From a virus, in the IMG/VR virus record IMGVR_UViG_3300027881_000014, positions 1 through 59,405 of that record: a stretch of 59,405 bases of DNA. One strand, given 5' to 3'. This document shows positions 1 through 59,405 of this stretch, piece after piece. Under the pieces are notes generated by a model. The model worked only from the letters and a program-made list of their open reading frames with translations, was not told the DNA's origin and did no database searches. Position numbers and translations under genes: made by a program. Within the stretch, counting starts at the first letter, position 1; each line of letters starts with the position of its first letter.

Positions 1-1764
1 TTCATCACGTGAACTAATACCAATTGAAATCCCGCTTTCTGTTACAAAGTCTTTAAAACCATTGATAAGTTGATAGTCACTAGGGAATTCCCAATAGTCT
101 ATTAAGAACCCTATATTAGCAGCTAGTAAATTTCCATCATAATCTTCTTGTGTAAATTCAAAATCTTCTACAGCTGATTCGGGACTAAGCAGATTAAACT
201 CCTTAACCATTTCATAATCAGCCTCATCTTTTATAGAATGGTAGAATCTTATTCTAGTAAGTCTCTTATTAATATCATGAGGTATTTTAATATTGTTAAT
301 CTTAATGCCATACTTATCTGTTGGCGTAACTTCATAATTATGTACGCTTGTTAAAATCTCTTCTCTTTCATCTAATACCATAGTAATAGCAATAGAAAAT
401 TTGTCATCGGTAGTTAACCAACCAATATCTCCTATTTCTAGATCACCACCATATTCAATACCAACTGCATACAAGTCAGCTATTGAAATAGAAAATGCTG
501 GGTCAGGCATATTTATTGTTGCATAACCTGAACCAGTAGGCCATTGTATCCACATCTTATCTGTGCCTGGAGTGGCCGCTACATAACTACCTACTGTGGA
601 CCATGCATTACCATTTGCTAATCTAAAAACTTCTCCCTGTTTACCAGTAAAATGTATATATGTATTAGCTAAATCTCCTGGTGCCAACGGTATGTCTCCT
701 GGTGGATTACCACCTGAGACACCTGTGCGAGTAGCATCAATAGTCCATAACCAAATATTAGGTATATCTGGATATGGCAGATCTGGATTATTTACACCTA
801 CTCCTGTATCTGTATCTGTAATATTAACTCTTAATGCTTTTACATTACCCAATGCTGGCTCCCACCTACCTAATTCATCAATAGGTGTACCAATAGTAAT
901 ATCTCTACCACCTACTACAGAAGTTTGATCTGTATTCAATTCGTAGTCATATATGATACCAAGACGCCTATCAAAAGCTTCATTACCTGTTACGCCGCCA
1001 TAAGCACGTGACGTGGCTAAAGTAGTATAACTTGGTAGATCAGGATAGGGAACTTGTGGTATGTTTAATGATCCATTAAAGTTAATAAATTGTTTGCTAT
1101 GATTCCATACATCTGTTATCCTATCTATATACCAATAATCACCTTCATAATCAAAATGAGTAGCAGAAGTGCTAACATCAGCAGTCCAAATTTTTCTATC
1201 AATCTTTCCCAACCAGAAAGTGTCGTGCGGGAAATAAAGTTTGAGTCTTCCATCTTCCACCTGAAAATGAACGGTGCCATCAATAGTGGTTGAAAAAAGA
1301 GAGTTGTCAAATGAGCTCCCATCATGATTATGAATATCAATAATACCCGCGCTATAGTTTCCATTTTTGGACATTTCATACCATATCGGCCCTCCTTCTG
1401 TAATGTCATATAAGTATACTAACCTATGATAAGTACCGCTGTCTGTTGCTTTTGCGATAAGTACCAAGACATCATGTTTGGAGGGAGTAGGATTATCCTG
1501 TGTAGTTAAGATATCAGAACTCAATGTTGTATAAATACCTGTTTCATACGTCCATGTATGAGCTGCAAAATCACCATTAGGATCTGGCAATCCAAAAGCA
1601 TTACCTGTATAAGGTAGTACGTCTGTCAAGTTTCTAGGATCTATCTCTAGATAACCTGGCCTATGTTTAAAATTCTTGCTATCTATTACTAATTCTAATT
1701 GATTATCATTTTCATCAGCATTAGAATAGATACCCTTAAAATCTTTTAATGTAATCTTTGGCAT
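1..1764 (-). CDS. Tail hub / stabilisation protein, N-terminal part (runs off left edge)
   Basis: The frame is open from an ATG at 1764 to base 1, giving 588 residues without a stop, and starts 1 nt after the stop of the upstream gene. The last visible residues (KDFVTESGISIGISS) recur at the right edge, where a C-terminal fragment of the same kind of protein begins. The right fragment has the feel of tail tubular protein B or P22 gp10-like hub proteins, with segments such as HGIYMTNGYKS. Its place after the tail tube gene fits that role. A combined protein would be near 760 residues, similar to T7 gp12. The function is inferred from position and fragment style; no catalytic motif is visible. 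Confidence 0.6.
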   Translation of the reverse strand, partial: MPKITLKDFKGIYSNADENDNQLELVIDSKNFKHRPGYLEIDPRNLTDVLPYTGNAFGLPDPNGDFAAHTWTYETGIYTTLSSDILTTQDNPTPSKHDVLVLIAKATDSGTYHRLVYLYDITEGGPIWYEMSKNGNYSAGIIDIHNHDGSSFDNSLFSTTIDGTVHFQVEDGRLKLYFPHDTFWLGKIDRKIWTADVSTSATHFDYEGDYWYIDRITDVWNHSKQFINFNGSLNIPQVPYPDLPSYTTLATSRAYGGVTGNEAFDRRLGIIYDYELNTDQTSVVGGRDITIGTPIDELGRWEPALGNVKALRVNITDTDTGVGVNNPDLPYPDIPNIWLWTIDATRTGVSGGNPPGDIPLAPGDLANTYIHFTGKQGEVFRLANGNAWSTVGSYVAATPGTDKMWIQWPTGSGYATINMPDPAFSISIADLYAVGIEYGGDLEIGDIGWLTTDDKFSIAITMVLDEREEILTSVHNYEVTPTDKYGIKINNIKIPHDINKRLTRIRFYHSIKDEADYEMVKEFNLLSPESAVEDFEFTQEDYDGNLLAANIGFLIDYWEFPSDYQLINGFKDFVTESGISIGISSRDE

Positions 1765-1765
1765 A

Positions 1766-2467
1766 TTAAACTGGGTACCATGGTGTTACTTCAATCCAGG
1801 GTCTTGAACGCTCTAAGTGACGTTCTTCAACCTCATCTCTTTTACGTGTATATACTTGTAATACTCTACCATACTTCTGAGCTTTTAATCCTTCGAATTG
1901 TGCAAGACCAAGTTTTGCCATATATCTGACAGCTTGTCGCACGGTTTCTTCAAAGTACTTGTTTGGGAGCACAGGTATTGCTTGGAGGTTTCCCTCATCA
2001 TCAAGCTCTTCATAATCTTCTTCACCTGCGATAGATGATGTATAGTAGATCGTAATCTCATCATCAAGCTCAGGGAAAGTATAATAAAGCTCACGCTGAT
2101 TAGCATTAAAAAGTATATGGTAAAAATAATTAGTGGATGCGGTAGAACTATTGGCATTATCTAAAACCTTTTCTAAACTTACTTCTTCATATAATGTCTC
2201 AGTCCCACCATCAGGTGTAACTGTGATTCTCCAAGCGCCATTAAAATTTAAGGGCTCAATAACTATTGGTGATGTACCAGTATCATCATTGGTAATGGTT
2301 ACACTACGTTCCATAACTCCATAGAGTTTAGCTATAGCCCTCTCGGCTCTATATACTGCTTGGGAGTATATATTACGAGGGAAGTCCTTAAACCAAGGAT
2401 CTCCGCATTTAAGTGCTACCTCTCCGATAGCTTCATTATTACTTATGTTTACAATTTGTGTGGGCAT
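1766..2467 (-). CDS. Tail tubular / head-tail adaptor-like protein
   Basis: This 233-residue protein starts with a helical segment (GDPWFKDFPRNIYSQAVYRA) followed by an ERAIAKLYG helix. That arrangement is reminiscent of tail tube A or P22 gp4-like adaptors in podovirus genomes. A beta-rich middle (about residues 55-150) and a C-terminal helical tail rich in Arg and Glu follow. Its ATG overlaps the stop of the upstream gene by one base (TAATG-type junction), so translation is probably coupled. It lies between the exported-protein cassette and the tail hub. The assignment rests on context and general resemblance, not on a decisive motif. Confidence 0.5.
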   Translation of the reverse strand: MPTQIVNISNNEAIGEVALKCGDPWFKDFPRNIYSQAVYRAERAIAKLYGVMERSVTITNDDTGTSPIVIEPLNFNGAWRITVTPDGGTETLYEEVSLEKVLDNANSSTASTNYFYHILFNANQRELYYTFPELDDEITIYYTSSIAGEEDYEELDDEGNLQAIPVLPNKYFEETVRQAVRYMAKLGLAQFEGLKAQKYGRVLQVYTRKRDEVEERHLERSRPWIEVTPWYPV

Positions 2468-3231
2468 TAGTCACCTACGGGTCTTAAATAGTTAAATTTT
2501 CCACCTATTATTCTAAGTAGACATTGTCTTGATGTTATAGGATCACCTATAGAACCGGTAGCAATACTAAATACTTTCATACCATCCCAACCCCATTGTA
2601 ATGGTGGAGATACAAAAGAAGCTTGTGTTTGTCCATTAATTTTTACAGGATCATTCCAAGAATAATCATATGTATAAAATGAGTCTATAACTACACCAAG
2701 TGAGTCATATAAATATCCAACTGTACTATCAACATTTACAGTACGTCTAAACCATTCATATGTTATAGTATTACCTGATACATTCCATTCAAATGTAACT
2801 GTAGAATCAATTTCCCCTATTAATTGTCGTGGTAAATTCCATTCTATGTAAGGTTCTTGATAGATATCATCTAACCAACCTACTTCACCCGTAATGACAA
2901 CCTTAGATTTTACATTTTCAGGTATAATCTGTGGAGCAAAATAGAGTTTGCTTCCTAGGCGTACATTAGCAAGCTCTGTCACCCAAGTTAATTGCTTTAA
3001 GCTATTATTCCAAGTATAACTGCCCATTGGTGCAAAGCTTAGATTTTCCCTACCATTGCCCATAATAAAACCAATATCATATTGTCCTGCACTAGGAGTT
3101 TCAACAAATGTTGCTCTACCCCATAATTCAAGAACATCAGCATTGGTATATTTAGCTGCAGCTGAGTCAAGTGAAACTTGAGGTAATGCTAATCCAGTAA
3201 GCAGCAAAAAACTTAATAGTATTTTCTTCAT
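2467..3231 (-). CDS. Putative exported virion-module protein 5 (254 aa)
   Basis: The N-terminus is a good Sec signal peptide: MKK, then a run of Leu/Phe/Ala/Gly, ending LALPQ with likely cleavage near residue 18. The mature part is beta-strand rich with many aromatic, Asn, Thr and Asp residues. It has one internal repeat-like segment with Val-Asp-Ser-Thr near residues 165-185 and no catalytic motif. It overlaps both neighbours by one base, so it belongs to the same translationally coupled string as the four signal-peptide proteins upstream. It could be a tail-fibre accessory, a receptor-binding subunit or a protein released outside the cell. I do not recognise a family. Confidence 0.6.
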   Translation of the reverse strand: MKKILLSFLLLTGLALPQVSLDSAAAKYTNADVLELWGRATFVETPSAGQYDIGFIMGNGRENLSFAPMGSYTWNNSLKQLTWVTELANVRLGSKLYFAPQIIPENVKSKVVITGEVGWLDDIYQEPYIEWNLPRQLIGEIDSTVTFEWNVSGNTITYEWFRRTVNVDSTVGYLYDSLGVVIDSFYTYDYSWNDPVKINGQTQASFVSPPLQWGWDGMKVFSIATGSIGDPITSRQCLLRIIGGKFNYLRPVGD

Positions 3232-5324
3232 TATTTATAGCCTCCTTTGGCTTTATATTGGTCATCTGCTTGTGTAGCATTAACTCCTGTTAAATCATTG
3301 TTAGTTGTTTCATCTCCTAAGAATAAAGCATTAGTATTCCCTTTCCACTTCCACCATCCAACAATAGTCCCACCTGTATAACTGCCAGTCATATTCTTGC
3401 CTTTAGTACCATTGTTATAATTAGTTAGTACATCACTATCACCAAATCCTGCATCTTCTATATTATCAAATCTTATAAATTGTAGCTCGCCTATTAAGCC
3501 ATTAAATTCACTCGCGTTGTTAAAAGCACCTATCTGTAACGGAGTTATTGAACTTCTTATTGTACCAATTTCAGTTATATCCCAACCATTCCCAGTTCTT
3601 GGGTATAAATCAAAATACATACTATCTGTTCTGTCAATAGACAGATAAAATAAATCCCATTGATTCAATACTGGGTCATTTGTACTTGATGGATTATAAG
3701 TAGTCCCATTTATAAAAGCTCGTAAATCGCCAGAGGCATAATAAAAATCCCACTGTGCGAGTTCACTAAGTGACCTATAAGAAAATAATCTATAAGTAGT
3801 TGCTACATTCGCAGGATTAAACCACCCTATTACAGCAAAATCATAAGCCTGACTCACATCCATATTGTCTATATATACTGTATCTGGTTGGTTGAGGTAC
3901 ATCTGTAAATCAGGTGTTGGGTTACCAGTAGTATCCCACTCAAAATTCCACACTAAGGTTTCAAATGCTGATGGGTCAACATCACTGAATGTTTTGCTAC
4001 TGTCTCCTACTACAAGTTCTAAGTCTGGGGGGGTTACTTGTTTGAGCGATACGTTATCAAACACTACCCCTGTAAGAGTGGCGTAGGGTCTTAGAAAAGT
4101 ACCAGCTGATTGAAATACGTGAGTATGAGTTCCATTGCTATAAAATGCAGTAGCTTGTCCAGCACTACCTTCATACCATCCCCCCTCTCCACCAACAAGA
4201 GTTAAATCAAAGGTAAGTTCATACCATAAATCTGCTGTCAGTATAGTTTGCTCAATAGTATTATTGCTATAAGCACCATCTTTTAGACTTTCAAATTCAC
4301 CACCTGTTCTATCCCAATAAGTAGTATCAGCACCTCCAACCCAAGCCCAACCTGTGTAGTCACTAAAGTCACCATTTGTAATTAACTCACTTCCCTTTAT
4401 TCCCTCACTATTAGCATCCATCTGCCAAGTATATTTCTTACCGTGTTCTAATGCTGTGAAATCAGCTGCTGGTAGTGAGGTGTAGTTGGTTGTTGCATCG
4501 CCCACTGGAGTTTTATATACAGAAACATCATCAAAATATAATATATCACCCTCTGCACCACCTTCTGTCCAAATTCCTATTAGTTTCCCCGAATTTGATT
4601 CGCAAACGTCGGTGAACGTAGCTTCAAACCACGAACCTTGGCCTTGCCCTGAATAATCTGCCGAATAACCAGTTATGCTGGTGCCATCATCATACATTAT
4701 CTGTACGGCTGTAAACGATTCTCCTGTTTCCAGATAAAGCTGTGCGGTTATCGTATAAGTTTCTCCTGGTATCATCTCTAATAGGTAGGCATCTAAAAGT
4801 CTCGCCGCAAGACGAGTTCCCACAACCGAACCAACAGTAATTTTACCAACTTTTTCTGCCCCTGGATTAGTACCATCATAAGTCACAGTACCATTTGAAC
4901 CACCACCAGTTAATACAACCCAATTACCGATATTACCACTTGAAAAATCTCTATCGTTTAGAGCAGCTATAGATTCAGTCGTATCACTAACAATCACCCC
5001 ACCATAACTACCACCATTGTTTGTAGATGAAGTATCTATAGTGTGGTTACCGTTGCCTGTCCAATTAGTTGTATCACCATCTTCAAAATCAGAATCTTTT
5101 CCGGAATCTGCAATACGTAAAGTATCATTTAAGTCTAAGTTTACTGGTGAACTGTTAGAAGCGTATTCATCTATGCCATTAAAGTCAATAGCCCATAGAT
5201 TTTTTTCTTGGCCACTATATATAGAACTACCAAATGTATGTATCCACCAATAATCACTTTCCCATGACTGTGCATTTGTAAGCCCAACTAAAAGTAGTGT
5301 GCTACATAATATTCTTTTAAACAT
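3231..5324 (-). CDS. Putative exported lectin-like protein with LamG-type domain (697 aa)
   Basis: A signal peptide (MFKRILCSTLLLVGLTNAQ) precedes a long beta-rich protein. Two segments of the form ITNGDFSDYTGWAW / DRDFSSGNIGNW (about residues 110-430) resemble carbohydrate-binding jelly rolls of the CBM4/9 kind. The C-terminal third (about residues 480-640) looks like a concanavalin/LamG fold, with AVIGWFNP, a FINGTTYN loop and a GLIGELQFIRF end strand. Such domains bind glycans, so a receptor-binding or surface-adhesion role is plausible. It sits between tail-connector genes. The presence of a signal peptide on a phage tail-module protein is unexpected. Domain names are by visual resemblance only. 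Confidence 0.6.
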   Translation of the reverse strand: MFKRILCSTLLLVGLTNAQSWESDYWWIHTFGSSIYSGQEKNLWAIDFNGIDEYASNSSPVNLDLNDTLRIADSGKDSDFEDGDTTNWTGNGNHTIDTSSTNNGGSYGGVIVSDTTESIAALNDRDFSSGNIGNWVVLTGGGSNGTVTYDGTNPGAEKVGKITVGSVVGTRLAARLLDAYLLEMIPGETYTITAQLYLETGESFTAVQIMYDDGTSITGYSADYSGQGQGSWFEATFTDVCESNSGKLIGIWTEGGAEGDILYFDDVSVYKTPVGDATTNYTSLPAADFTALEHGKKYTWQMDANSEGIKGSELITNGDFSDYTGWAWVGGADTTYWDRTGGEFESLKDGAYSNNTIEQTILTADLWYELTFDLTLVGGEGGWYEGSAGQATAFYSNGTHTHVFQSAGTFLRPYATLTGVVFDNVSLKQVTPPDLELVVGDSSKTFSDVDPSAFETLVWNFEWDTTGNPTPDLQMYLNQPDTVYIDNMDVSQAYDFAVIGWFNPANVATTYRLFSYRSLSELAQWDFYYASGDLRAFINGTTYNPSSTNDPVLNQWDLFYLSIDRTDSMYFDLYPRTGNGWDITEIGTIRSSITPLQIGAFNNASEFNGLIGELQFIRFDNIEDAGFGDSDVLTNYNNGTKGKNMTGSYTGGTIVGWWKWKGNTNALFLGDETTNNDLTGVNATQADDQYKAKGGYK

Positions 5325-5335
5325 AGGTGCTCCTA

Positions 5336-5770
5336 TTAGATATATCTACATTCTAGAACAAAGACTTTATCTGCAGCTTCTGCTGTTATGTCTCCTAATT
5401 TTAACCATACATAATCATTATTATTACTACCTGATTCACCTAGGATTGGCATAATAGTATTAGCATTAAGCGGTGCTATAGATGAATCCGCAATAGAAAC
5501 TGTATAATCAGTTGCTTCTCCAAGCTCTAAGATAGTCAGCCAGGTAGTGGGTGACCTATCATATGAAATCTTAATTGTAAAACTAGTTGCATTAGTAATA
5601 TCTAATGTATGTACTGCGACAGGTACCATACCACCTGGTATTCTTATAGAATCCGTAGATGTTTGGCCAGTTGTTAAAGTTAAAGTATATGAATTTGGTT
5701 CAGGTTGTGCATATGTCATGCCTATCATTAAACCTAATCCCAATAATAAACTAAAAAGTAATCGTTTCAT
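5336..5770 (-). CDS. Putative exported small beta-sandwich protein (144 aa)
   Basis: The N-terminus MKRLLFSLLLGLGLMIGMTYAQ is a clear signal peptide with a probable TYA/Q cleavage site. The mature domain of about 120 residues is all-beta in character (SYTLTLTTGQTSTDSIRIP, then alternating hydrophobic strands), with no Cys pair except one near the C-terminus and no catalytic motif. It is the third member of the five-gene exported cassette and lies only 5 bases downstream of the preceding gene. It could be a small capping or decoration protein of the structure built by the larger neighbours. Family not recognised. Confidence 0.55.
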   Translation of the reverse strand: MKRLLFSLLLGLGLMIGMTYAQPEPNSYTLTLTTGQTSTDSIRIPGGMVPVAVHTLDITNATSFTIKISYDRSPTTWLTILELGEATDYTVSIADSSIAPLNANTIMPILGESGSNNNDYVWLKLGDITAEAADKVFVLECRYI

Positions 5771-5775
5771 TTTGT

Positions 5776-7887
5776 TTAATCCTTGTTAATTTTCGGATGT
5801 ATCCCTCTAAAATAATTACGAGTCATTGTAAAGCTGAGGGTAGTGCTATACACGTCTTCTGCTAAGTTATTATTATCAGGAGCAGGCTCCCATGATGTTA
5901 CATAGTACATGCTCTGTTGTCTACCTTCGTCTCCTACCATTATCTTGGCTATGAAACCTAAACTATCGGCATAATCTTTCATGGTGGTTAAATCTGAAGT
6001 AACATAATAGCTATTACCTACGTTACTATCTGCTCTTGCGATGACTACATCTATTGGAAAATGTAATATAGCCAATCTATGATCAGCTTGATCTTGTGAC
6101 ATAGAAACAGTAGTAGTGCCTGTTCTATCTGTATAATTCATTATTGTGTCATATACAGCCGTATTAGTTGCTCTACCCATGACATAAAAATTTGTACCAT
6201 CTGTCAAGAATGAGTACCACCAACCATTATATAATAATGAATCATTATGAGCACTAGTTGCATCTGCTCTTGTTATTACTAAAGAATCATCTCCGGCTGA
6301 ATTAAGTATAACAATTTGATATTGTGATTGTATAGGATATTGTATCGTCTCTGTCGTAACACATTGTCGTCTATCAAATGTTAATGTATTAAATTGATTG
6401 CTATATGCTATAGTCCAACTATTGGTATCAGTTATTGCAATCTCATGCCAATATAATCTATGTGTTACATTAGACCATCCGCATGATGGATCATAATAAC
6501 TAAATGCATTTACAATACCATCAGAAGGACTTAAATCAACCGTACCAGATGCACAGTCAGATACTAAATAACTTCCTGTTACATTCATACAGAATAGACT
6601 ACCTAATTTGTTTAGTCCTTCACCTTCATTAACTAAATCTTGAGTTGATGAGGTATCTCTGCTTTCCTCTGCTTTAATCCAGAATGTAGGACCACCTGTA
6701 ATCGTAGTAGACCCAATACTCCAAACATAAAGAGTGCTATCCCAGAGAGCACTATTAACAGTGTCGACCACATTGTTAAGTTCAATAGTATGCCAAATAA
6801 GACTATCATTACTCCAAAATAAATCGAATGAAGTGACGTACTGCGAGCGGACCGAAATTGAATCGACTCCTCCGGATTCGGTAAAAGTTGTTGTTTCGGG
6901 TGAGACATCATAAACCTCTATATCAGAAAATGGATTAATAGTAAAATCATTAGCACTTGAATCAGCCCAATAAGTAGGACTATCGCCGAGCACCCTAATC
7001 TTTCCCGTTGTGATCTGATGTCGTGGGACCGTCCAAGAGACGCTAGTATCAGCCACGGCAACAGTATCAAAATCGCTCCAATCTGTCCCGCTATTTGTGC
7101 TAAATGCCAAATACGTGTTATCAATTGCTGTATCACTTGGTGCCGTCCAATGTATTGTTATTACTGAATCTTCTCTAAAAACTAAACCAGCTGCATCTGG
7201 ATAATTTAGTATGATATTATCCCACTGATTAATGGGATTATATTGGATCCACAGACTATCAGCTCCAGTAGGTGTTCCAGCTGTTGCATTAAATGCTCCA
7301 GCAAATGTTCCTACTTTCCATTGTATAGCACCATAATCCCAGTATTGTGTAGTGCCTAATTGCATCCAATCACCACTATTCCAATAATAAAATTTAATAC
7401 TATCTGTACTGCTACTATATGTTACTCTAAAATAATCTTTAGCATCTACTGCTAAACCTGTATCAAATAGGTATTTAAATTCACCATCTACAGTAGAATC
7501 TCGTACCATTAAAGAAACTTTAGTTAATTGGTATACATTACATATGCCAATGCCAAGATATTCATTAGTACTACTCCATATACCAAGCATAGGACTTAGA
7601 TTACCAAAATCAGTATCTTTCCACAGATAACCTCTTACATCAAAATCAGAATTAGTCGTTGATAATGAATCAGCATAGTATTGATAATAGCCATAATTTA
7701 CTTGTAATGTAGCACCAGTAGCCTGTAAATAACCATCTGTAATAATATCTGTAGTATCCCATTCTACTCCTGCATTTTGATGAGTCCAACCTGCGCTATA
7801 TCCAGCTGTAAATTCTTCTGTTAGAGTAATTTGAGCAAGTAATGAACTAGTGGCTAATGTTAATAATATTAATAATTTTTTTACCAT
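5776..7887 (-). CDS. Putative exported multidomain protein with LamG-like and FN3/Ig-like domains (703 aa)
   Basis: A signal peptide (MVKKLLILLTLATSSLLAQ) leads into a LamG-like domain at about residues 22-215 (EEFTAGYSAGWTHQN, then regular strands). This is followed by an FN3/Ig-like domain near 235-330 (VITIHWTAPSDTAIDNTYL, then VSWTVPRHQITTGKIRV). A long Asp/Thr/Ser-rich beta region with a few Cys fills the C-terminal half. This architecture is typical of secreted adhesins and of phage receptor-binding proteins. It overlaps the start region of the upstream gene by 7 bases. No enzyme motif was seen. Binding of host surface glycans is an inference. Confidence 0.6.
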   Translation of the reverse strand: MVKKLLILLTLATSSLLAQITLTEEFTAGYSAGWTHQNAGVEWDTTDIITDGYLQATGATLQVNYGYYQYYADSLSTTNSDFDVRGYLWKDTDFGNLSPMLGIWSSTNEYLGIGICNVYQLTKVSLMVRDSTVDGEFKYLFDTGLAVDAKDYFRVTYSSSTDSIKFYYWNSGDWMQLGTTQYWDYGAIQWKVGTFAGAFNATAGTPTGADSLWIQYNPINQWDNIILNYPDAAGLVFREDSVITIHWTAPSDTAIDNTYLAFSTNSGTDWSDFDTVAVADTSVSWTVPRHQITTGKIRVLGDSPTYWADSSANDFTINPFSDIEVYDVSPETTTFTESGGVDSISVRSQYVTSFDLFWSNDSLIWHTIELNNVVDTVNSALWDSTLYVWSIGSTTITGGPTFWIKAEESRDTSSTQDLVNEGEGLNKLGSLFCMNVTGSYLVSDCASGTVDLSPSDGIVNAFSYYDPSCGWSNVTHRLYWHEIAITDTNSWTIAYSNQFNTLTFDRRQCVTTETIQYPIQSQYQIVILNSAGDDSLVITRADATSAHNDSLLYNGWWYSFLTDGTNFYVMGRATNTAVYDTIMNYTDRTGTTTVSMSQDQADHRLAILHFPIDVVIARADSNVGNSYYVTSDLTTMKDYADSLGFIAKIMVGDEGRQQSMYYVTSWEPAPDNNNLAEDVYSTTLSFTMTRNYFRGIHPKINKD

Positions 7888-9233
7888 AGTCGTCTAACTG
7901 TTATATTACCTGTTAATACAGTTATATCATTGCTATTAACATCATTCATAGCTCGTAGTGATATCCAATCGTCAGCAGTTGCATATACAATACATGTTCC
8001 TGCCACAACACCAGCATCAGTACCAGACATACCTCTTTCAGTTTGTCCATACTCTTGCTTAACATTTTCTAAAAAGATAGCCGTATACCAAACATCAGTA
8101 TTGGCACCTATAAAGCTTAATGAATAATCAATTTTATAATAACCCGCTGTTTCACATTGGATAGAATCTCCATCGAACACTAAATCTCCTGTATCAAATG
8201 CATCATTCCATAAACTATTGGTAGTATTGGTAATAGGAGACCATACATTAACTGCAGCAGCTATGACTTCAGCAGAATCAGCAAAATATTGCCCTCCCCA
8301 AACTAAGCGTATACTATCTTTTACAGCTTGGGCTAAGTTAATCCATGTTTGATTTTGCATACTATCTCTTACCGTTGAGTTGAGGTTCCACCATGTGATA
8401 AGGCTGTCATTACGGAGACCACCGTCGTCTGTACTAATAAGTAAAAACTCGCTACTATCACCAGCAGCACCGCTACCAGAATAGTAAGGCTTATTTGTAG
8501 CGCTCCAAAACACACGCGAAACACCCGTGTCATTATTACCATCAGGAATTCTAAGAGATCCTGTAACATTATTATCTCCACTAAATGTATTATCACCTGA
8601 TAATGTATTGTCTTCAGCTAAGTAAACTGTTAATGTAGTATCAGGTCTATCATGATCTAATAATGAGTTAATACTTGCTGTTCGTAGTTTAAGGGTATCA
8701 TTTTCTATATACAAATATGTTGAATCTGTGTATACAATGAGTTCCCATAGTTTAAGATCTATAGAATCTTGGTTCAATGATATTCTAGTATAAAAACTAG
8801 TTAAATTAGATTGAGTCCATTTCCATAAATCATAATGAGTTGTTAATCCATCTGGAGGTGTAAGAGATGTAACTCCGCCTCCACTTCCTCCTGTACCAAA
8901 TCCACCCCATTTGATCTTGCCTTCTGCTACATAATGATTATTGATACTATCTATCATAGATAAACCTTCATTATATACAGAGTCCCAATCAGCTACTTGA
9001 AGAGAATCACTTAACAACCAGAATACATAGGGATTATCAGATGTAGCTAATGCTTTAACATCGTTTAATATAGCGTTAAGGTGTTTAAAGTAGGGTCTCT
9101 TATTGTTCAAACCTCCGGCTAGGTACCTTACATTAGTAGGATACTTGCCAAAAAATTGAGCAGTAGTTTCTGTAGGAAGAGCAAAGAGTATAAGGGCAGC
9201 AAATATTGCGTACTTAAGTTTCTTTAGTATCAT
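7881..9233 (-). CDS. Putative tail fibre with C-terminal C1q/TNF-like head and N-terminal signal peptide (450 aa)
   Basis: The N-terminus has a basic start (MILKKLKYA), a hydrophobic core and a TTAQ end, giving an apparent signal peptide of about 26 residues. A helical region (about 30-105) and a Gly-rich hinge (GFGTGGSGGG) follow. The middle contains repeats rich in Asp/Asn (DNTLSGDNTFSGDNNVTG), as in trimeric fibre shafts. The last 130 residues resemble a C1q/TNF jelly-roll head (YYKIDYSLSF, then WISLRAMND and a final strand), common in phage receptor-binding tips. The gene overlaps the connector gene upstream by 20 bases. A fibre role is likely; the signal peptide is the odd feature. Confidence 0.65.
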   Translation of the reverse strand: MILKKLKYAIFAALILFALPTETTAQFFGKYPTNVRYLAGGLNNKRPYFKHLNAILNDVKALATSDNPYVFWLLSDSLQVADWDSVYNEGLSMIDSINNHYVAEGKIKWGGFGTGGSGGGVTSLTPPDGLTTHYDLWKWTQSNLTSFYTRISLNQDSIDLKLWELIVYTDSTYLYIENDTLKLRTASINSLLDHDRPDTTLTVYLAEDNTLSGDNTFSGDNNVTGSLRIPDGNNDTGVSRVFWSATNKPYYSGSGAAGDSSEFLLISTDDGGLRNDSLITWWNLNSTVRDSMQNQTWINLAQAVKDSIRLVWGGQYFADSAEVIAAAVNVWSPITNTTNSLWNDAFDTGDLVFDGDSIQCETAGYYKIDYSLSFIGANTDVWYTAIFLENVKQEYGQTERGMSGTDAGVVAGTCIVYATADDWISLRAMNDVNSNDITVLTGNITVRRLW

Positions 9234-9915
9234 CTGTTTGTTCCATTTTATTACTAAAACCTGCTAATAACTGTAGTTGCTCATTGACATCTTGCTTATA
9301 AGCGCCAGCTACATCACCTTGTCCTATATCAATATAGGCTTCAACGCATGCTAATGATAGTAACAAATCTAGATACTCAGTAGATATGTCTAAATCTACG
9401 GCTCCGCCTTGTCCTCCATCCTCTATATCTTGAGCCTTATCTGAACGATAAGTCAATTCATATTGTAGAGTAACAGCTGGTAAAAAATAAATGTCATTGG
9501 ATCTACGGGTCCAGTAAAACATGTCGGTATTTAAGTTACCGGCATAAAATGGATTCTCCTCGTGTTTTACCTTGAGGTAATCTTCGGGAGAAATGAAGTT
9601 AGCACGAACGTAATCTTCATCACCTGGTTCTCTAACAAATGCTTCATGAATTTCAGACCAATTGATAGCGGGAGAAACCACGCCACCACCAGTTGATGTA
9701 CCTGATAGTTCTTGAAAGAAGTCTTGAAAAATCTTTTGTGACAAGTTAGGATATAGCACAGCCACCATACGTAAGAGCCGCCTGTAAGATCTGATAATAT
9801 ATCTTAATCTCTCAGCGGCGCTTAAACGTACACCGTTACCGGTCCCCGCCGAAACGGGGTCCTGTAACTTATAGGCTAAGTCTTTACTAACTTGATTTAG
9901 TATAGGTGTAGCCAT
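9214..9915 (-). CDS. Head-tail connector/adaptor protein
   Basis: This 233-residue protein has an N-terminal helical signature (VRLSAAERLRYIIRSYRRLL) like head-tail connector proteins that dock beneath the portal in podoviruses. An acidic loop and a strand-rich middle (FYWTRRSNDIYFLPAV, then LQYELTYRSD) follow. A C-terminal helical pair with Gln-rich end completes the protein. Its position right after capsid and decoration genes and before the fibre cassette supports a connector role. The final 20 bases overlap the start of the fibre gene. The assignment is by general family resemblance and order. Confidence 0.55.
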   Translation of the reverse strand: MATPILNQVSKDLAYKLQDPVSAGTGNGVRLSAAERLRYIIRSYRRLLRMVAVLYPNLSQKIFQDFFQELSGTSTGGGVVSPAINWSEIHEAFVREPGDEDYVRANFISPEDYLKVKHEENPFYAGNLNTDMFYWTRRSNDIYFLPAVTLQYELTYRSDKAQDIEDGGQGGAVDLDISTEYLDLLLSLACVEAYIDIGQGDVAGAYKQDVNEQLQLLAGFSNKMEQTDDTKET

Positions 9916-9924
9916 ATTCTTCCT

Positions 9925-10269
9925 TTATTGTACCGGTGTTTCTGTTAAGTCATCTGTTACGGTATTAGCAGCTACAGTTTCAGTAACTGAAGCCAATATA
10001 ATATAACTGAATTTATTAGATGCACCAGCTGATGTAGCTGTAAAAGTTACCGTGGCAACATTATTACTGACAGAACTTGCAATTGCTATTAACTCGGCAT
10101 CAGTATCAGCAGTGGAACTAGCCACAACTGAGATGATAGTTTTAGCAGGGAAAGATACTGTAAGTACTTTTGTTGCTGTAAGGGTAACTGTATCTGCAAC
10201 CAGGATTAAACCTGGAAAAATTGCAGGATTTACAGGCACATCCATTACTTTACTTCGTCTGTTAGCCAT
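9925..10269 (-). CDS. Small structural protein, possibly capsid decoration
   Basis: A 114-residue Ala/Thr/Val-rich protein with alternating strands and no Cys or charged catalytic cluster. After about 20 N-terminal residues the sequence reads as a compact immunoglobulin-like or decoration-type beta domain (VTLTATKVLTVSFPAKTI, then VATVTFTATSAG). It lies between two structural genes with short gaps of 9 and 15 bases, which points to the virion. Capsid decoration or a small connector part are the simplest readings. No family was recognised. Confidence 0.45.
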   Translation of the reverse strand: MANRRSKVMDVPVNPAIFPGLILVADTVTLTATKVLTVSFPAKTIISVVASSTADTDAELIAIASSVSNNVATVTFTATSAGASNKFSYIILASVTETVAANTVTDDLTETPVQ

Positions 10270-10284
10270 TAATTAGGTCCTTCC

Positions 10285-10878
10285 TTATTTGGTAAATGAA
10301 CCAGTAACTTCCCAGCGTAAACCGGGTGTTACTGCAACATCGTTACAAGTAAATAAAGTTCCTTTAAGCGTGTAGAAGGTACCAGTTGCAGCGACCGCTC
10401 TTGCGAGTCCTTGATCGATAGTAGCAGTTTTGGTAGCCCCCACATAATCAGTGATCTTTACAGTTTGAATATCTCCATTGTCAAATCTGACATCAAGATA
10501 ACATCCGTTGTAAACATCATTAATAGCCGAACCAGAAGTGGTCAATACAAATGAAGTTGAACCAGCCGCTTGTACGGTTGTACTTTGTACGCCCGTGATA
10601 ACACTAGCTGCGTCCGCATAATGCGCACCAGCATCAGTAGTTACTGTACCAAAGAGAATTTGAGCTCCCTTTTCATCAAGTGGTTGGCCCTGGATAAACT
10701 CAACTTTATCAAACTGATGAGGTATAACATAAGTGTCACCATCTTCTGTGGTTTCACCAATAGTAACCTTAATAAATTGTTTATAAAGTATGGGTCCTTC
10801 TACGTTCGAAGTATGTCCTTCTATTCGTAAGGGTTTGCTCTGTGTAAGAGCACTAAATGTTCCTAAAGCAGCAGCCAT
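10285..10878 (-). CDS. Structural protein downstream of the major capsid gene (197 aa)
   Basis: This 197-residue, beta-rich, Thr/Ala-rich protein follows the major capsid gene by about 30 bases. It opens with an extended N-terminal arm (MAAALGTFSALTQSKP) and has regular strands such as FIKVTIGETTEDGDTYVIP. One Cys pair may be possible (NGCYLDV and FTCNDV). Proteins at this spot are often capsid decoration or head-completion proteins. I see no enzyme motif. A role on the capsid surface is inferred from gene order only. Confidence 0.5.
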   Translation of the reverse strand: MAAALGTFSALTQSKPLRIEGHTSNVEGPILYKQFIKVTIGETTEDGDTYVIPHQFDKVEFIQGQPLDEKGAQILFGTVTTDAGAHYADAASVITGVQSTTVQAAGSTSFVLTTSGSAINDVYNGCYLDVRFDNGDIQTVKITDYVGATKTATIDQGLARAVAATGTFYTLKGTLFTCNDVAVTPGLRWEVTGSFTK

Positions 10879-10910
10879 TTACGCTACTCCTTTCTTAATT
10901 AGTTATTAAA

Positions 10911-12266
10911 TTATGAAGTTGCATTCAAGAATACCCAGTGAGCCTGGGGGTTAGTTCTCTTAAATGTAACTTGTCCGTAAATCTCAGATTCCATTTCATG
11001 AGGGTTAACCTGTGGAACAGTGATAGTTTTAATATCCATGTTCTGAAGGTGACCATACTGGAAGTGAGCCGGATCAATTATATAAGCGTAATCAGACATT
11101 CCGTGTAGCGAAAGTGTATCTGAAGGCGCAATAAGCAGAGTACCACCATTAGAAGCATTAAACTTGACTAGTTCAACACCCCAGCTATTTACAGCTGCTG
11201 GTAGTATGATCTTATTATCGATCATATTACTAAATTTAGTATACCAATCTGCTCCTGTGAGTCCAACTTTGACCTGTGCTCCATAATAGAACATGTCTTT
11301 AAGTTGCTCGTTAAAGTTTTTAGTCTGAAATAGTGAATCATCGTAATTCACATGGTTTGCAGCGGGAATAAATTCTGCTATTCCACCAGCGTACCATTTC
11401 CTGCGACCGTTTTCTGTAGCTGTTCCTCTCGAACCGAACAAGCCCATGACGTCCATCTCATTGAAGAACTCTTCAAGTGCTCTACGACCATTCCTCTGGA
11501 ATGTTTTCTCTGCTGTAAAGAAGCGATTTACGTTCTGTTCAGTTTCAGTTGCAGACCATTTTCTCATTACTATTTGACAATAGTTATAATCAAATTCGTC
11601 AACGTCACTGTACGTCAGCTGATCGTCTCTACCTTCAGGGATGCTGTTTCCAGCTTTCCATAAGAAAGGCGCGGTTATTGGAGAAGCCCAAGTTCCACCA
11701 GCAATATCTACTGCCATATCCGCATGACCTGTGGGCTCAACGCCCCCAAAGTTTCTGCGAACTGTAACTGCAGTAGCTGTACTGGATGCTGAACCTGCTA
11801 AATTACCCGAACCGTCACCGCCATTACTAATGACTTGGACTTGCTCTGGTAATGGGAATGAGCTAGTTTTAAGATTCATATCCTCACCAGTGGCATTAGG
11901 TAATGCTCTGGAAGAACTGACAAAGAATCCCATAAGATTTAGTACGTCACCTGCTTGTAATCTACGTCCTTCAGCGTTAAGAACATGAATTATATCATTC
12001 TTATCGCCTGAAGTAGATGTAGAATCAGATGAACCAAAAATACGTGCTAAACGTGCATATTCCAGACCCCATCTTGTCTCGACGTCTGCAGCTACGAAAG
12101 CACCATTGCTCTTAGCATAGTTCAATAATAGACGCATTAAATTCGCACGTCCCTCACCAATCTTGGTAAGCATCGCGGTACGTCTATCATATATTCGAAA
12201 ACTCGAAGGAATCTGATCAACTACCGGTTGCGCGGCATAATATGTTAAATTATAATCGTTGGCCAT
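10911..12266 (-). CDS. Major capsid protein (HK97-type, probable)
   Basis: A 451-residue protein placed directly after the scaffold gene in transcription order, with 13 bases between them. The N-terminal half has a Gly/Ser-rich flexible stretch (FGSSDSTSTSGDKND) consistent with an extended loop. The middle helix ALEEFFNEMDVMGLFGSRG fits a capsid spine helix, and the end shows strand-rich axial-domain-like sequence (QVTFKRTNPQAHWVFLN). Portal, scaffold and capsid are in the canonical order. The length is in the usual range for a podovirus capsid protein with an insertion. The fold is inferred; no sequence search was possible. Confidence 0.7.
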   Translation of the reverse strand: MANDYNLTYYAAQPVVDQIPSSFRIYDRRTAMLTKIGEGRANLMRLLLNYAKSNGAFVAADVETRWGLEYARLARIFGSSDSTSTSGDKNDIIHVLNAEGRRLQAGDVLNLMGFFVSSSRALPNATGEDMNLKTSSFPLPEQVQVISNGGDGSGNLAGSASSTATAVTVRRNFGGVEPTGHADMAVDIAGGTWASPITAPFLWKAGNSIPEGRDDQLTYSDVDEFDYNYCQIVMRKWSATETEQNVNRFFTAEKTFQRNGRRALEEFFNEMDVMGLFGSRGTATENGRRKWYAGGIAEFIPAANHVNYDDSLFQTKNFNEQLKDMFYYGAQVKVGLTGADWYTKFSNMIDNKIILPAAVNSWGVELVKFNASNGGTLLIAPSDTLSLHGMSDYAYIIDPAHFQYGHLQNMDIKTITVPQVNPHEMESEIYGQVTFKRTNPQAHWVFLNATS

Positions 12267-12279
12267 TTTCTTTCCTTAA

Positions 12280-13185
12280 TTATCCAAAATGTTTATTCAA
12301 TTCTTTAAAATGCTCCGGTATAGAAACTGGAGCTTGACCACCAAATTGATTAACTAAGTTAGGCGCTTTTGCACCTTTTTGCCCTTGTAGACCAGCATAC
12401 CAACGAGCGAGGTGTTTACCCTCTACTTTGGTAGCCCAATTTGAAAATTCCTGCCAATCAGTGGATCCCCACTTCATGTCATTCATTATATCAACTCGTT
12501 CTTTATCAGCAGCTTCTGATTGGGTTTTAACATCTTTAGCTCTTTGTTCCCTTAATGCCTTAAGAGATGCTGGAGCCTTAGCTGCACCTTTTTCAGTAAG
12601 ATCCTTATAAAGTTCATCTACACGCTTAAAGTAGCGCCATGATTTTGTTAACGGCTTGGTAGCCTCATCATCATCAGGAACGAAATCATCGCCAAATTCT
12701 TGTCCTATCTTCTCTTGTAAAGACGCATAGGGATCGCTTGGTTTAACCAGATCCGGGGCTATATCAGCTAGGAACGCTGCCTTAACTTCCGGGTCCTCAT
12801 ATACCTGATTAACAAATTCTGCAACATCTTTGTATTGTTCATACTGAGGTTTAATGCTATTGAGTTCGTTTTCGGTTTTGTTTAGGAGAGACTGAAAATG
12901 AGTCGCTCTTTCTTCTACCGACATACCATCAAAAGCACGTTGCGGGTCCTCTTTTTTCGGTGCAACTGGGAGACCTTCCCCGTCCACTACCGGTGTACCA
13001 CTGTCTCCTGTGCCATCACCCAATGCCTGCCCTGGATCATTATTACCAAACATAGCGTCGATATCGTTCATAATCGGATCAGTCTCATTCTGAGGCTGTA
13101 CCTTATTCCCAATAGTTCTGCTGTCTAGCTTTGGATCCAAGATGTCACCCGATGCTGGGGTTGAAGTCTGGATATTTTGTGTCAT
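12280..13185 (-). CDS. Capsid scaffold protein
   Basis: The 301-residue protein is highly charged, rich in Asp, Glu, Lys and Gln, with a disordered acidic N-terminal third containing DPGQALGDGTGDSGTP. Long predicted helices follow (VEERATHFQSLLNKTENELN; LKALREQRAKDVKTQSEAAD). It ends in a basic helix (EHFKELNKHFG) suited to contact capsid subunits. It lies between portal and capsid genes, the classic scaffold position, 2 bases after the portal stop. Scaffolds diverge fast, so the call depends on composition and position. Confidence 0.65.
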   Translation of the reverse strand: MTQNIQTSTPASGDILDPKLDSRTIGNKVQPQNETDPIMNDIDAMFGNNDPGQALGDGTGDSGTPVVDGEGLPVAPKKEDPQRAFDGMSVEERATHFQSLLNKTENELNSIKPQYEQYKDVAEFVNQVYEDPEVKAAFLADIAPDLVKPSDPYASLQEKIGQEFGDDFVPDDDEATKPLTKSWRYFKRVDELYKDLTEKGAAKAPASLKALREQRAKDVKTQSEAADKERVDIMNDMKWGSTDWQEFSNWATKVEGKHLARWYAGLQGQKGAKAPNLVNQFGGQAPVSIPEHFKELNKHFG

Positions 13186-13187
13186 TA

Positions 13188-15188
13188 TTAACCTTGTTTG
13201 TTTTGTTGTTTACGCTTGGCTTCTGCATCTGATTTATCTTTGATCTGGGCTTTCGCCAATTCATCAGCCAATTTCAGTTTCGTCTCGAGTTCTGCAAACT
13301 TCTCACCAATCATTTGCTCTTTACTAGTCATCTCTTTGAGAATCCTATTTTCTAACGAGATGTTAATGAATTTATTTTCCATCTGTTTACTCGTTTCTAA
13401 GAGCCTATCATATGCAGCTTGCTGATCTTGAAGCTTTTGTTCAGCTCTTTTAACAGTATCAAGCTTCTGCATTAGTTCATCCCATTCCCTAACATCACTT
13501 AATTCCATTGCTTTCTGGGTTAAGATTTGTCTCTCTGAAGGATCAGGAGATGATTGTGCAATTTTTGCTAACTCTGTAGCTATAGCCAATCTTTGTGTTG
13601 GCATAGCAGTAGACGGTACACTCACTGTTAAAAACTTCATCGTTTTGATGTCGTTTGCAACGTCAAGCGCAATCTGCAACTCATTCAATTCGCCATTTTC
13701 ATCGAAGAATGAGAAACTATCAGGTGTCAAATGGGCTGCCATATACTCTATCATTACCTGTCCAAGTTCTTTCATTACTTGATTGATATGAGCTGATGAC
13801 ATTTTTACTCTCATCATAGCAGCACTTTGGTATTGCTGAAGGGAACTGAAGACTTCTACTCCGGCATCTTTAGCATTACCTTGTAGTATTGCATTGACTC
13901 CTGTAGAATACTCGATTCCTTGTTTCAGCATCTCTAATACGTTCGGATAGAAATTACTAAGTTTAGCAATACTATCACGCTCAGGCTTAAGAACTTGATT
14001 CTCATATACCTTTGGAACATATTCCTTTATAACTTTGGGGTTTGCTCCAAATTGTTCCCATTTCTCCCTATCTTCTTCTGCGATTGATCCCTTAGGAGCA
14101 TTCCAACCTGCATTATTAGATAGGATTCCATTAAGAATCATTATCTGCAAGACTTTATCAAAAGCCTGTTGCATACCCTTGGTGAAATGGATCATACCAT
14201 AACTACGATATGCTCTTCCACCCCATTCAAAAAAGGCCGTTCTTAACGGATAATCAGTTATAGGTAAGATCTCTTCCCATATAGTCCAATCACCCATTGC
14301 AATGGTCTTTTTTATGTAAATATCAGGAAGAACCTTATCAGCATTAGCTGTTATGGCCTCTCCCTCTAGCCCCAGATTTTCTTTAAAGAGCATCTGAACT
14401 AGTCCATTTTCCTTGACTAAATACATATCAGTAAAAACTTTTTCATAGTATTCACGAACGATAATTCTATCGTCAGCATTCCAATGAGAAGTAGTCACAT
14501 CTTGTTTTTCAGTAAGTTCTTGTTCAACCCATGTTTGCCCAGTAAGGCCCTTGATGTCAACCGGTGTACCATTATCATTTTTAAGTTGCGAGATGATACC
14601 ACCATAGACTTGTAGTGCCTTGGGTATAGTAAATGCTTTTTCAATAAAGAATCCCTCCATATCTTCAAGCGTTTTACTTTTAGCGTTAATATCAAGAATA
14701 ACTTCATCAAAGGGTACATGTGCAACCCGAAGGTTAAACATACCCTGTCTGTAGAAATCAACAGGTGAAACCATAATATGGCCCATTCCTGTTATTAGCA
14801 TTTCCTTGATCATTGATTCGATTTCTACAGAGGCATTAGAATTATACATAATTCCATGCTTCATTTTATCAAGTACAAATGCATGTTGCTTAGCCCTACC
14901 ATCTAAAGACAATGTCTTTACGGAGGGTTTGGTCTGGGTTAAGAGTGCTAATTTCTGGTTGGTAACGGGGTGCAGAAAGTTAATAGATACAGGAATATTT
15001 GTATTATCTGTTATCTTAGAAACTTGAGTGGAGGTATAAGTCGTACCGGTCTGATCTACATCGTTATAGTAGTATTCTTCTGACTCTTCTGCACGAGTGA
15101 GCCATTGTTTTCTACCCCAGGTTGTATCAGACTTCCAACTCACATACCTTTCACGAATGCGCTCAGGCACTCTCTGAAAGTTTATCAT
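13188..15188 (-). CDS. Portal protein
   Basis: A 666-residue protein, first gene of the head module. It opens with RVPERIRERYVSWKSDT and WLTRAEESEEYYYNDVDQTG, like portals of podoviruses of the P22 and crAss-like type. The central part has the expected wing/stem character (QKLALLTQTKPSVKTLSLDG; IKEMLITGMGHIMVSPVDF). The final 120 residues form a long charged coiled coil (EQKLQDQQAAYDRLLETSKQ to the Lys-rich end), a barrel-like extension. A consensus promoter and a terminator lie just upstream, so head gene transcription probably starts here. Identity is inferred from order, size and style. Confidence 0.75.
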   Translation of the reverse strand: MINFQRVPERIRERYVSWKSDTTWGRKQWLTRAEESEEYYYNDVDQTGTTYTSTQVSKITDNTNIPVSINFLHPVTNQKLALLTQTKPSVKTLSLDGRAKQHAFVLDKMKHGIMYNSNASVEIESMIKEMLITGMGHIMVSPVDFYRQGMFNLRVAHVPFDEVILDINAKSKTLEDMEGFFIEKAFTIPKALQVYGGIISQLKNDNGTPVDIKGLTGQTWVEQELTEKQDVTTSHWNADDRIIVREYYEKVFTDMYLVKENGLVQMLFKENLGLEGEAITANADKVLPDIYIKKTIAMGDWTIWEEILPITDYPLRTAFFEWGGRAYRSYGMIHFTKGMQQAFDKVLQIMILNGILSNNAGWNAPKGSIAEEDREKWEQFGANPKVIKEYVPKVYENQVLKPERDSIAKLSNFYPNVLEMLKQGIEYSTGVNAILQGNAKDAGVEVFSSLQQYQSAAMMRVKMSSAHINQVMKELGQVMIEYMAAHLTPDSFSFFDENGELNELQIALDVANDIKTMKFLTVSVPSTAMPTQRLAIATELAKIAQSSPDPSERQILTQKAMELSDVREWDELMQKLDTVKRAEQKLQDQQAAYDRLLETSKQMENKFINISLENRILKEMTSKEQMIGEKFAELETKLKLADELAKAQIKDKSDAEAKRKQQNKQG

Positions 15189-15231
15189 GTGGACAGTTCT
15201 TATTTATGCATAAAAAATGATCAAGATTTTG

Positions 15232-15260
15232 AATATACAAAATAAAACTGTCTTTGTCAA
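15232..15260 (-). promoter_or_regulatory. Sigma70-like promoter for the head operon
   Basis: On the minus strand TTGACA (15255-15260) is followed after exactly 17 bases by TATATT (15232-15237). The ATG of the portal gene lies about 45 bases downstream of the -10 box. The flanks CTTGACAAA and TTTGTATATT are nearly shared with the promoter at 31675-31703. Use by host RNA polymerase is the likely reading. Confidence 0.75.
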
Positions 15261-15269
15261 GCTTTCTTT

Positions 15270-15303
15270 AAAAAAAGATGCCCCAGCACTAAGCCGAGAC
15301 ATC
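15270..15303 (-). terminator. Rho-independent terminator ending the 15.3-15.9 kb transcript
   Basis: The minus strand has an 11-bp stem with G-U pairs (GATGTCTCGGC with GCTGGGGCATC), a five-base loop, then a run of seven or more T. It ends transcription coming from the replication module and RNA region 10 bases before the head promoter. Confidence 0.75.
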
Positions 15304-15304
15304 A

Positions 15305-15940
15305 CCAGTAAGGGAGATTTGAGGACAAAAATAGTAGCCCGAATGGGACTTGCACCGCCATATAGTCGACTTCAAGACAGAAATTTAGGATTAGGCCATG
15401 TCGGCTACGCCGTGATGGTTTCTCTCCATATTTCAAGAGTAATACGTTACTATATAACATTCCTTGTCGAAGGGAATCATATCGTGAGGTTGAGCAGCCT
15501 CAGGTTCTAAGGATAAGTAGTTTCAAAAGTTTCTGGTTATACTTGTTTCTGTAGGTATAGAGTTTCCCTGCGCAGGGCTCCACTATACTAAGGTAGATTG
15601 AATTTAGTTCTCTACTGAGCCATTACGCTCTGTGTCATTAAACAACATTTTCTCACTGATCACCGCCGGTTATTTCTAACCCGTGGGTTTGGAGTAAGTC
15701 CATGCATTGGATATGCCTACCTATACAATTTTACTGATGCAGTACAAATGGCCATCCAATAGCCTCCTGCATTCATTCGTAAAATTCCATACTTACAGTC
15801 TTCACTATATCCCAATATCCGATCTATTAAACTATCGGGCCAACCCAGATAACCGGCTCTTTTGAGTCCCGGCACTGGTTGATCATGACTGAAGCGGAGG
15901 ATACGTCCTCCACGTTTTGCTTCTCATCTAAGAGAAGAAA
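15305..15940 (-). ncRNA. Candidate large structured RNA A (gene-free 640 nt)
   Basis: No convincing reading frame lies here. The minus strand shows many local stems: GAAGC with GCTTC enclosing GGAGGA-CGTA-TCCTCC (15891-15923); CCGAT with ATCGG (15819-15838); a GAAA tetraloop hairpin GGTTA-GAAA-TAACC (15668-15681); and CCCTG-CG-CAGGG inside TATAG...CTATA (15556-15587). Near the 3' end, GTAGCC pairs with GGGCTAC in a tRNA-sized, tRNA-like segment (about 15333-15408), but it lacks a convincing anticodon arm. A terminator follows. The density of perfect stems suggests an ornate phage RNA like GOLLD or ROOL in spirit; I could not match a known consensus. Confidence 0.6.
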
Positions 15941-15942
15941 TA

Positions 15943-16623
15943 CTAAGTAATCCTGACTGACGCCGTTCTCTTTGTCGCCAATGCGGGATGAATTTCGGGA
16001 AGCTGAGAGACTTGCGCCTCTCGCTTTAAAATCTTGAACTCCGGAACCTTAGCTACGCTTGCTATTAGTTCTTTCCATGTTGCTTCCGTTAATTTTACCG
16101 TCACATTAATCAGGTCGTCATTAACCTGTTCTATGTCAACGATCTCTCGTCTCTCGCTTATATAAGGATGGAACGAGTATATATGACCACGAAGGGGAGA
16201 ACCCTCGCTCAAGCTATGCAATCTCTGTTTCAGCCGCGCGATGTTTCTCTGTATTCTGCCAGAGACACCAGAAATTCTCGCTGTGGCTTCCCGTTTGAGT
16301 TCTTTAATCTTGTCAAGCTCAGCCTCTAATTCGGTCATGACGTATCCGTATGCGTCGACTTTATCTTTGATAGCTAGTTCTTGATTCTGCCATATTAGAT
16401 CTTGATCGTTAGTAATTTCTCCGTCTTGATCTTCTATATCTGCTTGGAGACATAAATGATCATACAATAGCTCAGCTAACGTAATGGGATTACTCTTGCT
16501 CGTGAGTGAACCCGACTGGATTGCGCTTGACTTCAAGGGTCTGCTCGCCTCCAGGTTTGCTCCAGGCGTATTTGTCTGCGCCTTTTCCGTTTGCTTTGCC
16601 GATGAATTCGAATTGTGTTTCAT
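15943..16623 (-). CDS. Gp157-like protein (Siphovirus Gp157 family)
   Basis: From about residue 46 the sequence ITLAELLYDHLCLQADIEDQ, an IKDKVDAYGYVMTELEAELD segment and a Lys/Arg helix ending RLKQRLHSL match the layout of Gp157 family proteins. These are helical, about 160 residues, and found in phage recombination/replication modules. A C-terminal beta domain of about 70 residues follows. The first ATG (16623) makes the N-terminal 45 residues overlap the upstream gene by 134 bases in another frame. This Ser/Thr/Asn-rich lead may be spurious, since the domain starts just after the upstream stop, where no normal start codon is visible. Confidence 0.6.
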   Translation of the reverse strand: MKHNSNSSAKQTEKAQTNTPGANLEASRPLKSSAIQSGSLTSKSNPITLAELLYDHLCLQADIEDQDGEITNDQDLIWQNQELAIKDKVDAYGYVMTELEAELDKIKELKREATARISGVSGRIQRNIARLKQRLHSLSEGSPLRGHIYSFHPYISERREIVDIEQVNDDLINVTVKLTEATWKELIASVAKVPEFKILKREAQVSQLPEIHPALATKRTASVRIT

Positions 16624-18550
16624 CAGTTTCTTTCTTGTTTAAGAGTATCTTAGTAAAGACATCTGCGCCGGTCGCGTTTGATGCTTCTAGTAATACTTCT
16701 GGAACTGCTGTTTTATTAGCAGCTAAATAAGCGGAAATCTCGAAGCCTCGAGCCCGTCGCTTTTCATCCAGATTATAATAGTAGGTTTTACCATTCTTCT
16801 CAGAAACAGTAACCTTCAGATTAGGAACCTCTTTAGAATCCCATACAGGTGCATTCTCTTTATCCCACGTGCTGTGAGAGACTTCCTCTTTGAAAGGAAG
16901 TTCTGGTTCCTTACTAGGTGGTGATGAGTCAACTCCTTTTGCAAGGCAATTGCCACACAATTCAGGTAGTCGATCTGTTGTTTGAATATCAAATATCTTA
17001 TCTTTCTTACAATTCTGGCATATATAGTGAGTTTCCACTGTATATCCAGATTTAATTAAGTCACGAGTTGTTTCAAACATCTCTGCTTCTCTTTCAGGTG
17101 GAAGAGGTAGAGGATGTAATACAATGAACTTCTTAGCTTTAATGGCTTCTGCTTTCTTTTTCTTCCAATCTCCATAAAAGCCTTGTTTTTTATCAGTTGT
17201 GAGCTCTTTAGCTTTTTCCTTAGAAATTCTCACTAACCTAGCATTAGTTGGTTCTGGACCAAGCAATGTTTTACCACGCTTAATATCACCATATTCCTTA
17301 CACTTAATCCATTGTTTACTCGTCATAAATCCTTGGACATTGTACGGCATTCCGAATCCAATGTTCTTCAGTTCAGTAACCAGTTCACTTACCTCGGCAA
17401 TTGAAAACCACTTTGACATGGCTAACTTCCATTTTGACTGTTGAACTAAATCAATAACTTTATGAATATTGAAATGGTTCTTCAAGACTAGTGGTAAAAC
17501 TGGCGAGACTTTTAGTTTTGTTACATCATGATATAATTTTCCAATATCTCTATCTCGATTAAATAAGAGCTTACCTTCAGGTGTAACTTCTGATACTGAT
17601 CTGTTTTCTCGCAGAAAGTCTCCATAATCTGTATATGGCCATTGTTCTTCCTGAGGCATAATTATATGCTCTTCAGAACCTTTATGTCCATCTTCAATTA
17701 CTTCAAATTCTGCATTAATAATATTTCCATTTCCATAGGACTCGTCTAATTTCTCATTGAGTCTTCTGGGGCCAATGTAAGGAGAATTAATCTCCCTGTC
17801 TTCTTTCCTATAATCCCATGAATTATAATTCACAGCTTCAGCAAAGCGTTGATAACCTGCTTCATGTGGCATTCTAACATATTGATATTCTTTAAAGAAA
17901 TCAACAAATTTACGTAATTGGCTTCTCAATTCATTCACAGATGCATATGCATTTTCTGAATGATTATTATGATAACCTACTCCGAAGTTAATACCACTAC
18001 ACCCGAGATGTTCTAAATCTCTTATGCAACTATAGCCACCCCAAGAAGTTTCAAAATTATATTTCCCGAGCTTATATCTAAGCTGTTCTGTGCTATATTG
18101 GTATGTTACTGCGCCCGTTCCCTTACGATCGAACATGAACATCCAATTATACTTCTTTGGTGGGTCAAACCATAATGCTGTGGATTTACCCTTTTCTTCG
18201 TCATCTGTTAATAAGATGTCAAATTTAAGTTTACATTTAGTTAGATAGTCTAAACCTACATGTAGGCCAAGTCTATCATCATGGGTTGGTGAAAAGATCC
18301 AAGTATCTGACTTGAACTTTACTGGTTGGAAGACACCATTTGGCTGTACCGTGTCTGTATGACCGACGAATAGAACTTTTGCTCCATTGTCTCGGTACCA
18401 AAATCGTTTTCCTTCTTTGGTTTTATATTCCGTAAGACCATACTTAGCAGCTATTACTGTAGGTTTCATCCTAGCCATAGCTTTCATTTCTCCGTAATGG
18501 AGATTTGGCATGTTCTTCTTCGGATTATTTCTTATTACTGGCTTTTTCAT
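16490..18550 (-). CDS. M20/M28-like zinc metallopeptidase with C-terminal zinc ribbon
   Basis: The first 210 residues carry the metal-ligand pattern of co-catalytic zinc aminopeptidases/deacylases: HTD (64-66), DD (91-92), EE (118-119), D141 and a His in YHNNHSENAYAS (near 196). GGYSCIRDLE lies between them. The remainder is a long unassigned region. A four-Cys zinc ribbon follows at C511, C514, C532 and C535, then a Lys-rich tail domain. At 686 residues it is much longer than a bare M20 enzyme. It lies in the replication module between the helicase-linked gene and the Gp157-like gene and overlaps both. The substrate is unknown; processing of a phage or host protein or peptide is possible. 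Confidence 0.6.
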   Translation of the reverse strand: MKKPVIRNNPKKNMPNLHYGEMKAMARMKPTVIAAKYGLTEYKTKEGKRFWYRDNGAKVLFVGHTDTVQPNGVFQPVKFKSDTWIFSPTHDDRLGLHVGLDYLTKCKLKFDILLTDDEEKGKSTALWFDPPKKYNWMFMFDRKGTGAVTYQYSTEQLRYKLGKYNFETSWGGYSCIRDLEHLGCSGINFGVGYHNNHSENAYASVNELRSQLRKFVDFFKEYQYVRMPHEAGYQRFAEAVNYNSWDYRKEDREINSPYIGPRRLNEKLDESYGNGNIINAEFEVIEDGHKGSEEHIIMPQEEQWPYTDYGDFLRENRSVSEVTPEGKLLFNRDRDIGKLYHDVTKLKVSPVLPLVLKNHFNIHKVIDLVQQSKWKLAMSKWFSIAEVSELVTELKNIGFGMPYNVQGFMTSKQWIKCKEYGDIKRGKTLLGPEPTNARLVRISKEKAKELTTDKKQGFYGDWKKKKAEAIKAKKFIVLHPLPLPPEREAEMFETTRDLIKSGYTVETHYICQNCKKDKIFDIQTTDRLPELCGNCLAKGVDSSPPSKEPELPFKEEVSHSTWDKENAPVWDSKEVPNLKVTVSEKNGKTYYYNLDEKRRARGFEISAYLAANKTAVPEVLLEASNATGADVFTKILLNKKETDETQFEFIGKANGKGADKYAWSKPGGEQTLEVKRNPVGFTHEQE

Positions 18551-19772
18551 TGTAACCTCTTGTGATTTTATGGTTGATGAGTTTGATCAAAACACTGAAG
18601 AAGGCTCCTCTTGTTCTATGATAGAGCAGTCTCCAATAGAATCTTTGGGTTGCTGGATTAGGTATTTCCCATTTGGCAAAATCCATCCAGTCAATGAGAT
18701 CATGCATTAGATCTCGGTTATGGTGATGAACAGTTTGAAGAAGGTCACCCTGTATGGGATTTTTCCTATTCTTAGTTTTTTCCTTTTTGCGATCAGGTTT
18801 TTCTGTCCATCTTCTATTACGACGATTCCTTACATCATATTGATATTGCATACCTTCTTGCCACCTTAATCGTCTTTCTTGTATGCCATTGGGTATGGTA
18901 CCTCGAGTTTTCGAATCGTAAGAATTGTCGAAGTTAAAATTGTAATGGTGCATATTGCGTATTACTAATGGATCACCAAAAACATAAGAGTTTGAGTTAA
19001 AGTATAGTCCTCCATGGACTTTACCTTTATTAGATAGTTTAATTGGTTGATAGGCACATCTAGCTTTAGTTCCTAATATTGGTGCAATTTGTTTCATTGT
19101 AAGACCATATGCATTAAATGCAAGATATACTAAAGACTTGGTCATTTTACCATGCAGTTTAATTTTAACTGTAGTTTCAAATAACCAACATCTTGCATAC
19201 CCATAAATGGGTTTTTTATTATAAGTACCTCTAGGTAATATGGGAGGCCGACCACCAAGAAAGGGACGAAGCATATTTTGTATACCCCTCTCTCCTCTAT
19301 GATGTTCATAATCATATATTCTAAAGGCATAAAATCTCTTGTCCTTTTCCATGGCATTTTTGACTTCACGTCTGCCTTGCCAGAAGCATGAACCACTGTC
19401 CTGAAAATCTCCTTCTTTCCAATCAAAATCTTGAGTAATATCAATTAATGATGGTTTTGATATTGGGATAGTCTCTTTAACATGGTTCCCAAGAGCCCCT
19501 AAGAAACTCTTGGGTAAGACAGCACCATGTTGTTTAAGGATACTAGCTATCCTTTGTGGTAGCGTTCTCTTTGATGAGTCTTCCCAAGACCATTCAACTG
19601 TGAGTAATTGCTTTAACGGAAAGTATTCGTAAACACTATGCGTTTTCAACCACTCTTTTCGAATGTCGAGTAATATGGGTAGGATTTGATCTTCTGGAAC
19701 AATTCGGTTTGCTGCTGGAATTTCATACTCCGTGATACTATCTGTTATATTCAGATATTGTATTTTGAGCAT
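18525..19772 (-). CDS. Conserved phage-type protein of unknown function next to the helicase (415 aa)
   Basis: This 415-residue protein has a Cys/Trp-rich central motif (DFDWKEGDFQDSGSCFW) followed by a His/Arg patch (DYEHHRGERGIQ). It ends in a very basic region (RRNRRWTEKPDRKKEKTKNR) that could bind nucleic acid. It starts 11 bases after the DnaB-like helicase gene, so a replication role is possible. It lacks the TOPRIM and zinc motifs of DnaG primase and any polymerase motif. It overlaps the peptidase gene by 26 bases. Function unknown. Confidence 0.45.
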   Translation of the reverse strand: MLKIQYLNITDSITEYEIPAANRIVPEDQILPILLDIRKEWLKTHSVYEYFPLKQLLTVEWSWEDSSKRTLPQRIASILKQHGAVLPKSFLGALGNHVKETIPISKPSLIDITQDFDWKEGDFQDSGSCFWQGRREVKNAMEKDKRFYAFRIYDYEHHRGERGIQNMLRPFLGGRPPILPRGTYNKKPIYGYARCWLFETTVKIKLHGKMTKSLVYLAFNAYGLTMKQIAPILGTKARCAYQPIKLSNKGKVHGGLYFNSNSYVFGDPLVIRNMHHYNFNFDNSYDSKTRGTIPNGIQERRLRWQEGMQYQYDVRNRRNRRWTEKPDRKKEKTKNRKNPIQGDLLQTVHHHNRDLMHDLIDWMDFAKWEIPNPATQRFYWRLLYHRTRGAFFSVLIKLINHKITRGYNEKASNKK

Positions 19773-19783
19773 AATTTTCTTCC

Positions 19784-21097
19784 TTATTCTATAAGCGCCC
19801 GTAATTGAGCCGACATTGTCTCTCTGAGATCAACGTCTGTGATTTCTGTGAACACGCCTAATCCTGCGTCTACCTTCATGGGTAGCCAAAAGGATTCAGC
19901 GAACCTCGTTTTCTCTGCTATTAGATAGTATTGATCGGCTTCGATAGTATCAAAACCATAATACTTACCTGGATAATAGCTAAAGAATATATACGAAGAT
20001 AATTGTTTAATTAAACCAGACCATTCTATATCAGAGATAGTCGGTTTCATAACCCTCCTTTGTTCTACGCCTTTCTTAACCTGAGACAAGATAATGCCTA
20101 CAGATTTAGTAGCTAACGCTAATCCTTGTAGATTACGCATGTTCTGCCCAATTTGGATATTGTAGTCTGAACTGCTATTGGCGTGTCTTGCAAATTCAAG
20201 TAATTGGATGAAATCCAAAAACCATACGTCGAAACGATGGGTCATTTGAATCTTGGCTATATCAGCTACTCCAGAAAAAGAATTAGGGTTAATTATTCTG
20301 ATTCGATTACTTGCCCATGGTTCCACTTCCATCATTTTCTTACGAACGAATTCTTTATCATATTGTTGACTAAAGATTAGTGGAGTGGGAATCCCACAGA
20401 TGCGGGCTATTTGCTTTTTCATAAGATCGGTTGCTAACATTTCCTTAGAGAAAATGGCGACCTTGATCTTTGGATTTCTTTCAGCCATCTGGAATGCTTT
20501 ATCTAAAGCAAAGGTAGTCTTAAGATGCCCAGAATCACCTGCTACAGTAATTATCATACCGCGTGCATAACCACCTATAAAGCGATCTATTAGTTCATAA
20601 CCTGTACTTAATATATCACTTCTGTCCTCTGAGAGAACTTTATCTAATAGTTCTTGATTTGTTTCTAATTGAGTGCGAGCTGTTAAGTTCATCAATTGAT
20701 TCTGCCCCTTTAGGGCAACCTCAAATGGATCATCACCACGAGCTATCTCGTTTCTGATGTCATCACCCATTTTGACTAACGCTCTACGTTGTTTTCTATC
20801 GAGTAAGATTTCAATGTATGCGTTTAGCTCTGTTTCTGTTACAAACTCCTCGATGTCTTTGATGTCTTTCCATTCTAAAGTCGTATGACCTCTAGCTTGG
20901 ATTCTATCCCAGAGAACTATCTTATCGAAGACTCTCATACTTTTGATATTTTCAAATATGTTTTGAAATGCACTTGATTCGAAATATTCGGGTTCAATAA
21001 TTGTGCAGGTCTGAAGTTTCTTCTCTGCATCAATTGCGGGATTAAGCAGGTAACCAAGTATGGCTTCTTCTGCTTCCCAACTTGCGAGTTCAATCAT
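19784..21097 (-). CDS. DnaB-like replicative helicase
   Basis: The N-terminal domain (EEAILGYLLNP, then IEPEYFESSAFQNIFENI) matches the DnaB N-terminal helical domain. The C-terminal RecA-type motor shows a modified Walker A, AGDSGHLKTT (186-195), and Walker B VWFLDFIQLL (291-300). Later come an ILSQVKKGVEQRR sensor segment and WSGLIKQLSSYIFF. The Walker A departs from GxxxxGKT by the HL insert but keeps the catalytic Lys-Thr. The length of 437 is normal for phage DnaB. It likely unwinds the fork with host polymerase, since no phage polymerase or primase was found. Its ATG overlaps the stop of the next gene upstream by one base. Confidence 0.85.
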   Translation of the reverse strand: MIELASWEAEEAILGYLLNPAIDAEKKLQTCTIIEPEYFESSAFQNIFENIKSMRVFDKIVLWDRIQARGHTTLEWKDIKDIEEFVTETELNAYIEILLDRKQRRALVKMGDDIRNEIARGDDPFEVALKGQNQLMNLTARTQLETNQELLDKVLSEDRSDILSTGYELIDRFIGGYARGMIITVAGDSGHLKTTFALDKAFQMAERNPKIKVAIFSKEMLATDLMKKQIARICGIPTPLIFSQQYDKEFVRKKMMEVEPWASNRIRIINPNSFSGVADIAKIQMTHRFDVWFLDFIQLLEFARHANSSSDYNIQIGQNMRNLQGLALATKSVGIILSQVKKGVEQRRVMKPTISDIEWSGLIKQLSSYIFFSYYPGKYYGFDTIEADQYYLIAEKTRFAESFWLPMKVDAGLGVFTEITDVDLRETMSAQLRALIE

Positions 21098-21465
21098 TAT
21101 ATGCTTTTACCTAGGTTAGAGTTTTTTATTTTGTCGAAGTCCTTATTATACTTCTTTGTAGCCCATTTGTCAAGGTCTTCGGTGTATAATCTTCTGCATA
21201 TTGCTACAAAGTAATTTGGATGCGGTGCTAATTTTTGCTTCATTGCCGCCTCCTTATACAACTTGAAGGCCTCTTCTACAAATTGTCGATTAATGTAGTT
21301 GATCTTTTTGGTCGTCTCAAGTTGCCGTCCTTTCTTTAAACTATAATGGCGAGACTTCCTATGTAGTTCAAAGACTTCATGTACGACATCAGCGTGCCGA
21401 AGCACGCCGTCATCGTAGAAAAGTGACTTATTAGAATGGGGCATCAGTTGCTTTCTGGTCATCAC
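21097..21465 (-). CDS. Small basic protein upstream of the helicase
   Basis: A 122-residue, strongly basic, helical protein (RKSRHYSLKKGRQLETTKKI; a KKYNKDFDKIKNSN tail). It ends exactly at the helicase start with one shared base. The start at 21465 overlaps the upstream gene by 35 bases; an ATG at 21444 would reduce this. Position and charge would fit a helicase loader or DNA-binding accessory, but there is no ATPase motif. Unknown family. Confidence 0.45.
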   Translation of the reverse strand: MMTRKQLMPHSNKSLFYDDGVLRHADVVHEVFELHRKSRHYSLKKGRQLETTKKINYINRQFVEEAFKLYKEAAMKQKLAPHPNYFVAICRRLYTEDLDKWATKKYNKDFDKIKNSNLGKSI

Positions 21466-22153
21466 GCTTTAGATATTCATTATAAATAGCCAAAGCAAGT
21501 GCTTCCGGAACGCTTCCATGCTCGCCATCGAGAGAAGGTTTGCCCTTTTCCCATTTGGTTATCTTCACATTAGGATATTTCTCACCCTCTGCAGGGGGAG
21601 TACTCACACGATACAGGCTAGTCGTAAGCCCTACGAATGGCTTCTCAAACGAACCATCTTCCTCTACGGGTAGCGCGAGGTCTTGTGAAAGTCCAAACAT
21701 AAACATATCCACTAGATACTCATCGACAAGAGCATCTTTTTCTACTTCAGTTTTGTCTTCCCAGTCTTCAACTTTAGTTGCAAGTAAGGTGGTAGCGTAC
21801 TCTTCGGTAAGCTTTTCCTTAGAAATCTGGAACCATTTACCTGTTTTAGGATTAATAAAACGGTAATCGTTCTGAGGTCCACGGAATTTTGTACCAATCA
21901 TACTGCGTTTTCCGTTAGGGAATTCAACTTTATAACCAGCCTCGGATTCAGTAGCAGTAACGAGTTCAACCTTATTTCCATTATCGTCTTCATAAGAAGT
22001 CATAAGGAATGTTCCTACAATACCATTTCTAACACCTTTGTTTTTGGGGTGAACCATTTTAACAAGAGTGAACTTACCTTTGCAGGTAGCTGGTATTGCG
22101 GTCGAATTCAAGTTATCGCCTAATTCCCAGGGGTTAATCTGTAAATTTGTCAT
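21431..22153 (-). CDS. Possible ssDNA-binding protein with acidic C-terminal tip
   Basis: The 240-residue protein has a beta-rich N-terminal domain (GKFTLVKMVHPKNKG; TFLMTSYEDDNGNKVELVTA). A charged helical middle follows, and the protein ends KATDAPF. An Asp followed by a terminal Pro-Phe is the hallmark of ssDNA-binding proteins that recruit replication partners. It lies between the Rad52-like gene and the helicase gene, as phage SSBs often do. No classical OB-fold signature was confirmed by eye, so the call is tentative. Confidence 0.4.
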   Translation of the reverse strand: MTNLQINPWELGDNLNSTAIPATCKGKFTLVKMVHPKNKGVRNGIVGTFLMTSYEDDNGNKVELVTATESEAGYKVEFPNGKRSMIGTKFRGPQNDYRFINPKTGKWFQISKEKLTEEYATTLLATKVEDWEDKTEVEKDALVDEYLVDMFMFGLSQDLALPVEEDGSFEKPFVGLTTSLYRVSTPPAEGEKYPNVKITKWEKGKPSLDGEHGSVPEALALAIYNEYLKRDDQKATDAPF

Positions 22154-22872
22154 TATAATTTTACCTTATTTTTATCATTTGATTTGTCTCGATCTAAATA
22201 GAGTTGCCATTTGTCGAGAAATTCCGCCCAATCAGTGCCCAGTACTTCCCATTGAGAAGTAAATTTCTGAGCCATGGTGGGGGACTCTTTACGGATTTCG
22301 CCTAACATTGACGTATACCGTTTGCGCTCATCATCGTTAGGTAAGGATTCACGCTTCTGATAGACATCAGCCGCGATTCCAAAACGTGATTGCGCGTTCT
22401 TAATAGCGTTGGTAAGAGCGGCCTTAACGTTATTAGACATGTCAATGACATCTCTAAATCCAGGCTCTACCACGCCTCTACTCACTTGAATACGTGCTGC
22501 GCCTGCGCCCAACTCCGTATTCCCTGTTATTCTGTTTTTCAATGATACATAACATATCACCCATCCGAGCTCGATACTTTGGTTAAGTAACTTAAACTCG
22601 TACAGGGGTATGTTTTCTTTGCTTTCATGATCCATCCAAGAGCTGGCTACATAATCATAGCCATCTGGTCTCTTATTAACCTTTTCTTTCGGTGTTTTCC
22701 TATCGTAAGGTGCAGAAATATATTTTTGCAACTCTCTTTCTAGGGATTCCACTATTGTGATATTTGCAAGAGCTTCGATAAGTTCAGTTGATGATTTACT
22801 TCGGCTGAATCCCACATCAGTGGGTTTTGACTCAGCTTGTTTGGTTTCATGATCGGTGGGTTTAGTTACCAT
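22153..22872 (-). CDS. Rad52/Sak-like single-strand annealing recombinase
   Basis: The core reads like the Rad52/Sak superfamily: a strand-helix segment GYDYVASSWMDHES, then LGWVICYVSLKNRITGNTE, a GAGAARIQVSRG strand, and the diagnostic helix VKAALTNAIKNAQSRFGIAA before DVYQ. Such proteins anneal complementary ssDNA during phage recombination-dependent replication. The family usually has 180-240 residues; this has 239. It overlaps the upstream gene by 11 bases and is followed by a possible SSB, a normal pairing. The subfamily (ERF, Sak or Rad52) is uncertain. Confidence 0.7.
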   Translation of the reverse strand: MVTKPTDHETKQAESKPTDVGFSRSKSSTELIEALANITIVESLERELQKYISAPYDRKTPKEKVNKRPDGYDYVASSWMDHESKENIPLYEFKLLNQSIELGWVICYVSLKNRITGNTELGAGAARIQVSRGVVEPGFRDVIDMSNNVKAALTNAIKNAQSRFGIAADVYQKRESLPNDDERKRYTSMLGEIRKESPTMAQKFTSQWEVLGTDWAEFLDKWQLYLDRDKSNDKNKVKL

Positions 22873-23458
22873 GATCCAGTTCTCCGTAATCTAAATTATC
22901 AAAAAAGTTAGATAGATTGTGATCTGCTTCCTTAGGTGATAGTTTGATCTTGGCAAATATGTCTTGGTCGCCCGTACCCAGTGAACACGACCCGGACTTT
23001 ATACGGCTATTGCGTTTAGCTCCAGCCATGAGACCTTGACGGTCAGGGTTCAGCGTTACACCGACTCCGAGTACCACATCGGATAATTCCCCACGATCAG
23101 GCTTATTAAGCCAGTCTTCACCGGAACTTGTCTTACTGCACTGGGGGCAAGACTCCACATAAACATATTTATCTCTGAACACGAGCACACCGTATTGGAG
23201 AGGCGATGGCTCGATTGCATGAATGTTCGTACACGAATCGCATATTACTGCATAGTTTCCCTTATCCGAGAGAGCGGAATGATGGCGGTCGCAAAGACCA
23301 GTGCCTACTTCAGGTATACTATTTAACGTGACATTGCATTCATTTACCTCGCATTTAAGTTCTTTCATGGCGGTAGGGATTAATGTTTTATAAAAAATAG
23401 ATGTATTAGAGAGAATACACGATTGGGTTACCACTCGGCTTATTCGTTCCCCATCCAT
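22862..23458 (-). CDS. Zinc-binding protein with three Cys clusters
   Basis: Cys/His clusters CEVNECN, LCDRHH, CDSC and CPQC indicate two zinc sites in residues 30-140, as in small zinc ribbon or HNH-like scaffolds. No HNH catalytic pattern is complete. The acidic C-terminus (LSNFFDNLDYGELDHGN) could bind a partner. The start at 23458 overlaps the upstream gene by 53 bases; an ATG at 23368 giving 168 residues (MKELKCEV) is equally plausible. It is in the recombination module and overlaps the Rad52-like gene. Confidence 0.5.
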   Translation of the reverse strand: MDGERISRVVTQSCILSNTSIFYKTLIPTAMKELKCEVNECNVTLNSIPEVGTGLCDRHHSALSDKGNYAVICDSCTNIHAIEPSPLQYGVLVFRDKYVYVESCPQCSKTSSGEDWLNKPDRGELSDVVLGVGVTLNPDRQGLMAGAKRNSRIKSGSCSLGTGDQDIFAKIKLSPKEADHNLSNFFDNLDYGELDHGN

Positions 23459-23897
23459 CTCTATCTATAGTTCCGTACGGCGCATATTCTTTCTGAATCT
23501 GAACTTCAGAGGCCCAGCTCCAGCATGGCGCATATACGTAACGGGGTTGGCTATAAGTGCATGCACACTCATAACGAGAGTTGTCGTATGCTTTAGCAAA
23601 AGAAATGAGTTCTGCCATTGCAATATCAACATCCTTCATGATCGCATTTCTAGTATGGTTGCCCATAATGTTCCAGGTACGATCAATACGATTATCTCTT
23701 GAGGAATTGGCACCTCTTAAGAATATTCGTTTTGAGACTACTTTCAATTCCGGGCTGTTCTTGATCTTTATCTTCCAGCCATTAGAAGTTAGGAAGGAGC
23801 CACCAACCGAAGCGATGGCATCCTCAATAACTGAATCCTGTGAAAGGATTTGGAAAGTGAAAGCACGCTCATACGGTGTTAATTTATATCTTAACAT
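23406..23897 (-). CDS. Unknown protein, paralogue of the next gene upstream (163 aa)
   Basis: The sequence aligns by eye with the product of 23922-24410: both have an alternating N-terminus (AFTFQILSQ versus ALVFQVLDQ), a short loop with Asn/Ser-Gly, and the shared block PELKVVSKRIFLRG versus PEFKISKNTIFLRG followed by a charged helix. The C-terminal 50 residues here are Tyr/Trp/Cys-rich and lack a counterpart. The pair probably arose by duplication. No function is apparent; the position suggests a recombination or early-middle role. Confidence 0.5.
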   Translation of the reverse strand: MLRYKLTPYERAFTFQILSQDSVIEDAIASVGGSFLTSNGWKIKIKNSPELKVVSKRIFLRGANSSRDNRIDRTWNIMGNHTRNAIMKDVDIAMAELISFAKAYDNSRYECACTYSQPRYVYAPCWSWASEVQIQKEYAPYGTIDRDGWGTNKPSGNPIVYSL

Positions 23898-23921
23898 ATA
23901 TGAATTTACTCCTACTTTGTT

Positions 23922-24410
23922 TTACGCAATTATAATCTTTATTTCACGATTTTTATTACGTGTTGGATATGAGCGTTTATAACTACGAACGTTAACTGTA
24001 TCACCATACACCTGGGCATTACCTAATACGTTAACTGGAGTAGCTGTACTCAGCTCTTTAACTGTGTCAACAAGCTCTTGTATTGTTTGGATAAACAACT
24101 CATGAGCGTTGTCGCGCTGCATCTTGCCAACGAAACGTGTGACATCAGGCTTAAAATCATTAGTTTTGTCACTACCACGCAAGAAAATGGTATTTTTGGA
24201 AATTTTAAATTCCGGTTTAGCTGACAATTCAACCTTGAATCCAGTTGAAGGAGACAAGAAAGTATTGTTAGCAAGGAAAGCAGTAACATCAGGAGACTGG
24301 TCTAAGACCTGAAACACTAATGCATTAGTATGCTTATCCAACTTGTAGCTTACCTTCGTTTGAAAGATAGGCATATAGCCACATAGATACTGCACATTGT
24401 TGTAGAACAT
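23922..24410 (-). CDS. Unknown protein, paralogue of the next gene downstream (162 aa)
   Basis: It shares the IFLRG-centred block and N-terminal strand pattern with its downstream neighbour. The start at 24410 has a good ribosome site (GAAAGGA about 7 bases upstream), preferred over the internal ATG at 24374. The C-terminus is Val/Asn-rich and then very basic (RSYKRSYPTRNKNREIK). It lies just downstream of the RNA/tRNA region. Unknown family. Confidence 0.5.
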   Translation of the reverse strand: MFYNNVQYLCGYMPIFQTKVSYKLDKHTNALVFQVLDQSPDVTAFLANNTFLSPSTGFKVELSAKPEFKISKNTIFLRGSDKTNDFKPDVTRFVGKMQRDNAHELFIQTIQELVDTVKELSTATPVNVLGNAQVYGDTVNVRSYKRSYPTRNKNREIKIIIA

Positions 24411-24439
24411 ATAGTATCCTTTCTATTAGTTGATGATTA

Positions 24440-25110
24440 TTTAATGAACCTCACACTATCTAAGGTGGGATTCCTTGGTGATAATGTTTGATTGTGCCTT
24501 ACGGCATAAAAATTTCTCTCCTGAATGCCTTTCCTTCTGACTAGACATCTACCCGCATGCTTTCATACTAAGGATATATAGCAGTGTCGACCACACTCGC
24601 TTTGCCTTCCGGCTACTGGTTTACGGCCAGATTTTGGTTCGTTCGTATTACGCTAATGAATAGCACCGAACAGGCGTGAGATACACCATAAACGGAGTGT
24701 GCAAAGTAACTACGTTACCTGCACATTAAAAACATTGCACCTCACCTGAAATCAATCAAGAATATTGGTGCAAAGTTGAGGACAACAATAAGTACTCCAC
24801 AGATGACTCGAACATCCAACCTCAGCATCCGTAATGCTGCGCTCTATCCAATTGAGCTAATGGAGCATAAATCCGTTCACTTAACCGAGGAACGGCCAAT
24901 CTCGTTGTTATATAAATATGGTCATTCTCGAAATATGTATAAATACATTGGGCCTAGAATACGCACAGTAAAAGGTTTTGGACGTCTTAAACCATGTCCC
25001 TCCGTGATGCTTCGTTAGTTACCTTCTGGGCTTCCAACCTTGTAAACTGCGGTTCATTTAACACGGGACCTGAACCAAAGTCCGATATGAGTTAAACCAT
25101 TCACGGTGAA
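24440..25110 (-). ncRNA. Candidate large structured RNA C surrounding a tRNA gene
   Basis: About 670 bases with no gene other than a tRNA. The minus strand contains many perfect stems: TGTGCA...TGCACA enclosing GTAAC-GTA-GTTAC (24698-24725); GCC-GGAA-GGC (24604-24613); TGCC-GTAA-GGCA (24495-24506), both GNRA-capped; AGTGT...ACACT (24583-24597); and CCGTTC...GAACGG (24873-24895), only 7 bases from the tRNA 5' end. GGTTCA...TGAACC lies further upstream. The density of GNRA hairpins suggests a folded RNA rather than random spacer. Whether it is one transcript including the tRNA, or several RNAs, cannot be told. Confidence 0.55.
24793..24866 (-). tRNA. tRNA-Arg (ACG anticodon)
   Basis: A full cloverleaf is visible on the minus strand: acceptor GCTCCAT with GTGGAGT (two G-U pairs), D-arm GCTC...GAGC, anticodon stem CAGCA/TGCTG with loop TTACGGA, five-base variable loop, and T-arm GATG-TTCGAGT-CATC. 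The discriminator is A, and CCA is not encoded. It reads CGU and related Arg codons. Confidence 0.9.
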
Positions 25111-25113
25111 ACC

Positions 25114-25527
25114 CTAATCCTCATCTAATTTCCACTGAAACCACAGGCTGCTGTCTGAAAATCCCAGGAATACTGCGTGGATAAGTTCACTTACAGTTTG
25201 ATTAATTGCGCGACTCAGGCTGAGTTTCTCTTCCTCAGACCTACAGAGTATAGCGACTTGTGAATAACAGTCTTTCGACGTAGTGCTGTAAAAGCCTGAT
25301 AGGTATCCCTTGATGGGTGCCTCTCTTACAGTCGTATATGTAAAACAATCCATTGGAACGACTCGCATTCCGTTAGATGCCTCGAAAAATACCTGTTCCT
25401 TCAAGAAATCTCCGATTTCCTTACAGAAATGAGTAATTTGAAGGCTTAAAACCAGGGGTGTTGTCATGTCAATGTACATTGTGAGTGCATAATCCGAGGT
25501 ATGAATCATTTTCTTTTGTTTTTTCAT
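25114..25527 (-). CDS. Unknown small protein (137 aa)
   Basis: A 137-residue protein with a good ribosome site (GAGGAAAAC before the ATG). The pattern of N-terminal strands, a SNGMRV turn and a C-terminal Ser/Leu-rich helix (SLSRAINQTVSELIHAV) faintly recalls the two paralogues at 23.4-24.4 kb, but there is no shared IFLRG block. A possible promoter (TTGTGA...GATAAT) lies 40-60 bases upstream. It is separated from the paralogues by the structured RNA region. Unknown function. Confidence 0.5.
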   Translation of the reverse strand: MKKQKKMIHTSDYALTMYIDMTTPLVLSLQITHFCKEIGDFLKEQVFFEASNGMRVVPMDCFTYTTVREAPIKGYLSGFYSTTSKDCYSQVAILCRSEEEKLSLSRAINQTVSELIHAVFLGFSDSSLWFQWKLDED

Positions 25528-25605
25528 GTTTTCCTCTTGACTTTTGATGAAAAATGTATTATCTTACCAGCGAACCTCGCGTCACAAAAGACGTGTAGTT
25601 AATCT

Positions 25606-25806
25606 TTAAGGTCCTCTTAGCATTCCATACATTATCTGTTCTGTTGTATCTATTATCCAAGGCAAAACCTTGCCAATAGCTACAAATACAGATATTATGA
25701 TAGGTTCTGGTTTGACATAAGGACTGTTTGAGAATGGCGCAGGTGTTATCCACATCCAATATACCCAAATCAGAAATGATGCAATCCAGTATTTGATTAA
25801 GTTCAT
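25606..25806 (-). CDS. Small membrane protein, first gene of the leftward block (66 aa)
   Basis: The ATG at 25806 is preceded by AAAGGAGA at proper spacing, so I prefer it to an upstream ATG at 25854. The product begins MNLIKYWIASFLIWVYWMWI, a membrane segment or signal anchor. A second hydrophobic stretch (PIIISVFVAIGKVLPWII) follows. It is the first gene leftward from the divergent control region and lies 41 bases after a motif copy shared with the rightward genes. Function unknown; early membrane effectors are common in this position. Confidence 0.5.
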   Translation of the reverse strand: MNLIKYWIASFLIWVYWMWITPAPFSNSPYVKPEPIIISVFVAIGKVLPWIIDTTEQIMYGMLRGP

Positions 25807-25846
25807 ATTTGATTTTTCTCCTTTACTTAAAAATTTGAAAAAATAA

Positions 25847-25869
25847 GCGAACAATAGTAATAAGTACTT
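25847..25869 (-). promoter_or_regulatory. CTTATTACTA motif, copy 1 (leftward)
   Basis: Minus strand reads AAGTACTTATTACTATTG and continues TTCGC. It sits about 40 bases before the first leftward gene. The shared core with three plus-strand copies suggests a phage promoter or operator. Confidence 0.5.
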
Positions 25870-26201
25870 AGCTTTCTTACCATCCTTTCATCCCTTAACA
25901 GACTTTGAAAAAAATTGGGCGCAAATGTATGCCGTCTATTTGTTTAAGAGTATCCTGCCGTACAACCTTCAACCCCCCCTATCGTTTGATCCTTAGGTTA
26001 TGCCTATCATTGGTAAGCACATTCTATCGTAATGCTTGTAGATATCACATACTATAGGCATATGTAGTATACACCATACATTATACAGCATACTCTATTA
26101 CTTATCACACACACACACGTGGGGATGATATCAATTGAATATAAAGCACACAGTACACTTGCACATCCATTACAGGTAGAGCGTATGATATGTTATGTTA
26201 T

Positions 26202-26220
26202 GCGCTTATTACTACTAATT
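26202..26220 (+). promoter_or_regulatory. CTTATTACTA motif, copy 2 (rightward)
   Basis: Plus strand GCGCTTATTACTACTAATT, about 47 bases before the first rightward gene. Upstream bases TTATG are also found before copy 3. Confidence 0.5.
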
Positions 26221-26231
26221 AGTGGTAATAA
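26206..26231. repeat. Near-perfect 26-bp palindrome
   Basis: TTATTAC and GTAATAA flank ACTAATTAGT, itself a perfect palindrome; only the base pair at position 8 (T opposite G) breaks the symmetry. It overlaps motif copy 2. This is the expected form of a dimeric repressor operator, or a hairpin promoter. Confidence 0.55.
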
Positions 26232-26266
26232 ACCATATCATTAATAACCTTACATCGGAGTACATT

Positions 26267-26560
26267 ATGAAATCATTACCAACCATCATAGCTGAATCAG
26301 TCAACAGCTTCCACGGACCTCAACCAATAGAAGACTCACAGTATAATTACTTTCTATCCAGCCTGCTCTATAAACTCATACAACCTATGTTGCAAGATGA
26401 GAAAGCTAATTATACTGAATACGATGAGGACATACATCAAACATCACGACATTATCACTACTGGGACAACGGTGTAATGATAGTGGAAACTGATACTGAT
26501 GTCATAGTATGGACAGAGGTATTCATCAATGGTGTTTGTATCCTAAGGTTTGATGACTGA
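26267..26560 (+). CDS. First rightward early protein (97 aa)
   Basis: The ATG at 26267 has a GGAG site 8 bases upstream and is preferred over the ATG at 26222. The product is acidic (many Asp/Glu), His/Tyr-rich in the middle (DIHQTSRHYHYWDNG), with beta strands at the end (TDVIVWTEVFINGVCIL). Leading position after the control region marks it as an early protein, possibly a host-takeover effector. Family not recognised. Confidence 0.5.
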   Translation: MKSLPTIIAESVNSFHGPQPIEDSQYNYFLSSLLYKLIQPMLQDEKANYTEYDEDIHQTSRHYHYWDNGVMIVETDTDVIVWTEVFINGVCILRFDD

Positions 26561-26588
26561 TAGAAACACAATTGATGATAAACCATCA

Positions 26589-26629
26589 GAGTGCATCGTT
26601 ACCATTCAAACACAGCTTGGGTTGCACTC
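26589..26629 (+). promoter_or_regulatory. Stem-loop leader 1 (GAGTGCA...TGCACTC)
   Basis: A perfect 7-bp stem GAGTGCA (26589-26595) with TGCACTC (26623-26629), followed by ACTAA, lies 43 bases before a small gene. It matches leader 2 in layout but with compensated stem bases. Confidence 0.5.
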
Positions 26630-26671
26630 ACTAACCACATTAATCAATCACTAATCATAAGAGGTAATACA

Positions 26672-26770
26672 ATGATAGTATTAGAGGCTATCTTCTGCAT
26701 CGTTGTCTTCTTAGTAGTATTTCGTTGGTTTAAAAAGACAGATGATAAATACACATCAAACACTAAGTAA
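26672..26770 (+). CDS. Small single-pass membrane protein (32 aa)
   Basis: The start has an AGAGGT ribosome site. The product begins MIVLEAIFCIVVFLVVFRWF, a membrane span, followed by a polar Lys/Asp tail. It begins a string of four tiny genes. Such small membrane proteins are typical early phage products. Function unknown. Confidence 0.45.
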   Translation: MIVLEAIFCIVVFLVVFRWFKKTDDKYTSNTK

Positions 26771-26779
26771 GGAATAATA

Positions 26780-26860
26780 ATGAGACACATCTTATCAGGG
26801 TTAGGTATGGCATTAACAATCACATTAATCATAATCACAATCATAGGAGTATTAATATGA
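26780..26860 (+). CDS. Small membrane peptide (26 aa)
   Basis: Almost entirely hydrophobic after residue 9 (ALTITLIIITIIGVLI). It follows an AAGGAATAATA leader at good spacing and ends in an ATGA overlap with the next small gene. Probably a membrane-inserted peptide. Confidence 0.4.
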   Translation: MRHILSGLGMALTITLIIITIIGVLI

Positions 26861-26925
26861 GTAGATACGGTTGGAACAACAGAATGAAGACAAGGCGCTT
26901 CAAAGGTTACATATGGATGTATTAA
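26857..26925 (+). CDS. Very small basic peptide (22 aa)
   Basis: Starts in the ATGA overlap with the previous gene. It is rich in Arg/Lys and aromatic residues (GWNNRMKTRRFKGYIWMY). It overlaps the next small gene by 13 bases. Support is the tight coupling only. Confidence 0.3.
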   Translation: MSRYGWNNRMKTRRFKGYIWMY

Positions 26926-27011
26926 GCCTTCACATTAGCAAACTATCATACATTTTAATAGTAGTGATGATAGGTCTTTGGTACATTAGATTTGTTGTCA
27001 AACGATTCTAA
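26913..27011 (+). CDS. Small single-pass membrane protein (32 aa)
   Basis: The product has a central span (LSYILIVVMIGLWYI) and a basic C-terminus (RFVVKRF), predicting a cytoplasmic tail. Its start lies within the end of the preceding peptide gene, which suggests coupling. Function unknown. Confidence 0.4.
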   Translation: MDVLSLHISKLSYILIVVMIGLWYIRFVVKRF

Positions 27012-27017
27012 GTTATG

Positions 27018-27034
27018 TCACTTATTACTATTAC
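27018..27034 (+). promoter_or_regulatory. CTTATTACTA motif, copy 3
   Basis: TCACTTATTACTATTAC preceded by GTTATG. It lies about 100 bases before the gene at 27133 and just before stem-loop leader 2. Confidence 0.5.
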
Positions 27035-27061
27035 TAACGTTGTTTACTCCGATTAACAACA

Positions 27062-27099
27062 GAGTACGTGTCCTTTGAAACTCAATTAGGAGCGTACTC
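27062..27099 (+). promoter_or_regulatory. Stem-loop leader 2 (GAGTACG...CGTACTC)
   Basis: A perfect 7-bp stem GAGTACG (27062-27068) with CGTACTC (27093-27099), followed by ACTAA. The stem differs from leader 1 at paired positions on both sides, so pairing is preserved. It lies 34 bases before the next gene. Confidence 0.5.
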
Positions 27100-27132
27100 A
27101 CTAATTCATTAACTAATCAAGAAAGGCGTACT

Positions 27133-27447
27133 ATGCACATCTTCGTACAATGCTATGAGTGTAAGAAGAAATTTGAGTACATCCTACCAAGTAGTATAAC
27201 TACATTGAAACACTTACATCAACTCAAGAAGAGTCAAAAGTTTCAATGTATGGACTGTACTCCAACAGCAATGCCACAAGACACTATTGCACAAGGTGAC
27301 TTGCTTACTGGTATGATACACCTTACAACCTGCGAAACAGGACATATAAATGGTTTAGCTTATAATTGTATAAGATGTACCAGTTCATATGTTGAGGGCA
27401 TCGACGGGTTGTGGGGATGGTGTATGTTTTGTGCAACCTGTAACTAA
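27133..27447 (+). CDS. Cys-rich putative zinc-binding protein (104 aa)
   Basis: Two Cys-x2-Cys pairs, CYECKK and CMDC, lie in residues 7-40. A second set CIRC, CMFC and ATC lies in the last 40 residues, suggesting two zinc sites. AGAAAGGCG precedes the start at good spacing. It has no known catalytic motif. Small zinc proteins of early phage regions often bind host polymerases or nucleases; this is only a possibility. Confidence 0.5.
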   Translation: MHIFVQCYECKKKFEYILPSSITTLKHLHQLKKSQKFQCMDCTPTAMPQDTIAQGDLLTGMIHLTTCETGHINGLAYNCIRCTSSYVEGIDGLWGWCMFCATCN

Positions 27448-27469
27448 TCATTCACAAACAGGAGTTTGT

Positions 27470-27601
27470 ATGGATAGTCAGAGCATCATATCACTTATAG
27501 TAGTGGTATTCTTTGTCGTACTCGCATTTTGGGCTTATTGGCAATATGATCATAAGCATAATAAACGTGAGTTCAACAAGATGTTTAAGAAAGACAAGTA
27601 A
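27470..27601 (+). CDS. Small membrane protein (43 aa)
   Basis: An N-terminal span (SIISLIVVVFFVVLAFWAYW) is followed by a His/Lys-rich cytoplasmic tail (DHKHNKREFNKMFKKDK). CAGGAGTTTGT provides a ribosome site. Topology N-out, C-in is likely by the positive-inside rule. Function unknown. Confidence 0.5.
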   Translation: MDSQSIISLIVVVFFVVLAFWAYWQYDHKHNKREFNKMFKKDK

Positions 27602-27675
27602 TGAACGCTACGCTTATGAAAGCAATGCACTTATTACTATTGTCTGCAATTTTAACCTCGCACAAAGTGAGGTAA
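27601..27675 (+). CDS. Possible tiny peptide (24 aa)
   Basis: The ATG overlaps the stop of the preceding gene (TAATG) and the frame encodes a hydrophobic LLLLSAIL core. It also overlaps motif copy 4, so it may be no gene at all. Confidence 0.2.
   Translation: MNATLMKAMHLLLLSAILTSHKVR
27626..27645 (+). promoter_or_regulatory. CTTATTACTA motif, copy 4
   Basis: TGCACTTATTACTATTGTCT, nearly identical over 14 bases to copy 1. It lies about 60 bases before the gene at 27702. Confidence 0.5.
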
Positions 27676-27701
27676 ATCATTAAATTAATCAAGAGGTCAC
27701 A

Positions 27702-28136
27702 ATGGACGAGGCAAAACGCAAGTTACAGATAGAGAAAGCTACTAAGTTTATTACATCTATCGGTACCGGTGAAGTAGAGCCTTGGGATGGAAATAAAGGC
27801 CCAATGGTATCCTACTTCTTGAAAAACAAAGGACAGACTGCTGGCCCTAAAGGTCATAAGACCCAAGCAGATTTCGTAAGAGCATTATTAGTTTCACTTA
27901 AAGGAACAGGCTTTTACATACGTTTCAACTTCAACCTTCCAGACGGTTCTGGCGGTATGAAGAATGCACACGGCACATTAATATCTGTTAGTAAGGATAA
28001 CAACCTTACATTTGCTTGCCGTGATAGGATCAAAGCATCATTCACAACTGAGGTAGACAAAGTTGAATTGAATGCAGATGTTGAAGATCTAATCCCTTCT
28101 GACGAAGTTGCAGAGGAAATAGACTTAGAAGTCTAA
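27702..28136 (+). CDS. Unknown early protein (144 aa)
   Basis: AAGAGGTCACA precedes the ATG. The product has a Lys-rich N-terminal helix and a Gly/Lys-rich loop (KNKGQTAGPKGHKTQADF). A beta-rich middle (GFYIRFNFNLPDGSG) and an acidic tail (DLIPSDEVAEEIDLEV) follow. The basic-then-acidic layout is seen in nucleic-acid binding proteins, but no family is evident. A terminator follows directly, so it closes the first early transcription unit. Confidence 0.5.
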   Translation: MDEAKRKLQIEKATKFITSIGTGEVEPWDGNKGPMVSYFLKNKGQTAGPKGHKTQADFVRALLVSLKGTGFYIRFNFNLPDGSGGMKNAHGTLISVSKDNNLTFACRDRIKASFTTEVDKVELNADVEDLIPSDEVAEEIDLEV

Positions 28137-28162
28137 GCGAGGCACAACAAACAACAATTAAT

Positions 28163-28191
28163 GCGAGCCCTAACTAAGGGCTTGCTTTTTT
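28163..28191 (+). terminator. Rho-independent terminator after the first early unit
   Basis: An 8-bp stem GCGAGCCC with GGGCTTGC (one G-U pair), a seven-base loop and a run of six T. Confidence 0.8.
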
Positions 28192-28245
28192 AGCTTTGTT
28201 ACAGTATATGGCTCGTCCTCTCTTTTCATCAACATAGGGATCATT

Positions 28246-29271
28246 ATGGCAAAGAAATCAACAGGCGATGGCGTAGAACATCGCAGAAGGTTGCGAGAAT
28301 ATCAAAAGACTAACAAAGAACTCAGGGAAGACCTGAACAGTGCTAACGCTGAACTCAAATTAGTCAGTGAAATGAATAAGTATTATGAGAGTAATGCTAA
28401 CACACTACGTACTATGAAGGCTATCAAGGTTGATAGAACCAAGCCTAAGAAAGAAGAGCAAGGTACGGTCATTTCATTGTTAAGTGATATTCACGCAGAA
28501 AGTAAGATTACATTAGAGCAGACAAATGGATTTAACAAGTTCAACCCAGGAATATGTGAGCAAAGGTTAGAACATTATTTTAAGAATTTCATTACATTAG
28601 TTAAACTCACACGACGTGGGATTACTCTTGATAACTGTGTTATTGGTTTATTAGGTGATATTATACACGGTTTTATTCACGAGGAATACCTACGTACAAA
28701 TTATATGACACCCGTGCAAGCATCTATTTGGATAACAGATATTCTTGTAGAGGGTTTTAAATTCATATTAGAGCACGGCAAGTTTAGAAATATTACAGTT
28801 ATATGTAAGATAGGTAACCATTCACGGACAACAAACAAGATTTATAGTGATGAAGAAGCACTACATTCATACGAATGGGCTATTTATAATGCATTAGCTA
28901 AAGCAATACCAGAGATTAAGTGGGTGATCAGCGAATCATATTTTACATATCTTAAAGTATATGATAAGATGTTAAGATTCCATCACGGCCACGCTTTCAG
29001 ATATATGGGTGGTATTGGTGGCATTTATATTCCTTTAATGCGATTTATTGCCAAAGTTAATAGGCAGATAAAGGCTGATATGGATTTTATTGGACATTGG
29101 CATACGCGAGACGCACTCTCGTCTGGGGCGTGTATAATGAATGGAAGTATATGTGGAGCCAATCCATATTCTATTCGCTTAGGTTTTCCCGCAGAGGAGC
29201 CTACGCAACAATTTCAAATATTAGATTCCAACCGTGGTTTTACTATCAATGCTCCCATAGTATTGGAGTAA
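28246..29271 (+). CDS. Calcineurin-like metallophosphoesterase
   Basis: All metal-binding motifs of the family are in order: SDIH (80-83), GDIIHG (137-142), GNH (190-192), HHGH (246-249) and GHWH (283-286). A basic, coiled-coil-like N-terminal extension of about 70 residues precedes the domain. The 341-residue length fits. Related phage enzymes act on nucleotides, nucleic acid ends or phosphoproteins; the substrate cannot be read from the sequence. It lies in the early block after a terminator and has ATAGGGATC before the start. It is followed by a long RNA-like region. Confidence 0.85.
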   Translation: MAKKSTGDGVEHRRRLREYQKTNKELREDLNSANAELKLVSEMNKYYESNANTLRTMKAIKVDRTKPKKEEQGTVISLLSDIHAESKITLEQTNGFNKFNPGICEQRLEHYFKNFITLVKLTRRGITLDNCVIGLLGDIIHGFIHEEYLRTNYMTPVQASIWITDILVEGFKFILEHGKFRNITVICKIGNHSRTTNKIYSDEEALHSYEWAIYNALAKAIPEIKWVISESYFTYLKVYDKMLRFHHGHAFRYMGGIGGIYIPLMRFIAKVNRQIKADMDFIGHWHTRDALSSGACIMNGSICGANPYSIRLGFPAEEPTQQFQILDSNRGFTINAPIVLE

Positions 29272-29274
29272 CAG

Positions 29275-29528
29275 ATATTCGTGATCCCTCGCGAATGGGT
29301 AGTGCTTGACAAACAAAAAACATCAATCTCCTCCAAATAAATCATAGCATCCTCCCTAGTTGACACTACCCACGAGTTTCTGCGTTCATTTGCCGCAGCA
29401 TACAAATAGTAAATGGACCTCCTTTCACCGTTGATAATATGGACGGTATATAAACACAGTATGTACGCCTACAAGAACCGAGACTAAGCTTTACCGGGCC
29501 GAGGTCTTGACTATTGTAGGCTTTTTTT
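29275..29528 (+). ncRNA. Candidate structured RNA B1 with intrinsic terminator
   Basis: GGGTAGTG (29297-29304) pairs perfectly with CACTACCC (29364-29371). CTGCG...CGCAG (29380-29398) and ACCGT...ACGGT follow. The segment ends in GCCTACAA...TTGTAGGC (29467-29521) and seven T, a good terminator. No open frame of note is present. It may be the 3' end of the phosphoesterase message or a separate RNA. Confidence 0.5.
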
Positions 29529-29529
29529 G

Positions 29530-29748
29530 ACTTACGCTTCAGTATATGTGTCTGAGTCTGGCGAATGCAGATGCGGAATTCATATACTAAGAAGCGAATA
29601 AATATCAAGAAGAGCAAAGCACGAGATGTATTGTGAATATTCAGTCACAGACTGCTTTAGGATCCTGATAAAGGAAGTCCTACACAATGTGTACATCTCA
29701 GGAAACATCAAATGCGAGCGTATTTTACGTGTTGAATCATTTGATGTT
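29530..29748 (+). ncRNA. Candidate structured RNA B2 leading into a tRNA
   Basis: CGCTTC plus GTATATG (29535-29548) pairs with CATATAC plus GAAGCG (29581-29596). GAGATGTA (29623-29630) pairs with TACATCTC (29692-29699). CATCAAATG (29706-29714) pairs with CATTTGATG (29738-29746), ending immediately before the tRNA. Three long perfect stems in 220 bases are more than expected for spacer DNA. Confidence 0.5.
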
Positions 29749-29939
29749 GGGGCTGTAGCTCAGTCAGCGGATGATCCGTAATGATTAACCAAGATACTCG
29801 GCGACATAAGTACGTACAGTCGAGCCCTAACATTTACTCAGTCAGTACTTGATATGCATTAAGGTAAGTGATATCAACGGTGATATAGAGCGTCTGTTTT
29901 AGGAACAGAAGGTCGCGGGTTCAAATCCCGCCAGTCCCA
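29749..29939 (+). tRNA. tRNA with TAG anticodon (Leu CUA?) and a roughly 117 nt D-loop insertion
   Basis: All arms are present: acceptor GGGGCTG (29749-29755) with CAGTCCC (29932-29938), D-stem GCTC/GAGC, anticodon stem TCTGT/ACAGA with loop TTTAGGA, five-base variable loop, and a perfect T-arm GCGGG-TTCAAAT-CCCGC. The D-loop spans 29762-29887 (126 bases) instead of the usual 7-11. The insert has its own stems, including TTGATAT...ATATCAA, and a 9-base direct repeat CTCAGTCAG. A short variable loop is unusual for a Leu tRNA. It may be an interrupted gene, an intron-like insertion or a pseudo-tRNA. Confidence 0.65.
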
Positions 29940-29988
29940 CTACCCTCTCCAAATAATATATTATTAACTAAACAGAAAGAAGGCAAAT

Positions 29989-30225
29989 ATGGAAACCCAA
30001 ACAGCAATTGGAGCAGTTGGTATAGTAATGGCTTGTTCATTTATACTACTCATCTTCTTTGTTGGTCTGGTTGCATCGGTGAAATACGTTAAACGCGTGT
30101 ATCACCAGGAAAGAGGCAATTTGATTACTCCTGAAGCAGGTAAACTAATTCAAGAAGAAAATGCTGCCTTAAGAAACCAAAATCTCAAAATTATGGAAAA
30201 ACTGAAAACACTGGGTGCTAAATAA
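29989..30225 (+). CDS. Single-pass membrane protein with coiled-coil tail (78 aa)
   Basis: An N-terminal span of about 25 residues (MACSFILLIFFVGLVASVKY) is followed by a Lys/Glu/Gln-rich helix (EENAALRNQNLKIMEKLKTL), a likely coiled coil in the cytoplasm. AAAGAAGGC precedes the start. It lies between the interrupted tRNA and a Zn-ribbon gene. Unknown function. Confidence 0.5.
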   Translation: METQTAIGAVGIVMACSFILLIFFVGLVASVKYVKRVYHQERGNLITPEAGKLIQEENAALRNQNLKIMEKLKTLGAK

Positions 30226-30231
30226 TTTTTA

Positions 30232-30283
30232 GGGTCTCGTAGAGTCTATAGTGTGGGCTCCGGTGTCCAAAGCCGTGAGACCC
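30232..30283 (+). promoter_or_regulatory. Leader hairpin before the zinc-ribbon gene
   Basis: GGGTCTC (30232-30238) pairs perfectly with GAGACCC (30277-30283), with an inner GGCT/AGCC helix. It ends 19 bases before the next ATG, so it could act as a translational control element or end the upstream message. Confidence 0.45.
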
Positions 30284-30302
30284 ACTTAATCATAGGAGAT
30301 TT

Positions 30303-30650
30303 ATGGCAAGTAGAAAACAAAAACGAAGGAAAGGTAGATTACATTGTCCGCGTTGCGGTGACAAAAAAATTCATTTGCTAAATAAACAGCAGAACATTTG
30401 GGAATGCTTGCACCCAAGATGTACACATAAATTTGTATATATCAGAGCTACTCGTACGTATCTTGCATTAAAAGATGAAGATTTAACTATCTTAGAGCAG
30501 AAGCAAAGCAACATACCAATCAAGGCGGTAAAAGTAGACCTTGAAACTAAAGCAGAGACAATAAAGAAAATTCCTCAAGTAAAAGAGGATACAAAAGAAG
30601 AAGTTACCGATCAAAATACAGATCTTGATAACCTTTTAGCTGATTTTTAA
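30303..30650 (+). CDS. Zinc-ribbon protein with acidic C-terminal tail (115 aa)
   Basis: A basic N-terminus (RKQKRRKGR) leads to a four-Cys ribbon CPRCG...CLHPRC (residues 15-40). A charged linker follows, and the acidic tail ends LDNLLADF, a pattern found in tips that bind clamps or polymerases. CATAGGAG precedes the start. A DNA- or polymerase-binding role is plausible; no family was assigned. Confidence 0.5.
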   Translation: MASRKQKRRKGRLHCPRCGDKKIHLLNKQQNIWECLHPRCTHKFVYIRATRTYLALKDEDLTILEQKQSNIPIKAVKVDLETKAETIKKIPQVKEDTKEEVTDQNTDLDNLLADF

Positions 30651-30655
30651 TAGGA

Positions 30656-30973
30656 AAACCGACGTAATTCGGTGTGCTTACTAATAAAACGAAACCTTGA
30701 TTTAAACTATCTATACGCTGCTATCAACAAGTAGTATGACTATGTCAAGCTTGGTCTCCCCTGTCTCGGGAGGCGCCGATTGACTACCATATGAATATCT
30801 TCAGTTATCTTGACGAAAGATGACAAGGTTATGATGTATACGAAAGTGTATATCTTAATAATAGATACCATATAAGACAGTGACGCTGGGTTTGGTATTG
30901 TACCACCACGATATTAGTAGAGCGATAATTGGGATGAGGGCAAAACATTAGCCCTCAGCTCATATTTTTTTAA
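30656..30973 (+). ncRNA. Candidate structured RNA D with terminal hairpin and T-tract
   Basis: In 318 gene-free bases there are ACCGA...TCGGT (30658-30673), CTCCC...GGGAG, a GAAA-capped hairpin ATGTATAC-GAAA-GTGTATAT (30834-30853), a second small hairpin ATCTT...AAAGAT, and a long-range GATACC...GGTATT. A perfect TGAGGGC...GCCCTCA (30935-30957) is followed by a seven-T tract, a terminator-like end. This pattern suggests an independent small RNA of about 310 bases. Confidence 0.55.
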
Positions 30974-30976
30974 CTA

Positions 30977-31522
30977 ATGAAAGAAAAGGAATTAAGAATG
31001 AACGGAATCACATTTCAAGGTGAACCACCTATGATGGATTTCACGCTGGTTAAATTAAACCACGGTGAGAATCTTCTGGATAACCAAGGAGGTACAATAG
31101 CCTCTTTAGGTTCTGGGGAATTAGCCAAAATAATCACAGATGCAGGTCAGTCATTACTGAATAGTATTGAAGCTACACTTAAGGAGATGGATCCTAATCA
31201 GTGTATCAGAGTGCAGATACTACTTCACGGTAATGCTGGTTATACATTTGTATCTCCAATGGCTGCAAATAATCCATCATTTTATGAAAAATCAAAATTT
31301 GTTATAGCCGGTGGTGATGGTAACCCAAATAACAATAATATTATTAATGCTATTCCTAAGAACCAGGCAAACCAGCCTAATCCAGTGAAAACAATAGTAA
31401 TCGTTGGATCTAATCTGGTAAATAATGGTTCTGGTGATGGTAAGTCTGCTATAAGGCATGCTACACTACACGATAATGAGGACAACCTTAAGGAAGGCGA
31501 AGACATTATCAATGCCACCTAA
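30977..31522 (+). CDS. Unknown early protein with Asn-rich linker (181 aa)
   Basis: Either the ATG at 30977 or one at 30998 could be used; the second follows AAAGGAATTAAG. The N-terminal 120 residues are mixed alpha/beta (LAKIITDAGQSLLNSIEATL; IRVQILLHGNAGYTFVSP). An Asn/Pro-rich linker (NPNNNNIINAIPKNQANQ) and a Gly/Asp-rich tail follow. No motif is recognised. It precedes a structured RNA element. Confidence 0.45.
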   Translation: MKEKELRMNGITFQGEPPMMDFTLVKLNHGENLLDNQGGTIASLGSGELAKIITDAGQSLLNSIEATLKEMDPNQCIRVQILLHGNAGYTFVSPMAANNPSFYEKSKFVIAGGDGNPNNNNIINAIPKNQANQPNPVKTIVIVGSNLVNNGSGDGKSAIRHATLHDNEDNLKEGEDIINAT

Positions 31523-31536
31523 GTAGGCTATCATTG

Positions 31537-31665
31537 CAGTATAAGCAGTAAGGCGAGGTCGGTGATCCTGGAGGGCCAAACTCTAGGCTGTGAAATACCA
31601 TAAGATGAACCGAGTTAAGGAAACGTTGGGAAGATGGGTATTATTTGTAACCTTACCTTATACTG
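31537..31665 (+). ncRNA. Candidate structured RNA E closed by a long end-to-end helix
   Basis: The ends pair over 14 bp with a bulge: CAGTATAA (31537-31544) and GTAAGG (31548-31553) with CCTTAC (31651-31656) and TTATACTG (31658-31665). Inside are CCTGGAG/CTCTAGG (7 bp, one G-U) and AATACC/GGTATT arms, giving a multi-branch fold of about 129 bases. It ends 9 bases before a consensus promoter, so it belongs to the upstream transcript or is a stand-alone RNA. Confidence 0.55.
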
Positions 31666-31674
31666 TCAGCAGAC

Positions 31675-31703
31675 TTGACAAATGACATCTTTTGTTGTAT
31701 ATT
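31675..31703 (+). promoter_or_regulatory. Sigma70-like promoter for the second early operon
   Basis: TTGACA, 17 bases, TATATT, with flanks CTTGACAAA and TTGTATATT matching the head-operon promoter. The next ATG is 30 bases downstream. Confidence 0.8.
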
Positions 31704-31732
31704 AGACAGTACAATATATAATTAAGGACGTT

Positions 31733-32527
31733 ATGCGTGATTTTACAATACGAAGTGGCAAGTATCAAGGAGTCCACATTATCTACGATAGTGAGGATGA
31801 GGCCACGGAGCACAGCATAGTTTTTAGAAAACCTTGGTATGATGGCAAAACAGAACCTGGTGACTGGGTTGTAAGCGATGATGGGTATGTTATTCAATGT
31901 CTCCATAAGTATAAGCTTGTGAATAAGAGACATCGTTCAGGACAACATACAGTTAGCTATCGCTTCCCCAATGGCACCTTCTATGTCTATATAGACAAAT
32001 ATGGCCAGAAACATGTTAAAAATTTCTATGCAGTAGCCACGGCAGCTCATAAGAACTCACTTGGTAATACCCCACGTATTGGTAGGTATATGACAAGCAA
32101 AAAGAAAGAGTTTGTTACTCTCGTAGCGGGAGGAATGGATATCTACGCTGCTTATATCAAAGCCTACTCAGTTAGAACTTTTAGTCGTAACGGAATTTTA
32201 ATACAATTAAACAAATTGATGGATGATCCGTTAGTAAGGGCTGAATTGATGGAACAGATGAAGCCATTTATGGCACAAGTCGAAACGAATTTAAAAGAAA
32301 AAACAGGAGCAGAATCCCTGATAGAATTTTTAGTTGACCAAGTAACAGAGCTTGTTGTTGACGAAAAGTCTAAGGTACCCAAAGAAAGACGAGCTAATAT
32401 ACAATTGCTTGTCAAGCTATTTGGTGATCAGCTTGGAATCGCTCTTAAAGAAAAATCAAAAAAGGAGATTGAGGATGCAGAATTTGAAGTTCTCTCTCCC
32501 CCTGAACTAGGAATATCTAAAGATTAA
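31733..32527 (+). CDS. Probable small terminase subunit with N-terminal extension
   Basis: Residues about 122-180 follow the small-terminase pattern: a helix-turn-helix like FVTLVAGGMDIYAAYIKAYS, then a LNKLMDDPLVRAELMEQ segment. A C-terminal coiled part and acidic end (EDAEFEVLSPPELG) follow. The first 115 residues are an extra beta-rich domain not usual in the family. It lies in the rightward block, on the strand opposite to and about 6 kb from the large terminase, which is atypical. It starts the operon served by a consensus promoter. Binding of the packaging site is the expected role. Confidence 0.55.
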   Translation: MRDFTIRSGKYQGVHIIYDSEDEATEHSIVFRKPWYDGKTEPGDWVVSDDGYVIQCLHKYKLVNKRHRSGQHTVSYRFPNGTFYVYIDKYGQKHVKNFYAVATAAHKNSLGNTPRIGRYMTSKKKEFVTLVAGGMDIYAAYIKAYSVRTFSRNGILIQLNKLMDDPLVRAELMEQMKPFMAQVETNLKEKTGAESLIEFLVDQVTELVVDEKSKVPKERRANIQLLVKLFGDQLGIALKEKSKKEIEDAEFEVLSPPELGISKD

Positions 32528-32539
32528 GAAAGAAAATCA

Positions 32540-33007
32540 ATGGAGCTAAACGCATTATCTATTTTGATAGGTATCATTGGAACTACAAGCACATTTGCGC
32601 TACTCTTTTGGCTAATAGGTATGATAAGGAATGCTAATCGATATGACAGACCTATCTACCTTGCTCGTGATGATGAAGTAGCCTATGCAATGGCTATGGC
32701 TAGTCCTCGTAGAATATGGATATATGATGATGTGACATCTCTTGTTTATGATAATTGGGATTTGCAATTACTTAAAGCTTATCCACAAATCAAAAGCAAT
32801 TATGACACTATCCCAAGAATGTGCGACTTGATCCTAACCCCCAAGAAATGGGGAGGTTATTGGGCAAGCGTAATTACTAAAGACCTTGGGAAAAAGCATA
32901 CAAGAGAGATGCAGATTTATCAATACATTACTACATTCTTAGGAGAATATCATGAAGATCATCACATCTCACGAAATAGAGAAGCTGGTACTAAGATTGT
33001 ACCGTAA
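32540..33007 (+). CDS. Membrane-anchored unknown protein (155 aa)
   Basis: An N-terminal span (ILIGIIGTTSTFALLFWLIG) anchors a soluble domain of about 125 residues rich in Tyr, Asp and Trp (YDDVTSLVYDNWDLQLL). The start follows AAGAAAGAAAATCA closely after the upstream stop. The end overlaps the next gene by 56 bases. No family was recognised. Confidence 0.45.
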   Translation: MELNALSILIGIIGTTSTFALLFWLIGMIRNANRYDRPIYLARDDEVAYAMAMASPRRIWIYDDVTSLVYDNWDLQLLKAYPQIKSNYDTIPRMCDLILTPKKWGGYWASVITKDLGKKHTREMQIYQYITTFLGEYHEDHHISRNREAGTKIVP

Positions 33008-33437
33008 GTTATGTAGTTCACCAAATGATTTCAAATTAAATGAAAAGGACAAACAAACAATTTTGAGCATAGTTAAATTATTCAACTTTACAATAGCCGA
33101 TGAACATCGAGGCATAGTAGGATATAGTGACTGGGCAATACCAGTTATCGTTAATCAAGAACCTGATATAAGGATAGTTGACCAAGGAGAGGGACTCACT
33201 GGTAATCAATCTGAGATATTCAGGACGGTTAAATACCAGATTTATAGCGATTTTCTATTAGCTGTATGGGATGGGCATGTAACAGATGTAATGTTAGTCT
33301 ATGCTGGGCTGATTCAAATAGGACATCAGGTAGAGGTACTACCTCGATTAAGTGATAAGAAATGTTATTCCTATGAAATGGCCAAGAAAGAGTATGATAA
33401 GAGATTACGAGGTAAGCATGATAAGAAGAAACCATGA
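32952..33437 (+). CDS. Unknown early protein (161 aa)
   Basis: The ATG is preceded by TTAGGAGAATATC, a strong ribosome site, which supports this start despite the 56-base overlap with the upstream gene. The product begins with basic helices, then has a beta-rich centre (FTIADEHRGIVGYSDWAIPV), and ends in a highly basic tail (KRLRGKHDKKKP). Function unknown. Confidence 0.45.
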   Translation: MKIITSHEIEKLVLRLYRKLCSSPNDFKLNEKDKQTILSIVKLFNFTIADEHRGIVGYSDWAIPVIVNQEPDIRIVDQGEGLTGNQSEIFRTVKYQIYSDFLLAVWDGHVTDVMLVYAGLIQIGHQVEVLPRLSDKKCYSYEMAKKEYDKRLRGKHDKKKP

Positions 33438-33903
33438 TGTCTATGTTATCTCTTATGGTATTAATGAATTTCCAGTAGGAAGAATTAAACAGGATACACT
33501 ATTTTTGGATAATCCATCCCGTCATAGACATACGATGAGTTATGGTATTGATAGAGAAGTTTTAACATCTGATGAGATGGATTTCCAATATATAATAATC
33601 CGAGAAAGAGGCAAAGATTGGACTACCTCTCGAAGCTTCTGGAAAGATTATGGTAAGATACAGGATTTAAACAATGGAAGAGTAGAATTATTCTTAGCAG
33701 ATGAATGGTATGGTGAAGAAATAACCATTCTCTACAAGAAAATTTTAGAGAACAAATGGTTACAATTTGATATATTTGACCTTGCTCATCACTCTGGTAG
33801 TTGGGATGGATTCTATAAAGTCTTACCCTATTGGGAAAAAGCTTATGAGCTCAAAGATGAGCTTAAAGAAAAATTGAACTATATCAGAAAGGTTGAATTA
33901 TGA
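33418..33903 (+). CDS. Unknown early protein (161 aa)
   Basis: I chose the ATG at 33418 because an upstream ATG would overlap the preceding gene by 86 bases; AGGTAA precedes the chosen start. The product is mixed alpha/beta with aromatic residues (RGKDWTTSRSFWKDYGKIQD; FDLAHHSGSWDGFYKVLPYW) and a Lys/Glu-rich C-terminal helix. It ends in an ATGA overlap with the next gene. No family was recognised. Confidence 0.45.
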   Translation: MIRRNHDVYVISYGINEFPVGRIKQDTLFLDNPSRHRHTMSYGIDREVLTSDEMDFQYIIIRERGKDWTTSRSFWKDYGKIQDLNNGRVELFLADEWYGEEITILYKKILENKWLQFDIFDLAHHSGSWDGFYKVLPYWEKAYELKDELKEKLNYIRKVEL

Positions 33904-35180
33904 CTGACCTAGCAAAAAGAGTCAAAAAAATTAATCAACAGATTGCATCATTAATGGAAGAAAATACGCAACATAAAGCTAATCTTCATTTTCTTGATCA
34001 GCAATCGTTAATCACAGAAGCAAATTTAAGGCAAATAATGAGTAAAAAGGACAAACAACGAAATTATATAGGTAAGGATGGCAAAGCGTTATTTGAATTT
34101 GACGAAGTTATGAATAATGTAAAACAGATTAATGAGGAATATGATATCACATCTGATGAAACCACTGGTAAAGTATGGATAGCCTCCACTAATGGAGAAG
34201 TTATTATACAAGGTGTTATAGCTGGATATGTTCCTAAAGATTCTGAAAAGCCAGCGCCTGGAGCCGAATTCATCTATCTAGAAGGTAAGCCTAATAGAGA
34301 ACCTAAAGAAGGTGAATATCATGATGCTATGTTTTCTGGTGCTATTCATTTTGAAAATCTACCATTGAAAACGTTTGCTACTTTAGTCAAAGGAAAAGAA
34401 GAGGTTAAGGATGAGAAATTGGATAAACAAAAAGAAACCACTAGTTCTGACATACGAGCAGATTTCATCCCAGCATTGCCAACGAAGGGTGAACTCTCTA
34501 AGATATCAGCGGGTCAACTCAAGCCACCCAAATGCTCGAGAACGGCTAAGGCAAATTGGTGGAAGCTTCTACGTGAGAAGTATCCTGACTCTTTTGATCA
34601 CGGCGGTAACTGGCTTGGTCTTGTTGATAGCAAGCCTAATATGTCTCCCAATTTTGTTGACGGTAGGACCCTTGATATTGATAACAAAAAAGATGTACAA
34701 GAACTGGTTATCGAAGAAGAGGGCAAAGCAGTATCAGAACCAGTTAAACCGGCTAATGACAGAGGAAGGGGAGTTCCGGGACTCCTAACATCAACTGGGC
34801 AAGGCAATGCCATCACAAATATGACTGATGACAAGATTAAGAATGGCTTTTTCTTGGGCAGACTATTTGAAAAAGGTTATGCTATTATCTCTACTCCTGC
34901 TAAAGAAGGAGACTTTGAAAAGTCAGCCTTCCTTATCTGTAATAAAGAGAAAACAGCAAAGTTTCTAAACATCGGGTTAAACCGAAGTCAAAGTTTTGTA
35001 ACTAAAGTGGATGGTGCAGAACCATTCCACATTCGTGAACTTAAGAAAGAGTTCTTTGAGGACACACCTGAGAATAAAAAGGTTTTAGTATGGTGGATAA
35101 CAAATGCAGTTTCCGCTCTTCAAGCATTGGGAACGCAAGATAAAGATATTGAATCTATCAAAGAACAAATATCAGCTTAA
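33900..35180 (+). CDS. Unknown early protein with coiled-coil start (426 aa)
   Basis: Starts in an ATGA overlap with the preceding gene. The first 60 residues are coiled coil (KKINQQIASLMEENTQHKAN). A beta-rich domain (GKVWIASTNGEVIIQGVIAG) follows, then a Pro/Lys-rich linker, a segment with paired Trp (TAKANWWKLLREKYPDSFDH), and a C-terminal domain ending VLVWWITNAVSALQALGTQD. It is the largest protein of this operon and is followed by a terminator. No enzyme motif was found. Confidence 0.5.
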   Translation: MTDLAKRVKKINQQIASLMEENTQHKANLHFLDQQSLITEANLRQIMSKKDKQRNYIGKDGKALFEFDEVMNNVKQINEEYDITSDETTGKVWIASTNGEVIIQGVIAGYVPKDSEKPAPGAEFIYLEGKPNREPKEGEYHDAMFSGAIHFENLPLKTFATLVKGKEEVKDEKLDKQKETTSSDIRADFIPALPTKGELSKISAGQLKPPKCSRTAKANWWKLLREKYPDSFDHGGNWLGLVDSKPNMSPNFVDGRTLDIDNKKDVQELVIEEEGKAVSEPVKPANDRGRGVPGLLTSTGQGNAITNMTDDKIKNGFFLGRLFEKGYAIISTPAKEGDFEKSAFLICNKEKTAKFLNIGLNRSQSFVTKVDGAEPFHIRELKKEFFEDTPENKKVLVWWITNAVSALQALGTQDKDIESIKEQISA

Positions 35181-35185
35181 TGGTT

Positions 35186-35209
35186 GGGGCTTATGCCCCG
35201 CCTTTTTTT
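35186..35209 (+). terminator. Rho-independent terminator
   Basis: GGGGC-TTAT-GCCCC followed by GCC and seven T closes the operon that starts at 31733. Confidence 0.75.
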
Positions 35210-35225
35210 AAGATAGGACAATCAA

Positions 35226-35693
35226 ATGGAAAAATTATCACAACAAGTTATAAGGGAGTCAATGATGGAAGAAAACCCAGAGGGTACAGTGGAAGATTTT
35301 ACATATGAAGTAGTTGAAGATGATTATAAACAACCTTCTAATCCATTGGTAGATTTTGGAATTGATGATGATACATATGAAAACCTTAAAGTTAATGGTC
35401 TATTAAGCTTTTATGGAATGAGAGACTATTGGATTGATAAGATGTATCACAAAATCAGAGGAGCATTTGATAATGGTAAAAGAATGAGAGCATTTCAATG
35501 CTTCGACTTTCTCTCGAATAGAGTTTTTAAGGGAGTTAGCGTAGAAAACATCAGAAAAGGTGTATACAATGACAGGTATATAAAAAAACCTTGGAAATCA
35601 ACTGATATTCTACCTATTATAACAGAACATGAACTAAAAGAATTTAGGAAAACCTATGCCAGACAACAGGCCACTAATAGATCCTTTAGATGA
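35226..35693 (+). CDS. Unknown acidic early protein (155 aa)
   Basis: A strongly acidic N-terminal third (EENPEGTVEDFTYEVVEDDY) precedes a helical domain (GLLSFYGMRDYWIDKMYHKI; RMRAFQCFDFLSNRVF) and a basic C-terminus. Its end overlaps the next small gene by 38 bases. Unknown family. Confidence 0.45.
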   Translation: MEKLSQQVIRESMMEENPEGTVEDFTYEVVEDDYKQPSNPLVDFGIDDDTYENLKVNGLLSFYGMRDYWIDKMYHKIRGAFDNGKRMRAFQCFDFLSNRVFKGVSVENIRKGVYNDRYIKKPWKSTDILPIITEHELKEFRKTYARQQATNRSFR

Positions 35694-35835
35694 GGATACG
35701 TTTGACGACAGAATAATTAGACACGCACCTATCAGAAGCACATTTGAATCTATATCACAAGCACGTTGGGATAAAGTATTTGCACCAAAATGGAGCTTTG
35801 AATTTGTATGGATGCGTACAAGAAAAAATTTGTAA
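35656..35835 (+). CDS. Small acidic protein upstream of the resolvase (59 aa)
   Basis: The frame runs 59 residues from ATG (MPDNRPLIDPLDEDTFDD) and ends 28 bases into the resolvase gene. It is acidic at the start and aromatic/basic at the end (KWSFEFVWMRTRKNL). Coupling to both neighbours supports it. Function unknown. Confidence 0.4.
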   Translation: MPDNRPLIDPLDEDTFDDRIIRHAPIRSTFESISQARWDKVFAPKWSFEFVWMRTRKNL

Positions 35836-36332
35836 TTGGGATAGATCCAGGCCGGAACGGTGGTATTGTAGGCCTAACTAACGGTAACATAAACATCATT
35901 GGTAAAATGCCTCTACAACCATCAGATATATGGGGCTATTTTGCCGACGACCTGGGCATCCCATTAATAGGAAAGGAAAATATACATGTCTTTATCGAAG
36001 ACGTTCATAGCATGCCTACTGATGGTGTGCGGAGCGCTTTTTCTTTTGGTAAACATTTGGGTTGGCTTGATATGCTGCTCGCTTATTACAGGCTGGATAC
36101 TACACGAGTATTACCGGCTAAGTGGCAAAACAGTTTCGGTCTATCCAGAAAAGAAAGCAGAACCAGCACTAAGTATGAGTATAAGAAACACATTAGGGAC
36201 AAGGCGCTTCTTCTGGTACCTCAATCTCACCAAAAAGAAATCACATTAGCAACCTGTGATGCTTATCTTATAGCATTATGGGGCTTTAATCAATTAAAGG
36301 AACAACATGAAAATCAAACGAAGAGCTGGTAA
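35808..36332 (+). CDS. RuvC-like Holliday junction resolvase
   Basis: A ribonuclease-H-like fold is visible: first strand FVIGIDPGRNGGIVGL with D13, second acidic residue E74 in VFIEDVHSMPTDG, and a final acidic helix starting at D161 in CDAYLIALWG. Length 174 matches RuvC. The basic stretch in the middle (WQNSFGLSRKESRTSTKYEY) is also typical. It would cut four-way junctions or branched concatemers before packaging. It overlaps small genes at both ends. Confidence 0.8.
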   Translation: MDAYKKKFVIGIDPGRNGGIVGLTNGNINIIGKMPLQPSDIWGYFADDLGIPLIGKENIHVFIEDVHSMPTDGVRSAFSFGKHLGWLDMLLAYYRLDTTRVLPAKWQNSFGLSRKESRTSTKYEYKKHIRDKALLLVPQSHQKEITLATCDAYLIALWGFNQLKEQHENQTKSW

Positions 36333-36408
36333 GGTTCTCGAATTTATCATAGTGTTAACACTACTATTATTAGTAGCTTATCACGTAAACAGGATATTAT
36401 ACCCATGA
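36307..36408 (+). CDS. Small membrane protein (33 aa)
   Basis: A basic N-terminus (MKIKRRAGK) is followed by one span (EFIIVLTLLLLVAYHV). AAAGGAACAAC precedes the ATG. It ends in an ATGA overlap with the next gene. Function unknown. Confidence 0.45.
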   Translation: MKIKRRAGKVLEFIIVLTLLLLVAYHVNRILYP

Positions 36409-36581
36409 GTCACATAAATAAGTACCTAAGACGTGTAGCAACACGCTTAGCTAAAGAGCGTCGGGCTAAACCGGGTGCTCGTCCCGAGGGCCAGAAGGAT
36501 AAAACCGAATGGACAACAGATGAGTGTTACCAAGAAATTATACTAAGACATGAACTCAAGGAGGAAAAATCAAATGGATAA
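36405..36581 (+). CDS. Small basic protein (58 aa)
   Basis: Starts in an ATGA overlap. The N-terminal half is very basic (YLRRVATRLAKERRAKPGAR), and a polar/acidic helix follows (EWTTDECYQEIILRHELKEE). It could bind nucleic acid. It overlaps the next gene by 8 bases. Confidence 0.4.
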   Translation: MSHINKYLRRVATRLAKERRAKPGARPEGQKDKTEWTTDECYQEIILRHELKEEKSNG

Positions 36582-37101
36582 AATCACACGAAAAATGATA
36601 GTAAATAAGTACGATGAGTTATGTACCAGAATGGATATTATTACACATAGTCTTAATCCTTGTCATCTTACTATCAAAAAGATTGGTGATGAACCATGTG
36701 TAGCATCTTGTGCTGGCTATGCTAGTGATTCAGAAGCATTATGTTGTGAACCTACTGGTGCTTTTACAAGATGTAAGCATTGGAAAAGAAAATCTACTGG
36801 TGATGCTGGCTGTAGTGTTAAATCATTACGTTGTAAAATCTGGTTTTGTTCTTCTCTTAAACAAGAAAATATGGAAATAACACAATTTGAAGTACGCAGC
36901 TTAAGGCGTTATGATTGGATCTTAGGTAATACAGCTACTATCATTATCAACCAAGAACATGCAACCATCATCAAAGAAATGAGGATTTGGTTATTTGATA
37001 GATATTTTAGAATGGGTAAAGAGAGGGCTATAGAGTGGTCTTATAAATACAGAGATCAGATAATTAGGAACATGCAAGAAGAAATTAAAAATAACATATG
37101 A
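36574..37101 (+). CDS. Cys-rich protein, possibly metal cluster binding (175 aa)
   Basis: I chose the ATG at 36574, which has a perfect AAGGAGG 11 bases upstream. The region from about residue 28 to 90 contains at least nine Cys (EPCVASCAGY, EALCCEPTGAFTRC, AGCSVKSLRCKIWFC), a density typical of iron-sulfur or multi-zinc proteins. A helical C-terminal domain follows. Two further Cys-rich proteins lie nearby. Function unknown. Confidence 0.5.
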   Translation: MDKITRKMIVNKYDELCTRMDIITHSLNPCHLTIKKIGDEPCVASCAGYASDSEALCCEPTGAFTRCKHWKRKSTGDAGCSVKSLRCKIWFCSSLKQENMEITQFEVRSLRRYDWILGNTATIIINQEHATIIKEMRIWLFDRYFRMGKERAIEWSYKYRDQIIRNMQEEIKNNI

Positions 37102-37107
37102 CTCTAA

Positions 37108-37353
37108 GTGAAGAATTTATGCAATGATTGTGGTTTGTGCTGTCGATTTGAAGACGGCACAGACTGTAAATGGTTAAGATATAGAAAAAATGGTAAGACC
37201 TTTTGCCGTATTTTTTTAACAAGGCTTGGCAGAAGTACTGGTAGGCCAGGATTCTTATGCTTTCCAATTATGATGATACCTAAAATGTTTAAGGATTGTC
37301 CTTATAATTGGTATAAACTAAGAGCATTTTGGAAGAGAGGATGTAGATGGTAA
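37108..37353 (+). CDS. YkgJ-like Cys-cluster protein (81 aa)
   Basis: A GTG start at 37108 gives KNLCNDCGLCCRF, the CxxCGxCC motif of YkgJ-type zinc or iron-sulfur proteins. It is followed by C-x-W in DCKWLRY, FCRIFLT and a terminal Cys. At 81 residues it is shorter than usual. It overlaps the next gene by 7 bases. Family membership is by motif only. Confidence 0.55.
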   Translation: MKNLCNDCGLCCRFEDGTDCKWLRYRKNGKTFCRIFLTRLGRSTGRPGFLCFPIMMIPKMFKDCPYNWYKLRAFWKRGCRW

Positions 37354-37559
37354 TGGATATTACGCCTACTAAGGCGTTACCTTGGATATTATTTGTATTA
37401 ACATTAGCTGGTTACATATGGACTGCCTCTAGTATTAATAGTAAGTTAGACTATCTATTGGCTAGAGATCAGGAAGAACGGGTTTTTTTACTTAATAAAA
37501 TGAACCATAACTACCTTAGCAAACCAGAACCAAGTATAAAGGATACGATACATGATTAG
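37347..37559 (+). CDS. Membrane-anchored small protein (70 aa)
   Basis: One span near residues 11-30 (LPWILFVLTLAGYIWTAS) is followed by a helical polar tail (KLDYLLARDQEERVFLLNKM). Starts are possible at 37347 or two codons later, after AGAGGATGTAG. It overlaps the acetyltransferase gene by 8 bases. Function unknown. Confidence 0.5.
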   Translation: MVMDITPTKALPWILFVLTLAGYIWTASSINSKLDYLLARDQEERVFLLNKMNHNYLSKPEPSIKDTIHD

Positions 37560-37986
37560 GGATTATGAAGAAAAAGATTGGACAGAATTTAGAAAACTAA
37601 TAATGGAGCAATGGGATGAAAGGTATACCTATGATGCAGTTGAGTATAACTTACTTGATCCTTATTGTTATAGCGATGATTATCTTGTGGACAAAGACAA
37701 TTATAAGTGTTTTGTAGCAGAAGACGAAGATGGTCTCTGTGGCTTTATACTTGTCTCCTATGGCAAGACTAGCTTAAACCTAGAGTATGTCTATGTTACA
37801 CAGAGAAAGCGGCGTCAAGGTCTATCCTTGAAGCTTATGAAGCATATTGAGACTTATGGTCGGTTTGTGGGTAAAAAAGAGATAAAAATGTGGTCCTTAG
37901 TACAAAATGATAGATCACATGAAATGAAAAAGAAATTAGGGTATACATATGAAATGTACTCATATACAGCAAGGAAAAAACTATAA
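37552..37986 (+). CDS. GNAT-family N-acetyltransferase
   Basis: The 144-residue protein shows the GNAT plan: an N-terminal strand (IRDYEEKDWTEF), a central beta strand CGFILVSYG, a second strand LNLEYVYVTQ, and the acetyl-CoA loop RKRRQGLSLKLMKHIE (motif A, R/Q-x-x-G). A C-terminal strand and helix (SHEMKKKLGYTYEMYSYTA) follow. The acceptor is unknown; modification of a host protein is a possible early function. Confidence 0.8.
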   Translation: MIRDYEEKDWTEFRKLIMEQWDERYTYDAVEYNLLDPYCYSDDYLVDKDNYKCFVAEDEDGLCGFILVSYGKTSLNLEYVYVTQRKRRQGLSLKLMKHIETYGRFVGKKEIKMWSLVQNDRSHEMKKKLGYTYEMYSYTARKKL

Positions 37987-38189
37987 TGGCTAAGAAAATA
38001 AAAACTAAAGATAAAAAGTGTTGTGTAACTTGTAAGTATATAGCTCAAGATTGTAATGACGGCTTTAATTGTGTAGAAAGAATGGGTAGTATTGGTTTAT
38101 CAACCAATTTTTTTACTAATATTTATAGAGATAATTGTAATGCCTATCAAAGAAGAGCTAAAGATATTAAAATACCAAAATATGATTAA
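37986..38189 (+). CDS. Small Cys-rich protein (67 aa)
   Basis: The ATG shares one base with the upstream stop. Cys at KKCCVTCKYIAQDC and FNCVER plus a later Cys could hold a metal site. The ends are Lys-rich. It is the third Cys-rich protein in 1.6 kb. Function unknown. Confidence 0.45.
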   Translation: MAKKIKTKDKKCCVTCKYIAQDCNDGFNCVERMGSIGLSTNFFTNIYRDNCNAYQRRAKDIKIPKYD

Positions 38190-38427
38190 CATATGGGAAA
38201 TAGCTGATCCTTATTCTTGGAAGAGTTTTAAGAAAAATTCTGGAAAAAATTTGCGGCCTTTTTTAAATCTATATCAGAAAGATGAGGAAGGGTATATGGA
38301 ATTTCTCGATAGGTTTGAGAGTAAGCTAGGCATCAGCTCTCCAGTCGAAGTTTTTGTACGTCTTTGGTATCCTCCAGTAAGGTTGAGAATCAACCGTTTC
38401 TTTGGCAGTGAACCATTCATGTCCTAA
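38182..38427 (+). CDS. Last rightward gene, small unknown protein (81 aa)
   Basis: The frame starts inside the end of the previous gene and encodes NIWEIADPYSWKSFKKNSG and further polar helices. Its last 102 bases lie opposite the end of the large terminase gene, so the two transcripts converge and overlap. No terminator is evident between them. The overlap and lack of a family make it only moderately likely. Confidence 0.35.
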   Translation: MINIWEIADPYSWKSFKKNSGKNLRPFLNLYQKDEEGYMEFLDRFESKLGISSPVEVFVRLWYPPVRLRINRFFGSEPFMS

Positions 38428-40239
38428 ATTTTCAGGAAATTCTAAACCATAAAAAGAACATTCTAATGAGTCAGCACAATCATCATGAGTACTCTTACCG
38501 AGATATTCTAACTGATACTCTAACTTCGAAAGGCCAGGATCGTGATAAACCATTCTTGTCTCGTAGTATGGTAGACATGTATTCAGGATGCGCTCCTCTT
38601 TGCGACCTTCCAGTTTCGTTTGCTTCCTTGGATAAACATACGTTTCGTAATTTTTATTTTCCTGGAATACTCGACGCATCTCATTCACAACAGCTTCCTC
38701 CTCTCCGGCAACACCCACCTTTATCCGTGAAGGATGAAATCGTAATGCGAGCCGAAAACATTCGTCGACGATACCGCGCTTCCGCAATGCATCACGATTT
38801 AGGATTACCTTCGAGTAGCGAAGATCTTCAATTGGAGCTGAACTTGCGTCGTCACGTATCGAGAATTTTGCAATCGCCTGATGCAATACAAGAATTCGGT
38901 GGTCAGGAAGAGTGGCTGTAACTGTAATCACTGCATCATCCTTACCCGTACCTGCTAAATCCACACCAAACTGAGTTTGACATATTGTCCACTCATCATC
39001 CCACTCTGGTACTTTTATCCAGGAATGATAATGTTCCCACTTGTATTCCCAAGGGGGGAGTGTGTTGAAGAAGTCCTTACGGAACCGTCTGTCCTCGGGA
39101 CTTTTTGTAACATGGAAATACTCCTGATAGAGTCCAGACACAATTTGGTTATGAACGGCCTCTTGGTACTTAAGAGCAAGGAGGTAGAGATCAATCCGTT
39201 CGGGCCAGGCGAGCTCCCACTTATAAGAAACTTGTACGTCAGCGAAGTACTTCTTTTGTTTATGTTGACGTTCATCTTTATCCTCCACTTCATGAAATGG
39301 TAAATAGCATGTAGATATATCCCAATCTACTTTAATATGATCTTCAACAAACTTATGAAACTTATCGATGGGCATGAGCTCTATCTTACGTGTATGCCAC
39401 TGAGGATTATTCTCAAGCTCCACAATGATAGTATCATCATGTAGGATAGTGCCTAGCACTAAAACTTTGCCCCTCACATTATCAACACTGTTCATTACAG
39501 CATTATTCCACCACCTTTTTATGTGAGCTCTTCTCTCTTCAGTAACTGTGTTGTTCTCAGAGTATATATCATCAGCAATAACAAGTGTCGGTCTACTTGC
39601 TCCTTTAACCTTCCCCCGTATCTGCTGGCCTGAGCCCACTGCTTGTACAAAGCAATTGTTGAACTTGAAAGTGGACCTTGTCCATTGTCCAGTAATGGAA
39701 TCGATAGCGTCCTTGAATTGTATGTTATAATAATATCTAAGCCGTTCACTTGTAGAAAAAGCATCTCTAATTCGCACAGTGAACTCTTCAGCTGACGTCT
39801 TCGTCTCCGAAATGATAACGATAAGGGACTCATCGATTGTAAACGTTCGAACCTCACCGTCGATAAGTATTCTAAAATCACGTCCGTTATGTGCAAGGAT
39901 ATACGACGCAAATAAAGTGTTAGCTGCCGTAGATTTCGCACTCTCCCTAAAAGAAATGAATTCATAAAGTCGTTCATACTTATTCCTATAGTCTGGGTTA
40001 TATAATTTGAGTAAGTCGATGAACATACGAATGTGGAACCACGGTGACCTATCAAAGGCAAACTCTGGCATCATCTCGTGGCACCACTTAACGATTCCTA
40101 AATCATCAACGTCTGTGTTGTCCAGCCATTCATCAAATTTAGACTCTTTGTAGTGAGTAGTGCAGAGCCCAGCCTGGGTGACTGGGTTCTGACACTTGAG
40201 GCAGTGAGTGGGTAAACTCTTAGAACCTGTAATTTTCAT
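38326..40239 (-). CDS. terL: Large terminase subunit (packaging ATPase/nuclease)
   Basis: A 637-residue protein with a modified Walker A FRESAKST (97-104), Walker B LVIADDIYSE (219-228) and a nuclease domain beginning FGVDLAGTGKDDA (D427 as first metal ligand). Later acidic positions follow in the usual RNase H-like order (DDCADSLECSFYG near the end). The N-terminus has a small zinc-like knot (CLKC and a Cys six residues on). It cleaves and pumps DNA into procapsids through the portal. It is the last gene of the leftward block and far from the probable small subunit. Confidence 0.85.
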   Translation of the reverse strand: MKITGSKSLPTHCLKCQNPVTQAGLCTTHYKESKFDEWLDNTDVDDLGIVKWCHEMMPEFAFDRSPWFHIRMFIDLLKLYNPDYRNKYERLYEFISFRESAKSTAANTLFASYILAHNGRDFRILIDGEVRTFTIDESLIVIISETKTSAEEFTVRIRDAFSTSERLRYYYNIQFKDAIDSITGQWTRSTFKFNNCFVQAVGSGQQIRGKVKGASRPTLVIADDIYSENNTVTEERRAHIKRWWNNAVMNSVDNVRGKVLVLGTILHDDTIIVELENNPQWHTRKIELMPIDKFHKFVEDHIKVDWDISTCYLPFHEVEDKDERQHKQKKYFADVQVSYKWELAWPERIDLYLLALKYQEAVHNQIVSGLYQEYFHVTKSPEDRRFRKDFFNTLPPWEYKWEHYHSWIKVPEWDDEWTICQTQFGVDLAGTGKDDAVITVTATLPDHRILVLHQAIAKFSIRDDASSAPIEDLRYSKVILNRDALRKRGIVDECFRLALRFHPSRIKVGVAGEEEAVVNEMRRVFQENKNYETYVYPRKQTKLEGRKEERILNTCLPYYETRMVYHDPGLSKLEYQLEYLGKSTHDDCADSLECSFYGLEFPENLGHEWFTAKETVDSQPYWRIPKTYKNFDWRADA

Positions 40240-40522
40240 CTACCTCTTCTGTCCAATTAATCCATGTTACAAACCAACCTAGATCAGGTTTGATATAGAA
40301 ACATGTACCATCAGCACAGATTATTCTATGTCCGCCATTATCAGCATTGAAGTATCTAGGATTGATAACTTCTAATTGCTGACCATTAGCAAACTGGTAT
40401 AATTTATTGCTGCTAACTCTTGTAAAGAATCTTGTGTTTCCATTGATAGATGTAATATTAAATCCATCTAACTTAACAGCAGATTCTTTTACTTTGTTTT
40501 TAGCTCCGGGTGTTCTTCCCAT
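40220..40522 (-). CDS. Unknown protein upstream of the terminase (100 aa)
   Basis: A basic start (MGRTPGAKNKVKES) leads to a beta-rich body (GNTRFFTRVSSNKLYQFANG) and an acidic end. It overlaps the terminase gene by 20 bases and the upstream gene by 34. No family was recognised. Confidence 0.45.
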   Translation of the reverse strand: MGRTPGAKNKVKESAVKLDGFNITSINGNTRFFTRVSSNKLYQFANGQQLEVINPRYFNADNGGHRIICADGTCFYIKPDLGWFVTWINWTEEVDENYRF

Positions 40523-40911
40523 TGTTTAATTCCTTTTTTAATTCTGTTTCGAATTTCTTCTGGTAGACCTTCTGTAAGTTCGATAGGCCTCTCCATTTTT
40601 TCCATTTTGTCAACGGTCCAGATAAGACCTGCAATATTCCAAAGTACAGCTGCCAGGTGATCTTCATCATTAGAGCCTTGGCCCCACTTGGTAATGTGGC
40701 GTAGTGCAGAATCAAGATAGGAGCGCAAAGGGATACCTTGCTCCCAATTTCTATCTTCATACTTAACAGCGCCATTTTCATAGTGTTTAGCCAATCGCTC
40801 CAAGACAATGAACGGGATGAGATCGTACCTTCCTTTTCCCGTAGATAGATCCCGTCTAGCCCCTGTCTCGAAATTTGTGCGTTCGCCTGAATCTTTAACT
40901 TCATTATACAT
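40489..40911 (-). CDS. dATP/dGTP diphosphohydrolase N-terminal-like protein (DUF5664 type)
   Basis: The sequence GARRDLSTGKGRYDLIPFIV, then NGAVKYEDRNWEQGIPL, a RHITKWGQGSNDEDHLA helix and WNIAGLIWT closely follows the pattern of small phage proteins annotated as dATP/dGTP diphosphohydrolase N-terminal domain. The Glu/Asp in the DEDH segment would bind metal as in MazG-like folds. I prefer the ATG at 40911 to one at 40938 because it overlaps the preceding gene less. It probably adjusts nucleotide pools; the actual substrate is not shown by the sequence. Confidence 0.7.
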   Translation of the reverse strand: MYNEVKDSGERTNFETGARRDLSTGKGRYDLIPFIVLERLAKHYENGAVKYEDRNWEQGIPLRSYLDSALRHITKWGQGSNDEDHLAAVLWNIAGLIWTVDKMEKMERPIELTEGLPEEIRNRIKKGIKQWEEHPELKTK

Positions 40912-41281
40912 CTGTTTCCAATCCTTGATTATCAACAAACTTAATAGGCATGCCTTTTCCTTTAGCGTACTCGAGCTCAGCTTTTACACCTTTACTCTTT
41001 TCCCATTTGGAATCAGCTACAACCCATAGCTCATCGCATATATCTATAAGTGCTTTATCTAGTACTTCCCAATAGTCCCATCCCTTTAGTTGTCTACCTT
41101 TAAGGTTGGCATGTAGGTTGATGGGGTGTCCATGTGAAATGGGTGAGATTACATAGGCAGCATCTCTTAATAGAATTTTAGCAGCGATGTGATTAACTTT
41201 GTCATAGTTTGCGGCTCTGTGTTCTGCTTTTTGAGCGGAGTATGCAGTAGCCAAATATATAAATGGTTTGTTTTTTGTCAT
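40904..41281 (-). CDS. Nucleoside 2-deoxyribosyltransferase-like protein (DUF1937 type)
   Basis: FIYLATAYSAQKAEHRAANY, an ISPISHGHPI segment, YWEVLDKALIDICDELWVV and KSKGVKAELEYAKGKGMP are the ordered features of DUF1937/DUF4406 proteins. These share the nucleoside deoxyribosyltransferase fold. The length of 125 is usual. Next to the diphosphohydrolase-like gene it suggests nucleotide salvage or remodelling. Its start overlaps the upstream stop by one base. Confidence 0.7.
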   Translation of the reverse strand: MTKNKPFIYLATAYSAQKAEHRAANYDKVNHIAAKILLRDAAYVISPISHGHPINLHANLKGRQLKGWDYWEVLDKALIDICDELWVVADSKWEKSKGVKAELEYAKGKGMPIKFVDNQGLETDV

Positions 41282-41949
41282 TAATCTGTTAATCCTTTTA
41301 GACTTTCGACTATGCCATATAATATAGCTATCCCGAGAATTGTACCACTAGCTACTACGGCAGGTTTTTCTATGAATGGTATGTCACGTTCTACGAATAC
41401 GGAGTCGGTTCTCCAGAATGTATCTACTTGAGCTATTTCCATTGCCCTAGGCGTTAGGTTAAACTCAATAGGTAATTCTATTTTTAATGTATCATTTTCT
41501 ACATAGGGGTAAGCTGTTGCTCTTATAATACCAACTACAGATTTAGTATCCACATGTACTACATTTTCTACATATTCAGGGTAGTAAACTACCTCTATTT
41601 CAGGTAATGTAGCGGTGTATACTGTGAAATCAGTTGTACTATCTCTCCCAACAATAGCAGGGAGGCTGAAAATGCTTGTATCAGGTACCCCAGGAATATA
41701 CGTCTCTGTACGTGAGGATCTGTAAGGCTCTGGTTTGGATACCAAAGGACTAGGGATAAGGTACAAACCCACGCCAACCAAAAGACCCACAATAATAAGG
41801 GTCCAATTGATGCCAGTATTGTTTGTTCCATTAGGTTGCCCACTTCCAGTGGAGTCTGTTGAGCCAGCCTCTGAGGTATTTTTTGTTGTTTTGAATGCGG
41901 ATAACAAGTTTCCTAAACCGAGTTTCAAAACGCTTAATATAGTTTTCAT
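41281..41949 (-). CDS. Bitopic membrane protein overlapping the endolysin gene (222 aa)
   Basis: One span at about residues 50-67 (WTLIIVGLLVGVGLYLI) and a second near the C-terminus (VVASGTILGIAILYGIV) enclose a domain of about 130 residues with many acidic and aromatic residues. The first 40 residues are Ser/Thr/Gly-rich and coded in a 119-base overlap with the endolysin end. Overlapping small membrane proteins in the lysis cassette are often spanins, but no coiled coil is seen. A lysis or envelope role is inferred from position. Confidence 0.5.
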   Translation of the reverse strand: MKTILSVLKLGLGNLLSAFKTTKNTSEAGSTDSTGSGQPNGTNNTGINWTLIIVGLLVGVGLYLIPSPLVSKPEPYRSSRTETYIPGVPDTSIFSLPAIVGRDSTTDFTVYTATLPEIEVVYYPEYVENVVHVDTKSVVGIIRATAYPYVENDTLKIELPIEFNLTPRAMEIAQVDTFWRTDSVFVERDIPFIEKPAVVASGTILGIAILYGIVESLKGLTD

Positions 41950-42340
41950 ATAATACTTCTGGGTTAATGTTGTTTACTGCAGCAAGGCTAATTGGCCCAA
42001 AATTAGAATCAACCCTGACCAAATACCCGCTAGCTTTAACAGCCTTTTGCAATATTTTGACTGCGCGTCCCCTACCATTGAGGATGCCCATATCAAACAG
42101 CTTGAAGCCCAAAGCATTGCTACGTATATAATCATAATGTCGATTCCAGTATTGGTCACGATAAATCTCTACTGCATTATTATAAGTTAGCGATTTTATA
42201 TTGAGGTGTGGGTGTGCTCTTTTAGAGATTCCCCACTTAGTCTCACCACCTCGATCGTCAGGGTCGTTAGTGTATCCCCCTGACTTATCGCCTCCTGTTT
42301 CGAAAAAGATTGATTGGCTTACGAAGAGTTTGAATCTCAC
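41831..42340 (-). CDS. Endolysin, glycoside hydrolase 108-like (ZliS type)
   Basis: ETGGDKSGGYTNDPDDRGGE with TKWGIS is the GH108 signature region with the catalytic Glu. The C-terminal part GRAVKILQKAV, DSNFGPISLAAVN and LRGWLNRL matches the peptidoglycan-binding end of this family. I chose the GTG start at 42340 (169 residues), because the longer ATG frame from 42523 would overlap another gene in the next frame and adds a nonsense-like lead. No signal peptide, so a holin is needed. It cleaves cell-wall glycan at the end of infection. Confidence 0.8.
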   Translation of the reverse strand: MRFKLFVSQSIFFETGGDKSGGYTNDPDDRGGETKWGISKRAHPHLNIKSLTYNNAVEIYRDQYWNRHYDYIRSNALGFKLFDMGILNGRGRAVKILQKAVKASGYLVRVDSNFGPISLAAVNNINPEVLYENYIKRFETRFRKLVIRIQNNKKYLRGWLNRLHWKWAT

Positions 42341-42587
42341 TGAGTTTGACTCCACGTTTGTCCAATCCTTTTTTGACTCCTTTTCGGATTTTGTCTCCGA
42401 AACCGATTCCTGTCCAAGTATAGATGAGGATACGACCTGTTTCGACGTACCACTCATCATAGCCTTGGAGAATCTTTCCGTCCATAGTGACAAGAACCAT
42501 CCCAATAAGGGACTTATTCCCATCTAGTAGACTCCATATTTTATTTAGATGCGTCAGTATCCTCAATAGCAGGTTCACTTGGTGCAT
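42285..42587 (-). CDS. Small lysis-region protein, start uncertain
   Basis: The frame encodes WSLLDGNKSLIGMVLVTMDG and then TWTGIGFGDKIRKGVKKGLD. This resembles small phage proteins of the type ending in a hydrophobic helix pair next to lysozymes, and it reads more like a real protein than the competing frame. Its start is unclear: the ATG at 42587 overlaps the upstream gene by 47 bases, and no closer ATG exists. It overlaps the endolysin start by about 56 bases. Confidence 0.4.
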   Translation of the reverse strand: MHQVNLLLRILTHLNKIWSLLDGNKSLIGMVLVTMDGKILQGYDEWYVETGRILIYTWTGIGFGDKIRKGVKKGLDKRGVKLSEIQTLRKPINLFRNRRR

Positions 42588-42930
42588 CTTTCTTTAGAAA
42601 ATATAGGTTAATTAACATAAAGATGTCGAGTGCTACCTTAAAAGAATCTTCTATAAAAGTTTCTAATTGGTCATCTTCGAGATCCAAATTATCTCTAAGA
42701 TATTGCTTTAATTCTTCAATCTCAGCAGGATCAGCTACCTTAAATTCGAACGGTACTTGTTCAGCACCTTCAAGTGCAGGCATGATCAATGTTAAGAATG
42801 GAATAAAATTAGGAATATCTAGTAAATTCAATTGACCATCAGACAATGAACTTTCGATACCTTTTCCTAAAGCAATCATCGCATCTAGTATTTGTTTGGT
42901 TTCTTTAAAACCAACTTGTACTGGATCCAT
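42541..42930 (-). CDS. Unknown lysis-region protein (129 aa)
   Basis: Acidic, largely helical (VGFKETKQILDAMIALGKGI), with an amphipathic middle (PNFIPFLTLIMPALEG) and an acidic C-terminus. AATGGAGAATTAA precedes the ATG. Proteins of this type recur in phage lysis cassettes without known function. Confidence 0.5.
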   Translation of the reverse strand: MDPVQVGFKETKQILDAMIALGKGIESSLSDGQLNLLDIPNFIPFLTLIMPALEGAEQVPFEFKVADPAEIEELKQYLRDNLDLEDDQLETFIEDSFKVALDIFMLINLYFLKKDAPSEPAIEDTDASK

Positions 42931-42941
42931 TTAATTCTCCA

Positions 42942-43202
42942 TTATTTATTTATATTTTGCTGTAATAGCGTCTCTAATATACTAATTTTTTCGACGGTTT
43001 GCAAGTGTAATTTATTTTGATGATCCTTGACATCTTCAAACCTATCAAGATAATTGAGTCTAATCTCAATCAACTCACGTTTCATTAGCTCTATATCCTG
43101 ATCCATACGTTTAATACGCCAGAATAATAGTGCAACAAAAGCATTTGCAAGAATACCTAAACAACTTGTAAGTACGCCTAATATAATTACTGTTGGGTCC
43201 AT
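42942..43202 (-). CDS. Small membrane protein with coiled coil, candidate holin
   Basis: One N-terminal span (VIILGVLTSCLGILANAFVALLF as a run longer than 20, positions 5-27) is followed by a 55-residue coiled coil rich in Glu, Lys and Leu. Length 86 and location between giant virion protein and endolysin suggest a holin or an XhlA-like membrane protein. The topology is N-out, C-in. It begins 8 bases after the upstream gene. Confidence 0.55.
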   Translation of the reverse strand: MDPTVIILGVLTSCLGILANAFVALLFWRIKRMDQDIELMKRELIEIRLNYLDRFEDVKDHQNKLHLQTVEKISILETLLQQNINK

Positions 43203-43210
43203 AATCTTTT

Positions 43211-46200
43211 TTATTTAAATATTGTTTGCCATAAATTCTTACCCTTAAATAATCTATCCAAGAAAGGAACATAGGTAAATGGATCAGCTAACCATACAAG
43301 CCTAGACTTGGTATCATTAGTACCAAAACCTGTAAACCCTTTGTTATCTGTATCTACCTTCCGGCCATGAGCAAAAGACTTAGTTCTCCTACTCTCCACC
43401 CTTACATAAGGATGAGGGAATACATCTAAGTCAACTCCCCAATATAGCTTACGCTTTTGATATTGAGCGGCTCTGTTATCGGCTGATGTCCAACCCATTA
43501 TCTTTATACCTGTAGTAAAGTCATCGACTAACCAAGGTACATCTAAAAACTCTTTACTTCTTTTATCAGGAGCAGATTCAATAGCACCTAACTGATTAGC
43601 TGCATCCCACAATTGGTTATATACTCTCCATAAGAAATCAGGAGTATCATCTACTCTGCCCTTAAGAAATGTATCATCTAATCCTTTAGTAGGAACTGTA
43701 GCTATAGACTGCCATCCTAATTTCCAAAGCATACCCATAGGTAGCATTAGATCTTGTAATAACCATATTGCATTATCTCTATCATCCTCGTCATCAAAAT
43801 CAAATCCATTTTCCATTACATCAAATAAGAAGTCTAAAGCACCATAAGCTACTTGACCCATAGGATCTTGCATGTTAGTAAAACCATAGAATATACGAGT
43901 ACCAACATTCATCATGATACCAGTAAGTAAAACTTTATTTAAGATACCATGTAATAAGAGCACCTCTTTCATTGGTCCACCTGGACCTATAGTATTACCT
44001 TTTGCATCTGCAAACTTATTAATGTGATTCATCATAGTACGGATTTGTTTGATCTTAGCTACTTCTTCTGGTCTATTATGTGCTACCCTCAACATTTGAG
44101 GTATAGCATCTTTCATAATCTTTATAGCTTTAGCCATAGAGTTATACTGATACTGAGCATACTGATGGGTAATAGATCCCATCTTAGTATTAGCCCCAAA
44201 CTGTTTGTTAGCAGTACCATAGAATGCATGCCTTAATTCAACTGAGTTAACACCAAATTGTATGGCTTCTTCAGGAGTATAGCCAGCATCGATAGCTGTA
44301 TTATATCCTATAAAGAATGCTGGTATTCTAAGCTTCTCTGCCTTAGCCTGAAAGCCTAGTCCTACATTACCTGTAAAGAACTTCTTCCATGCTACACTAC
44401 CAGCTAATTTCATAACTTGCTGAGGTGTAATGCCTTGTTCTTGAGCTACATTCATAGTAGGTTTAACACCTGATTTAGCTAACTCATTAATCTTAGCCCA
44501 TAGGTTACGCTGATCATTATCACTTAAGTTAATCTTAGTATCTTTAAGTTGATCAAAAGTTACACCCTCCCATTTAAGTTTAAGTGCATTAACTTCAACC
44601 TGAATATTCATCCTAGTCACTTCATTTGTTGCTAGGTTAAACTTATGTTCTAATTCATCTAACTTTTTGCGTGTTGTTTCATACTTAGTAGCATCTTTAT
44701 ATAAATTAAATAAATATCTAATACCTTCTTTACTACTAAATTTAACTATCATGTCTTCTGGTCTAATATTAGCAGCTTCTAATGCAATAGCTAAGATATT
44801 ATCCCCAGTAAGACCAAGTCCCGTAAGCGTCTTATATAAATGTTGATCCTCTGGTAACATCGCATCAAGATCACCATGAGACATTCTTGCCCATATATCA
44901 TTACCTAATTTCCATTGTGCTTTATTATATCTAGGTGCATCTACTAAGTTATTTATAAATGCTCCTACTTGGTTGACTACTCTAGCCTTAATGGCTGCAC
45001 CCATACCCATAAAGAGTAAGCCTGTGCTTTTTTTCATCATACCTATTGCACCACTAGTTATACCTGCTGCTCCTTGTGCGAGCCTGTAATAGGACGTAGG
45101 CATTATACTTTCATACTCAGCTCCCATAAGCTGTATGTTACGTAGCCTATCTCTAGTAGCTTCTAATCTTTCAACCACACCCGTACCCGTATAGGCCATC
45201 ATAGCATTATGAACTGGTCTACCTGCTGGATCAGATGCATATAAATCTTTACGTTTGTGTCTTCCCATCAGGGATGGGTCTTTAGCTATCCGTTTAGAGG
45301 CCTTTACGATAGCCTCAGCGGCCTTAACAGAGGTTAGCCTAGCTAAGTTAACTCCTTTAAAATCTTCCTTCGTTAGGAAGCCTCTATTCAATAAATTCTG
45401 TATAACATTACGTTCACGTTGTGTGGCTTTATTTTGCTCTCTACCTGTTGCTAAGAGACCGGTGATAGTTTGGTTATAGCGTGCAATATCTTGCCTAGCT
45501 TCCCAACCCACCTTAGCAGCATCAACTACAAAGTGTACTTCATCTTTAGTTATCTTCTTAACTATACCTGAATGTTGTGCTGTACCCCATGAAGTTAAAG
45601 TATTATTAGGTTGTAGTATAGAGGTCTCTTTAGTAAAATGAACCTGTTGTCCTGGTTTAACATCTCCCCATGACATAACCTTAGATTTTAACTCTTTATC
45701 ACCTATTTGATTAGCATACCAATTACGTGTAAGTTCAATAACATTATTACGTTCACCTGCTAGTCTAGCATTACCCTGATACAATAACCAATCAGCTAAT
45801 AGACCATCTTTTGTTAATCCATCTATTAATTTCGTATTATAATTTAGATGTATATTAGGATCAGTCTTAGTATAATGAGTAGCATCAGGCATCTTACGTG
45901 GAATAAAGTTAGGTATAATGCTACCTGAATTCCAACCTGCTGATACTATATCCCATTGTTGCAATGCCCCTGTATGAGCAAGCTTTCTAATTTCATCTCT
46001 ATCCTTTGTAAGATCAAGTCTTGCTAAAGGGTTACCAGTATTATATTTTTGTGCAAATGCTATTTGTCTTTCAAGATCTTTAACAGCATGTCTTAGATAT
46101 CCCTTCATCCACATAGCTTTATATCTAGCTATAGGGAACTGATGAGGCATATAATTACCCTTAAATACTTCAACAGCCTGAAGCATTGCTCTATACTTGC

Positions 46201-49200
46201 GTATCATAGCATCTACTCTCAATGCTGAGTCTAAGTGTTGTGCGCCTTCCAGTTCTTCTCTTGTTCTTTCTAAGTACTCTAGTGCCTGCCTTAATATCAT
46301 GGGCACTTGTACGTCATACATTTCTCGTATGTCTATAGCGCCGATGAGTCCGAGCTTTTGTACTGGTGATAGCTTGCTAAAATGGTTATCTATTAGGTCA
46401 CTTACATTATCATATACATGTTCTTGACCCAGCGTTACTACATACTGCGTAACACCTTCTGCGTTTGGACGTACTGTAACTCTTTGTTTACTTGATAAGT
46501 CTTCAGCTAATGTAAATATTTGTTTACGTCTAGCTTCTAATAACATATCATCCTTATCAGTTACTTGATTTACTAAGTTAGATATTAAACGCGTACGAGC
46601 AGTATGTTCAATGTGTGTCTTCTCTGATGCTACTGAAGCATATTCAGATGCCCACTTTCTTCTGAATTGATTATGCGATAGTATCTGAGTAATAGTATCA
46701 TATCTTTTAACCTGATTCGTAAGAGTAACTTGATGCGTAGACAATGCCCTATGCATAGCCTGTGATTTATTCTTAGTTATAGAACTCTCGCCCATGGTAA
46801 TGAATGAACGTATAGCATGAGTAAGTCTTGATATTCTTACATCTTCTCCTGTCTGATCAGTTACGCCTTGTTCATTCCAAACAAATGATATAACATCATC
46901 TTTAGGAGAGAACACTCTAGTTAATTTTTCTGATAGTTCAGTAACTAAGTCATAACCTATAATATTAGAACCTATCCTACGCATAAACGTAAGATTCTTA
47001 TTACGTGCACCTTCTCTTTTCCTTACAGCAGTAAAAAGATAATACATCTCTATGATAGTACCTTTTAGTAACTTATTACTAGGATCTTCTCCTATATTTT
47101 GCCTTAAGAATGTTTCAATAATATTACTACCTTCATATTTATCTACAGCAATAGCAATATGAGTTGTATCTACATCTTTATATTTCTTTTGAAACTCTGC
47201 ATCACTCAATTGGGTAACGTCTTTTACTAAGTCTTTATAAAATACACCATTTTCAGATAGAGCCTTAATAGTAAGCGTATTTTGCAATAACTTCTTCAAT
47301 TGCTCTCTGCCATGCTGCCAATCCTTACCTATCATAGACTTATAAAACTTTCTAAAGCTAGGATCTTTAGCTACCTTAGCATGTTCATTAACATAGTCCA
47401 TAAAGAAATGCTTAAAAGTATGTTCAGGACTTTCTACATGAGCATCTTCATATATCATATCTACGTTAGCATCAACACCATCTTGTAAGACTTGATTAGT
47501 CTTTTGTTGATCTTGAGGGCTACGTTGTGCATTCACATGAGAGTATAGTTGCATCCACAAGTTCATTAGTTGAGGCTCAAACTGAGCCATAAGACTTAAT
47601 GCTATATGGTTGCTCTGATATCTAAATGGTTTTGCTGGATCATATGCTGACTGATTCACTATAAAGCCAGTAGCCTTACGTTCTAACATTCCTTGATCAC
47701 TTGTCTGGGCTAAGAGCCCTAACCAGAATGCTACTTGATCATCAGTAGTAAATTTCCTTGTACCATATAGGTTCTCAGCTAGATACGCTTCAAGTATTCT
47801 CTGTCTCGTATCCATATTTAAATTTCTTGGGAGTTTAAGAAGACTAGACATCTGCACTCTATTAAAAGTACCTTCAGACTTGTTTTCTACGCCTTCCCAT
47901 AGGCCATTTTCTTCGGTCAATAGTCTACGAAGAAGATCAGCTCCTTCACTAGTGCTTTTATTAATCTCTGTATGGGTATACTTTTTCTTATTAAGCAAGA
48001 ATACAAGTTTACCAGCACCATCAGACTTGACTCCTATTCTCTTACCACGAAAGACAAGTGCTATAGGGGCAACATTATCTTGTAAGAATAAGAAGTTTTG
48101 ATTTAATATATCTTTCCACAAGATTGGATATGTTTTAGCATGAGCCTCTCTCGTAATTCTTAATTGTTCTGATACACCTTTTGCATCTTCTTGTTCAAAA
48201 GTTTCATCAAAAGCATGTAATATGCTATTAGCTTCTGCTCTAACACTTCTTAATTGATTATGCCAATAAGCTTTAGTCTTGTCATTACCTTCTTGTAATC
48301 TACCTTCAAAAAAATCTGCTGATCTAGGCATTAAGGATAATGAAATAGCATCGCTATCAACATGTATTTGTCTACCATCTCTCTGGAACGGAGTAAAAGC
48401 ATTACCTACTCTAGCATCTACTTCTTTAAAATCAATAATAGCATCTTTAAGATCTTGTTGTGATGCAGCCGATAGCTTAGCTCTAAGCTTCTCAAAGTGT
48501 GCCGTATTCTTTAACATAGCTCTTACATCCTCTACAGGATTTTTGCTACTAGTACGCATTAAACTTAATATTCTTTGAGCTGGTTTATAAGCTATGCGTT
48601 TACCAATTTTAAAAACATTTGCACCTTGACTAGGTTTATGGGAAGTAACATCATCCCACATAGACTTCACAGCTGGGTAGTATGGTAGGGCTCCTGTAGA
48701 GGCTAATACTTGGTTGATCAAATGATCCTTGTAAGTATTCCCAGGCATATCACGCAGCATCTCCGCTGCATTGACATTGCGAATCATGTTGAATAATGGG
48801 TAAGCATAGACGTCATCAACTTCCATCTTGCTTACGAAGCTTTGTAAGAACGCATATCTTTGCTTAAGTACTAAGAGACCAGCTTTATAATCTTTGGTAT
48901 TCTTAAAGTACTTACGTTCTAATTGTGTCTTCCCATCATTAATATATTGATCAACAAGAGATAAAAGTCCTTGCTTATCATTACGAGCAAGTACATCTAA
49001 CTTATGTTGTGCCTTACGTAATTGCTGTAAGGTTTCATAATAATCTAATTTCTCAAAGGTCTCTGGGTTACGTTGCCGTGCTAAGTTAAATGCCTCAGCA
49101 AATAACAAGTTCTGGAATCCTTTTAAAGTAGTATACATATTATCTGTATTAGTAAACTTACCTTGAGTTTTATCCATAGCTTGTATTGCTACTGAATCAT

Positions 49201-52200
49201 TCAGTCCCCAGAAATGTGCACCCATCTTTCTTTTATATATTGCTGATTTAGGATTAGAATTATAAGCTAATCTAGTAGTCTTATTGGGGAAATCTACCTC
49301 AGCATTTGTCATATTTAAGTGATGGACATGTAGTCTTAGCCATTTGCTATTACGTACATTAAAGTTTTCTTTAAATTCTACCCATCTACCCCCTGGTTTT
49401 ACCCTGGTTATCAGCTTACCTGTCTTAGTAATGTAAGGTATAACCACATCCTTAGCTCTCATATTCATAGTAGAAAGAGCTGTGTGTAATATTCTTTCAT
49501 TTATAATAGGAGCTGGATCATGTAAATAGTTAGAATCAAGTGCAATAAATGAATCTCCCATAATGGAAAACTTATTCCTTTGACCTTCTACAGCACCATT
49601 CATTAAGATACTATATGTCTGCCTCATCGTTTCGCTTTGGAAGACGCTATCTTCCGTAACAGGTATCTCTTCACCTGCAGCATCTTTAACTACCGTGCCA
49701 TGCTCTGCGAATAATTTCTTTGTTTCAGAAGCAACTCCCTTTGCATATACACTAGGTAGTTTGCTAGCTATATCAGTAAGAGCATTAAAATTATCTGGTG
49801 TCCAAAATCTAGGATCATAAGGGATGATAGATATATTATCTATATCAAAATCTTTTCCAACAAGGGTCTGTATCCATTCTGAATTGAATGTAGCCTTGCC
49901 ATTATCAGATACTTTTCTACCACCTGCTTTGCTCTCCTTTGACTTAACTATACCAGCTACCCTTACACCAATAACACCTAATGGTGAATCAGTAGGAGTA
50001 ACTACTGCCATTACCTTGTCACCTGGCTTAATGCCGTGACGTTCGGCAATGTCTTCTGTAATTAAAGTCCAACCTTTGTTAAGTCTACCAGTTTTAAAGT
50101 TAATAATACCATTAGTCTGACGTATTAACTCATGAGTAACTGGATCTACTTTATGTGTACCCCATACAACTTCATCTCTCCATGTAGTTACATCTTTATT
50201 GGCCCAGTTAATAGCTGAATGAGGTGCAATATCAGATATCTCTTTACGTTCTGACTCTATGTCCGCAAGAGCTAATACCTTTTCTTCGCCCTGCAATTGT
50301 GTATGAGCTCGTTGTTCTCTCCTTTGCAATTCTATTAAATGTTTAGCATCTTTTCTGCTCTGTGTAGTATGCGCAGCAGCAGCTACTTTCTTAGGTACAG
50401 GCATATTAATCAATATATTACCTAAGTTCCAACTACCTAGAATAGGATCTATATCTTTTTGCCAGTTAGCATAACCTATATTAGGATCAAGTACAGCTCT
50501 ATTACCTGCTGTCTTACCACCTAGCATTTGGCTAAGCTTATGTTGCATCCTATTACGTAATACTTCTGCTGTATGAGCATGTTGAAAGAAACCTGCATAT
50601 CTACGTAAGATAGTGGCCTCTGTTTCATTAGCCTTAGGCTCAATAACATCAATCCATATATTAGATACTGACTGCTCTTGAGGTGACTTAGGATTATATA
50701 CTACATCTTTAAGTAAAGTATACATAGCTGCAGGAGTAGTATTATCTGCAAACCATTGTTTAGTTTCTGATGCCATAGCATTAGAGAAGTCTGTCATAAT
50801 CTTACTAAGCTTAGGTCCACCTATATCCTTAATAAATTGATTATACAGCTCACTAAATGCTGTACCACCCATAAGCTGTTTAACACTACCACCCATGGGA
50901 TCTTTAAATTCTGACTCACTAATACGTGAGAATTGACTCATCTTTAATGGTATGATAGGATCAGCAGCTACAAAGTCTGGGTTACTCATAAGTTCAAGAG
51001 CACCCACAACCCTAACCTTAGGACCTTCTTTCATAGCTTCATCTGCTGTCATAACTGCTACATTATTTCTGATCATCATTTGACCTAATGCAGAGTCCTT
51101 ATGTACACCATGCATAGCATGCTTAATGAATAAAGGATCTTGACCAGCACGTGAACTATATAAGTTCTTGATAGTACCATCTTTAAGGACAGCATGAGCT
51201 AGGTTATAAGCCTTATCAAAATGTCCTATAATATAGAAAGAAGCACCATCTATAGTAGATGTATTAAGTTCATTCTTAAATGCTTCGCTTAATTTTATCT
51301 CTCTAGTTACACCATCTGGTGTCTTAAATGTAATAAGGTTATTATCAAAGCTATTTACAACCATAGCGTTAACAGCTATATCACCCTCAACAAATTCAAT
51401 ACCATTAACAGCAGCATCACCAAATGCTTGCTCAATATCTGCTTCATCTATAACAATACCAGTATCTTGAGCCATCCATTTAGTACCACGCTTTTGTATT
51501 TTATTCCAATCTTTAGCAGCTTGACTTTCATTAGAAAACCATATTTGTTCTAATAAAGCTCTTGAAGTAGCTGACATTTGCTGTGGTTCACCATAAGGAT
51601 TCTTCTCATCAGAAGTACCAAAATCTTCTTGGAACTCTTGAAAGGCTTCTTTTTCATAAACCTTTTGAAATTCTTGTAGTGCTGCTTTAATCTGTACTCT
51701 ATACTCACTATTAAATGTTAAGATTGGTACAGTGTTGGCACCAGCAAATGAACCTAGATACAACATACCTTCTTTAGATGCTCTAGTTATAGGGGCTGAC
51801 CATAAAACTTCTGATATATAGCCCGTAACAGGCCCAGCATGCTTAGGATCAACATTAAAGAATGTAGAATTTAACCTTTCTAAACTACTCCGATTGGTAA
51901 CTTTATCATCTTTCCAAGTTTCAAAACCTTCTATATAAGCAATCTTTAATGAGCCTTTAGGCATCTTTAATTGCTCTTCTAAGAGAGGAAGATAACCTTC
52001 TAATGCTGTCTTACGTCTAAATGTATTTCTCTTCTTACCATTACCATCTCGGTATACGCCCTCAACTTTGCGCAGCTCCAAACGATAATCCGTTTCCCCA
52101 CTATTAGGATCACGCTGATGGACACCCATAACAACATAACCAACTTTAGCCTCCTTCATCATCACATTAAGAAATGCTCTTTTTAAGAATACCTTTCTAA

Positions 52201-55200
52201 ACTGTGCGACAGTTTTATGTATACCACCTTTATAGTTAAAATACAAATGCTCTATCTTCTTATTAATGATATTACGATGAGCTTTATCTAACAGATCCAT
52301 ATCAGTTTGAAAATCGTCAAAACCTGTCTCGCCAGCATAGCGACCACGCATGATCTTTCTATACTCACCCTCAGGCATGCCATTTAATTCAGAAGCTATA
52401 GCAATAAAATTCTCTATGTTGCCATTCTCTGCCTTATTTTCATTTTCATTTGATATATCATCAGGATCTTGCATTTTATCTAATAGTTCATCCTGATCAC
52501 TATCTTCTGCATATTCTGTAGTCTCATAGCCAGAGGTTACATTCTTTTGTATCCGTAAGTTTTCTTTGGCTATCCTAGCACTCCACTCTTTATCTCTACC
52601 CTTATTAAAATCACTAATCTTTCTATTATGATCCTCTAAGATACTCTGTAGTTGTAGAGTAGCAGACTTCTTAATACCTAAGTTCTCAAGTGATTGTCTA
52701 ATAGCTCTCCAGATAGCTCTCCAACCTGTTATTGGCTTATGAATACCGCCTACATTAACCCTATCAGTAATAAACTTGATAGCCTGCGTATCTGATAAAA
52801 CTGCTGTAATAAATTCTTCTTCGCTAAGGAATGATTTCTTGATTAACTTAATGTTTTGGCTAATCCATTGCTGAAGTTCGGCTTTATCTCCTAGATAGCG
52901 TTGTGTAAATAATGTACCCTTGCCCTTAGAGTTGATAACACTACGTACAGTTTGCATGATAGATCTAATCTGACGATTAAATTCTTTAGCTGATACTGTA
53001 TCTGAATTCATATATCTACCAAGATAACTATGAAGCATCTCATGTACGGTAGTATCCCATACTGAGTGATTGTTCCATAGAGTAGCATTAGGATTAATGA
53101 ATATATTACCTGAAGCTTTTTCAGTAGCACCTGGATGTTCAGCTTCCATAGGCTTAATGCCTATCTTAACATCACCTACTTGTTCTAATAGATTATCTAC
53201 TACTTCTTGTGTAAGGGGATTTTGAAAACCTCTGCTAGTAAGATACTCTATCATATCTTTAACAGTATTCCCCTTAAAACCTGCAGTTACTTCATCATAT
53301 GTAGGCATGCCAAAGGTAGCATCTGGTATATTCGTAGTCTCAAAAGTAAAACCACCCGCAAGGTTAGCGTCTGCCACACCCTCTGTATGTGATTCTCCTC
53401 CTAAACCTGTAATTGCATCTGTTTCTGTTCTAGTATGGAAGTTACCACGATTATCTATAAATCCATCTTCTACCCTACCATCATCTAGGGTTATATCACT
53501 TGGAAAACCACCTGCATCAGTAATATCTTGTAACAGCTGTACATGTATTTGACCTGGCTTACCTTTCCAAACCTTACCATCAATCCGCTCGCCTACGGCT
53601 ACCATTTTCAGATTACTTCTCATACTCTGAACTGTGGTTTGTGCTAGCTTCATTGCTAAGCTTTTGGATTCCATTTGAAATTCGCCACCAGACATTGGAT
53701 CAAAGAATGATACGGCTAAGTTATCTCCAAATTGTGTAACACCTTTAAATTCAATACCTAATAATCCAGACATTGCCTGGGCCTTGTCAACTACACTTGC
53801 AGCTGTCGGTGCATCCTGTAACTCAAAGTCTTCATCTGTCACCCAACCAAAGTCATCAGCATCATCCGATTTGGTCTTGAAATTGCCATTCTCATCGAAG
53901 CCTTGGAATTGGCTACCATCAACGTCTTCCATTACTTCATTACCTAGCACAGTGCCTACCTGAGCGATGGCTAGACCTATATTTTCCTCAACGCCAAGTT
54001 GATAAGTCTTCTTGGCTTGAGCTTGTATCTTGTTTAATGATTGAGACTGCCCCTCTTTAGTAAACTTAGTTTTAGGAATCTCAATTTCTAAATTTGAATT
54101 TTGTAAATCTTGAGCTTGTGAGATAATCTTTTTAATTTCAGGATTACCCTGATGTCTATGAAATAAGTATCCATAGCTAGTCTCATCAAAGTCTAAAGCA
54201 ACAGCGAGGTTTAAGTCTTTCTTTAGTTGCGCATTATCACCAGCAATAGCTGCTATCTTTTGATCTAAACCAGTTGTAGCTATATACTTATCAATACCAT
54301 GTATAGCTCCTTCCATGATAGCATGTGATGTTTCTTGATCAGCCTTAAATAAATAACTGTCCACCTCATATGATATATGATTCTTGTCTTTAGTCTTATT
54401 ATCTTTAATGCTTTCCTTAGTATCTCTCTGAGATAAAGCAGACAATAACATTTGAGTTTCTCTCTTACCATGTTCAAAGACAAAGTCTAAAACATTAGCA
54501 CGAGGCAAACTATTAACAGACTCAAGAGTACCTGCTATAATATAGCTTTCTCTCTTATCTACTTCTTGTTTAGCTACTTCATCTGCTGAAGTTTCTACTA
54601 ATGGATTGCTTTTACCAGTTCCCTGGTCTAAAATTACTTTAGCTGTTTCGCCTTCTTGACTAACGTCTACGTCAGCTTTCTTTTCTAAACTCTCTTCAAC
54701 TTTTTCTTTGATTGGGTCAAGTTTTTCTCCACCCAAGAGTTGTTCTAACTCACGTGCAGCTGCTTTTCCATATTGCTTTTCATAATCTTCAAGAGGCTTC
54801 TTTGTCCAGATATTACCTACTTGAAATGTACTTCCTAATACGGTACCAACTGCTATTTCTACTACTAAGTTTCGATAGGCTTCTCTTGCTTGATCATCAT
54901 CACCGAAAGCTATCCATATAGCAGATCCATGACCACCTTCAACTATATCATTAAAAGCATCAGTAACCTGCTCTGTAGCAGTTTCTATGATAGCACCTGA
55001 GAATAAAGTTCTACCAGTATTCTTTAGTAATTCTTTAGCTATAAGTTTTCTATCTGCTTGTAATGATGCCAATCCTCTTTTAAGAGCTTCTATATTCTTG
55101 GGAATCTTAGAGTTCTTAATCATAGATTTCAATTGAGTAGATGTTAACCTAAGTGATTTCTTAGTTCCATCTTTACCTAATACGGTTACAGTTTTGCCAA

Positions 55201-56260
55201 GCCACTTCTTCAGAGGCACACTACCAAGTTTTAGCTGTGATAATAAACCTTCTGACATAAATTCCATATAGGCTTGAGCGCCCTTAATAGCTCCATTTTG
55301 TCCAAGAGATGCCATAAAATCCCAGCCATCAAAATCTTCATTATTCTTGACTGCATCTTGTGCTTCTCTTACAGTTTCATGTATTGCGCCTATGCCTGCG
55401 CCTGGTCCCAATACTTTAAACCCACGTAAGCCTTGCTTATTAGCATTAAGTAACCATGTTTTCCAAAATTGTCTGGAACCCATACTTAATCCCCTAGTAG
55501 TAAGTAAAGCACCAGCTCCACCTGTAGCAGCCACCTCACCTAATAACAATATAGAGTTTGTTAAACCTGCAGCAACATCTCTAATTATAGGAACATCTTT
55601 ATCTCTCTGAGATACCCAATCTTGATATCTAGCCCAATCTTCTACTGAATATGTGCCATCTTTAATGCCCTCTAACATGCCCAATGTTTCCATACGATCT
55701 AATTTAGATTCAGTAGTGGAGCCTGGGGCACCTGTTACTAGTTCTATATTCTGAGATATACCACTTGATACACCTAATTGTACTTCTCTAGCTGTAGACT
55801 TCTCTGGATCTTGTTTAAAATCTTGTTCTTTTAGACGCTTAAATTTAGCTGCAGCTAATCTTTTCTGAGTTTCAATATTATCTTCTTCAGAATTAAGCTG
55901 TTGACGTAAGAGAAATTCTCCAAAGTCTCCCCTCATAATAGCATCTACATCACCTACTCTATCACCTACCCAATCTAATGCATCTGCACCAGCTTCTACT
56001 ACATCTTTTCCGGCATCATATACATGATCGTACCAAGTTTTACTTCCTGGTTGGAAGTTAACTAAAACTTTAGTCTTAAAACCACGATTTTCTTCGCGTG
56101 TATCTGCCTCATAGCCTAAAGCTTGAGACAATCCTTCAAAATCTACTGACAACCTTGGTGTCACGGGTTGATAGGTTCTGCCACGTTCCTTAAGAGCTCC
56201 TGCTAAGCTCTCCCAGTCAACTACTTGGCCACTACCAACACTTTTCTTTTCTTCTGGCAT
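43211..56260 (-). CDS. Giant virion protein (4,349 aa): putative injected RNA polymerase and metallopeptidase
   Basis: One uninterrupted frame of 4,349 codons. The N-terminal 500 residues have helix and membrane-active stretches (GLTNSILLLGEVAATGGAG). HEMLH (1073-1077) is an HExxH zinc metallopeptidase motif. At about 2070-2110 a barrel-like segment (KPGDKVMAVVTPTDSPLG) precedes GKDFDIDNIS with Asp at 2137, 2139 and 2141. This is the DxDxD catalytic loop expected of two-barrel RNA polymerases such as YonO and the crAss-phage virion polymerase. The C-terminal third is mostly helical, with another hydrophobic patch (SGAIGMMKKSTGLLFMGMGA). Its place next to internal proteins suggests ejection into the host. 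Polymerase function is inferred. Confidence 0.6.
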   Translation of the reverse strand: MPEEKKSVGSGQVVDWESLAGALKERGRTYQPVTPRLSVDFEGLSQALGYEADTREENRGFKTKVLVNFQPGSKTWYDHVYDAGKDVVEAGADALDWVGDRVGDVDAIMRGDFGEFLLRQQLNSEEDNIETQKRLAAAKFKRLKEQDFKQDPEKSTAREVQLGVSSGISQNIELVTGAPGSTTESKLDRMETLGMLEGIKDGTYSVEDWARYQDWVSQRDKDVPIIRDVAAGLTNSILLLGEVAATGGAGALLTTRGLSMGSRQFWKTWLLNANKQGLRGFKVLGPGAGIGAIHETVREAQDAVKNNEDFDGWDFMASLGQNGAIKGAQAYMEFMSEGLLSQLKLGSVPLKKWLGKTVTVLGKDGTKKSLRLTSTQLKSMIKNSKIPKNIEALKRGLASLQADRKLIAKELLKNTGRTLFSGAIIETATEQVTDAFNDIVEGGHGSAIWIAFGDDDQAREAYRNLVVEIAVGTVLGSTFQVGNIWTKKPLEDYEKQYGKAAARELEQLLGGEKLDPIKEKVEESLEKKADVDVSQEGETAKVILDQGTGKSNPLVETSADEVAKQEVDKRESYIIAGTLESVNSLPRANVLDFVFEHGKRETQMLLSALSQRDTKESIKDNKTKDKNHISYEVDSYLFKADQETSHAIMEGAIHGIDKYIATTGLDQKIAAIAGDNAQLKKDLNLAVALDFDETSYGYLFHRHQGNPEIKKIISQAQDLQNSNLEIEIPKTKFTKEGQSQSLNKIQAQAKKTYQLGVEENIGLAIAQVGTVLGNEVMEDVDGSQFQGFDENGNFKTKSDDADDFGWVTDEDFELQDAPTAASVVDKAQAMSGLLGIEFKGVTQFGDNLAVSFFDPMSGGEFQMESKSLAMKLAQTTVQSMRSNLKMVAVGERIDGKVWKGKPGQIHVQLLQDITDAGGFPSDITLDDGRVEDGFIDNRGNFHTRTETDAITGLGGESHTEGVADANLAGGFTFETTNIPDATFGMPTYDEVTAGFKGNTVKDMIEYLTSRGFQNPLTQEVVDNLLEQVGDVKIGIKPMEAEHPGATEKASGNIFINPNATLWNNHSVWDTTVHEMLHSYLGRYMNSDTVSAKEFNRQIRSIMQTVRSVINSKGKGTLFTQRYLGDKAELQQWISQNIKLIKKSFLSEEEFITAVLSDTQAIKFITDRVNVGGIHKPITGWRAIWRAIRQSLENLGIKKSATLQLQSILEDHNRKISDFNKGRDKEWSARIAKENLRIQKNVTSGYETTEYAEDSDQDELLDKMQDPDDISNENENKAENGNIENFIAIASELNGMPEGEYRKIMRGRYAGETGFDDFQTDMDLLDKAHRNIINKKIEHLYFNYKGGIHKTVAQFRKVFLKRAFLNVMMKEAKVGYVVMGVHQRDPNSGETDYRLELRKVEGVYRDGNGKKRNTFRRKTALEGYLPLLEEQLKMPKGSLKIAYIEGFETWKDDKVTNRSSLERLNSTFFNVDPKHAGPVTGYISEVLWSAPITRASKEGMLYLGSFAGANTVPILTFNSEYRVQIKAALQEFQKVYEKEAFQEFQEDFGTSDEKNPYGEPQQMSATSRALLEQIWFSNESQAAKDWNKIQKRGTKWMAQDTGIVIDEADIEQAFGDAAVNGIEFVEGDIAVNAMVVNSFDNNLITFKTPDGVTREIKLSEAFKNELNTSTIDGASFYIIGHFDKAYNLAHAVLKDGTIKNLYSSRAGQDPLFIKHAMHGVHKDSALGQMMIRNNVAVMTADEAMKEGPKVRVVGALELMSNPDFVAADPIIPLKMSQFSRISESEFKDPMGGSVKQLMGGTAFSELYNQFIKDIGGPKLSKIMTDFSNAMASETKQWFADNTTPAAMYTLLKDVVYNPKSPQEQSVSNIWIDVIEPKANETEATILRRYAGFFQHAHTAEVLRNRMQHKLSQMLGGKTAGNRAVLDPNIGYANWQKDIDPILGSWNLGNILINMPVPKKVAAAAHTTQSRKDAKHLIELQRREQRAHTQLQGEEKVLALADIESERKEISDIAPHSAINWANKDVTTWRDEVVWGTHKVDPVTHELIRQTNGIINFKTGRLNKGWTLITEDIAERHGIKPGDKVMAVVTPTDSPLGVIGVRVAGIVKSKESKAGGRKVSDNGKATFNSEWIQTLVGKDFDIDNISIIPYDPRFWTPDNFNALTDIASKLPSVYAKGVASETKKLFAEHGTVVKDAAGEEIPVTEDSVFQSETMRQTYSILMNGAVEGQRNKFSIMGDSFIALDSNYLHDPAPIINERILHTALSTMNMRAKDVVIPYITKTGKLITRVKPGGRWVEFKENFNVRNSKWLRLHVHHLNMTNAEVDFPNKTTRLAYNSNPKSAIYKRKMGAHFWGLNDSVAIQAMDKTQGKFTNTDNMYTTLKGFQNLLFAEAFNLARQRNPETFEKLDYYETLQQLRKAQHKLDVLARNDKQGLLSLVDQYINDGKTQLERKYFKNTKDYKAGLLVLKQRYAFLQSFVSKMEVDDVYAYPLFNMIRNVNAAEMLRDMPGNTYKDHLINQVLASTGALPYYPAVKSMWDDVTSHKPSQGANVFKIGKRIAYKPAQRILSLMRTSSKNPVEDVRAMLKNTAHFEKLRAKLSAASQQDLKDAIIDFKEVDARVGNAFTPFQRDGRQIHVDSDAISLSLMPRSADFFEGRLQEGNDKTKAYWHNQLRSVRAEANSILHAFDETFEQEDAKGVSEQLRITREAHAKTYPILWKDILNQNFLFLQDNVAPIALVFRGKRIGVKSDGAGKLVFLLNKKKYTHTEINKSTSEGADLLRRLLTEENGLWEGVENKSEGTFNRVQMSSLLKLPRNLNMDTRQRILEAYLAENLYGTRKFTTDDQVAFWLGLLAQTSDQGMLERKATGFIVNQSAYDPAKPFRYQSNHIALSLMAQFEPQLMNLWMQLYSHVNAQRSPQDQQKTNQVLQDGVDANVDMIYEDAHVESPEHTFKHFFMDYVNEHAKVAKDPSFRKFYKSMIGKDWQHGREQLKKLLQNTLTIKALSENGVFYKDLVKDVTQLSDAEFQKKYKDVDTTHIAIAVDKYEGSNIIETFLRQNIGEDPSNKLLKGTIIEMYYLFTAVRKREGARNKNLTFMRRIGSNIIGYDLVTELSEKLTRVFSPKDDVISFVWNEQGVTDQTGEDVRISRLTHAIRSFITMGESSITKNKSQAMHRALSTHQVTLTNQVKRYDTITQILSHNQFRRKWASEYASVASEKTHIEHTARTRLISNLVNQVTDKDDMLLEARRKQIFTLAEDLSSKQRVTVRPNAEGVTQYVVTLGQEHVYDNVSDLIDNHFSKLSPVQKLGLIGAIDIREMYDVQVPMILRQALEYLERTREELEGAQHLDSALRVDAMIRKYRAMLQAVEVFKGNYMPHQFPIARYKAMWMKGYLRHAVKDLERQIAFAQKYNTGNPLARLDLTKDRDEIRKLAHTGALQQWDIVSAGWNSGSIIPNFIPRKMPDATHYTKTDPNIHLNYNTKLIDGLTKDGLLADWLLYQGNARLAGERNNVIELTRNWYANQIGDKELKSKVMSWGDVKPGQQVHFTKETSILQPNNTLTSWGTAQHSGIVKKITKDEVHFVVDAAKVGWEARQDIARYNQTITGLLATGREQNKATQRERNVIQNLLNRGFLTKEDFKGVNLARLTSVKAAEAIVKASKRIAKDPSLMGRHKRKDLYASDPAGRPVHNAMMAYTGTGVVERLEATRDRLRNIQLMGAEYESIMPTSYYRLAQGAAGITSGAIGMMKKSTGLLFMGMGAAIKARVVNQVGAFINNLVDAPRYNKAQWKLGNDIWARMSHGDLDAMLPEDQHLYKTLTGLGLTGDNILAIALEAANIRPEDMIVKFSSKEGIRYLFNLYKDATKYETTRKKLDELEHKFNLATNEVTRMNIQVEVNALKLKWEGVTFDQLKDTKINLSDNDQRNLWAKINELAKSGVKPTMNVAQEQGITPQQVMKLAGSVAWKKFFTGNVGLGFQAKAEKLRIPAFFIGYNTAIDAGYTPEEAIQFGVNSVELRHAFYGTANKQFGANTKMGSITHQYAQYQYNSMAKAIKIMKDAIPQMLRVAHNRPEEVAKIKQIRTMMNHINKFADAKGNTIGPGGPMKEVLLLHGILNKVLLTGIMMNVGTRIFYGFTNMQDPMGQVAYGALDFLFDVMENGFDFDDEDDRDNAIWLLQDLMLPMGMLWKLGWQSIATVPTKGLDDTFLKGRVDDTPDFLWRVYNQLWDAANQLGAIESAPDKRSKEFLDVPWLVDDFTTGIKIMGWTSADNRAAQYQKRKLYWGVDLDVFPHPYVRVESRRTKSFAHGRKVDTDNKGFTGFGTNDTKSRLVWLADPFTYVPFLDRLFKGKNLWQTIFK

Positions 56261-57720
56261 TATCTATTTTTAATAAATGGATATAAAAATTTAATTAAGT
56301 TCTCTTGTGTTCCAAAATCTAAATTTTTGAAATCTTCATATTGTAATCCTAGTGAATGTTCAGGCTGAGGTATTAGTTTACCTAACTCTTCCTGTATCAT
56401 CCCTCGTTGAGTTGCTGTCATATTACTATTGGGATCAAACACATTCCTAATCAATTCAGAACTTGCATTCCATTCTTTAATATTAGTAATAGTACCATAT
56501 GGTCCTGCTGGTATCTGATTTAATATGTTAGATTTAACATTAGCAAAATTACTTGCCGCTACCTTCAGTTCACCAATGGCTAGTTCTTGTGCTTGATTTA
56601 ACAATGGCTCACCCTTAACAGTTTGTCCTGGTTCACCTAATTCTGATCTTACATTTGCTAATTGAGTTTCAAATTGACCAGCACTAATAAGATTTTCAAG
56701 TCCTTGTGTAAATTCAAATCTTAATTGACCTTTCTCATCTGTAATTTCTTCTGAAGTTAACCCAGTAAGTGAGGCTATTAATTCTGCTCCACCTTCGCTA
56801 CGAAGTAATACTTGGGCTTGCTTATGAACATCAGATCCTAAGGTTTTTCTTAAATCAGCTAATTGCTTGAGACTATCGCCCGTGCTTCCACCAATACCCT
56901 TACGTCTATGCGGGGTACCATGGTACATGACAGGCTCTCCTCTGTCGTTAATAGTGTAAGGGCCACCCATACCACCCTTAAGCGTATATATAGGTTCACC
57001 ACTTGCTCCTTCTAATCCTTCTGAAAATTTAAATCCCTCGATAGGATCTAATCCGAATTGAGCTGTACTAGCAAATTCATTTTCAAATCCTAATAGATCT
57101 TTCTTCCTGGCTAAATCACGATCAGCTGCTTCTTGGTCTAAACCAAACTGAAATAGAGCTGTTCTCTTACCAAATTCAAATTGTGAGTCTAAACCTAAAG
57201 CATTAATTTGTAACTCATGTATTTGATTACCTTGATTATCAAACCTTAAAGCAAATGTTTTACCAGTTTTATCAACAACCTCTTCTCTTGTTTCCAGTTG
57301 TCTTTTTGTTTGAGCCACACTAATAGCATCCCTACCACTTAATCCTGGAGTAGTTATACCAAATTGTTCAGCAGCAAATCTTGATAAAGCTTCATCTTGG
57401 CCTTCTTGCCTTCTTAACTCTCTTGTATTCAGAGTATTCTGAAATAAACTAGAGATAAGGGGCATGTTTTCACCTAAGGCTCCTAAGCTAGCTGCCTCTG
57501 ATATGGACTCAAAGTTCCTTTTTTGTATAGCCTCAATAGAGGGGTTAGGTCCTAAAGCCTGGAAACCTTCTGCTATACTTTGAGCAGCTAAATTGATCTG
57601 CTCTTCTTGTTGTTCAGCATCTAACCTATCATTCTCAGTCATGAGATATGAAGTTAAACCTTGTAAAGCTTGAGCTACCTTACCTGTTGAACTACGTTGT
57701 ACGTTTAATTGTCTTGCCAT
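56260..57720 (-). CDS. Internal/ejection virion protein (486 aa)
   Basis: Largely helical and Gln/Glu/Ala-rich (NDRLDAEQQEEQINLAAQSI; TRELRRQEGQDEALSRFAAE). A short beta-like Gly-rich insert (YTLKGGMGGPYTINDRGEP) and a helical C-terminus follow. Its place between the small ejection-like gene and the giant protein, with one-base overlaps on both sides, matches the internal core protein row of podoviruses. Its exact role is unknown. Confidence 0.55.
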   Translation of the reverse strand: MARQLNVQRSSTGKVAQALQGLTSYLMTENDRLDAEQQEEQINLAAQSIAEGFQALGPNPSIEAIQKRNFESISEAASLGALGENMPLISSLFQNTLNTRELRRQEGQDEALSRFAAEQFGITTPGLSGRDAISVAQTKRQLETREEVVDKTGKTFALRFDNQGNQIHELQINALGLDSQFEFGKRTALFQFGLDQEAADRDLARKKDLLGFENEFASTAQFGLDPIEGFKFSEGLEGASGEPIYTLKGGMGGPYTINDRGEPVMYHGTPHRRKGIGGSTGDSLKQLADLRKTLGSDVHKQAQVLLRSEGGAELIASLTGLTSEEITDEKGQLRFEFTQGLENLISAGQFETQLANVRSELGEPGQTVKGEPLLNQAQELAIGELKVAASNFANVKSNILNQIPAGPYGTITNIKEWNASSELIRNVFDPNSNMTATQRGMIQEELGKLIPQPEHSLGLQYEDFKNLDFGTQENLIKFLYPFIKNR

Positions 57721-58412
57721 TACGGAAACCTTACATTAGGTAGAAAATCTAAATTACTAAAATCACTTCCAGTTCCACCTGCATTAGAAAATCTTTGTCC
57801 CTGTTGCCTTAAGAATGGGTTAAAATTACCAGCATTTTCAATGGGTACTAAACCTCCAGCACCAGATCTATTAGGTCCTGCTGTACCAGTACCTGCGCCT
57901 GCTCCACCTGGGGGAGTATCAGGTAGGCCTCCTACTGGGCGATCACCTAAGAACTTAGCTCCTTCATTTACCAATGGCAATGCAGCAGCAGCACCCTCTA
58001 CAAAAGATCCAACTGGATCAGCACCAGTGCCTAGTCCTTGTAATTCTATACCAGCTATTTGGCTACGTATTTGAGTATTAATTGTTTGGGCTTGACCTAT
58101 TGCATTTTCTTGTGCACTAAGCCTAGCACCTTCGACATTACCAGCTACAGCTGCACCCACAGTGCCTCTGTTAGCTAATCCTCTGCTTCTAATAGCAGTA
58201 GTATTTAGCGTAGATGTTAAGCGCTGGTTAAATGATCTGTCAATAGAATTAAGTCTATCTGCTAAATCATCTTGACTAATAAGTCCCTGTGCTGCTAATG
58301 CTTTAGCTCTTTTAATAGCTTCTTGCACTGCATCAGATTGAGCCTTATTAGAAAATATACTGGCGATGCCTGATCCAATAGCAATTCCTCCTGCTATGAG
58401 TGGTAGTGGCAT
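57720..58412 (-). CDS. Small internal/ejection virion protein (230 aa)
   Basis: A Gly/Ala-rich hydrophobic N-terminus (PLIAGGIAIGSGIASIFSNK) resembles T7 gp14-type ejection proteins that insert in the outer membrane. A long amphipathic helical section follows (LAAQGLISQDDLADRLNSID; VEGARLSAQENAIGQAQT), then a Gly/Pro-rich tail. One-base overlaps link it to both neighbours. Role as a DNA-ejection channel component is inferred. Confidence 0.6.
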   Translation of the reverse strand: MPLPLIAGGIAIGSGIASIFSNKAQSDAVQEAIKRAKALAAQGLISQDDLADRLNSIDRSFNQRLTSTLNTTAIRSRGLANRGTVGAAVAGNVEGARLSAQENAIGQAQTINTQIRSQIAGIELQGLGTGADPVGSFVEGAAAALPLVNEGAKFLGDRPVGGLPDTPPGGAGAGTGTAGPNRSGAGGLVPIENAGNFNPFLRQQGQRFSNAGGTGSDFSNLDFLPNVRFP

Positions 58413-58828
58413 TAATTATATCTCCTTCTTTTTAAAAGACTAAAATCAACTTCTAGTCTGTAAATCTTTGTTGTCTTTGCTGTAGCGGTAGCTACAATCT
58501 GTATTTTAGTATGAGCTTTGCGCTTTACTAATGGAAAATCTATATCTACTGTAGTCCTTATGGCTGATGTAGGGAAAGACATAGTATGTATGAATGTACC
58601 ATCATAATAAAATGATAAATCAAATGCTCCTATGTAGTCTGCATCAGCAAAATTAATAAGTTTTTCTAATGTTGGTTGTCCTAAATCTGAATCATTAAAA
58701 GTTACAGCCGCGCCTATAAGCTCGGTATCTGTAGCATCATATGTCCATACCTTTGTATCTTCTAAATAAGCTATTTCACCATTCAGATCAATTAGTACAT
58801 CATTAGCTGTTGATAATATTGTTGCCAT
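58412..58828 (-). CDS. Small beta-rich tail protein (138 aa)
   Basis: Beta-strand rich (GEIAYLEDTKVWTYDATD; FDLSFYYDGTFIHTMSF) and ending in a very basic tail (SLLKRRRYN). It starts at the stop of the tail hub gene with one shared base, so it is coupled to it. A tail accessory or head-proximal adaptor is possible. No family was recognised. Confidence 0.45.
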   Translation of the reverse strand: MATILSTANDVLIDLNGEIAYLEDTKVWTYDATDTELIGAAVTFNDSDLGQPTLEKLINFADADYIGAFDLSFYYDGTFIHTMSFPTSAIRTTVDIDFPLVKRKAHTKIQIVATATAKTTKIYRLEVDFSLLKRRRYN

Positions 58829-59405
58829 TATTCTACAGCCTCAATTCCTTTTTCTGTATTAATTTCCTCAATAGTGATTGTCTTATTAATTCTCTCCCAG
58901 ACACCTTCCTTAATACGAAACCGATAAAGATCTTCTGAGGAGGTCGGCTTATAATAGATTTCATGTTTATACCTATTGTAATATATACGTCCTGTAGTAT
59001 AGTTTGCTATAACTATATCATCAATGGGTACAGAAACAGATTCTGATTTGTATCCATTAGTCATATAAATACCATGTTGTGAATGAACACAAACTCCACC
59101 TTGTATATTAGCTACATCATTCTTATCTTTAACACCTAGCTCAACTGTATCCTCAAACCTAAAGCCTATGATACCTGCTACTTCTTCAGCATGTATGACA
59201 TATGATGTATTATCTGTAAACGCCATTAGTCTACCATCGGCATTGGCAACTGCTGTTAAGCCAGTCACACCTGTTACAGGCAAACGGTTGTCATCATATA
59301 TAAGATCAGGCATGAGGTTACCACCTCCAAAAGTGCTATGATAAATAGCAACTTCATCTTTAGATGAGATGCCTATACTTATCCCACTCTCTGTTACAAA
59401 ATCTT
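58828..59405 (-). CDS. Tail hub / stabilisation protein, C-terminal part (runs off right edge)
   Basis: The frame is open from the right edge to 58828 (191 residues visible), starting with DFVTESGISIGISSKDEVAI, the same peptide as the left-edge end of the first feature. Segments LMAFTDNTSYVIHAEE and HGIYMTNGYKSESVSVPIDD resemble tail tube B/hub proteins with beta-propeller strands. An internal ATG at 59313 has a GGAGG 10 bases upstream, so a shorter product could also be made. It is probably the end of the gene starting at 1764. Confidence 0.6.
   Translation of the reverse strand, partial: DFVTESGISIGISSKDEVAIYHSTFGGGNLMPDLIYDDNRLPVTGVTGLTAVANADGRLMAFTDNTSYVIHAEEVAGIIGFRFEDTVELGVKDKNDVANIQGGVCVHSQHGIYMTNGYKSESVSVPIDDIVIANYTTGRIYYNRYKHEIYYKPTSSEDLYRFRIKEGVWERINKTITIEEINTEKGIEAVE

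What the first reader, a model, noticed from the sequence alone, without database searches (positions are those of the whole stretch)
2467..9233. Five consecutive signal-peptide proteins inside the tail module
Genes at 2467, 3231, 5336, 5776 and 7881 each begin with a Sec signal peptide and contain lectin/LamG, FN3 or C1q-like domains. Phage tail parts are normally assembled in the cytoplasm. These may be exported to the cell surface, for example for superinfection exclusion or adhesion, or the virion may gain them at the envelope.
Basis: partly seen in the sequence, partly recalled or inferred. Interest (0 to 1): 0.85.

Follow-up and report, generated by a model that had tools for sequence, protein, structure and literature searches.

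The report
Phage tail-fibre genes with export signals
This bacterial virus carries five neighbouring tail-region genes whose proteins each begin with a cell-export signal, and two of them form a gene pair found with export signals in unrelated phages, which suggests that some phages send parts of their host-binding gear out of the cytoplasm instead of building it all inside.

Summary
The core observation holds. Five consecutive minus-strand genes (2467-9233), inside a podovirus-type structural operon, start with Sec/SPI-type signal peptides; among about 50 window genes a rule-based scan calls only these and one obvious false positive. Four of the five put Gln at +1, the 'Bacteroidetes Q-rule'; the 2467 gene does not have a clean site. 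Two of the five form a cassette: gene A (7881-9233; tail-fibre-like, C-terminal C1q/TNF head) directly followed by gene B (5776-7887; swappable N-terminal domain, conserved C-terminus ending YFRGIHPKI). The pair recurs, always with signal peptides and +1 Gln, in three further phage types: close podovirus relatives, a different podovirus-like phage, and a 129-133 kb phage with a baseplate-J gene. Each carries it at a tail locus. Distant relatives with the same capsid/neck genes lack it, and eight cultured Bacteroidota phages sampled show no signal peptide on a recognisable tail fibre. No lipobox or type IX secretion sorting domain was found, so surface display is not supported. Best reading: exported adhesins or tail fibres that wait in the periplasm and join virions at lysis. 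Export is well supported by sequence; the joining step is inference. No protein data exist and the host is unknown.

The parts
7881..9233 (-). Gene A (450 aa): signal peptide plus tail-fibre-like protein with C1q/TNF-type C-terminal head
9159..9233 (-). Signal peptide of gene A: MILKKLKYAIFAALILFALPTETTA, Gln at +1
   Evidence: Ala -1 and Gln +1 invariant in the 44%-identical homologues
8685..8783 (-). Core motif of gene A (DSIDLKLWELIVYTDSTYLYIENDTLKL) shared with the short A proteins of the other phages
   Evidence: E 3e-6; E 2e-8
7884..8273 (-). C1q/TNF-like C-terminal domain of gene A
   Evidence: local pLDDT mostly about 60-80; Foldseek: C1q/TNF domains and phage receptor-binding proteins
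5776..7887 (-). Gene B (703 aa): signal peptide, variable N-terminal domain, conserved C-terminal region
   Evidence: 29% identity over about 530 aa to the G008 protein, E 1e-34
7834..7887 (-). Signal peptide of gene B: MVKKLLILLTLATSSLLA, Gln at +1
5788..5814 (-). C-terminal motif YFRGIHPKI of gene B
   Evidence: identical in all four phage types
5336..5770 (-). 144-aa signal-peptide protein (MKRLLFSLLLGLGLMIGMTYA|Q), no homologue found
3231..5324 (-). 697-aa signal-peptide protein (MFKRILCSTLLLVGLTNA|Q), possible carbohydrate-binding domain below cut-off
2467..3231 (-). 254-aa protein with signal-peptide-like N-terminus and no clean Q-rule site
9214..9915 (-). Upstream flank: neck adaptor 1 (SU10 adaptor-like, below cut-off); homologues in G001 and G004
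1766..2467 (-). Downstream flank: adaptor 2 / tail-tubular-like; homologue directly follows adaptor 1 in G001 and L005
10911..12266 (-). Major capsid protein (SU10_MCP), same operon
13188..15188 (-). Portal protein (P22_portal), same operon

Best explanation
The five genes encode secretory preproteins expressed with the structural operon. The host Sec translocon exports them and signal peptidase I removes the leader; in four of five this exposes Gln, which a Q-rule host would cyclise to pyroglutamate and so stabilise. With no lipid anchor and no type IX sorting domain found, the mature adhesin-like proteins should collect in the periplasm. Gene A is a tail-fibre or receptor-binding protein with a C1q/TNF head; gene B has a swappable N-terminal domain and a conserved C-terminal region that is probably the docking part. 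When the envelope breaks at lysis, virions made in the cytoplasm meet the folded fibres and bind them, so adsorption parts are added outside the cytoplasm. Shown by sequence: signal peptides and their recurrence, tail-fibre homology of A, the conserved A-B pair. Inferred: actual export and cleavage, Gln cyclisation, periplasmic location, docking to virions at lysis, and that the other three proteins act the same way.
For: Signal peptides on all five and on essentially no other window gene. Gln at +1 in 11 of 12 distinct signal peptides of the window and related loci (counting them as independent, chance 3e-11 at a 9% background; they are partly homologous, but 5 of 6 families obey). Q-rule and stabilisation by cyclisation: PMC5837995, PMC10653852. 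Between window and L023 homologues of A (44% identical) most of the leader differs, yet Ala -1 and Gln +1 are kept. Tail-fibre identity of A: Pfam BppL_N above cut-off in the L023 homologue, tblastn to annotated tail fibres (3e-22), C1q/TNF fold shared with phage receptor-binding proteins. The two such tail fibres checked, in Roseobacter phage CRP-6 and Pseudomonas phage Rollin, have no signal peptide. A directly precedes B in four phage types: between adaptors (window, G005/G006), after the long tail gene (G008), beside baseplate genes (G007/G009). G001, with the same portal/capsid/adaptor genes, has the two adaptors adjacent and no signal-peptide tail gene; a fibre-like gene lies further on without one. 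I see no other fibre gene in the window.
Against: No protein-level evidence of export, cleavage or presence in virions. Attachment of fibres outside the cytoplasm is, to my knowledge, not established for any tailed phage. Host unknown, so a Q-rule host is inferred from the sites themselves. Gene 2467 lacks a clean site. Only A and B have traceable relatives with signal peptides; the unrelated L011 signal-peptide gene is cut by a contig end. The window record is broken in the tail-tubular gene, so a conventional fibre gene in the gap cannot be ruled out.
Confidence: 0.5

Rival explanations
1. The proteins are exported but are not virion parts. They act in the periplasm or on the surface as receptor-masking or exclusion factors, stopping superinfection or loss of progeny to cell debris.
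For: Signal peptides real; adhesin-like domains could bind the phage's own receptor; P. gingivalis Nixviridae phages carry five Q-rule genes of unknown function that the authors suggest may modify the envelope (PMC10367356).
Against: No lipobox and no type IX sorting domain found; no defence-family match; genes sit inside the structural operon and at tail loci in four phage types; A resembles virion fibres.
Confidence: 0.28
2. The N-terminal segments look like signal peptides but are not used for export. The proteins are assembled in the cytoplasm as ordinary fibres and the hydrophobic tip helps docking or meets the membrane during infection.
For: Tail fibres are normally assembled in the cytoplasm; gene 2467 has no clean cleavage site.
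Against: Textbook n/h/c regions with -3/-1 and +1 Gln in 11 of 12 cases; the cleavage junction is kept while most of the leader diverges; the two homologous fibres checked in other phages lack the segment.
Confidence: 0.12
3. The genes are recently captured host adhesins whose signal peptides are leftovers without function for the phage.
For: Low Lys+Glu, high Ser/Thr/Asn and Trp/Tyr content typical of secreted proteins; weak matches to surface-type domains (GLUG, CBM, Big) below cut-off.
Against: The A-B pair is shared by divergent phages (B about 16-30% identical) and every signal peptide is intact; A's homologues include annotated phage tail fibres.
Confidence: 0.07

Closest known systems
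Q-rule signal-peptide genes of Porphyromonas gingivalis Nixviridae phages (PMC10367356)
   Same: Phage-encoded proteins with Sec signal peptides that expose Gln at +1
   Different: There of unknown function and suggested to alter the envelope; here in the tail operon, with tail-fibre homology and a gene pair shared across phages (their genomes were not compared here)
Phage tail fibres and receptor-binding proteins with C1q/TNF heads (e.g. lactococcal phage 1358 RBP, cyanophage A-1(L) short tail fibre, Roseobacter phage CRP-6 tail fibre)
   Same: Fold of the C-terminal domain, BppL_N-type motif in the close homologue, position among tail genes
   Different: The two homologous fibres checked have no signal peptide; fibres are normally assembled in the cytoplasm
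Bacteroidetes Q-rule Sec/SPI substrates (PMC5837995)
   Same: Signal peptide architecture and Gln at the mature N-terminus
   Different: Encoded by phage structural operons; pyroglutamate not shown
Phage superinfection-exclusion envelope proteins (e.g. T5 Llp, from memory)
   Same: Phage-encoded exported proteins
   Different: No lipobox, five mostly large proteins, located among tail genes

Membership tests
Sec/SPI substrate following the Bacteroidetes Q-rule | Positively charged n-region, hydrophobic h-region, -3/-1 small residues | tested here: met
   all five called; the site is ambiguous in 2467
Sec/SPI substrate following the Bacteroidetes Q-rule | Gln at +1 of the cleavage site | tested here: met
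   4 of 5 in the window, 11 of 12 overall; not met by gene 2467
Sec/SPI substrate following the Bacteroidetes Q-rule | Cyclised N-terminal Gln in the mature protein | not testable with these tools
   Needs mass spectrometry
Phage tail fibre / receptor-binding protein (gene A) | Homology or fold shared with known fibres | tested here: met
   (both for the L023 homologue)
Phage tail fibre / receptor-binding protein (gene A) | Encoded in the structural/tail operon | tested here: met
Phage tail fibre / receptor-binding protein (gene A) | Present in the virion and binds the host | not testable with these tools
   No isolate or proteome
Lipoprotein-type superinfection exclusion protein | Lipobox Cys at +1 | tested here: not met
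   no lipobox in the five
Lipoprotein-type superinfection exclusion protein | Blocks the phage's own receptor | not testable with these tools
   Needs infection assays
Type IX secretion cargo | C-terminal sorting domain (Por_Secre_tail / TIGR04183) | tested here: not met
   no match; atypical sorting domains could be missed
Known anti-phage defence protein | Match to a PADLOC model | tested here: not met

The most novel reading that the evidence does not exclude
Some tailed phages have an extracytoplasmic branch of virion assembly: receptor-binding parts are exported through Sec, trimmed, modified and folded in the periplasm, and only added to virions at lysis; the A-B pair is a mobile cassette for this, shared by short-tailed and baseplate-bearing phages.
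Probability: 0.38. Interest if true: 0.92.

Novelty: new variant of a known kind. Interest (0 to 1): 0.68.

Why it matters
Tailed phages are taught as building their tails in the cytoplasm. If fibre-like proteins carry working host-tuned signal peptides, either virion assembly has a step outside the cytoplasm or phages deploy their own adhesins in the envelope of infected cells. The Gln-first signature is a host marker that could link uncultured phages to Q-rule hosts, and it predicts a specific mass (pyroglutamate N-termini) that one virion proteomics run could test.

Tried and rejected
Close homologues of the window's portal, gene B and the 3231 and 5336 genes in the 50,697 phage records: none. 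Close relatives of adaptor 2 and gene B in viral contigs by single-sequence search: none; the profile and the YFRGIHPKI DNA pattern worked. Structure of gene B: model useless (mean pLDDT 29), so no fold claim is made. N-terminal 300 residues of gene A: low confidence. Sequence matches of two of the proteins to solved structures: none. YFRGIHPKI pattern in 45 genomes of the phylum of the MAG holding the distant relative: none, so no host assignment. Wrong start codons: unlikely, because the start of A overlaps the adaptor's stop and the start of B overlaps A's stop in both window and L023. Leaders copied from one another by recent duplication: weak DNA similarity only. Export as a general habit of Bacteroidota phages: cultured phages scanned in whole or nearly so (B124-14, phi38:1, P2559Y, RAP44, 11b, FCL-2, P12024L) or in part (crAss001, and RM378 of Rhodothermus); signal peptides or lipoboxes fell on small, lysis-type or non-tail genes, plus one RAP44 lipoprotein with an Ig domain annotated as structural.

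Full report
What is there. The window is an IMG/VR virus record of 59,405 bases. Its minus strand carries a podovirus-type structural operon: P22-like portal, scaffold-like gene, SU10-like major capsid protein, two small conserved proteins (10285, 9925), adaptor 1 (9214-9915), the five genes of the finding, adaptor 2 (1766-2467), a long tail-tubular-type gene broken by the record ends, internal-virion-type proteins including a 4349-residue giant, then the lysis genes and terminase.

The signal peptides. A rule-based scan of about 50 window genes called all five, and otherwise only 9925-10269, which is not a signal peptide on inspection. It called 3 of 127 non-gene ORFs. Four have an Ala at -1 and Gln at +1. 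Gene 2467 has a good n- and h-region but Pro before its Gln, so its site is uncertain. None has a lipobox. The mature proteins are acidic, poor in Lys and Glu and rich in Ser/Thr/Asn and Trp/Tyr. SignalP was not available. Gln at +1 is the Bacteroidetes Q-rule: most SPI substrates there expose Gln, which is cyclised and stabilises the protein; most Chlorobi and other outgroups do not follow it, while a few other species, such as Ignavibacterium album, do (PMC5837995, PMC10653852). That the phage leaders follow it is the strongest sign that they are used by a host export pathway.

Relatives. Portal, capsid and small-protein searches gave related viral contigs. In G005/G006 (capsid 67% identical) adaptor 1 is followed by a homologue of 7881-9233 (gene A, 49% identical over residues 2-329) and a homologue of 5776-7887 (gene B), both with signal peptides ending FA|Q. 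Between window and relative most of the leader of A differs while Ala -1 and Gln +1 are kept. In G002 (L011/L018) an unrelated gene with leader ...VSYG|Q follows the 9925 homologue. By contrast G001 (58 kb, portal 43% identical) and the contig in a Goldbacteria-labelled MAG (L005) have adaptor 1 and adaptor 2 side by side, G001 has no signal-peptide gene in the tail region, and neither has a B homologue.

A conserved pair. The C-terminal motif YFRGIHPKI of gene B, searched as a DNA pattern, found three further viral contigs of two further phage types. G008 (52 kb) has a podovirus-like gene order and carries A (173-aa ORF, leader ...IETYG|Q) and B (leader ...SSITFG|Q) after its long tail gene. 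G007/G009 (129-133 kb) carry A (157 aa) and B (940 aa) directly after baseplate genes; one of these matches Baseplate_J at 1.4e-16. B of the window and of G008 align over about 530 residues (E 1e-34) with different N-terminal parts; the short A proteins share with gene A the core around LIVYTD...NDTLK (E 2e-8 and 3e-6). In every case A immediately precedes B and all leaders give Gln at +1. Counting distinct signal peptides in the window and related loci, 11 of 12 obey the Q-rule (the 12 are not all independent; by family, 5 of 6).

Function. The L023 homologue of A matches Pfam BppL_N above its cut-off and annotated tail fibres by tblastn (best 3e-22); two of these fibres, in CRP-6 and Rollin, start without a signal peptide. 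The C-terminal 130 residues of window A were modelled with moderate confidence and match C1q/TNF domains and phage receptor-binding proteins. B gave no usable model. No sorting domain for type IX secretion was found, so after Sec the proteins should stay in the periplasm. I see no other recognisable fibre gene in the window. Together these favour fibre or adhesin proteins that are exported and meet the virions at lysis. That last step is inference; exclusion or receptor masking remains a serious rival.

How unusual. Among the cultured Bacteroidota phages scanned in whole or part, no recognisable tail fibre or tailspike carried a Sec/SPI signal peptide, including the tailspike-type genes of crAss001; two carried Q-rule leaders on small genes outside the tail module (FCL-2, phi38:1), and RAP44 has one lipoprotein annotated as structural with an Ig domain. 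P. gingivalis Nixviridae phages were reported with five Q-rule genes of unknown function (PMC10367356), so exported Q-rule phage proteins are known; their placement in a tail operon with fibre homology, and a shared two-gene cassette, I did not find described in the open-access papers searched.

Limits. All evidence is sequence and one partial model. The host is unknown. Genes 2467, 3231 and 5336 have no traceable relatives, so the case for them rests on position and leader alone. Absence of the cassette from a virus record may reflect an incomplete record.

Noticed in passing
window 1-1763 and 58828-59405: The tail-tubular-type gene is cut by the record ends; both ends carry imperfect copies of a repeat (KDFVTESGISIGISS(R/K)DE) and the frames do not join, so the assembly probably broke in a repeat.
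   Followed up: partly
window 43211-56260: Single ORF of 4349 residues in the internal-virion-protein position.
   Followed up: no
window 24792-24866: A tRNA-Arg (acg) gene near the switch between the two transcription directions.
   Followed up: no
L005 (CALHNI010000033.1): Distant relative of this phage on a contig binned in a Goldbacteria MAG; may hint at a host or be a binning artefact.
   Followed up: partly
G009 24002-28020 and 56741-69193: Tandem series of related leucine-rich-like small genes and a cluster of glycosyltransferase-like genes in the 133 kb contig (read by eye, not tested).
   Followed up: no
L052 45363-45806 (FCL-2) and L046 31090-31383 (phi38:1): Small Q-rule signal-peptide genes of cultured Bacteroidota phages lying outside the tail modules.
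   Followed up: no
L049 12853-13545 (RAP44): Lipoprotein-type signal on a gene annotated 'structural protein with Ig domain', on the opposite strand within the tail region.
   Followed up: no

Follow-up and report, generated by a model that had tools for sequence, protein, structure and literature searches.

The gene-free gap upstream of the portal gene

The 59,405-base virus record IMGVR_UViG_3300027881_000014, called the window here and analysed over its full length, carries among its genes a P22-like portal, an SU10-like capsid, a DnaB helicase and a terminase, as well as a very large phage protein of 4349 aa encoded by a single ORF (43211-56260, minus strand). A candidate RNA ligase gene (33352-33903, plus strand) was dropped, its match to Pfam RNA_ligase lying below the cut-off and lacking PHROG or PDB support. 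The region of interest lies between a Gam-like ORF (15943-16623), which forms its upstream flank, and the portal ORF (13188-15188), which forms its downstream flank, both on the minus strand. The initial annotation had called this stretch gene-free, and so it is: within the gap (15189-15942) the longest ORF encodes 97 aa on the opposite strand (15217-15510) and has no counterpart in the gaps of relatives. A coding function was rejected, as the window and its close relatives share no common ORF here; the sister contigs L004, L005, L008, L010 and L013 carry a different ORF, in the interval from the RNA described below to the portal gene.

An intrinsic terminator had also been noted, and it is found on the minus strand at 15303-15277 (11 pairs followed by T7), just past the lower edge claimed for the RNA (15305). 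The neighbourhood is rich in such signals, with five terminator-like sites in 15000-16200 versus 1.0 (sd 1.1) in shuffles. A terminator stands at the equivalent place in L001 and L006; none was called there in L002. Just after it lies a portal promoter, TTGACA-17-TATATT (15232-15260, minus strand), present at the equivalent place in L001, L006 and L002. This sigma-70-like promoter and the P22-like and SU10-like head genes point to a bacterial phage. At the other end, the leader running from the stop codon of the Gam-like gene to tRNA position 1 (15842-15942, minus strand) contains no called promoter, and RNAalifold found no internal covarying helix in it in the alignment of the window's copy (W) with L006, L001 and L002. 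Since no promoter was called in the leader, the RNA is probably co-transcribed with the Gam operon.

A tRNA-Glu core with two large insertions

It is well supported that the minus strand of the gap encodes an RNA with a tRNA-Glu(CUC) core carrying two large folded domains. Delimited by a split-tRNA scan and by covariation, the molecule is 507 nt long, counted from position 1 through 73 (15335-15841, minus strand); an ordinary tRNA measures about 75 nt and usually has a D-loop of about 8 nt. From the 5′-end, the strand first provides the acceptor 5′ strand GGCCCGA, U8 and A9, and the D-stem 5′ strand GUUU (15829-15841). There follows an enlarged D-loop of 321 nt (15508-15828), which starts with A14..A18 G19, ends with A21 and contains a covarying multi-helix domain. 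The GAAA tetraloop reported earlier is indeed located within this insertion (15676-15673), on a 5-bp stem that is paired in the constrained fold. The next 30 positions (15478-15507) hold the D-stem 3′ strand GAAC, the anticodon arm UGAGG-CUGCUCAA-CCUCA, whose 8-nt loop contains CUC, a 4-nt variable loop (CGAU) and T-stem positions 49-51 (AUG). The T-stem is then interrupted between positions 51 and 52 by 121 nt (15357-15477), beginning with a hairpin P1 directly 3′ of position 51 (15477-15459) and closed by an arm P2 directly 5′ of position 52 (15458-15449 with 15366-15357). The molecule ends with T-stem 52-53, the T-loop UGCAAGU, T-stem 61-65, the acceptor 3′ strand UCGGGCU and A73 (15335-15356), right after which come the bases CUA.

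When the insertions are left out, all 21 cloverleaf pairs are present (7, 4, 5 and 5 in the acceptor, D, anticodon and T stems). The initial annotation had described the 3′ part as tRNA-like, giving no strand; this is true and incomplete, since the three separate blocks 15841-15829, 15507-15478 and 15356-15335 jointly form one tRNA. The tRNA plan underlies the entire molecule and is not confined to its 3′ part. As for the abundance of stems remarked upon at the same time, it exceeds chance on the minus strand, where 15270-15942 folds at -197.8 kcal/mol (z -4.1, 0/20 shuffles), while the plus strand (z -1.4) is not clearly beyond shuffles. Left unconstrained, W folds with just 7 of the 21 tRNA pairs, and imposing the tRNA pairs raises the energy by 9.3 kcal/mol (-125.6 vs -134.9 kcal/mol).

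Conservation and covariation in relatives

Two IMG/VR scans with the window's portal yielded 12 portal relatives, nine of which have a tRNA at the equivalent place upstream of the portal gene. The D-loop is enlarged in every one of them (39-325 nt), and five carry a T-stem insertion as well (102-255 nt). As L004 and L005 carry an identical tRNA, there are nine distinct loci, the window included. Given as D-loop and T-insertion lengths, these are W (321 and 121 nt), L006 (292 and 120), L001 (325 and 104), L002 (268 and 102), L010 (98 and 255), L003 (81 and 246), and, with a T-insertion of zero, L004 (62), L008 (39) and L013 (41). The D-loop expands immediately after G19, and A21 is retained. 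On a portal tree of 12 rows, the T-insertion label, borne by ten rows, needs one change, with support 97/97. The remaining relatives are L009, a long branch with 43% portal identity in which the RNA was not found, L012, in which no tRNA was found in an upstream sequence of only 643 bases, and L007, which has zero sequence upstream of the portal gene. No further copy of the Glu RNA turned up in extra viral contigs gathered via the capsid, helicase, terminase, Gam and exonuclease proteins. Isolate phages gave no portal relative and no useful DNA relative (one 27-nt match), and prokaryote genomes gave no portal relative.

The tRNA pieces, lying far apart, were first recognised by reading the upstream gaps of relatives. 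A scan for split tRNAs (acceptor, D-stem, anticodon arm, and T-stem split at 51/52) found W, L001, L002 and L006 at the homologous place; its remaining two matches are L004 and L005, with a T insertion of zero, and 20 shuffled windows (1.19 Mb) gave none. A scan with an intact T-arm added L008 and L013, against one match in 10 shuffled windows. The pieces of L003 and L010, which fall outside the scan because of a T-stem mismatch and a 25-nt anticodon loop, were assigned by eye.

Covariation in relatives, a check proposed with the initial annotation, is strong in the tRNA stems and in both insertions. Across the nine loci, 98.9% of 189 pair cells in the tRNA stems are paired and 14 of the 21 pairs show double-sided changes; none of 500 shuffles reaches any of these measures, and slid partners pair in at most 57% of cells. 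Because the pieces were chosen partly by complementarity, ARAGORN, RNAalifold and the tertiary positions matter here as other tests. Once the insertions are cut out and the cores joined, ARAGORN recognises five of the nine as tRNA-Glu(ctc), and it makes no call in 4500 shuffled cores or in 80,000 double excisions placed at random; the four it misses are exactly those with an 8-nt anticodon loop, W included, the loop length of L010 reflecting hand trimming. RNAalifold, given a plain MAFFT alignment of W, L006, L001 and L002 with no tRNA information supplied, recovers the acceptor, anticodon and T stems together with the insertion helices, the D-stem being missing. This four-locus alignment contains 74 pairs, 47 of them with double-sided changes by the tool's count and 48 by our own, and its energy is far from that of column shuffles (z -12.8, 0/100).

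The insertions are themselves conserved folds, judged on these four sequences, the sole ones close enough to align. Taken alone, the D-domain has a column-shuffle z of -11.1 and the T-domain one of -8.8 (each 0/200). The 54 insertion pairs are paired in 93.3% of 210 cells versus 35-47% when slid, a control that is partly circular because the structure was chosen on the same alignment. Beyond the four sequences, the P1/P2 arrangement occurs in all six T-insertions, with P1 directly after position 51 and P2 closing at most 3 bases from position 52; shuffled insertions show it in 30-114 of 2000. A search for additional helices or contacts between the D-domain and the T-domain, of at least 4 pairs in all four sequences and with more than one double-sided change, gave none beyond those known.

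Positions outside the stems obey the tertiary rules of tRNAs, U8, A14, G19-C56 and A21 being kept in all nine loci. Also kept in all nine are U11-A24, U13-G22, A46, the absence of position 47, and CUC. Positions 18 and 55 change jointly, being A/G in W, L003 and L010 and G/U in the other six; on the tree W does not group with L003 and L010, from which we infer at least two joint switches. The elbow of W thus has A18/G55 in place of G18-U55 and retains G19-C56. At the Levitt pair 15-48 the RNA departs from an ideal tRNA: four copies have G-C there and W has A-U, but the pair is nonstandard in L006, L001, L002 and L010, four of the six copies with a T-insertion. The anticodon loop is 7 nt long in five of nine loci; that of W (CUGCUCAA) has a G at the U33 place before CUC, and that of L010 contains a further 16-nt hairpin. 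CUC in 9/9, A37 in 8/9 (one copy has U37) and U before CUC in 6/9 would also fit a tRNA that decodes or that is restored by excision.

PMC9976931 gives the E. coli tRNA-Glu identity set as U11-A24, U13-G22:A46, no 47, and U34 U35 C36 A37, and by that account W has the full set except C34 for U34. The D-helix elements, A46, U35, C36 and the lack of position 47 are common to all nine copies, in which position 34 is C. With these positions retained, recognition of the RNA by GluRS is plausible. Decoding by the window RNA appears less plausible, given its 8-nt anticodon loop, the G before CUC and the T-stem insertion in the EF-Tu binding region.

The window contains a second expanded tRNA (29749-29939, plus strand), with a D-loop of 126 nt, an intact T-arm, the anticodon UAG and the anticodon loop TTTAGGA; Rfam matches only its 3′ part (29879-29939), and no long-D-loop counterpart was found in the relatives scanned. 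In two relatives, L017 (20198-20320, minus strand) and L015 (3333-3455, minus strand; the same as L018), a tRNA with a normal D-loop has an expanded anticodon arm made of a 9-bp stem and a loop of about 47 nt, and the one in L017 is placed relative to the terminase gene much as the 29749 tRNA is in the window. Considering these cases, tRNA expansion may be a habit of the lineage. Other tRNA-related sequences were seen along the way. In the window, a gene-free stretch of 703 bases (24411-25113, minus strand) surrounds an ordinary tRNA-Arg(ACG) at 24792-24866 and folds not clearly better than shuffles (z -1.15); a 32-base piece of this tRNA-Arg, searched in prokaryote genomes, revealed no host. 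Right after the Glu RNA, L003 has an Rfam tRNA match of 45 bits (5856-5931, plus strand) that ARAGORN does not call, and L010, past position 5294, has a short tRNA-like sequence with an ACGCCCA ... TGGGCGT acceptor, seen by eye. A tRNA-Ala-like fragment in L030 (5568-5623) is perhaps a prophage attachment site. Finally, a conserved 33-base motif, GATAAGRGRAGAMGAGCCCYCGATTGTATCAAW, lies in L002 (1941-1973, plus strand), L010/L023 and L012/L024, the only three contigs in IMG/VR with exact matches; it precedes a hairpin whose loop has the potential to base-pair with GAGC in the motif, and it is placed upstream of the tRNA in L010, downstream of it in L002 and before the portal gene in L012.

A proposed path from tRNA to large structured RNA

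The initial annotation had suggested a large structured phage RNA outside the known families, to be compared with GOLLD, ROOL and others. Rfam 15 bears this out: at gathering scores nothing matches in the region, with GOLLD, ROOL, RF00005 tRNA and tmRNA included, and up to E 10 each of two runs gave four chance-level matches, none of them GOLLD or ROOL. ARAGORN, run on the window as it stands, calls the Glu RNA neither as tRNA nor as tmRNA, and neither ARAGORN nor Rfam calls a tmRNA in L001-L010. In the open-licence literature (titles and abstract openings) no description of a tRNA bearing insertions of this kind was found, so that in Rfam and in this literature we found no precedent for this kind of RNA.

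What does it resemble? Like the Glu RNA, tmRNA has a tRNA fold interrupted by a long insertion, but it carries a tag ORF and is without an anticodon arm, whereas the Glu RNA keeps that arm and has its insertions in the D-loop and the T-stem. Archaeal tRNAs can carry introns at several unusual positions, and here too there are insertions at several places of a tRNA; these, however, are long conserved domains, in what is apparently a bacterial phage. With tRNA-Glu itself the RNA shares the cloverleaf, the anticodon CUC and the GluRS identity positions, but it differs in its 507 nt, its T-stem broken by 121 nt, its 8-nt anticodon loop and its A18/G55. GOLLD, too, is a phage RNA that is large, structured and associated with tRNAs, which sometimes lie in its linker (PMC12286853); its tRNA is a separate linker unit, whereas here the tRNA is the body that bears the other domains. 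ROOL, likewise large, structured and often near tRNA islands, has no tRNA core reported in the part of PMC12286853 available to us, and has no Rfam match here.

Could the insertions be removed, leaving an ordinary tRNA-Glu(CUC)? They would then be intron-like or cut-and-religated elements of a new type, which we consider unlikely. All four stems, the tertiary core and the GluRS identity are kept in nine distinct loci, the tRNA of sister phages is close to normal apart from a D-loop of 39-62 nt, the 16-nt hairpin of L010 should need removal for decoding, and GAG makes up 202 of the 647 Glu codons in 12 large ORFs, all of which suits excision. However, no group I or group II intron model of Rfam matches the insertions up to E 10, those smallest D-loops are far below the sizes of known self-splicing introns, no RNA-ligase gene was found in the window, and even after removal of the insertions the anticodon loop of W, L006 and L004 has 8 nt and lacks U before CUC. 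Translation with the insertions kept, by a tRNA-Glu whose D and T arms are oversized and whose 8-nt loop would make it a frameshifting tRNA, strikes us as distinctly improbable. The conserved CUC, A37 and identity set speak for it, as do L013 and L008, which differ from normal mainly by D-loops of about 40 nt; but the T-stem insertion at 51/52 falls in the EF-Tu contact region of tRNA, the Levitt pair is nonstandard in most T-insertion copies, and the anticodon loop of L010 reaches 25 nt. A decaying, functionless tRNA gene filled with random insertions is most improbable. Such a gene would account for the widely varying lengths (D-loop 39-325 nt, T-insertion 0-255 nt), but decay is strongly contradicted by covariation in the tRNA and both insertions, by the 18/55 pairing that is kept and by the equivalent place in 9 of 12 portal relatives.

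With modest confidence we therefore lean towards a structured phage RNA of about 500-670 nt that evolved from tRNA-Glu(CUC), no longer decodes and has a structural or decoy role. With the same restraint, we would describe tRNA-Glu as a chassis bearing two elbow domains (more than 400 nt in total), its identity set and elbow contacts kept and decoding given up, and in our reading the RNA represents a new class, in which a large structured phage RNA has grown out of a tRNA. Two folded domains would have grown near the tRNA elbow, one in the D-loop just after G19, the other in the T-stem between 51 and 52. The RNA would be transcribed with the Gam operon up to the terminator ahead of the late portal promoter, host RNase P and 3′-end enzymes would trim it as a tRNA, and GluRS might still recognise it via the retained identity set. 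It would probably no longer decode, because of the T-stem insertion at the EF-Tu site, the elbow domains, which would clash with the ribosome, and the 8-nt loop of the window copy with its G at the U33 place. Instead, it may have a structural role as a stable RNA, or it may be a decoy that engages tRNA-handling factors, for instance GluRS or tRNA-cutting defence enzymes. Some phage tRNAs are known to work against tRNA-cutting defences (PMC11555353), which by analogy makes the decoy role a fair guess.

tRNA finders overlook tRNAs with large insertions: in the loci on which ARAGORN was run, every expanded tRNA escaped it. The functions of large phage RNAs such as GOLLD and ROOL are puzzling, as is their link with tRNAs. 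If the proposed origin is true, the tRNA scaffold, together with the sisters whose insertions are smaller, would make visible a path from tRNA to large RNA, and the tRNA core would give a direct handle on charging, processing and structure.
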